The notes under the pieces: model-generated
What the model saw: the letters and a program-made list of their open reading frames with translations, nothing else
Told to the model about the DNA's origin: nothing
Databases searched by the model: none
IMG/VR virus record: IMGVR_UViG_3300000115_000121
Span: 1 to 29,497 of that record
Direction: 5' to 3' (one strand)
DNA length: 29,497 nt
From: a virus
Translations under genes and position numbers: made by a program
In this document: piece by piece, positions 1 to 29,497 of the stretch
Layout: every line of letters starts with the position of its first letter
Position numbering within the stretch: position 1 is the stretch's first letter

Positions 1-2866
1 CCGCTGCTTGCTCAGGCTTCTTGAGGTTAGAATCTTCAGCAGGTTGGGTCATGTCCCTGCCCTTCCTAGCTTTTCTAGCTCTTTTTGCTCCTTTACTGTT
101 ACCACTATCGTCGTGAGCTCCGTCCTCTGACTTAAAGTTGGGATTACTACCTACACCGTCACCATCTGTTGTAAAGATGGTTTTTACATCATACTCACTA
201 TCATCAGAGATGTCTAGAACTCTAGATGAACCGTAGAATGCTTTTTTAATACCTCTGTCTGCGGCAAGCTGAGACAACGACGCATCATCAGCCCACCAGA
301 AGTCTGCAGTATTGCGTAGGTCTTGGTGAATCCAACCCATAGACCCAAACGTAGTGCTGTGAGCTGCTTGAACTTCTATATCGTTATAGGTAACATGAGG
401 ATCCCCATTTAAGTAATCCTCTTTGCTAAATTCACTTGGTGCTCTAAGCAGCTTATCGTGAGATACAGGCTCATTGACAACTCCTGGTCCTCCAGCAAAT
501 TGCCTGAATATTACCCCGTACTGACACTGAACGTGTGTAGCAGGGGATACATCTTCCCTATCCCTTAGCATAGTGAAGTCATGGAACTGGAATACAGGGT
601 TAGAGAAGTATCTCTTACTACTGTTTGTATTCCCTTTCCACTCACCTATAGTATCTACTGTACTGCCGTCAGTATGATCTAAGCCTCCGTACATATAGAA
701 TGCTTTGACGTACGGTCCTGATACTACAGCCTCTAGATTCTGCTCAGGAACTGCAGCTACTTTAGGCTGTGATGGTACTGCAAGACTTTGCCCAAGTATT
801 GTCTTGTCACTCTGATTACGCTTAGCGTAGTATACTTTGTAACCCTGTACGTTACCTAGTATCTCTCTAGGTATCTTCACATTACTGAGCCTGATACCCA
901 TAATGTTTATGGACTCTGAGACAACCATGCTCCCATCTGTCCCAAGATCACTAGCTGTATTTCTTTGACCTCCCTCAGGGTTATAGTTCCACTCTAAATA
1001 GTTTTCAAGGGGATCATTCCTACGTATCATAAATGACCTAGAGTCATTCGTGTTAGATGGCATTCTGTGATGCCTTACTGGTGTGTTTGCTAAACTATTA
1101 GCTGGGTCTATGAGAGCATTACCCTCATTAGACACATCTCCTATGAGGAAGTCTCTAGTGTTAGGATATCTCTCATTGATATTCTCCCAGTATCCTGTAG
1201 TTACATTTAGGTTAGCTAGTGCTTCAGATGTATCTACTATCTGGTATACTCTAAGACCAGGATTCTGCTGAACCATCTCACTTGGGTTAAACCCGTGAGC
1301 TTCTTGGTGATTCTCAGGACTGTAGAGAGATAGGAGATCTGTTTCCCCCATACTTCCACTAGTGTTAGTCTGCTGATTTGTAAAAGTCAGACCATTGATA
1401 GTGGTTCTCTCTACGCCTTCCCTGCCTGGGATGTGATATGCATAAGTCTCTGATCCATCGTTAAGTACAAATGATATGTAAAATGCATATACTTCCCCTC
1501 GTCTGTAAGTCTTGCGCTTGAAACTGTATGCAGGATCTTTATATCCTTTACGAGTAGTAAGTTGATTATCAACTGCAAACTCGTTTAGTATCTCTGCGTA
1601 GCTCCTATCTACACTGTCTACATCTGAGGTCCAGTTACCTCCAGATAGCTCCCACACTTTACTGTACTGCTGCGGTACTAAAGAATCGTAGGTCTGCAGC
1701 ATCTTAGCATACCCGTAGTTAAGTATGAAGGTGCTGTACAGCCTAGGGTCAAAGCTGTCTACTCTGTCTACTACAGTATCAATGCGTATGTTATGTGCAA
1801 ATGGCTGATAACCAATGTCTTTGTTAGACGTTACGTTAGCCATATACAGCCTATTGTCAAGCTGGTCTATTGACTCTGCAGCTATGTAGTCTACGTTGTC
1901 TACAACAATGTCTTCTACAGCTATACTCTGAGAGTCTTCTGTACCAGAGTATACTATGTCCAAGTCTATAGCCCCATTGAGAGGTACTTGGATAGGAGTT
2001 AGTTTGACTGCAGTCATTGCAGTCTTTTGCATCTTAATGACTACAGGCTGTATCAGCTCATAGTCTATACCGTCTAACCTGTTGATAGTCCAGCATATAG
2101 ACTTACTAGTAGGGGTACCACCTTCAGCCCCTATGAATGCGTTTGTGGGGAGTGTGTTCTCAGGCTTAGGAGCTATGTATACAGGGTTAGAGATAGTAAA
2201 GTAGTTAGTCTCTAAGCCCTCATAGTCAGCATAAGCTAGAGCTAAGTAGTATGCTGCAGACGGTAGAGCACCACCGTCAAGTATTTTAACTTCCTCAAAG
2301 TTACAGTGATTACCTATTCTTGGAATAAGCTGCAGTTTGTGATGAGTGTTGTTCTGATCATACAGCTCGTTAATCTGACCGCCGTTAAATCTAAACTGTA
2401 ACTGCTTAGTTACATTAATTACCCTAGGTGGGTTGTAGTTACTTGCATACTCAAAGCTTGGGTATATAGCCTCATACTCTACGAACCCATCAGTGAAGTA
2501 CACAAGTATCTCACTTGCTTGGTTCCTACGCTGAGTGCATACTATAGGATTGCTGAGCTGGAAGTTTAGCAGGTTATTCTCATACAGTATTACTGTGTCC
2601 TGATTCCTTGTATCCAGTATACGTATTTGATCTGTAAGTATCTCTCCGTCAACCTGTTGACCGAACATTACTATGCGGTCATCATCTAGTACTACTCTAC
2701 CTATTACCTTGAAATTAGCATTAGTAGGATACTCAGTAGTACCCCACTCATTGCTGATACTCCCCTTCTTGATATTGATGTTAGCGTTTAATGCATCACG
2801 CATTGTACCCTCAGGCTGATCTACCCGAGCAGTATCCTTGAACATACCTTTTCCTAACTTCTTCAT
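1..2866 (-). CDS. crAss-like stabilization/muzzle-type tail protein, 3' end cut by window
   Basis: The frame is open from an ATG at 2866 to the window edge, about 955 codons, with no stop, so the C-terminus is missing. The start overlaps the preceding ring-type gene as ATGA, which decides it. The protein begins MKKLGKGMFKDTARVDQPEG and continues with RDALNANINI, the N-terminal pattern I know from the large stabilization proteins of crAss-like phages. In the solved crAss-like tail this class forms the distal muzzle (family knowledge; the assignment is by recognition only). The body is beta-rich with aromatic and Asn/Asp-rich strands, no signal peptide and no membrane segment. Near the edge there is a short basic stretch (RARKARKGR) followed by acidic, disordered-looking sequence. 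Position directly after a ring protein fits a tail-tip role. Confidence 0.72.
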   Translation of the reverse strand, partial: MKKLGKGMFKDTARVDQPEGTMRDALNANINIKKGSISNEWGTTEYPTNANFKVIGRVVLDDDRIVMFGQQVDGEILTDQIRILDTRNQDTVILYENNLLNFQLSNPIVCTQRRNQASEILVYFTDGFVEYEAIYPSFEYASNYNPPRVINVTKQLQFRFNGGQINELYDQNNTHHKLQLIPRIGNHCNFEEVKILDGGALPSAAYYLALAYADYEGLETNYFTISNPVYIAPKPENTLPTNAFIGAEGGTPTSKSICWTINRLDGIDYELIQPVVIKMQKTAMTAVKLTPIQVPLNGAIDLDIVYSGTEDSQSIAVEDIVVDNVDYIAAESIDQLDNRLYMANVTSNKDIGYQPFAHNIRIDTVVDRVDSFDPRLYSTFILNYGYAKMLQTYDSLVPQQYSKVWELSGGNWTSDVDSVDRSYAEILNEFAVDNQLTTRKGYKDPAYSFKRKTYRRGEVYAFYISFVLNDGSETYAYHIPGREGVERTTINGLTFTNQQTNTSGSMGETDLLSLYSPENHQEAHGFNPSEMVQQNPGLRVYQIVDTSEALANLNVTTGYWENINERYPNTRDFLIGDVSNEGNALIDPANSLANTPVRHHRMPSNTNDSRSFMIRRNDPLENYLEWNYNPEGGQRNTASDLGTDGSMVVSESINIMGIRLSNVKIPREILGNVQGYKVYYAKRNQSDKTILGQSLAVPSQPKVAAVPEQNLEAVVSGPYVKAFYMYGGLDHTDGSTVDTIGEWKGNTNSSKRYFSNPVFQFHDFTMLRDREDVSPATHVQCQYGVIFRQFAGGPGVVNEPVSHDKLLRAPSEFSKEDYLNGDPHVTYNDIEVQAAHSTTFGSMGWIHQDLRNTADFWWADDASLSQLAADRGIKKAFYGSSRVLDISDDSEYDVKTIFTTDGDGVGSNPNFKSEDGAHDDSGNSKGAKRARKARKGRDMTQPAEDSNLKKPEQAA

Positions 2867-3852
2867 CTTCCATAGGTATTGTACCGACCTCTATATATGT
2901 CTTCTCTATCCCCAAGTTCATCAAACACATGGTCATGTCTGTTGATGTTCGGGATAAGTCTAACCCACTGATTCATAAAGCTCTCCATCCTGTCAATGTC
3001 TGGGAACACTGCAGCGTTACGAGCTTGAGTACAGTAGTACTTCCACTTGTTGTCAGCAAAGTCATACTGTATCCCATTCTTAGCAGAATCCACTGTACCC
3101 CCAAGAAGCATCTTCTTGTAGATGTACCAGAACATAGCTTCCTTAAAGCTTACATCGTCTGGAACTAGGGGGTAGCAGTCAGCATCTGTAGGCAAAGCTT
3201 TGTAGCTGATACATACAGTACCTGTAGGGAATGAAGTTTTGATATAGTCACTCTCAATGAAGTAGCAGCTTACATGGCTATCATGATGACAGTCAGGACA
3301 ATCAGACTCAGGGAAAGTATTAGTACAATACTTAAGTGGGATAAGATGATTACCTTCCTCCCCACCTACTAGTGTATTCTCAAGTACCACTATCCTAGAG
3401 TTTATATCTCTAAGTTGGTGGTCAGATGTTTTAGCTATCGAGTTATAGTCTTTAACATCTGCCTCAGTTAGGGTAGATGTATAAGTTCCATTAGTAGAAG
3501 CTATAATGTGATTAGAGATAGCTTCTCTGGCTTGCGTATATGTTATCACAAGCTTTGCTACTTCATCTTTTAACTCAGATATCTCTGACTCAATCTCTGC
3601 AGACTTTATGTGACCACTTGTAGCTACCTGTTGAGGGTAATACAAATCAGCAGGTAAAGCTGCTTTGTGGTTCTTAATCTCCACAGTGCAGACCTTAGTA
3701 ATTGTCTGAGCACTACTACCAATATGCTCCAATGCTTCTCCTATCCACTCAATAGAATCATGAAGCCAATCCCCATTTTGAGAGTGAGGATTGAGATCAC
3801 GCATGACTTTACGTACTATCTCCTTACTAGATATGGTTTTATATATCGCCAT
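2863..3852 (-). CDS. crAss-like ring-type tail protein, 329 aa
   Basis: The 329-aa protein has an N-terminal helix with EWIGEALEHIG (residues 35-45), a beta part (KAALPADLYY), a predicted coiled coil at about residues 84-165, and a C-terminal part with YPLVPDDVSFKEAMFWYIYK (227-246) and ESFMNQWVRLIPN near residue 290. I recognise these N- and C-terminal blocks from conserved structural proteins of crAss-like phages that form rings between portal and tail tip, comparable to tail tubular/adaptor proteins. The coiled coil between them looks like an insertion. It overlaps the upstream 160-aa gene by 14 bases and the downstream muzzle-like gene by ATGA, so the three are probably translated together. 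A Cys/His cluster (CPDCHHDSHVSC, about 185-196) might bind metal. Which ring (first to fourth) it is cannot be told here. Confidence 0.78.
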   Translation of the reverse strand: MAIYKTISSKEIVRKVMRDLNPHSQNGDWLHDSIEWIGEALEHIGSSAQTITKVCTVEIKNHKAALPADLYYPQQVATSGHIKSAEIESEISELKDEVAKLVITYTQAREAISNHIIASTNGTYTSTLTEADVKDYNSIAKTSDHQLRDINSRIVVLENTLVGGEEGNHLIPLKYCTNTFPESDCPDCHHDSHVSCYFIESDYIKTSFPTGTVCISYKALPTDADCYPLVPDDVSFKEAMFWYIYKKMLLGGTVDSAKNGIQYDFADNKWKYYCTQARNAAVFPDIDRMESFMNQWVRLIPNINRHDHVFDELGDREDIYRGRYNTYGR

Positions 3853-4321
3853 GCTTTCTAAATCTTAAGTATGCCAGATCATCGTCTTTGAGTAGTTTGG
3901 TCAGCTTCTCTTTATTACCTTTTATACCTCGTGTAGGTGTAAACCTATACGCACTCTTGTTAGAAATCTTACATCTAGACTTCTGCCAGTGATACTTACA
4001 GTACCAAGGATCAGTGTAGTATATGAACCACTTTTCACCTTGACCTGTAGATACGTCAAAGAGCTCCTTGCCTTTTGCTAGAAGCTCTTGCTTGTACCTA
4101 TTGCTCTCCCACCAGTCTATTGTAGGCTTGCTGGGATTACGTTCTATCCTACGTATTGATAAGGTAGATAGGTTACTACCCATACTAAATTCCCCACCGT
4201 CAAGAATATGCTCGACTATCAGCATGTTGAATTCCTCACAGATTTGTCTAAACAGACGAGTCTCTATGGGGTCTTCAACATGCTTTACATAGTCTTTATG
4301 TATATCCTTGATAGTAAGCAT
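3839..4321 (-). CDS. conserved crAss-like protein of unknown function, 160 aa
   Basis: I recognise this 160-aa protein as one of the conserved, uncharacterised proteins of the crAss-like virion gene block. The most telling stretch is at about residues 46-80: GSNLSTLSIRRIERNP, then DWWESNRYKQELL. A Trp/Tyr/Cys-rich stretch (WFIYYTDPWYCKYHW) and a basic C-terminus (RGIKGNKEKLTKLL) follow. There is no signal peptide or membrane segment. Its start overlaps the stop of the basic 503-aa gene by one base (TAATG), and its own stop lies 14 bases inside the ring-type gene, which supports the call of a real, co-translated gene. The function is unknown; a role in tail assembly or DNA/RNA contact is only a guess from position and basic charge. 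Confidence 0.75.
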   Translation of the reverse strand: MLTIKDIHKDYVKHVEDPIETRLFRQICEEFNMLIVEHILDGGEFSMGSNLSTLSIRRIERNPSKPTIDWWESNRYKQELLAKGKELFDVSTGQGEKWFIYYTDPWYCKYHWQKSRCKISNKSAYRFTPTRGIKGNKEKLTKLLKDDDLAYLRFRKHGDI

Positions 4322-5832
4322 TAGCGCTTCTTACCCATTTTAGCTTTACTCCTACGGTCTTTAAGAGCTTTCGTCATAGGTTCAGTCTTGTTACCGTCTT
4401 TGTCCATATCAAGGTAGTCAGGCTTAGCACCTCCTGCCCTGTACTTCATCATGCCCTTCTTACCCTTTTTCTTACCGCCTCTTCTCATAGGCTTAGGAGC
4501 ATTAGGATCAGGTTGTTGAGTTGCATCTGCTGCGGGTGCTGGTGCTGTTACACCTCCTGCGCCCGCATCTCCTCCTCCTCCTGGAGGCGGTACAGCTCCT
4601 TTAGCTGCATCAAGTGCGGTCTGAGCTCCAGGAACTCCACCCATGTAACTTCCTACAGTAACTGCAGTGCTACCAGTAGCATCAGCTATCTTACCAAACT
4701 TGGTTTCTTGACCTGCAATTGCATCTACACCTTTACCAAGCAGTTGAGCACCTGCGCCAAGTGCTTGCACAGTCGCACCAGCTACAGCTTTTCTGCGAGG
4801 TCCTCCCATCTTAGCTTTACTTCTAGCAGCTTTTAGCTCAGACTTTTTATTTGCTTTAATATCTGCTAGTCTATTCTTTCTATCAGCTTTAGCTCCTCTC
4901 TCCTCGTTTCTGTCAAACTGTTTACTATCTCTTTTATCAGCTCTACTTTGCTGATTAGCAGCTCTTTCAGACTCTCTTCCTTTAGCTTTAGTGAATCTAT
5001 CTACAGCTCTGTCAGACTTAGCTGTATTGCCTTTCACATTAGCTTTAGCCATCTTACCAGCCGCTCTCTGGACTTTACGGCTTTCACCAGTGTTAGCTTC
5101 TTTAGCTGCAGCTTTTTTAGATCTAGCAGATTGTCTACGATCTTTCATAGCAGCTCTACCTGTCTGCCTGCTCTCCTTCTTAGTAGGAGACTTAGTAGCA
5201 GGAGTTTTGGTAGAAGTCATCTTAGTCTGAAGAGTAGGCTTAGTCTTACTTTGAGAAGCCATAGCTGTAGCAGCTGACTTACCTATACTAGCTACTTTTG
5301 CAGTCTCACCTTTCTTCTCAGGACCATAGGTAGTTCTACGATTCGTAGGACCTTTACCGTAAGCTCTGTTAATCTTGTTCTGAGCATCATTGTACTCGTT
5401 AGAGCCTTTAGTAGCACTATTACGAGCTTTGATGTAAGAGTCAAGATTAGCGTCTTTTTTCTTAGCAGCACTGTAAGGATTAGACGTAGTTTTAGCTTTA
5501 GCTTTACTCTTACCGTTCGAGCTAGAGTTGTTAGATGAAGAAACTGTGTTTCTTACTTTATCTGCAGCATTAGCTGCTTTTTCTTGGGCACTCTGAGCTG
5601 CTCCTCGAGCAGGGCTAATAGCGGTATTTATTGACTCCCGGACATAATCCGCTCCATCTCGAATTTTATCAATAAAGGATTTATCTTTCTCGACAGGATC
5701 ACCATCACCAGCTTTTCTCCGTTTAGGCTTTGGACCTTTCGCTCCACCAAACTTGAGCTCTTTGTTAGGCTCCATGTAGTCACCCCCACGCATCTTCTTC
5801 ATGCCGTAGGAGGCTTTTTTTCTTTTATTCAT
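4321..5832 (-). CDS. very basic Lys/Arg/Ala-rich protein, possible packaged cargo
   Basis: The 503-aa protein is dominated by Lys, Arg, Ala, Ser and Gly in low-complexity order, with many short KAK, RRK and SKAKMG segments. A less charged, Gly/Ala-rich and potentially amphipathic part lies at about residues 345-415. A Pro/Gly-rich linker (PPPGGGGDAGAGG) follows, then the ending DYLDMDKDGNKTEPM. That ending has an EF-hand-like DxDxDG pattern, and I have seen similar tails in other marine phage proteins. No enzyme motif is visible. Its position just before conserved tail genes, its charge and its disorder fit a DNA-associated or ejected internal protein, as in the cargo proteins of crAss-like capsids; that is inference. 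The leader has no Shine-Dalgarno sequence. It could instead be a scaffold or assembly factor. Confidence 0.7.
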   Translation of the reverse strand: MNKRKKASYGMKKMRGGDYMEPNKELKFGGAKGPKPKRRKAGDGDPVEKDKSFIDKIRDGADYVRESINTAISPARGAAQSAQEKAANAADKVRNTVSSSNNSSSNGKSKAKAKTTSNPYSAAKKKDANLDSYIKARNSATKGSNEYNDAQNKINRAYGKGPTNRRTTYGPEKKGETAKVASIGKSAATAMASQSKTKPTLQTKMTSTKTPATKSPTKKESRQTGRAAMKDRRQSARSKKAAAKEANTGESRKVQRAAGKMAKANVKGNTAKSDRAVDRFTKAKGRESERAANQQSRADKRDSKQFDRNEERGAKADRKNRLADIKANKKSELKAARSKAKMGGPRRKAVAGATVQALGAGAQLLGKGVDAIAGQETKFGKIADATGSTAVTVGSYMGGVPGAQTALDAAKGAVPPPGGGGDAGAGGVTAPAPAADATQQPDPNAPKPMRRGGKKKGKKGMMKYRAGGAKPDYLDMDKDGNKTEPMTKALKDRRSKAKMGKKR

Positions 5833-5850
5833 GATTGTAATTATTAGGGG

Positions 5851-5872
5851 GTGACTAGGGTTAGCTAGTCAC
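5851..5872. other. perfect 8-bp inverted repeat at a gene junction
   Basis: GTGACTAG at 5851-5858 and CTAGTCAC at 5865-5872 form a perfect 8-bp stem with a 6-base loop. The stem covers the stop codon of the 115-aa gene. On the transcribed minus strand it is followed by CCCCCTAATAATT, not a U-run, so it is not a classical terminator in that direction. On the plus strand it is followed by TATTTGTTTT. It may be an RNA 3'-end stabiliser, an mRNA processing site or a terminator for antisense transcription. Confidence 0.45.
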
Positions 5873-6208
5873 TATTTGTTTTACCCCCACAAAGAAGCCA
5901 GCAGTAAGCTCAGTTTTGCTAGGGATGTCTGACACTTTAATGTCCTTGAGTTCAAGCTTGTGCTCTTCCTCAAGAACCTTCTCAAGTTCTGTATTGAACT
6001 TGTTGACCTCCTTCTCAGGTACCTCATCTTCGCCGTGCTTCTTCTTAAGCTTCTCAAGCATGTCGTTGCGGAGCTTATCAAAAGGCTTGATGATCTCTTC
6101 GAGAGATTGAATATTAAGCGCAACATTATAGTTGTTACGCATTCCGAGATTCTTGTCTGCGTTCTCACCGAGAGTACGGTAGACATTAATACATTCAGAA
6201 AGTTTCAT
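5861..6208 (-). CDS. small helical phage protein, 115 aa, similar in layout to the 137-aa gene
   Basis: The 115-aa, highly charged and mostly helical protein begins MKLSECINVYRTLGENADKN and holds a probable coiled coil (KLKKKHGEDEVPEKEVNKFN and on). Its layout matches the 137-aa gene at 18575-18988. Both have an early Y..L segment and a central NI..L..I..P block, followed by a long Glu/Lys helix. Both end with an L..I....(L/I)P turn and a short hydrophobic tail. They may be paralogues. The function is unknown; small helical proteins of this kind in phage structural blocks can be chaperones or minor virion parts. The leader (ACCAAACACT before ATG) has no Shine-Dalgarno sequence. Confidence 0.7.
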   Translation of the reverse strand: MKLSECINVYRTLGENADKNLGMRNNYNVALNIQSLEEIIKPFDKLRNDMLEKLKKKHGEDEVPEKEVNKFNTELEKVLEEEHKLELKDIKVSDIPSKTELTAGFFVGVKQIVTS

Positions 6209-6226
6209 AGTGTTTGGTTTTTATGA

Positions 6227-6565
6227 TTAGTGTGCTTCCAGTGTCCAGTCAGCAGCTGTGAGTCCCCACATGCCGTCAGCTTGAGCCAAAGCGTAACGAG
6301 TACAAAGCTCTTGGAACCTACCTATAGTGTTAGTTTCTACGAGAGTTACTGTACCTTCAAAGGTGTCCATATCAGCTTCAGATACTGAGTGGTGCTGATG
6401 ATGAACAGGGTTACCATTATCGTTATTAAGGAAGGTGACTTCAATTCTGACTGACCCGTCTGATTGATCCCCAACCTGAGCGGTGTAGATTTCTCCTTTA
6501 ATAACGCCAGTCTCCTGTGTTACAGCGTTTATCGTAACGCTGGAGTTAGAATGAAAATGATGCAT
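6227..6565 (-). CDS. small His-rich hypothetical protein, 112 aa
   Basis: The 112-aa protein is predicted mostly beta, with a helical end (FQELCTRYALAQ) and the C-terminus GLTAADWTLEAH. It has a His-rich start (MHHFHSNSS) and a second His cluster (HHQHHS, about residues 55-60), which could bind metal. No signal peptide, membrane segment or known motif is visible. It sits in a run of three small genes between the giant fibre and the basic protein, with gaps of under 30 bases on both sides, so it is probably in the same transcript. The leader is A/T-rich (ACAAAAACAATTATT before ATG) without a Shine-Dalgarno sequence. I do not recognise the family; a fibre-assembly or minor virion role is suggested only by neighbourhood. 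Confidence 0.68.
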   Translation of the reverse strand: MHHFHSNSSVTINAVTQETGVIKGEIYTAQVGDQSDGSVRIEVTFLNNDNGNPVHHQHHSVSEADMDTFEGTVTLVETNTIGRFQELCTRYALAQADGMWGLTAADWTLEAH

Positions 6566-6592
6566 AATAATTGTTTTTGTAAATATAAGTTA

Positions 6593-6868
6593 TTAAGGAT
6601 TTTGCTGGTTATGCCAGTCTTCTTCCCTCTGCAATTCTTCTTCCACAGTGTCTGCAAGGATTCTGTTTTCGGGGTTCATGTAAAACCCATCTTCCTCAAG
6701 AGCGTCGACTGCAGTAGCTAGTTCTTCTTCTGTGTCGTATTCATTGATAACGTAATCGTGAGAACACTCTATGTGCTCATTGACTTCGTGTTTCAAGTAT
6801 AGGTATCCTTTTACGCTAGATACGTTAGTTATCAATACCCAAGGCTTTGTTATAATATGATGACTCAT
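6593..6868 (-). CDS. small acidic hypothetical protein, 91 aa
   Basis: The 91-aa protein starts with a beta-type stretch ([20 protein letters not shown]). It then becomes strongly acidic and helical ([19 protein letters not shown] and [16 protein letters not shown]). There is no membrane segment and no motif I recognise. The start overlaps the stop of the giant 1932-aa fibre gene as ATGA, so it is probably translated by coupling to that fibre. Genes in this position often encode fibre chaperones or assembly factors, and the small size and acidity would fit that, but nothing in the sequence proves it. Its stop is 27 bases before the next start. Confidence 0.66.
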
Positions 6869-9800
6869 GAGAATGTTACTGCACTAATTACCCAACCAAG
6901 TCCTCCATCAATGCTGTATGCTTGAGAGGTAGTAGTGAAGATGTCTCTACTCAAGGTTAGTTCGTTATCGTTATCTACACTATTTACTTTGGCATATGTG
7001 CCTGCTGTAGTATTTTCTACTACGTCTCCGATACTGACTGATGCAGTAAATGTAGCCCCAGAATCAACCAGTTTATTTGTTGTAGTGCTTGTATTAGTAC
7101 CTGATGTCCTATTAGCGTTAGGAGTAGGGGCGACCATCTTTAAGTATCCTCCATACGTATCTTCCCCGTCGTAGTCGTGTGTAGTAGTTGTAGCAGCTAG
7201 GGAGAATGCTTTAGATCCAAAGGACATATTTACACCTGTGGCAGTATTTGCATTAGCACTCCACCCTATCCACATTTTAGATACAGATGAATACGTCGAT
7301 CGACCAAACGTGTTAATGTTAGTTCCAGCCAATGCATTTAGGTTCCAGCTGCTAAAATCTCGGTTAAGGGCACAGTTCTCAAATGCGTAGCTTAAACTAG
7401 TGATTCTACTCATATCCCATCCAGACAAATCGGGATTGTTTCTATAACCCAATCCAGCCCCAGTAACTGCTGCCGAGTGCCACATGTCATTGGCTTTGTT
7501 TTCTACAGTTACAGTCAATCTGTCTACACTAATAGCTGTTATTTTACTTGCTCCTCTTTCATACCCTCCTGTTCTGAAAGACAAGTCTGCACCTACCGTC
7601 CAATTATCTGGGACAGCTGATCCGAAGGTTAATTGATTTGAAGACCCTGTATATCCTGTACAACCGATACGGGATTCACCTGGAAGAAGACTTGTACCCC
7701 CATTTCTCATGAAGAAAGCCATACTACCTGCAATACTACTTGTATTCCAGTTTTCAAGTCCAAGGTTCTCCCCAGCTCCGCGGGTATTGAAAGCACTATA
7801 AATGTTTACCAAATTTGTTGTGTTCCACCCAGACAAATCGCATAAATACATAGAATTGGTGCTAACGAACATGCCAGAAATACTAGTGGCAGCAAGACCT
7901 ACTGACCAAGCACTAACTGAATTTGCTAAGTTTTGACTTGATATACTACCCATGCTACTAAACATGTTCTTGAAGGTTATTACTGAAGAAACATCCCACC
8001 CGCTCAAGTCTTGGTCAAATGTTAGTATTTTTCCAGATCTGCTTTGAAAAAAATCGCTAAAGGTCGTCACGCTTGACGTATCCCACTGGCCTATTGCAGG
8101 GTTGTAATTTTGTGCACCTCTGAACATATAAGACATGTCAGTAACGTTGCTGGTATCCCAACTATTTAGATCCATATTAGGCTGAGGACTATTTGTAAAA
8201 TTAGAGTAAATATCACCAAAAAACATGCCATACATGTTTGTCACAGCACTTACATCCCAACTTCCTATAGGTTGGTCAAAGTTTCCAGCAAAACTAAACA
8301 TCTCTGACATATCAGTTACTAGACTAGTGTCCCAGCCTGAAATGTCTTGATTAAAGCAATGTGCACCTTCAAACATAGCTTGCATGCTAGTTACGTTACT
8401 AGTATCCCAGCATCCAATGTCTCTATTGAACTTGTGAGCATTATTAAACATCTCTAGCATAGTCGTAACATTACTAGTATACCAGCTGCTTACATCTCCG
8501 TTAAACCTAGACGCACTTTTAAATGTATACCTCATATCGGTAACATTAATAGTGTTAATTTTCTCCACTCCGTTACCAGTAAAGTGACTAGCGCCGTCAA
8601 AAGTTCTAAACAGTGACGTAATCCTATCAGAGATCTCTTCCAACCCACTAACATCTGTATTTACATGTCGGGGCACAACGTTCTTAAAAGTACTTATATC
8701 AGCTCCACCTCTTGCTTTTTGAACTCCCCCAGCTATAAAGAATGGTATGTACTCACCTATATTAGTGCGGGTATAGTTTGTAAATAAGTCACTTATAGTA
8801 GTGATTGTTGCCGATAATTTATACTTTCCAAAACTGCTAAATCCAGTGGTGCCGCCCCAAGCTCTCCAGAATAGCGTGTCAAACTGCCCAATTACATACG
8901 GAGTGTTTTTTGTCAGTTGATCAAAGCTTTCTCCTATATCAAATCTTGTTATACTTTCAGCCGCGTTATCTGCTAAGGTAATCGCTTTATTTATATCTTG
9001 AAGTGGTTCTTTCCCTTCTTTTATTGGTAGTCTATCTCCGCCGAAACTGTTAAGGCCAAGGGATCTTAGAATAGTGCAATCAAAATTAACATTTGGGAGA
9101 GCACCACTCCACGATGGAAGGTTCGTAATGTTAAACCCATTCATGGCTAACCTCCGAATCTGTATATAGCTACCTAACTTTAGAGTATCTATGTTGGATA
9201 CATACCCACTAAGAAATGGATCATCGCATTCTACTGGCTCATACGGGGTAAACCATTCGTCTAAGTCTTGGTTTGCCGCAAGTCCTGTGAGGTTTTTAAA
9301 CGGTGATATCAATATTCTTTCGAATGCACCACTGTTGCCTCTTGTAATATTTGGCGGTATAAGCATTCTTCCTTTAAACTCAGCTAAGCTTGTAGCGTCG
9401 CTAAATGTTTTTCCACTATATCTTACCTGATTACCTAATCTTATTTCTGTTACCTGAGTATTAGAAACAAAGTTTAATCCAGCACAAGGTCCAGTTATAG
9501 TTACGGTATATGTACCTGCTGTTGCATACGTATGAGTCCATATAGCATCTCCGTCCAAAACTTCTGTTATGGTTTCCCCATCTAGATTACCTATAACCCC
9601 AACTCCGCTTTGCGAAATTCCGCGAATTGAGTGAGCAAAAGAGGTCGAAGATGAATCACCCCAGTCAACAGTACCGAGCAAATACTTATTGAGAAGGTTG
9701 GTTCCGTCACTAAGCTTTATAGTAAACGTCTCATTAGCTGTGGTAGTGGTAATCACAAACTTGGTTGGGATAACAGCAACAGCAAGGCTGCACCCAACAC

Positions 9801-12663
9801 CTTCTATGTTTTTGTTTGTATTAAGCTGGTTAAACAATTCATCTTTAAATGAAGATGTAGTGTTCTCTATGGTTTGGCTCCAATACTCACCTGAAACTCC
9901 GCTAGGGAAAACGTCAGCTGGATTACTAACACCGTCGATTGGTGTAACCGTAGCCATATCTATAGCGTACCAACCTTCTGGGTTACCGTTGGCTTCTATT
10001 TTAGATGCATCCGCATTGAACTTATTGCTAAAGTACAGCCTTCGTACCCCCACGCCAGTATACTCAGACTGGCTAAAGCCATCGCCATCAAATCCTCTAG
10101 TGTAGTAGCTTTCAACGTGAGAAACCGTACCTGTAACGTCTTGAGTTACTGATCCTGTCTTAGCACTAGCTTGAGTGTTAAACTTACCAGTGTATATCGG
10201 ATCTCCATTTACCTGAAGCTCACCATTTACATTCAGTATGCCGTTATCAAACTCACCATACACAAGTGGAGTGGTAGTGTTGCTGTTAGCTATATAGAGT
10301 TTGTTGCTTTCTGTTGTAAGTTGCCCACCTGCGCTTCTCCCAATAAGCACATTAGAAGCTCCCGTAGTCAGAACTTTTCCAGCATTAGTTCCAAGAGCTG
10401 TGTTGTCGTCTCCTTCAACATAGCTCAACGCTTCGGCTCCAATACCTACGTTACTGCTTCCAGTTGCTGCAGCTGAGAATCCACCTGAAGCGTTCCCCAC
10501 AAACGTGCTGTTACCCCCAGCCATCATGCCGCCTCTCTGACCTATACCTACATTATTAGTTCCAGTAGCATTCATAAGTGCTCTGAACCCTACACCAACT
10601 GCACTGTAACCGTTCAATCCACCGCCTCCAGCTGCAAATCCTATCAGTACTGAAGTTCTAGTCCCTGCAGTATTAGCTGCAAGAGCACCGCTTCCGATAA
10701 TAACAGATTCGAAATATGCTCCAGTACCTCCAGCAGCATTTGTTCCTATAACTACATTATTATTAGCCGAACCTGTTCCAGAACCAACGTTGTAGCCCAT
10801 GTACACAGAGTAACTTGTGTTGCTACCCGCAAATCCAGAACCTATACGTACACTACTAGCGGCGCCCGCGCCAGTAAATATTCTAGCATCTCCAGTAACA
10901 CTAAGAGCCCAAGAGTTAGTTCCTGCTCCACTTACACTTAAGTCTCCATAAATAATTGCTCTAGGGTCAGAGAAATCCCCCCAAATAAGCGGGGTAGTGG
11001 TGTTTGAGTTTGATATGTAGAGTTTGTTAGAGCCTGTTTCGTTGTATCCAGCTTGATATCCTAAGAATATATTGCTGTTGCCTATCGACGTCCCTCCAGC
11101 ACTTTTTCCTATAATTACATTATTAGAAGCTTCTGCTGTAGTTGTAGATCCGCTTAAAGCTCCGTGACCAATTATTACGTTATTAGTAAGAGGACCATCT
11201 GCGTCATATGCAGCTCTGTAACCAATAAGTACATTATTGTCCGTCTGCCCTTGGGCCAGTTGAGCTGCATTTGTTCCTACAATTACGTTCTGGTCAAATA
11301 CTTCAGTTGCAAAGTTTTGGGTTTGAGATCCTGCGTTATGTCCGACAATGGTGTTAGAAGCACCCATTCTAGTTGGTTGCTCACCTATTTGAATGTTGCC
11401 TGAACCAGTTGCGTTTTGTCCTGCAAAACCTCCTATAAAGATCCCCCTCTGCACAGCTTGTGCCGCTGGGCCTATAGCAATACCATAGGTTGATCCTGTG
11501 ACCTGCGCACCTGAACCAATGGCTACTCCGTTAGCTTGTGTTACACTTGACCCATAGCCTACTGATACTGAAGTTGCTGCAGCAGATGCTGCATGTCCAA
11601 GAGTTACAGATCTAATCCCTGTGAATGATGCGTCATCTCCAATTACAATAGAAGAGAAGTCGTCTATTGTAGCATTTCTAGCAGTTCTATTACCAATGGC
11701 GATTCCTGGGCCCCCAGTAGTGTTTCCAGCTGCTTCGTGTCCAATAAAAGTTTTATACCCTGATCCTGTGAAAGCAGCTCCTGCTCCTTTACCAACCATT
11801 ACAGAGAAATCTCCTGCTGCTAACTCTCCCGCCTCTTTTCCTATAAAGGTGTTACCTCCTCCAGTATTTGTCCTACCAGCTCCATTTCCAATAAAGGTGT
11901 TGTAAGACTGAGTAGTAATGGCGTTTCCAGTCGAACTTCCTATAGCGATGTTCCCGATTCCAGTGCTTAAATTATAAAGAGCGTTTGATTCAAGTGCTAC
12001 GTTTCCACTAGCTGTAGTTATACTGCCAGAAGCAATGTTTCTTCCTATGAATACATTTCTCCCAGTTGGAGATGAATTTTCTGCTATGTTGGTTCCGATA
12101 GAAACAGACCCTTCCGCCCCAGATTTAACGCGTTTACCTACTGAAACAGTGGCTGAGCTAACAGTAGCAAATGCTTGATAACCAATGGCTATTCCTGCAG
12201 TAGCATTAAATGAAGTACTAATCCTCAATCCTGTAGCAGGATCTGCGAAGAGAATATCTCCTGTCTCTACCTTAATTCCAGACTGAGACTCTATTGTATA
12301 GTATGTAAAACTATCGTACTCAACTCTGAGTTTGTTAGCTACAGTAAGGTCGTAGCCAGAATTACTAGCTGTTCCAATACCTACATTACCTGCTTGGTAG
12401 GTGATACCGTTAGTGTCTTCATCCCATAGACCTTTTACTTCTGACCAGTTAGCTGCATCAGTCCACGTACCTCCTGTATAGATAAACGGGGTATCGGTAT
12501 CTTTCATGATAGCCAGATACCCTTCTGTGTGCAGATTAGAGTTCAGTGCATCTCTAGCAGCTGCATCAGCAAAAATACCTACACCCTTGACCTGCAAATC
12601 ATTCAGATCAACTGATGGTGCGTCAGGGTTATTGTTTAGCAGTATATCAGGAAACTTAGGCAT
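6865..12663 (-). CDS. giant tail fibre/adhesin with hexapeptide-like, PKD-like and BspA-like repeats
   Basis: This 1932-aa virion fibre is a likely receptor-binding protein. Domains in order: an N-terminal part (1-95) with the fibre pattern AARDAL...[13 protein letters not shown] and [11 protein letters not shown]; two blocks of IG-containing repeats (about 165-560 and 600-810; e.g. [17 protein letters not shown]), like the beta-roll head of trimeric adhesins; a mixed region (810-990); a PKD-like domain (about 990-1056, VDWGDSS and [15 protein letters not shown]); and a region of BspA-type leucine-rich repeats (DUF285; about 1345-1780) with a 25-residue unit of the form WDTSNVTxMxxMF. A short beta-type C-terminus follows. 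No S74 self-cleaving chaperone end is seen. The start lies one base after the 519-aa fibre gene's stop; the end overlaps the 91-aa gene by ATGA. The repeat types are recognised by motif only. Confidence 0.85.
7700..8620 (-). repeat. tandem BspA-like (DUF285) 25-residue repeats
   Basis: Within the 1932-aa fibre the units [48 protein letters not shown] and [16 protein letters not shown] recur about every 75 bases, sometimes with insertions. The pattern W-D-[TV]-S-x-V-T-x-M-x-x-M-F followed by F-N-x-D is the signature of BspA-type leucine-rich repeats known from surface proteins of Bacteroidota, mollicutes and some protists. A further unit ([16 protein letters not shown]) lies farther left near 7390-7440. 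The DNA copies are diverged, so the repeat is visible mainly in protein. Confidence 0.85.
10240..12170 (-). repeat. hexapeptide-like IG repeats in two modules with a shared end motif
   Basis: The encoded protein repeats motifs such as [33 protein letters not shown] and [10 protein letters not shown] every 12-25 residues. The region splits into two modules. Each ends with nearly the same block: [20 protein letters not shown] (about 10969-11036) and [20 protein letters not shown] (about 10248-10313), followed by a similar GDLSVSG/GELQVNG strand. This points to an internal duplication of a fibre-shaft unit. The fold is likely a trimeric beta-roll by analogy with trimeric autotransporter heads. 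Confidence 0.75.
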
Positions 12664-12664
12664 A

Positions 12665-14224
12665 TCAGAATTCTATATACACTTGCACGTTTTCTGCAAA
12701 TGCTTGAGTGAAGGGTGAACGATAAACTCTCATCGTGAGAGCCTCACTGAATTTGTTGGTCAGATTGAATGTACCGAGATCATCAAATACAATGTCTGTA
12801 CCTGCGCTACCACCTTGCTTGAGAGCAGTAAGTGCGCCAAGTGCTGAATCATACATGATGTATGTGTACTTGGTGTTGTTGTTCATTGTAGCTTTAGCTG
12901 ACAATGTGTAGCTAGACTCATTATTTCTAACCTTGTAGTATCCTGCAGATACTGCATAGTTATCGATTACATTTTGCAAATCAGCATCACTTGATCCGCT
13001 TGTGTAAGCTCCTGTGTCTGAAGTAAACAGTACTGGCTGTCCGAACGTTATAGCTCCAGCAGTGTAAGTTGCTGGAGAGCTAGGGCTACCATCGTACATC
13101 TTAACAGAGTAAGTGTAAGATGCACCAGTCGTCGGCGCTGCATTGTCTGCGTGCGAGAATGCATGTGTTGGGTTAGTTGGAGTTTCAGTATCTATAACTC
13201 CTCCTCTAAGAAGCTCTACACTAGTAAGGTCTACAAGTGGGGAGTTACGGTTAGTAGTAAAGGATACACTAGAATTAAAGTTACCTATCTCCCTGAAGTA
13301 ATTCGTCTCATTGTCTGCGTCACTAGATCCTGCGGTACGTCCAGGAACAAAGCTGCTAACTGTAGGAGCAGCGTAACTAATCTGATTAATAGAGTCAGAA
13401 GCTGAGTCAGATGTCCCGAAGTCGTCAGTGACATTGAGTGTGTAGTTCAGTGTGTAGTTAGTAAACCCAGTAAGTGTAAGCGGGTCAGAGATAGGAGTAC
13501 CGCTAACAGCAGTAGCTTCTATGACTGTAGGTGTACCGTTAAGTGTACGAGTTACTGTAGCTGTAGTCCAACTAGCTGAGAATGTAGGAGTTATAGTAGC
13601 ATTCAAACTAGTAGCATTGTACTGGAATGAGTTAGGTGAAGCATTAATACTCAGCACTTGCTCAGCAAGTACATTCTCTATAAAGTCAACTATACCTATT
13701 CCTCCTGCAGGCGGGGTAAATGTACCTGTACCTGTAAGTCTACCGAATGACAAATTCCCAAGCTCAAACGGCATAGGGTCTGTTATAGTAGCACCACCAC
13801 CACCACCACCTGCCCCAGCACCACCAAATGCTACGAGGAACTCACTAATAACTCCGGGGATAGGAATTTTGAGTACACTAGATATTACTTGGGGATCTGT
13901 GCCTGGAGTTAAAGACAATCCACCACCTGCAGCTACGTACAAAGAATCACCTACAGATACACCAGCTAGGCCTGACACAGTTACTTCTGCGTATCCACCT
14001 ATTATGATGTCCCCATCATTACCAGCTCTGATTACTGTAGAGGTAACACCTATACAAGGCATCTTATTAGGGTCAGAAGAATCTGCAGCTCCAAACTGTA
14101 GAATACCATTTTCGTTATTGACTATGTACACAGGAGTACCAGCCATCATATCTGCGCCTGATAGGTTCTGTCCATATAACCTATTGGTTTCTAGTCTATT
14201 ACTTCTAAGATTAAACTTACCCAT
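12665..14224 (-). CDS. virion fibre/decoration protein with DUF2190-like N-terminus and Ig-like part
   Basis: The 519-aa protein has three parts. Residues 1-130 form a beta domain with [38 protein letters not shown] and [15 protein letters not shown]. This is the layout of DUF2190-type capsid/fibre domains, in which PVY, GDxLYV and G-rich turns are typical. A Gly-rich linker ([14 protein letters not shown], about 133-147) follows. The rest is Thr/Ser/Asn-rich beta sequence with Ig-like segments ([29 protein letters not shown]). The C-terminal part ends in [15 protein letters not shown]. It lies between the 143-aa small protein gene (22 bases) and the 1932-aa fibre (1 base), so it may connect that fibre to the virion. 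The function is inferred from domains and context. Confidence 0.78.
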
Positions 14225-14240
14225 TGCTTGCTATTTTAAA

Positions 14241-14254
14241 CAGGAGTTATCCTG
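14241..14254 (-). terminator. weak hairpin over a stop codon, possible terminator
   Basis: On the minus strand CAGGA-TAAC-TCCTG forms a 5-bp stem that includes the TAA stop of the 143-aa gene and is followed by TTTAAAAT. The stem is short and the U-run is broken, so it would give at most partial termination before the 519-aa fibre gene. Confidence 0.28.
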
Positions 14255-14678
14255 CGTGAATAAGCATATACTCTATGACTGTATCAGCTGTATCAGCAGT
14301 CAGGTATATGTCCGAGTTTGCGGAGTAAGGTAATACAACTGACTGACCTCCAGCAAGATGTCCGAGAGTAGCATCAGGAGTACCATCAGTATTACCGTCA
14401 AGCTTAATAGCTACAGAGTCAGTAAAGACTGTAGTACCTACGTTACTTGAGAAGTTCTTTATATAGATGTATGCAAGCTGAGATTCACCATTGTTAGTGT
14501 AATCACTTGCATCAATTAGCAATTGATCAGACGCTGGTATCTTAATCCTTGACAAACCTGTAGTCAAATCAAGTCCTGCAGTACCGTCTGAAGTCACAAT
14601 AAATGACGACGATATGTTGAACGGATCTGAGGTTATGTTGTTTGAAGAAATTACATTCTTCACTGTAGTAGTAGGCAT
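14247..14678 (-). CDS. small beta-rich virion-type protein, 143 aa
   Basis: The 143-aa protein is predicted to be a beta sandwich: NNITSDPFNISSSFIVTSDG, AYIYIKNFSS, a variable loop, then LAGGQSVVLPYSANSDIYL and a VIEYMLIHAG end. The pattern (Y-I-K-N, then L-x-x-G-x-x-x-x-x-P, then D-I, then V-x-E-Y) recurs in the 141-aa protein at 18150-18575, so the two look like paralogues. Proteins with this outline are common as minor structural or fibre-base proteins in marine phages, but I cannot name a family. There is no membrane segment. The start is two bases after the membrane/coiled-coil gene's stop, and it is followed by a fibre gene, which suggests a virion role. Confidence 0.7.
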   Translation of the reverse strand: MPTTTVKNVISSNNITSDPFNISSSFIVTSDGTAGLDLTTGLSRIKIPASDQLLIDASDYTNNGESQLAYIYIKNFSSNVGTTVFTDSVAIKLDGNTDGTPDATLGHLAGGQSVVLPYSANSDIYLTADTADTVIEYMLIHAG

Positions 14679-14680
14679 GA

Positions 14681-14896
14681 TTACGTATCTATTTGTTTAC
14701 GAGCTAGAAGGAGTTTAATCTCAGCTATGTCTGAAGCTAGTTGCTTTAGTATAGTGTTATTCTCATCATCTTTTAACTCTAGTGTTTTGACTCTACTTTT
14801 CAATGAAGCATAGTCATTCTGATGCTTTATCCAAGTACCTATGAGTGCCCCCGCAACCATTAAAAACTCAAAGTGTGTAATATTATCTGGAATCAT
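14681..14896 (-). CDS. small membrane/coiled-coil protein, 71 aa
   Basis: Starting at the second Met (MIPDNITHFEF) gives 71 residues and an exact ATGA overlap with the preceding gene, the usual arrangement in this operon; an ATG six bases upstream (14902) is the alternative. The protein has one predicted membrane segment (FEFLMVAGALIGTWI, about 9-24) and a coiled coil (KSRVKTLELKDDENNTILKQ and on) ending in EIKLLLARKQIDT. The topology matches the 80-aa protein at 17486-17728, and both share a G..xGTW motif in the membrane part. Small proteins like this can be holin partners, inner-membrane spanins or tail-associated membrane proteins. No endolysin is next to it, so its role is open. Confidence 0.68.
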   Translation of the reverse strand: MIPDNITHFEFLMVAGALIGTWIKHQNDYASLKSRVKTLELKDDENNTILKQLASDIAEIKLLLARKQIDT

Positions 14897-15282
14897 GAGC
14901 ATCTACACTTCCATTTACGAAGCGCTTTATTAATTCTTGAGTCAGGATCTCTTTGACCCTCTTTTCCTGTTTTCTTTTTCTTCATCCCACACATGCGTGA
15001 GCAGAAAGACTTCTTCCTACTCCCACCTTCAGGCTGCGGAGCTTGAAGGTTAGAGCCAGGATTCTCACGCTCATAAGACTTACGACCTCTTTCGTTCAGT
15101 CCTCCACTAGGATTCTTCCCAGATTTACGAGTCCATGCCCCAGTCCTAGCTTGAGATCTTTTAATGTTCTCTTCTGTAGGTGCTCCTTTGTCACCTTTAC
15201 TGCGCATCTGTTCTCCTGAACCTCTTGCGATTCTTTTACGCTTAGCATGTATGTTTGCCCACAGGCCTGGTTTCTTAGCCAT
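14893..15282 (-). CDS. basic small phage protein of the MAKKPGLWANIHAKR / SFCxRMxGM type
   Basis: The real start is most likely the ATG at 15282, giving 129 aa beginning MAKKPGLWANIHAKRKRIAR. A longer reading from 15363 would run 77 bases into the ring gene without need, while 15282 lies 4 bases after its stop. I recognise this protein type from many marine phages: a basic N-terminus with GAPTEENIKRSQ, then GGLNERGRKSYERENPGSNL, then KKSFCSRMCGMKKK and an ending DPDSRINKALRKWKC (related to what is annotated as DUF6321; name from memory). It is rich in Lys/Arg/Gly and probably disordered. The function is unknown; conservation next to structural genes suggests a virion or DNA-linked role. Four Cys (two in SFCSRMC, two in CRC) are present. 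Confidence 0.8.
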   Translation of the reverse strand: MAKKPGLWANIHAKRKRIARGSGEQMRSKGDKGAPTEENIKRSQARTGAWTRKSGKNPSGGLNERGRKSYERENPGSNLQAPQPEGGSRKKSFCSRMCGMKKKKTGKEGQRDPDSRINKALRKWKCRCS

Positions 15283-15286
15283 TGAT

Positions 15287-15964
15287 TTACTGTATAGGAG
15301 TTTTGTCTTGCTGTTTATCGTTCTCTGTGTCAGGGAATGAACCTGCCAGCATCCTAAGTTCACCTGCTATTATACCCTGGTTTATCTGAGCTACCATATC
15401 CGCGGGTAGTGGGTACGGAGATTGGGGATCATAACAAGGACCATCATTACAGGTATTAAAGTTAAATACCTCTTCAGGGTCCTCGAATACTCCCCTAACA
15501 TTTATAGCTTCTAAACCTTTAGGTCTATACACGTAAATATACTCATCAATTACGTAATATTTAGTATTACCTTTTGTGTATTTATCGTACTCCAAGTATT
15601 CTACCTCATAAGGCTCTACTCTTGGGATAGTACCTGTGCCATCAGGTTTACCTATGAAAGTAAATGCATCTTTAAAGTTGAAGCGTATCGTGCGAGGAAG
15701 TTTATCTACTGTCCTGTATACTACACAAGTAGGAGGTAGGTCACAGCACTTAGAAGCATCTACCTGCTTGATCTTCAGACATCCAAGGTCTTGCTCTATT
15801 GTTTTTGATACATACCCATTACGGTTGTAATCCCTGCGAATAAACATCGCACGGTAATGCTTGATGTTGAACTTTATCTGACTAAGAGATATGTTCTCAT
15901 CATTACTACTCCGTCCCCCGCGTACCAGGTTTAGTAGGTTGTATGCTATTTCATCCAGCGTCAT
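15287..15964 (-). CDS. crAss-like ring/tail adaptor protein, 225 aa
   Basis: The 225-aa protein starts MTLDEIAYNLLNLVRGGRSS, followed by ISLSQIKFNIKHYRAMFIRR and DYNRNGYVSKTIEQDLGC. I recognise this N-terminal block as a hallmark of a ring-type tail protein of crAss-like phages, related in role to tail tubular/adaptor proteins that sit under the portal. The middle is beta-rich with paired Cys (CCDLPPTC), and near the C-terminus comes PLPADMVAQINQGIIAGELR, the helix that ends this family. Length is in the usual range for such proteins. The start overlaps the acidic 97-aa gene by 14 bases. The assignment to a ring is by family recognition; which ring is not resolved. Confidence 0.82.
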   Translation of the reverse strand: MTLDEIAYNLLNLVRGGRSSNDENISLSQIKFNIKHYRAMFIRRDYNRNGYVSKTIEQDLGCLKIKQVDASKCCDLPPTCVVYRTVDKLPRTIRFNFKDAFTFIGKPDGTGTIPRVEPYEVEYLEYDKYTKGNTKYYVIDEYIYVYRPKGLEAINVRGVFEDPEEVFNFNTCNDGPCYDPQSPYPLPADMVAQINQGIIAGELRMLAGSFPDTENDKQQDKTPIQ

Positions 15965-16244
15965 CTAGCCTTGTTTTAATCTTCACGATTTCAGAGCACT
16001 TCTCGTACTCTTCTGCATCTTCGAAGTATTGTATCATATCATCTGCAACCATCATGAAAGTATCTGGGACACTAGGATCGAAGGGAAGAAAGATCATATC
16101 CTCAGCTTCATCAAGGAGTTCCTGCACAGATAGTTCACCTGTGATTACCTTGTAAGCATTGCGGTATGCTTCATCCAATATCTCTATCTCTTCTTCCAAA
16201 GAGGTTACGAGATCTTCGTCTTCTGTATCGTCAAATTCTAACAT
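15951..16244 (-). CDS. small acidic helical protein, 97 aa
   Basis: I choose the ATG at 16244, giving MLEFDDTEDEDLVTSLEEEI and a 14-base overlap with the metallophosphoesterase gene. An upstream ATG at 16391 would force a 161-base overlap, and its extra residues look unlike protein. The protein is strongly acidic and helical, with a central FLPFDPSVPDTFMMVADDMI and a C-terminal helix EYEKCSEIVKIKTRLDDAG. The short helices and the conserved-looking YF..AEEYEKCSEI end resemble small acidic proteins I associate with crAss-like phages. Its function is unknown; the acidity would suit binding to basic partners. It is followed at once by the ring protein, so co-translation is likely. Confidence 0.7.
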   Translation of the reverse strand: MLEFDDTEDEDLVTSLEEEIEILDEAYRNAYKVITGELSVQELLDEAEDMIFLPFDPSVPDTFMMVADDMIQYFEDAEEYEKCSEIVKIKTRLDDAG

Positions 16245-17364
16245 TTGCTTGTAGATATCCTTCAAGTCCAGTTTGCTTATTCCATATATATGCTTGTCCT
16301 GCTCGTTTAGCTTCGTACCCCATCTGCTTGTGCCAGTCATCGTTAGGACAAATAGATGGTATGAACCTGACTTTAATACCTCTGTATTCATTCACCATCT
16401 CTTTATGAAGGTGTCCGCAATGAACTTCTCTGTGAGAAGTATCAGCAAACATCTTCGGTTGCTCCGTCGCCATAATCAGAGGCATATCTGCAGGCTTCTC
16501 TTTGTCCCCATGGGTAAACATCAACATGTTCTTTCCATACTGATAGTACTTCCTACTTTCATATGTGTTGTCTACTTCCACGTTTTCATCTTCTCTGTAC
16601 CATCCTGATAGCACATCTCCTGCGTAGAACATACGCTCGAAGTCATGATTACCAGAGATGACAATTACATCTACAGGTGCTATTTCTTTCAGGTAGTCTA
16701 TTGCTTTAACCATCAAGAGCCAGTATCCTCTAAAGGTGTCTTTCCACCCAGCTGAATCCTCAGCAGGTGTACCCTTAGTTGTTGTTCTTCTCAGTCCTTC
16801 AGAGTTCATACCGTCATTACCTATCGGTAGTATGAACTTGTCTATCTCTAGACCTGCAGCTTTATGTACAAGCTCCTGCACTACGCTTATGTAATCGTCT
16901 TCAATTTGATCCAAAGATCTATTGTGCAACTTACCATAGTGTATATCAGGTAAGGATATCTCATAAGCAATAGGTTCTAAAACCTCCTTATAAGCCATTC
17001 TAGATACCTTAGGACCTATTGATGCTGCAAAGTCCTCTATCTCTTTCTTGATAGAGTGAACGCTTACAGACTCTCCCTTAGTAACTACAGAGAATCTCTG
17101 TTTACCTGATACTGTTTGCCAGAACTTAACGCTTGCTACGTCTTCGGACTTTATATCATTCTTATTCAAATACTGCTGGAACTCAGTAATCACGCTGTCA
17201 TTAGCGTTATCATTGACTTCCTCACGAGCTAGCTTTCTAGCTTCGTACAGTGCTGTCTCACACTCTTCTATAGGTGCTTCTAATCTTTCAGACAGAATAC
17301 TTGCGCTCTTCTTGAGATAACCAGGTCTTTCCCCGATAAAGTCCTTTATATCTTCAATAGTCAT
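16231..17364 (-). CDS. calcineurin-type metallophosphoesterase with N-terminal helical extension
   Basis: The 377-aa protein shows the full set of metal-binding motifs of calcineurin-like phosphoesterases. They are D140-x-H142 (LPDIHYGK), GND at 182-184, GNHD at 238-241, a lone His at about 285 (FTHGDKE) and GHLH at 317-320. Such enzymes use two metal ions to split phosphomono- or diesters; the substrate here cannot be read from the sequence. Residues 1-130 lie before the domain and are helical and charged, with a possible winged-helix-like start (IKDFIGERPGYLKKSASIL). The gene starts inside the stop of the 42-aa gene (ATGA) and overlaps the next gene by 14 bases. An enzyme inside a block of structural genes is unusual; it may act on DNA ends, RNA or nucleotides late in infection, or be carried in the virion. 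Confidence 0.88.
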   Translation of the reverse strand: MTIEDIKDFIGERPGYLKKSASILSERLEAPIEECETALYEARKLAREEVNDNANDSVITEFQQYLNKNDIKSEDVASVKFWQTVSGKQRFSVVTKGESVSVHSIKKEIEDFAASIGPKVSRMAYKEVLEPIAYEISLPDIHYGKLHNRSLDQIEDDYISVVQELVHKAAGLEIDKFILPIGNDGMNSEGLRRTTTKGTPAEDSAGWKDTFRGYWLLMVKAIDYLKEIAPVDVIVISGNHDFERMFYAGDVLSGWYREDENVEVDNTYESRKYYQYGKNMLMFTHGDKEKPADMPLIMATEQPKMFADTSHREVHCGHLHKEMVNEYRGIKVRFIPSICPNDDWHKQMGYEAKRAGQAYIWNKQTGLEGYLQANVRI

Positions 17365-17489
17365 CCGCTACAATTTTCACATTCCTCAGGATTATCTATG
17401 TTGCAGGTTATTTCACCGCTCTCTAGCTTCTCTTCTGTCTTCTTCAACCTATCTGGATTCAAGAAGCTGATGTCATCTTCTTCGCTCAT
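17361..17489 (-). CDS. 42-aa microprotein with a Cys-x-x-Cys end
   Basis: This short frame reads MSEEDDISFLNPDRLKKTEE, then KLESGEITCNIDNPEECENC and SG before TGA. It is 42 aa, acidic and probably helical at the start, with three Cys near the end (C29, C37, C40, the last two as CENC). Its start overlaps the upstream membrane-protein stop as ATGA (17489-17486), and its stop overlaps the metallophosphoesterase start as ATGA (17364-17361). Without it there would be a 121-base gap, which is long for this operon, so two exact couplings argue that it is real. I do not recognise it; a metal-binding or regulatory role is possible. Confidence 0.7.
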   Translation of the reverse strand: MSEEDDISFLNPDRLKKTEEKLESGEITCNIDNPEECENCSG

Positions 17490-17728
17490 TTTACTACGTT
17501 TCCTCGTTTATCATGATCATGAGACTTAGTCTTTAACCTATCTATGTCATTTTCAAGGTCTTGTAAGTCTTCTTTAATATCCTCTATCTGAGCAGCTATA
17601 GTCTCAATGTCTTTATCTACTGTAGCCATCCCTACAGTGCTATCAGCAGTAGTAGTAATAAGCCATGTACCTATACCTACAACTAGCAGCCCTGCAGCTG
17701 TAGTAATCATTGTTTTTGGATCTTTCAT
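17486..17728 (-). CDS. small membrane/coiled-coil protein, 80 aa, probable lysis accessory
   Basis: The 80-aa protein has one membrane segment near the start (ITTAAGLLVVGIGTWLI, about residues 8-25) and then a heptad-like coiled coil (DIETIAAQIEDIKEDLQDLE, then NDIDRLKTK) with a His/Lys end (KSHDHDKRGNVVK). It overlaps the probable holin gene by ATGA, so the two are coupled. That pairing and the single-span plus coiled-coil layout suggest an inner-membrane spanin-like or anti-holin-like role; no matching outer-membrane lipoprotein partner is seen. The similar 71-aa protein at 14681-14896 may be a relative. Confidence 0.72.
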   Translation of the reverse strand: MKDPKTMITTAAGLLVVGIGTWLITTTADSTVGMATVDKDIETIAAQIEDIKEDLQDLENDIDRLKTKSHDHDKRGNVVK

Positions 17729-18153
17729 TTTCTTACTTTTTCAACTGTTCTGCCTGCGAAGTATGCCCCGAATACTGTAAGCATTAGTATTTCAAGTAAG
17801 CTTATATAGCTTTCAGGAGGTTTGAAGTTTGGGTCAACACCTTCCCAAATCATCATGACCATAAAAAATAAACACAAAAGGACAAGCATAATAGGCCGTA
17901 TAAGCTTAGCCAGTTTGACATCGCTTTTGGCATCGGCTTCCCATCTCTTTGTAACATTTTCTTGAGCTTTTATTTCTGCATCCATTACTGCCTTGAAGCT
18001 TTCGCTATCTAAGGTTGGGTCCTTATCTACAAGATTTTTAATTACGCCTAATACGCCGCGGTCGGGAAGTACATCTCCGACCACATCGAGGACAGAGGGG
18101 GCCTTTTCTTTGAGCCACTGTCCAACCTTTGTATCGCGTAACTTCTTGTTCAT
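17725..18153 (-). CDS. probable holin, 142 aa
   Basis: The 142-aa protein starts with an amphipathic region (KVGQWLKEKAPSVLDVVGDV, then LPDRGVLGVIKNLV), then a charged helix (EIKAQENVTKRWEADAKSD). Two strong membrane segments follow at about residues 85-103 (IRPIMLVLLCLFFMVMMIW) and 117-134 (ISLLEILMLTVFGAYFAG), and a basic end (RTVEKVRK). The LPDRGVLGVI start, RWEAD, and RP-before-membrane pattern is known from the holin family of three membrane segments found in gene-transfer agents and many phages (the first segment being amphipathic). Holins open the inner membrane so lysis can proceed. It overlaps its neighbours by ATGA on both sides. No endolysin is next to it in this window. Confidence 0.78.
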   Translation of the reverse strand: MNKKLRDTKVGQWLKEKAPSVLDVVGDVLPDRGVLGVIKNLVDKDPTLDSESFKAVMDAEIKAQENVTKRWEADAKSDVKLAKLIRPIMLVLLCLFFMVMMIWEGVDPNFKPPESYISLLEILMLTVFGAYFAGRTVEKVRK

Positions 18154-18575
18154 TGCATTGGGGATACGATGTATTCGACTTTAACACCATTGGCATCGTT
18201 TGAGAACACTTCGATGTCATCATTTGATGATGCGCAATTCCAAGGGAACATTGTGAATTCTCCAGCATTGAGAGTAATAGGCTGCATGTTAGTAGACCCA
18301 TTCAGAAACTTTACATAAATTACTTTGCCTGCTACACCTGAGGTATTCCGTATGAATACGTATACCTGATTAGCTGTAGCACCTGTTTCTGCAGCATCGT
18401 AGTAATTAGCTCCTTCTATAAGAGTCTGTGCAGTTCCTGTAGTGATAGCCGTAATTATCCTAGTTCCATTATCTACTCTAGGCTCAACAGAAAAAGTTCT
18501 GTCGTGCCTTTGAGAGATAGTGTTGCGAAACGTATTGCTAGAGCGAATAGATATTCTTGTATTGATTGTACCCAT
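18150..18575 (-). CDS. small beta-rich virion-type protein, 141 aa
   Basis: The 141-aa protein has a polar start (INTRISIRSSNTFRNTISQR), then beta strands (FSVEPRVDNGTRIITAITTG), then ANQVYVFIRNTSG, KVIYVKFLNGS, ITLNAGEFTMFPWNCASSND and the end VKVEYIVSPMQ. The arrangement Y-x-F-I-R-N ... L-x-A-G-E-x-x-x-x-P-W ... D-I-E-V ... V-E-Y matches the 143-aa protein at 14247-14678, so I take them as paralogues or members of one fold. Proteins of this outline are frequent minor structural proteins of marine phages. No membrane segment is present. One-base overlap with the upstream 137-aa gene and ATGA overlap with the holin gene. Confidence 0.7.
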   Translation of the reverse strand: MGTINTRISIRSSNTFRNTISQRHDRTFSVEPRVDNGTRIITAITTGTAQTLIEGANYYDAAETGATANQVYVFIRNTSGVAGKVIYVKFLNGSTNMQPITLNAGEFTMFPWNCASSNDDIEVFSNDANGVKVEYIVSPMQ

Positions 18576-18988
18576 TAGGTTATTAGTTGTAGGAGCTTCT
18601 CTACCTGCTCCCCTGTGATATCCTCAGGAAGTTGATCTTCCCGAATAGGATGAAGCTGAACTTCAATCTCATTGTCAAGCAATGTCTCTACATCAGCAAG
18701 CTGCTTCTTACGCTGATCAATGAGCTCAGTGTTATCCGCCTCAAGCTTTTCAATAGCTTCTTGATTCTCCTCCTCAATGTACTTTTGCATCTCAACAGAA
18801 AGCTCTTGGAACTCAAGACCTGGAACTGCGGCTTGTTCGAGAGGATCAAGAATATTACGCAGCTCTTTAATGTTCTTCCCAACCAGTACAGCGAAGCGTG
18901 CTCCTTTGATTGATTTTACTGCCTCAAGTCCTTTGTAGAGGTTTAACAGAGATCTGTTAGATGCTTTGAATTTAGCTAGTTTAGCCAT
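18575..18988 (-). CDS. small helical phage protein, 137 aa
   Basis: The 137-aa protein starts MAKLAKFKASNRSLLNLYKG and is almost wholly helical and charged. It holds a block with NIKELRNILDPLEQ (about residues 39-52), a long coiled coil (EMQKYIEEENQEAIEKLEAD) and an ending EDQLPEDITGEQVEKLLQLI. The layout resembles the 115-aa protein at 5861-6208, including the NI..L..I..P core and the closing LP turn before a hydrophobic helix. The function is unknown; assembly chaperone or minor virion protein are options. Its leader holds the best promoter-like sequence in the window (TAAATTTG), so it may start a transcription unit that includes the lysis cluster. Confidence 0.72.
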   Translation of the reverse strand: MAKLAKFKASNRSLLNLYKGLEAVKSIKGARFAVLVGKNIKELRNILDPLEQAAVPGLEFQELSVEMQKYIEEENQEAIEKLEADNTELIDQRKKQLADVETLLDNEIEVQLHPIREDQLPEDITGEQVEKLLQLIT

Positions 18989-19012
18989 GGTATATAGGTT
19001 TGTCGGTTTTTA

Positions 19013-19043
19013 CAAATTTACACTACTTCGTTCACAATGAAAA
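19013..19043 (-). promoter_or_regulatory. candidate Bacteroidota-type promoter
   Basis: TAAATTTG at 19020-19013 fits the TAnnTTTG -7 element of Bacteroidota promoters exactly. A TTTT at 19043-19040, 19 bases upstream, would stand in for the TTTG -33 element (three of four). The -7 element overlaps the TAA stop of the 513-aa fibre gene and lies about 25 bases before the ATG of the 137-aa gene. It could let that gene and the lysis cluster be transcribed on their own. A GTTCAC...GTGAAC inverted repeat (19050-19030) covers the spacer. Confidence 0.35.
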
Positions 19044-20559
19044 AGTGAACTGAGTGGTTGGTACTAGTTGAAGCATTACCAGTATTACTTACCCTGATCT
19101 CACAGCTACCAGCAGCTCTGTTCGCAACTTGAGCTACAAGTCCAGCACCGCTTGATTCTGAGCTGCTTACTTCTGTAGTAAGCATTATAATAGATCTGAC
19201 GTTTATTACACTATTCGTAAGAGTGAAGTAAGAGCTATCATGCCCACCCAATGCAGTAGCGTGAAGAGTAATAACTCCTGCACTAGAGTTCAAGGTTACA
19301 CCAGTAGTCAAGCTCGTAGTTTGTATCACACTCGTAGCACCTCTAACTGCAATAGGTTCAGCCTGCTCAAGCCTGAGTTGACCGTTCGGTATGCTAACGT
19401 CTTGGTTAGTATCTATTACAAGTCCGTTAGTAGCACCTGATTTAAGTACTACACTTCCGTCATTCCCTGTTCCAGCACCAAGTCCTGAAGAGATAGTAAT
19501 GTTACCTCCATCGCTATTTAGCTGACCAGCACCACCTGTAATGTTTACTGCTCCACCACTAGAGTTACTCAGGTTATTAGAGCCTTCTATAGTAAGAGCT
19601 GGGGATGCACCTGAGCTACAATTATTGTTCTTGATAGTCTGTGCTACATTTCCAAGAGAAGATCCTAGGCTTATAGAACCATCTACGTTCAGAGTATTAT
19701 TGAAATACTTTGTTCCAGATCCTATGTATGCATAGTTAGTACTTGTGTTCAAGGATACACCTCCACCACCAGTTCCTCCTTTGAGATATCCTGTCCCAAG
19801 TATTACGTGGTTGTTGGAAGTAGTAATATTTCCTGTAAACGTAGTTGCTGAGATTGTAGGCTGTCCCCACCTCAAACCTGTAGATGCACCACTATCTGCT
19901 ATTAGCACTTGACCGTTAGTACCTACTACAAGCTCATTAGGTGCACTAGTACCTCCAGCTCCTACAAGTAAGCTTCCTGATTGGAATACAGATGTAGATT
20001 GAATAACTCCTGTGCCATTACCTATAAGCAATCCACCGTCTGTGAATGTAGTTGCCCCAGTACCACCTTTTGTTACAATGAGTGTTCCGTCTATAGCAGA
20101 AGTACTTAAGTTCAAAGGATTCTTACCCCCAGTCTCAGACAAGAACTCTGATGTGCTGTTATCAGCATTGTTCAAGTCTATTAGGTTCTGATTCAAGCTG
20201 AAAACTATGTTCTGCTTGGTACCATCAGCTGTGCTCTTGTCAGTCTGCACAGTCAACGCCTTAGTATTATTAGTTCCTAAGTTGTTTGCTGAAAGACCTT
20301 TGAATATCAGAATAGACTTATCAGTGTTTGCAGTGCTGCTACCAACACCCCCACCTACAAACAAGTCTTGAGGTATTTCCCCTGCTGCTCCAGCTGTTAT
20401 TCCTGCTGCTGTAATCTTACCACTCTGAAGAGTAGGGAATACATCGTTCAACGCAATCTTAGTAGATGAGTTAGAGTCGATGTTGCTTAGCAGAACATAC
20501 TCTCTACTGGTGTTACCAGCTTTGTTTGCAGTTCTTAGGTCACTTATTCTATTAGCCAT
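19018..20559 (-). CDS. tail fibre with GGTGATT motif, 513 aa
   Basis: The 513-aa fibre starts MANRISDLRTANKAGNTSRE, an N-terminal adaptor-like pattern. It then has a polar beta shaft rich in Gly, Thr, Ser and Asn with LIVTKGGTGATTFTDGGLLI at about residues 160-179, the GGTGATT motif found in many phage and prophage fibres. Low-complexity strands follow (AVNITGGAGQLNSDGGNITI). The last 90 residues form a compact C-terminal domain (VITLHATALGGHD, TLTNSVINVRSIIML, AGSCEIRVSNTGNAST and FFIVNEVV), an end type I know from marine phage fibres. The fibre is probably trimeric and contacts host or virion; the receptor is unknown. It starts at the stop of the 2155-aa gene (TGATG). Confidence 0.8.
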   Translation of the reverse strand: MANRISDLRTANKAGNTSREYVLLSNIDSNSSTKIALNDVFPTLQSGKITAAGITAGAAGEIPQDLFVGGGVGSSTANTDKSILIFKGLSANNLGTNNTKALTVQTDKSTADGTKQNIVFSLNQNLIDLNNADNSTSEFLSETGGKNPLNLSTSAIDGTLIVTKGGTGATTFTDGGLLIGNGTGVIQSTSVFQSGSLLVGAGGTSAPNELVVGTNGQVLIADSGASTGLRWGQPTISATTFTGNITTSNNHVILGTGYLKGGTGGGGVSLNTSTNYAYIGSGTKYFNNTLNVDGSISLGSSLGNVAQTIKNNNCSSGASPALTIEGSNNLSNSSGGAVNITGGAGQLNSDGGNITISSGLGAGTGNDGSVVLKSGATNGLVIDTNQDVSIPNGQLRLEQAEPIAVRGATSVIQTTSLTTGVTLNSSAGVITLHATALGGHDSSYFTLTNSVINVRSIIMLTTEVSSSESSGAGLVAQVANRAAGSCEIRVSNTGNASTSTNHSVHFFIVNEVV

Positions 20560-23500
20560 CAGAATATGATTTCTTCTCCATCTTCTCCGATTATACCAGA
20601 GTTGTTAGAGAGGTTATTGTTATTTGTTTTAGGGTCCAAGTAGTTCTTAAGAACTGTTGGGTCTACGTTGTTTACGTCTTCGAGTTGCTCTGCTATAGTC
20701 CCTATTTCACACTCATTGCAGAACCTTGTCATAAACTCCCAGAACACTTGCAGATACTCTTCATCACCTGTAGCGATGTTGTTTTTGTCTGCAGTACGAA
20801 GAGTTATGTCTTGACATCTGTGCCAACCTGATCCGAAGTATCTAGGCTGCAAATCAATAGGTTGTATATCTCTAGTAGCAGTGTAGTAGTTCCTAGTGAC
20901 CTTACCTCCTTTGAGATAGTAGTACATCACAATGTCACCTCTAGAATAACTGTCTGTAGAGTTATAGTACCTAGACCCTGCTGCTGCCCACTGCTGTGAA
21001 CAGCTATACGCTTTTGCTTTGTCTGCAGAATCGTAGTTGCAGTTAAACAAGCATGGAAGCTCAGTCTTATTGAGTCCTCCTGCGAACAGGTAAGCAATCA
21101 ATGAGAGCTTAAGTACATCAGTATCATCATAGTACGCTCCAGACTTCATCCTGAACAACATCTTCTGCCCTTCTTGAGACATGCACAAGAATGCTTGCTG
21201 TTGTACTGCTGAGAAGTTTAGCTGTTCACCATCTGCTGCTTCGACATCAACCGCGCACGTAACCTCGACAGGGTTAACGACATCTGTAAAAGGATCGTCG
21301 TCAATACCCCCACCTCCGTCTTCTTCTGGACAATTACCAAGGATGATGCAAGGGTCAAGAGGAGGACCACAATCACCCGTAGGGCACGGGTCATAAATAG
21401 TAGGGTCACAGTCAGGATTGTTCGGGTCAGGACATTCTGGGTCAGGACCTTGGCAATTAGGGTCAACATCTGGGTCACACTCTGTGTCTTCATAGCAGTC
21501 AGCATCATCCTCTCCAACACAGCTACAGTAATCACATATCTGATTATTGCTTAAGTCAAGTGGAGCATCTGGGTTGTAGTTACATGCGTTAGGGTCTGTG
21601 CAGTAACCATCTGAGCCTGTCACGGGGTCGCATATTGTTTCATCCAAACTCCCTGAAGCAAATCTAGGAGCTGGACCTTCAGGTAGTCCTTCACAGTCTA
21701 TACACAGCTCACTACTAGGATTCTGCTCACAGAATGTTTCTACGAACTCACACGTACCATCGTCGTATGTAGCTGTAGGGCTGTAGTTCTCTGCATCAGG
21801 GTCAGTACATCCTAGTACTGGCTCATCACAGTTATCACCTAAGCAGTTCTCAGGACAATCTTCTGTTGGAGATGTAAGCCCAATGTTTGTCGTACTGAGG
21901 TTGTCAATGATAGGAATGAATGCTGCATCACCGCAGTTTTCAAGAGCTACACTAGACGGGTCTGCTACAGCAAGTATGTAGTAGTTACCTGCAGGCAATC
22001 CACTGGTAGTGTAGGTGTATGTAAGTGTTCCCCCAGTAATTGGGATAAGTGGTGACCAGAATCCAATACCCTCAATAGTTACTCCGTCTACTATGTCTGA
22101 AGGAACATTGCCGGTATTGAACATGATAGCAACATTGTCCAGCAGTGTATTAATGCCAGAGAGTGTGCTGCTTTCTTGCAGTACGAGTATCGCAAAGTTC
22201 GTGATAGAGCCTGTGAACCCTCCAGGTGAGTAAGTAATAGTAGTACTTACAGAACCATTGTTAAGAGGTACTATAACTGTAGAGTCATAATTAACCCCGT
22301 TTACAGTAATTGTATCTACCTGGCATATACTTCCTGAGGGAGTTGTAGTGCTAGATACTATAAGTAATGGGTTGACTAGTGTCTCTGTACAAGGATCATT
22401 ATTCTCGCACGTGCCGTCATCATACGTTGCAAGTGGGTCATAGTTATCTGAAGTCTCGTCAGTACATCCTGGAATTACAGGCTCGCAGATATCTGTAGGA
22501 GGATCAAACACAACTGTCTCTACAAACGTGCAAGGAGCGTTGGGGTCATTAAATCCATCAGCATATGGAGCAAGGAACAAGAATGTAACTGTGTAAACTC
22601 CTGCCTCTGTTATTCCTAAGAACTCATTCTGCAGGATATTCTCTGACGTAGGTACTGCATCGTTTTGATTTTGAACCAAGTAAGTACCAGGTCCCTCTAC
22701 AGTAATAGTGTATTCTATATCTGGATTCCAGACAAAACCATCTACTGTAGAGTTGTATACTCCTTCAATGTTTGTGGTTATGCTACCATCAGTAAAATCA
22801 AAGTAGTAGTTGCCACCTTCTTGGTAAGCATCATCTAGTGAGTTTATTGTAGTAGCACAAGTCTGTGATGTATTAGCTATGCAGTACAACCAGTATTGAT
22901 TGCAGTCACTAAGTGCATCGTCTTGTCTAAAGCATGTGCTTTGAGGATATGCACTATCTCCGTAAATAGGATTAGAACCTGTATCAGGACATTGTGATGC
23001 ACTGTTGTATCCAAGCAGTGGGAATGATTGATCACCAGACTGCTGCCAGGGCCATGTAGCCCCATTCATTGCAGTTTGGAAGTACTCGTTGTTCGTATCT
23101 GCACATGAGCAGAACGCAACCCACATAAGTCCAAGTACTACGTTGTTATCTCCGTTGAACTCTGTACATGAAAGGTCTACTTTGGCTGGGTCAAGCTTAA
23201 GCTCAAGTATGTATGGTAATCCAACTTGCAGTCCTGCTAGAGGAGATACTGAGGTAGATATGTTATCCCATGTAGGAGCAAACACTGTACCTCCTGTTGC
23301 TGTAGCAGTGTATATCGCACTTGTGTTAGTGAGTACAGCTGGTACAGGATTTGAGCTACTGTAAGACTCATTAAAATTCAACCCTGCACTCAGTATCTCA
23401 TCAGTAATAGGCTTAATCTTAAGAGTCCACATAGTGGCATCCTCACCGTACTGCGTAACTAAGTATTGTATCAGGTTGTCAAATACTGTCCCTACAGTTA

Positions 23501-26500
23501 CAGCTTTGATTGATAGATTAACCACAGAGGTCTGTGCAGCAAAATCATTGCTAGCTACTACTGCACCTCCGTACAAAGCTCCTTGAGATCCGTATATGCT
23601 TCCTACTGGTGGATTGAAGAATAAGCTTTGAGATTGTGTTCCCCCGATTTGTCCGTACAAATAAGCACCTGGAGTGCTGCTAGAGTCATACACCCCGATA
23701 CGCATTCCAGTACTACCATTGTTTATTCCGTTAGTACTTAGGTTCCAGATACCTTCCTCTGAAGATGTTGTATTACAATCTTCACAGCTTCCGTCATCTA
23801 CGTTAGCAAGAGGGTTGTAATTATCTGCAAGAATATCTGTACACCCAAACACATCAGGTACAACATCATCTAGGTCTAGAGGCTGGTTAAAAGCTATGAA
23901 CGGAGTGTGGAATGCCAGCTGCTCTGTATCTGCACCAATACTTTGAGTATCTGCTGCAGCTTGTGCAAATGAAGGCCAAGTCTCATCTGAAGCTATAGTT
24001 ATGTAACTAGCCTTATGCCCTGAGAATTCTGACTGTCCTTCTACGCTGATGTATCTCTGAGAAAACTCAGGTAACCCCGGTAAGTCTGATGACGGGAATG
24101 TTGGGTATGTAACGTCTCCGAATATGTCCCCAAATGATGCAGGTGTAGGAACACCTTCCACATCTATGACATCAGAGCTGTCTGAGGTTATTACAATGTT
24201 GAGCTCGTAGACATCTCCTCCTAAGCTAGTTATGGATATATCGTCTACGTCGTTGTCATCTTCAACTATAGTTATGTACGCGAATGGGTTATCATTTATC
24301 GTACTCAACATAGCTAAAGGACGATACTCGATATGCGGGAACATATTAAGTGTTTCTGTAACTCTAGCCGCTACTGTTGTTCCTGTAGTTACTTTAACTC
24401 CCGACCCTGTTTCAAACTCTTCACCGCAGGTATTGATGAACCGCATCTTAAAGTCCAAGGTGACATTGCTGTTCGGGAGCCCTGTATTCAGATCAGTATT
24501 ATTTGACCCTATTACTTCTACTGTGCTGTAGTATATCTTCAAGCAGTTGCCAGCTCCTGTCTGAGCTAAATAAGTAGTAAACTCTATCTCTGAGGGGAAT
24601 GATATTGCTTTATTACCTCCAGGGAAAGCATCCCCCTGACTGTTAAGCGATACGTTTTCATTAAAATATCCTTCGTTACCCTCTGTAGTGTTTGCATAGT
24701 TTGCAAATGCATACTTCTGCTTATTAGCTCTGAAGCTAGTAGGAGCATACGGATATGGAGGAATAGAAGAGTTAGCACTTTCTCCGTAATCACTGTGGAA
24801 AGCACGAGAGGTAAATGCAAATGGTTTTATCTCATTAGTAAAGCTATTAGTTGTAGCTACTATGTGGTCTCTACTATCTATAGGTTCTGCGGTAGACTCG
24901 TTAAGCTTTTTATCTAGAGCATGCCCTATTGGGTGATTCCTAGATATTGTTCTTCTTTGATTATCATCAATGTCGTTACCTGCTTGCTCTGGAGTGCTAT
25001 GCGGATCTGGACTGTAGGCAGAGTTCAAGAAAACTATGTCCTGTGCAGTAATTCCAACTTGAGTTCCCTGGATAGGTGAATTGTCTTTAAGAGCTTCCCA
25101 CCCTTTAGTATACAGGTACATCATACCTTCACTATTTGACAGTGATGGAAGCTGTTGGCTTTTAGTCTCCTCTAGAACGCCTAAACTTTTATTAGGATAG
25201 GTGTGACCAGTGAACAGCAAGTTCATGGTCAAATCAATCCCGTTAAATCTGTTGGTGCCTCCATAGTTGCCATAGTACATACCGAATATGTCTAAAGCAC
25301 TGTAGTCTGAGAATCCCTGATAAATAGCATCTAATGCTATGGGTGTGCCCATATTAGCTGTATTACCTGAATCTAAGCTTGCATATCTTGTAACAGACAT
25401 GATCCTGATAATGCCTTTAAATACAGGCATGAATGCATTTGCCTGACTTCCTGCAGTTCCAGTATAGAAGAAGTTAGCACCAGGATTTACTGTTATCCCT
25501 TTTACACTTCCAAGTCTAATATCAGAGGTAGTATTTACTTCGTACGTAGGGTAGAAGCAGAAGTAGTTTCTAGTGTCTTCTAGATTGTATTGAGTCAAGA
25601 AACACAAGGATGTGTTCATATCTGCATTCAGTTCCCCAACTATCTTATCAGTGTCTACTGAGTTAGTTCCCGGTACTTTACCGTTAGGGCCGAAGAACAG
25701 CTTACTGTATCTAACCTCAACAGGATTAGTGGTACTTACAGAATCATATGCAACTGTAGAAATGTCAAATGATTCTAAGAAAGTTCCATCTCCCGCATCA
25801 GGTTCAGTTCCAAATGCTCCCCAGAATGCTGTAGGAGAATCAGTATCTTCTTGACCAGATACATTAGCTGCTTGGTAAGATGCTTTGAATATCGGAGGCA
25901 CCCCGAAATTCATCTCATTCTGAGATACTACTGTTGACCCATCAGTAGTTTTGCGAATGTCTCCATCATTCAAAGTAGACAGCCATCCGTAGTTGTGGCC
26001 CCATGTGAAAAAATTTCCTTCTGGAGATACTCGTTCTAAATATGAAGTGCTTCCTATAGCACCTGATACATAGTCGTCTACAGTAACATTACGCCCAAAG
26101 AACTGACGAAGACTTACTTGAGACTGACCTAGTGTTTTTACCTCATTGTCTGTATTCAGAGATTGAGGAGTAAACGAAGGTATCCTCAAACGAGTCATGT
26201 CACTCTCTCCTGTAAACCAGGTTAAGTGTGAGGTTGTAGATGTAGCAAATCCTCCAGGAGCAAAGATGGGAGATGCAGGTGTTAAGCCTTGTAACACTTG
26301 TGGGACTGCATCCATTACAAACCCAAAGGGAGCTGAGAAAGTAGTATACTTCCCAGTTCCTATACCGTATATATTACGCTCGTTAGATGTTCCTGTAGCT
26401 GCATTCTTACGCTCCTGCAGACTTCTATAACTCTTTGATACAGAGTATCCTACAAAAGCTTCATTGAGAGAATTAGCTCCTAACACATCTTGGTGCACTA

Positions 26501-27026
26501 CAGGAAACTGCAGCCCTACCCCGATATCGTCAGGGTTGATGCTCAGCTTACATCTGCTTGGTGCTCTCAGATTAAGAATTAAATCTTCTACATCCCCTGA
26601 GCTAAAGAATATTTCTATTACAGCTTTATAGAGCTGAGTGCCGTTAGTGAGTATGGTATCTAAAGCACTAGACAGGTTTATGTCAAATAACTGACCTGTT
26701 ATATCTTTACTTTGTACTCTGGCTATAGATCTTACTGCAGGCGTTACTGTTATGGAAGAAGATGTTCCATCACTAGTAGTCCTGATAATCTTGGATATAG
26801 CTACCCCTACTACAGAGTCATTTGCATATGTCTCTAATCCGTTTCCAGATGTACTGTAGTTGTGGTGCGTCATAAGAGACGAACCATGCTCGTTCTTAGG
26901 AACTACAACACGTATTACGCTAGACCCTGTAGCATTAGGGTCTAAGGACTTATTAATACCTGCAGCTCTAGACTCTTGGTCTTGGTAAGCAAATACTATC
27001 TTCGTATTAGAGTGTAATCCTTTCAT
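20559..27026 (-). CDS. 2155-aa multidomain virion giant with GCTD/DDGSC Cys-rich repeats
   Basis: The 2155-aa protein has three broad parts. Residues 1 to about 1050 are beta-rich virion-like sequence starting MKGLHSNTKIVFAYQDQESR with no motif I can name. Four Cys-rich units follow, at about 1060, 1519, 1738 and 1806: GCTDILADNYNPLANVDDGS, GCTDETSDNYDPLATYDDGT, GCTDPDAENYSPTATYDDGT and a variant YCTDPNACNYNPDAP. These lie between Ig-like stretches and before a Pro/Asp/Cys linker (DPNCQGPDPECPDPNNPDCD). The C-terminal 230 residues hold AVQQQAFLCMSQEGQKMLFR and YSRGDIVMYYYLKGGK, the latter in a carbohydrate-binding-like setting. GCTD...DDGSC units are frequent in secreted proteins of marine Bacteroidota. 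There is no N-terminal signal peptide, so I infer a virion-bound spike or fibre. Confidence 0.78.
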   Translation of the reverse strand: MKGLHSNTKIVFAYQDQESRAAGINKSLDPNATGSSVIRVVVPKNEHGSSLMTHHNYSTSGNGLETYANDSVVGVAISKIIRTTSDGTSSSITVTPAVRSIARVQSKDITGQLFDINLSSALDTILTNGTQLYKAVIEIFFSSGDVEDLILNLRAPSRCKLSINPDDIGVGLQFPVVHQDVLGANSLNEAFVGYSVSKSYRSLQERKNAATGTSNERNIYGIGTGKYTTFSAPFGFVMDAVPQVLQGLTPASPIFAPGGFATSTTSHLTWFTGESDMTRLRIPSFTPQSLNTDNEVKTLGQSQVSLRQFFGRNVTVDDYVSGAIGSTSYLERVSPEGNFFTWGHNYGWLSTLNDGDIRKTTDGSTVVSQNEMNFGVPPIFKASYQAANVSGQEDTDSPTAFWGAFGTEPDAGDGTFLESFDISTVAYDSVSTTNPVEVRYSKLFFGPNGKVPGTNSVDTDKIVGELNADMNTSLCFLTQYNLEDTRNYFCFYPTYEVNTTSDIRLGSVKGITVNPGANFFYTGTAGSQANAFMPVFKGIIRIMSVTRYASLDSGNTANMGTPIALDAIYQGFSDYSALDIFGMYYGNYGGTNRFNGIDLTMNLLFTGHTYPNKSLGVLEETKSQQLPSLSNSEGMMYLYTKGWEALKDNSPIQGTQVGITAQDIVFLNSAYSPDPHSTPEQAGNDIDDNQRRTISRNHPIGHALDKKLNESTAEPIDSRDHIVATTNSFTNEIKPFAFTSRAFHSDYGESANSSIPPYPYAPTSFRANKQKYAFANYANTTEGNEGYFNENVSLNSQGDAFPGGNKAISFPSEIEFTTYLAQTGAGNCLKIYYSTVEVIGSNNTDLNTGLPNSNVTLDFKMRFINTCGEEFETGSGVKVTTGTTVAARVTETLNMFPHIEYRPLAMLSTINDNPFAYITIVEDDNDVDDISITSLGGDVYELNIVITSDSSDVIDVEGVPTPASFGDIFGDVTYPTFPSSDLPGLPEFSQRYISVEGQSEFSGHKASYITIASDETWPSFAQAAADTQSIGADTEQLAFHTPFIAFNQPLDLDDVVPDVFGCTDILADNYNPLANVDDGSCEDCNTTSSEEGIWNLSTNGINNGSTGMRIGVYDSSSTPGAYLYGQIGGTQSQSLFFNPPVGSIYGSQGALYGGAVVASNDFAAQTSVVNLSIKAVTVGTVFDNLIQYLVTQYGEDATMWTLKIKPITDEILSAGLNFNESYSSSNPVPAVLTNTSAIYTATATGGTVFAPTWDNISTSVSPLAGLQVGLPYILELKLDPAKVDLSCTEFNGDNNVVLGLMWVAFCSCADTNNEYFQTAMNGATWPWQQSGDQSFPLLGYNSASQCPDTGSNPIYGDSAYPQSTCFRQDDALSDCNQYWLYCIANTSQTCATTINSLDDAYQEGGNYYFDFTDGSITTNIEGVYNSTVDGFVWNPDIEYTITVEGPGTYLVQNQNDAVPTSENILQNEFLGITEAGVYTVTFLFLAPYADGFNDPNAPCTFVETVVFDPPTDICEPVIPGCTDETSDNYDPLATYDDGTCENNDPCTETLVNPLLIVSSTTTPSGSICQVDTITVNGVNYDSTVIVPLNNGSVSTTITYSPGGFTGSITNFAILVLQESSTLSGINTLLDNVAIMFNTGNVPSDIVDGVTIEGIGFWSPLIPITGGTLTYTYTTSGLPAGNYYILAVADPSSVALENCGDAAFIPIIDNLSTTNIGLTSPTEDCPENCLGDNCDEPVLGCTDPDAENYSPTATYDDGTCEFVETFCEQNPSSELCIDCEGLPEGPAPRFASGSLDETICDPVTGSDGYCTDPNACNYNPDAPLDLSNNQICDYCSCVGEDDADCYEDTECDPDVDPNCQGPDPECPDPNNPDCDPTIYDPCPTGDCGPPLDPCIILGNCPEEDGGGGIDDDPFTDVVNPVEVTCAVDVEAADGEQLNFSAVQQQAFLCMSQEGQKMLFRMKSGAYYDDTDVLKLSLIAYLFAGGLNKTELPCLFNCNYDSADKAKAYSCSQQWAAAGSRYYNSTDSYSRGDIVMYYYLKGGKVTRNYYTATRDIQPIDLQPRYFGSGWHRCQDITLRTADKNNIATGDEEYLQVFWEFMTRFCNECEIGTIAEQLEDVNNVDPTVLKNYLDPKTNNNNLSNNSGIIGEDGEEIIF
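21559..23850 (-). repeat. four GCTDxxAxNYxPxAxxDDGxC units
   Basis: The units lie at about 23779-23850, 22401-22470, 21745-21816 and 21559-21610 (the last a diverged variant). Each has C-T-D, then a N-Y-x-P turn, then D-D-G-[ST]-C, so one disulfide and an Asp-rich, possibly calcium-binding loop are likely. They are spread between beta-type spacers rather than in direct tandem, which suggests they act as joints between domains. Confidence 0.8.
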
Positions 27027-27036
27027 ATGTCACTTG

Positions 27037-27498
27037 TTAGCAGCCACAAGCGCATACTTCAGTACACAGTTCTTTAGCTTTTCTGTACTTGTCTTGTACA
27101 CTATCCACCAAACCTAGCGTACTCTCGTATTGAGCGGATTGAAGTAAAAGCCTAATAGTCTGAGCTCTTTCAAGATCCTCTTTGCACTTATTGCACTTGC
27201 ATGTACAATTGATTGCGTCATGAACCAGTTTGGCAATGCAGCAATCTATCTCAGCGCTACCTACGCTTATGAAGGTTTTTACAATGTTGTTGTTACTGTC
27301 TTGGACAGTTACTTTATTCACGCCACGGGTATCCGCTGATACAGTAGAAATAAATGTCCCAGATCGACTACGTGATCGAGATACATACTGCTTACCAGTA
27401 GTAAGATTATTTACTGTAATAACAAAAGAGGAGTTTGCTTTAACTCCCTTGGTTGTTACTTTCAGCTTAGTATTTGCTGAGAGATGCTTAAGACCCAT
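27037..27498 (-). CDS. Cys-rich small protein, 153 aa
   Basis: The 153-aa protein has a basic beta-type N-terminal half (KLKVTTKGVKANSSFVITVN, then QYVSRSRSRSGTFISTVSAD and VNKVTVQDSNNNIVKTF) that looks like a small Ig-like domain. The C-terminal half is helical and has ten Cys: DCCIAKLVHDAI, then CTCKCNKCKEDLE (about 86-110) and LCTEVCACGC at the very end. Proteins with this IDCCIAKL...C.C.C..C plan recur as small conserved proteins in marine and crAss-like phages as far as I recall; the function is unknown. The Cys may bind zinc or form disulfides in the mature virion. It begins after the hairpin terminator at 27515-27545 and has no clear promoter, so it may depend on read-through. Confidence 0.72.
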   Translation of the reverse strand: MGLKHLSANTKLKVTTKGVKANSSFVITVNNLTTGKQYVSRSRSRSGTFISTVSADTRGVNKVTVQDSNNNIVKTFISVGSAEIDCCIAKLVHDAINCTCKCNKCKEDLERAQTIRLLLQSAQYESTLGLVDSVQDKYRKAKELCTEVCACGC

Positions 27499-27507
27499 GA
27501 TTGATAG

Positions 27508-27545
27508 AAATAAAGGGGAGTACCATCTGATTGATGATACCCCCC
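27508..27545 (-). terminator. strong stem-loop terminator after the 342-aa gene
   Basis: On the minus strand GGGGGGTATCATC (27545-27533), loop AATCA, GATGGTACTCCCC (27527-27515) form a continuous 13-bp stem with two G-U wobbles and a 5-base loop, followed by TTTATTT (27514-27508). It begins just after the stop of the 342-aa gene. A GC-rich base and U-rich tail are the features of a factor-independent terminator. It would cut down transcription into the 153-aa and 2155-aa genes and leave the 342-aa message abundant. Confidence 0.78.
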
Positions 27546-27551
27546 ATATTA

Positions 27552-28580
27552 TTAGAACAAGTACTCAGTCGTCGTACCAGCTGTAGGGTTAACGCCTCCG
27601 TTAAGGACTGCGTCAACTGCCTGCTGTGTAGAAACTTCGTAGATGATAGCAGATGCGAATTGTGAACCCTTCACAACATCGCGGTCACCATCAACTCTGT
27701 ATACAACCTCATAGCGATCCCAAGTACTGCCATCAGTTACGAAGTCAGCATAGGTCTGAGGGAAGTACATGCGGTTGAAGTTACCTGCGTACTCACGAGC
27801 CTTCAACTCATCACCTCTAGCTTGCCAGTCGTTACCAACTCCTGGATCCCATGCAGCTTGCACAGTACCTGAAGTTTCAACTTCGTCTTCTTCGTTCACC
27901 GTAATAACTTCGAAGACAACGCCTGCGTGACGTGCTGTAATGTCTGCATGCGTAGTGCTGCTTCCATCTACAGTAAACATGGAGTTGAACGTGTTGTTGT
28001 TCTGGATAGCCGTAACGATGTTAGCAACTATAGTAGCTTCATCTGCACCTTTAGCAACAGCAAGATTCAACAACTTGTGGTTAGTCGTATTGAACTGACC
28101 CAGTGGGAACTGATAACCGGCACCGCTCAAGTCTGCAATAGTAACCTCATTGTTTACATAGCTAACGTAGTCAGTCGGAGTGTTCCGCATAACAAACCTC
28201 AAAGAGATGTTATTGCCAGCATCAGCATTAGTGGGAGTAACTCTCATCTTGTGCAAAGTACTCGCCTGATATCCAGCTGCAGTAACTCTTACGAGGTTTG
28301 CAGCATTGATAATTGGAGTAGCAATAGGATTGTTAGTAGCAAATCCTTGTGCAATCTGAAAGTTACGGAACAAAGGCAGTGCCTTCGCAACCGCTACACC
28401 AGTTCCACTACCATCATCAACCAAACTTTGGAACAAAGCACTACCAAACCATGCACCTCCAGTTGCAGCATCTATATTCCAGAATCCAAGCTCACCAGAG
28501 CCGAGATCCGTGAATCTGTCAGCTCCAGCAGCACCTGCTACTTGAAGAGCTGCTACATTCTTAAAAAAAACTTGTCTCAT
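27552..28580 (-). CDS. probable abundant virion protein, 342 aa
   Basis: The 342-aa protein starts MRQVFFKNVAALQVAGAAGA and is rich in Ala, Gly, Asn, Thr and Val with few Cys or Lys, as expected of a major structural protein. Parts include LGFWNIDAATGGAWFG, then alternating beta segments (FVMRNTPTDYVSYVNNEVTI), a helix (DEATIVANIVTAIQNNNTFN), and the end SAIIYEVSTQQAVDAVLNGG. I do not recognise a named family; head decoration, sheath-like or tail-tube roles are all open. Its codon choice is visibly more uniform than its neighbours (my reading, not computed). A strong terminator follows directly, which fits high expression. The leader TTTAAACTTTAAATT before ATG has no Shine-Dalgarno sequence. 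Confidence 0.7.
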   Translation of the reverse strand: MRQVFFKNVAALQVAGAAGADRFTDLGSGELGFWNIDAATGGAWFGSALFQSLVDDGSGTGVAVAKALPLFRNFQIAQGFATNNPIATPIINAANLVRVTAAGYQASTLHKMRVTPTNADAGNNISLRFVMRNTPTDYVSYVNNEVTIADLSGAGYQFPLGQFNTTNHKLLNLAVAKGADEATIVANIVTAIQNNNTFNSMFTVDGSSTTHADITARHAGVVFEVITVNEEDEVETSGTVQAAWDPGVGNDWQARGDELKAREYAGNFNRMYFPQTYADFVTDGSTWDRYEVVYRVDGDRDVVKGSQFASAIIYEVSTQQAVDAVLNGGVNPTAGTTTEYLF

Positions 28581-28606
28581 AATTTAAAGTTTAAAGACAT
28601 TAATAA

Positions 28607-29497
28607 TTATTCACTCTCTAGGACTTCCCTAGATTGTGTTTGATATCTAGGAGACTCGAAGCCTTCCAAGATACTTTTCACTGCCATTTCTACGACCTCG
28701 TGGTGCGTATGTTCTGGCAGTTCGCATCCTACCCCAAACCTCCTTGATATGGCTGCAGGTTTACGAATGTATTTAATTTGTACCGAGTTAGGTATAAAAG
28801 TATTATTGGTATACAAATCTAAGAAAGTTTCCTGAACTGTATACAATATTCCTGTAGGGGAAGTGCTATTAAATGGGTCATCAAGAATTGCATAGATATC
28901 GTCTTGCTGAGAAAACTTGCAATTTGTTCTTGATATTCTTACCTGCGGTGGAGCAGGGAAATTATAATTAGCTATCCTAGTCTCGATGTATGTAGTCGTA
29001 GGAGCTATGTTACTTATTTGCTCTAACGTTTGCAGAGTGCTTGGGTTTACCCAAGTAAGTACAGCATAAGCTCCATTATAGTCTTCTGGATTTATTTCCT
29101 CAGTAGTTTGGTCAGACATCGCTTGACCATCTATTGGAATAAACCCATCCCCTTCTTGTTGGTACATCCGCTCTAAATAAAGCTCATTACCATCGGCGGG
29201 TGGTGAGTCAGTAGCTACGGTATCAAAGTACCTGTCTGTGTAACTATCGTTGTTAGACAAACTGGGGTTGATGTTAGCACCGTAGTACGGACCTATCAAA
29301 TAGTCATAGCTCAAACCTTCTTGGCCGTATATGACTATCTCTGGCACTCCTTGCGTATTAGGTATAGCAATGCTTTGCAGCATGTACCCAGGTTGTGGAG
29401 CAGTCAGGGATATCTTTAAATAATCTTTGTACACGTAACCTTGAGCTACTTGCACAGGATCTTTCCTACAATCGTAGGTTACTTCTGACAACACATT
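28607..29497 (-). CDS. ring-like structural protein, 5' end cut by window
   Basis: The frame is open to the window edge. A GTG at 29494 could serve as start, but the codon before it (AAT) is open too, so the N-terminus is probably missing. The visible 296 codons hold KDYLKISLTAPQPGYMLQSI, a long beta-type middle (PPQVRISRTNCKF), and the end VQIKYIRKPAAISRRFGVGC, then ELPEHTHHEVVEMAVKSILE and GFESPRYQTQSREVLESE. This closing pattern (I-x-Y-x-x-K-P, C-x-L-P-E-H-x-H, then A-V-x-x-I-L-E) is what I recall from crAss-like ring proteins, so I assign it tentatively to that group. A small hairpin (28617-28633) lies in its last codons. It precedes the 342-aa gene by 26 bases. Confidence 0.62.
   Translation of the reverse strand, partial: NVLSEVTYDCRKDPVQVAQGYVYKDYLKISLTAPQPGYMLQSIAIPNTQGVPEIVIYGQEGLSYDYLIGPYYGANINPSLSNNDSYTDRYFDTVATDSPPADGNELYLERMYQQEGDGFIPIDGQAMSDQTTEEINPEDYNGAYAVLTWVNPSTLQTLEQISNIAPTTTYIETRIANYNFPAPPQVRISRTNCKFSQQDDIYAILDDPFNSTSPTGILYTVQETFLDLYTNNTFIPNSVQIKYIRKPAAISRRFGVGCELPEHTHHEVVEMAVKSILEGFESPRYQTQSREVLESE

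Follow-up and report, generated by a model that had tools for sequence, protein, structure and literature searches.

An exchanged, probably receptor-binding DUF285 tip on the probable tail fibre of a crAss-like phage

A metagenomic phage record of 29.5 kb, whose whole stretch of 29,497 nt is hereafter called the window, encodes a protein that is probably the tail fibre of a crAss-like phage, composed of an anchor, a YadA-head-like shaft, a PKD-like spacer and a swapped-in DUF285 tip that would bind the receptor. The fibre ORF is a single uninterrupted frame of 1932 aa, read from position 12663 to 6865. The relevant features, all on the minus strand, are the following:

2..2866, minus: start of the next gene, probably the muzzle (full-length copy in the sibling contig L159)
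2863..3852, minus: crAss ring protein 1 (PF24228, E 2e-56)
6865..12663, minus: whole fibre gene, starting just past the upstream gene g519 (12665-14224) and overlapping the downstream gene g91 by 4 nt
6868..7323, minus: C-terminal domain, residues ~1781-1932, unclassified (one viral match)
7324..8637, minus: DUF285/BspA/PARCEL repeat array, residues ~1343-1780 (Pfam and NCBIfam profiles)
8554..9333, minus: linker, residues ~1111-1370, matching no family
9334..9708, minus: PKD-like domain (residues ~1001-1065, VDWGD...) and its flanks (sub-cut-off Pfam matches)
9709..12408, minus: shaft, residues ~86-985, with repeated YadA-head-like or tail-spike-like beta-roll motifs
12409..12496, minus: swap junction, from the alignments of contigs L007 and L006 to the window
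12424..12663, minus: N-terminal anchor, residues 1-~80, kept in sibling contigs; the sole part of its modelled fragment with pLDDT 63-85
15287..15964, minus: crAss ring protein 2 (PF25702, E 2.1e-43)

Results

Phage identity and gene neighbourhood

Judged from ring proteins 1 and 2, and weakly from the muzzle in L159, the phage is crAss-like (Crassvirales); the genes recognised in the 29.5-kb record do not include the terminase, portal and capsid genes of the order. L159 is 98.9% identical to window positions 3-4406, and its full-length copy of the next gene gave a weak match to crAss_MUZ_C (E 0.0041, below the cut-off). In crAss001, ring protein 2, ring protein 1 and the muzzle are gp40, gp43 and gp44, respectively (PMC10172136). 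Since the fibre gene lies between ring protein 2 and the ring protein 1/muzzle pair, in a crAss001-like order, it falls in the crAss tail module. Among sequenced phages, ring protein 2 has its relatives in Flavobacterium phages, Cellulophaga phages and gut crAss genomes, and from these relatives the host group is probably Bacteroidota, Flavobacteriia.

The crAss-like structural region of the window also includes, on the minus strand, a 2155-aa ORF (20559-27026) for which Pfam, PHROG and NCBIfam gave no match. A 342-aa ORF on the same strand (27552-28580) weakly matches a PHROG tail sheath (E 2e-4); the group to which the phage belongs has tails that are short and non-contractile.

Domain organisation of the fibre

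The anchor core (~50 residues) gave short, weak matches to minor tail and receptor-binding proteins (E 0.007-0.05). The shaft that follows is glycine/alanine-rich, repetitive and beta-roll-like in sequence. It matched the PHROG families phrog_6002 (virion structural, 8.7e-9) and phrog_4636 (tail spike, 1.6e-6) and, weakly, the Yersinia YadA head in the PDB (1p9h, E 0.097 only); the Pfam search returned no match for it. The PKD-like domain, searched as an isolated short fragment, matched PF00801 with E 0.0018 and 18.7 bits, under the cut-off of 23.5 bits, and PF18911 with E 0.0047. The profile of this region also led to a peptidase M14 chain (4xed, E 0.04, a weak match), which we take to be a PKD domain. 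The C-terminal domain had a single match in the search for other viral copies (45% identity over 68 aa, in L200).

AlphaFold2, run with eight sequences on fragments of the fibre, gave confident models of two parts only, the repeats and the core of the anchor. In the fold of residues 985-1932, confidence was confined to the repeats, with pLDDT ~55-95 over residues ~1344-1644; the model of the shaft was poor (pLDDT < 50). The DUF285 region has no PDB match, either by sequence or by fold. Against BFVD, the repeat model matched DUF285 proteins from phages and from giant viruses, among them an entry from a crAss-like virus (E 0.0016), and nearly all the significant named matches of the 985-1932 model were BspA/DUF285-type proteins.

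The repeats belong to the DUF285 family

Beyond doubt, the fibre repeats are members of the DUF285 (PF03382)/TIGR02167 family, as they passed both curated cut-offs. The match to PF03382 covers residues ~1343-1780 in 4 stretches, with 237.6 bits and E 2.2e-71 (cut-off 25 bits), and that to the NCBIfam "PARCEL repeat" profile TIGR02167 has 70 bits (cut-off 30). The DUF285 stretches lie at window positions 8305-8619, 8221-8343, 7939-8211, 7723-7887 and 7330-7437. A reading made from the sequence only had proposed at least six BspA-type units and a profile search for DUF285; the family assignment was borne out and the count was conservative, as a strict pattern finds nine good units between W1394 and W1749, besides degenerate ones, the array decaying towards the C-terminus. 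That reading had named neither the strand nor the PKD-like domain and the shaft. Among 10,000 shuffles of the repeat region, 9,999 contained 0 units and one contained 1 unit; the unit pattern is ad hoc and was devised after viewing the sequence, so the real test is given by the Pfam and curated profile scores.

The coding DNA of the repeats has no excess of dyad symmetry over a codon-shuffled null (sum 69, against a mean of 70.9 and sd of 2.9), and 807 of 1000 shuffled sequences reach the observed sum. PARCEL as a palindromic DNA element was thus rejected for these repeats. Base composition gave no clear foreign signature, with GC 0.389 and GC3 0.359 in the repeat region and GC 0.40-0.45 in the other fibre segments.

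The tip was exchanged on a conserved anchor

The anchor search found six siblings and the ring-2 search 80 loci. The anchor is conserved in the contigs L006-L011 and, on shorter proteins, also in L057, L060, L061, L062, L066 and L087; in L057, L060, L062 and L087 these proteins are just 157-162 aa long. Beyond the shared anchor lie distal parts of another type in L006-L008, and in L009-L011 GPT repeats of a collagen-like kind. Support is thus given to the "normal phage fibre N-terminus" of the sequence-only reading, residues 1-~80 being kept in sibling crAss-like contigs with other distal parts. In the collagen-like fibres of L009-L011, length varies among near-identical contigs (576 vs 588 aa).

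The DUF285 tip arrived by recombination at the border between anchor and shaft, and sister phages bear unrelated tips on the same anchor. L007 differs from window 12497-19665 by 7 mismatches in 7,169 nt (99.9% identity over 7.2 kb); past 12497, from codon 56 on, the similarity breaks off abruptly, and beyond ~codon 83 the two are unrelated. L006 retains the window's residues 56-83 and departs beyond ~codon 83, and its tip, like that of L008, is similar to the tip of L007. The sibling contigs that reveal the swap stop ~1 kb into the fibre, and the tips were compared over that part. Of 74 records that are crAss-like or share the anchor, 24 being ≥60 kb long, 0 had a DUF285 match, though the shorter records may miss the fibre. 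Taken together, the nearly identical flank, the unrelated tip of L007 and the lack of DUF285 in these relatives indicate a lineage-specific tip, recent relative to its flanks.

The closest long relative, L018 (ring-2 92% identical), has at positions 13468-20500 several mid-sized fibre-like ORFs, not one long fibre, and two of them have an anchor-like start (MAIKFGDTLENQNS... and MAIKLADVIENQNT...).

DUF285 in other phages and origin of the repeat module

In INPHARED, 112 phage records match the fibre protein (tblastn). None covers half of the fibre, and the uncultured phage LR756500 is the only one matching both shaft and repeats. The view that such repeats occur mainly in bacteria and protists does not hold, as these 112 records, giant viruses and the crAss-like BFVD entry match as well. 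The DUF285 genes of OBP, SXP01 and Kc263 adjoin virion-structural or baseplate genes, and that of Synechococcus phage ACG-2014f lies near tail-collar genes. Proteins combining YadA-head motifs with DUF285 motifs were sought by regex, and the scan returned 0, a count that is not evidence of absence because the window itself scores just 1 head motif. DUF285 ORFs also occur in L158 and other records named "Listeria phage LM 4-11-1 / 4-14-1", which are unverified, come from wastewater and may be contaminating contigs, not genomes of Listeria phages.

The best local matches to the repeats were found in the Flavobacteriaceae bin25 genome (135 bits), phage LR756500 (127), a Caldilineales genome (124), another Flavobacteriaceae (122) and a viral contig (121). 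The top identities in Flavobacteriaceae are 47-53% over ~150-200 residues and those in the listed INPHARED phages ~23-39% (tblastn), mostly over longer spans; a closer likeness to Flavobacteriaceae than to phages is thus suggestive only, since the aligned spans differ. In IMG/VR, identity to the closest DUF285 proteins is just 30-45%. DUF285 is present in 79 of 199 Flavobacteriaceae genomes, and the small bin25 genome (3.0 Mb) has a large expansion of it, with 169 matches to the repeat module of the window.

A tree built from DUF285 stretches, with 54 rows and 134 columns, mixes phages with Flavobacteriaceae and has no starred clade that includes the window, so it cannot give the donor; neither are the repeats grouped only with phages of unrelated hosts. 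The order PKD-like domain then DUF285 occurs in the Flavobacteriaceae proteins L095 and L097, with a similar order in L092 and in LR756500 (L135). In this 462-kb phage, at 4897-8951, a YadA-head-like fibre ORF is directly followed by a PKD+DUF285 ORF. A 403-aa ORF of the same record (12537-13745) is TnpB-like by eye.

The idea of a captured host adhesin stands in part. A module of bacterial-surface type was indeed brought to the distal fibre by tip exchange, its top cellular matches are Flavobacteriaceae, and the cultured relatives of the phage infect Flavobacteriia. With the mixed tree and the arrangement in LR756500, where a PKD+DUF285 ORF lies beside a YadA-head-like fibre, direct capture from the host is no more than plausible, and exchange between phages would likewise be a possible source. 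A stronger version, in which the module was taken directly from a Flavobacteriaceae host adhesin and binds the surface partner of that adhesin, phage and host proteins co-diversifying by exchange of repeat modules, is in our view distinctly unlikely.

Discussion

Proposed function and alternative explanations

The most likely role of this lineage-specific, swapped-in tip is receptor binding. In the mechanism that we propose, residues 1-~80, the conserved anchor, would dock the fibre to the tail. The YadA-head-like shaft, probably trimeric, would reach outward, and the PKD-like spacer would display the leucine-rich DUF285 array, presumably exposed on the virion surface, as an adhesive tip contacting the receptor. 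The tip was gained by recombination at the anchor/shaft border, and its module is of a type common in Flavobacteriaceae and also present in other phage tails.

The module could instead be an accessory adhesin that does not bind the entry receptor and keeps virions attached to surfaces, to matrix or to other organisms. DUF285/PARCEL proteins are described as diversifying bacterial surface proteins (PMC2996958), multiple fibres are frequent in phages, and several fibre-like genes occupy the locus in L018, a close relative. We consider this role unlikely, because the module takes the place of a tail-fibre tip at a tail-module locus, where host recognition usually resides, and no second receptor-binding tip was seen on the fibre protein. 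The more specific proposal that virions stick to mucus, algae or host-coated surfaces found no support in the analysis. A further reading, which we judge very improbable, makes the repeats a mere spacer or extension of the shaft and places binding in the last 150 residues: the stretch past the repeats is distinct and common to at least one other viral protein, and very long arrays occur in several phage and cell proteins, but the units vary and degenerate, forming no uniform rod, and in phage LR756500 the same module makes up nearly the whole of a 384-aa protein.

Since every contig is metagenomic and the onset of divergence is abrupt, the join itself might be artificial, the window contig or L007 being an assembly chimera. 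The single long frame, tightly spaced from its neighbours on either side, argues against it, as does the recurrence of the window's residues 56-83 in the independent contig L006. Moreover, the downstream side is found again in L159, up to window position 4406, a g115 homologue occupies the same locus in L018, and the L007 tip is like those of two other contigs. We therefore regard a chimera as highly improbable, and retain the swapped-in, receptor-binding tip as our preferred reading.

Comparison with known systems

The occurrence of DUF285 in phages is already known, and the fibre does not represent a new system but illustrates well a kind of module swapping that is already familiar. Somewhat new is the single chain that joins a crAss anchor, a YadA-head-like shaft, a PKD-like spacer and a DUF285 tip, with a clean contrast to sister phages. 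Such sisters, 99.9% identical beside the fibre and bearing unrelated tips, offer a natural comparison for the role of the DUF285 tip. Phages and flavobacteria both have many DUF285 arrays, few of whose ligands are known, and a phage tip that is small and expressible, and for which a host family is likely, would permit a direct binding test; otherwise, the fibre offers an instructive view of the ordinary mosaicism of crAss-like phage fibres.

DUF285/PARCEL proteins were described as diversifying bacterial surface proteins by Roske et al. in 2010 (PMC2996958). Like them, the fibre has tandem units of ~25 residues (WDTSxVTxMxxMF...FNQDIxx); unlike them, its array sits in a phage fibre and not in a secreted or lipoprotein ORF, and its DNA is without the palindromic coding described for PARCELs. 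The PKD+DUF285 proteins of Flavobacteriaceae share the domain order of the fibre and have neither phage anchor nor shaft.

In 2020, a PARCEL protein was reported in phage vB_VhaM_pir03 (ORF 200) and stated to be undescribed in phages before (PMC7765460). The fibre resembles the PARCEL/BspA ORFs of pir03, OBP, D3, LAh10, pEt-SU, ACG-2014f and the crAss-like virus ctWDt29 (BFVD), which bear DUF285 arrays, often beside tail or virion genes. It differs from them in having the array on one chain with an anchor of crAss-like type and a YadA-head-like shaft; in LR756500, fibre and array are two adjacent ORFs.

Fibres of crAss-like phages are also known to be diversified by DGR, with C-type lectin and Ig-like domains (PMC12386605). 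Neither a lectin domain nor a DGR was seen in the window. The fibre shares with those proteins a variable, adhesive C-terminal domain; in contrast to them, its tip is leucine-rich and its variation would come through replacement of the tip rather than through a DGR.
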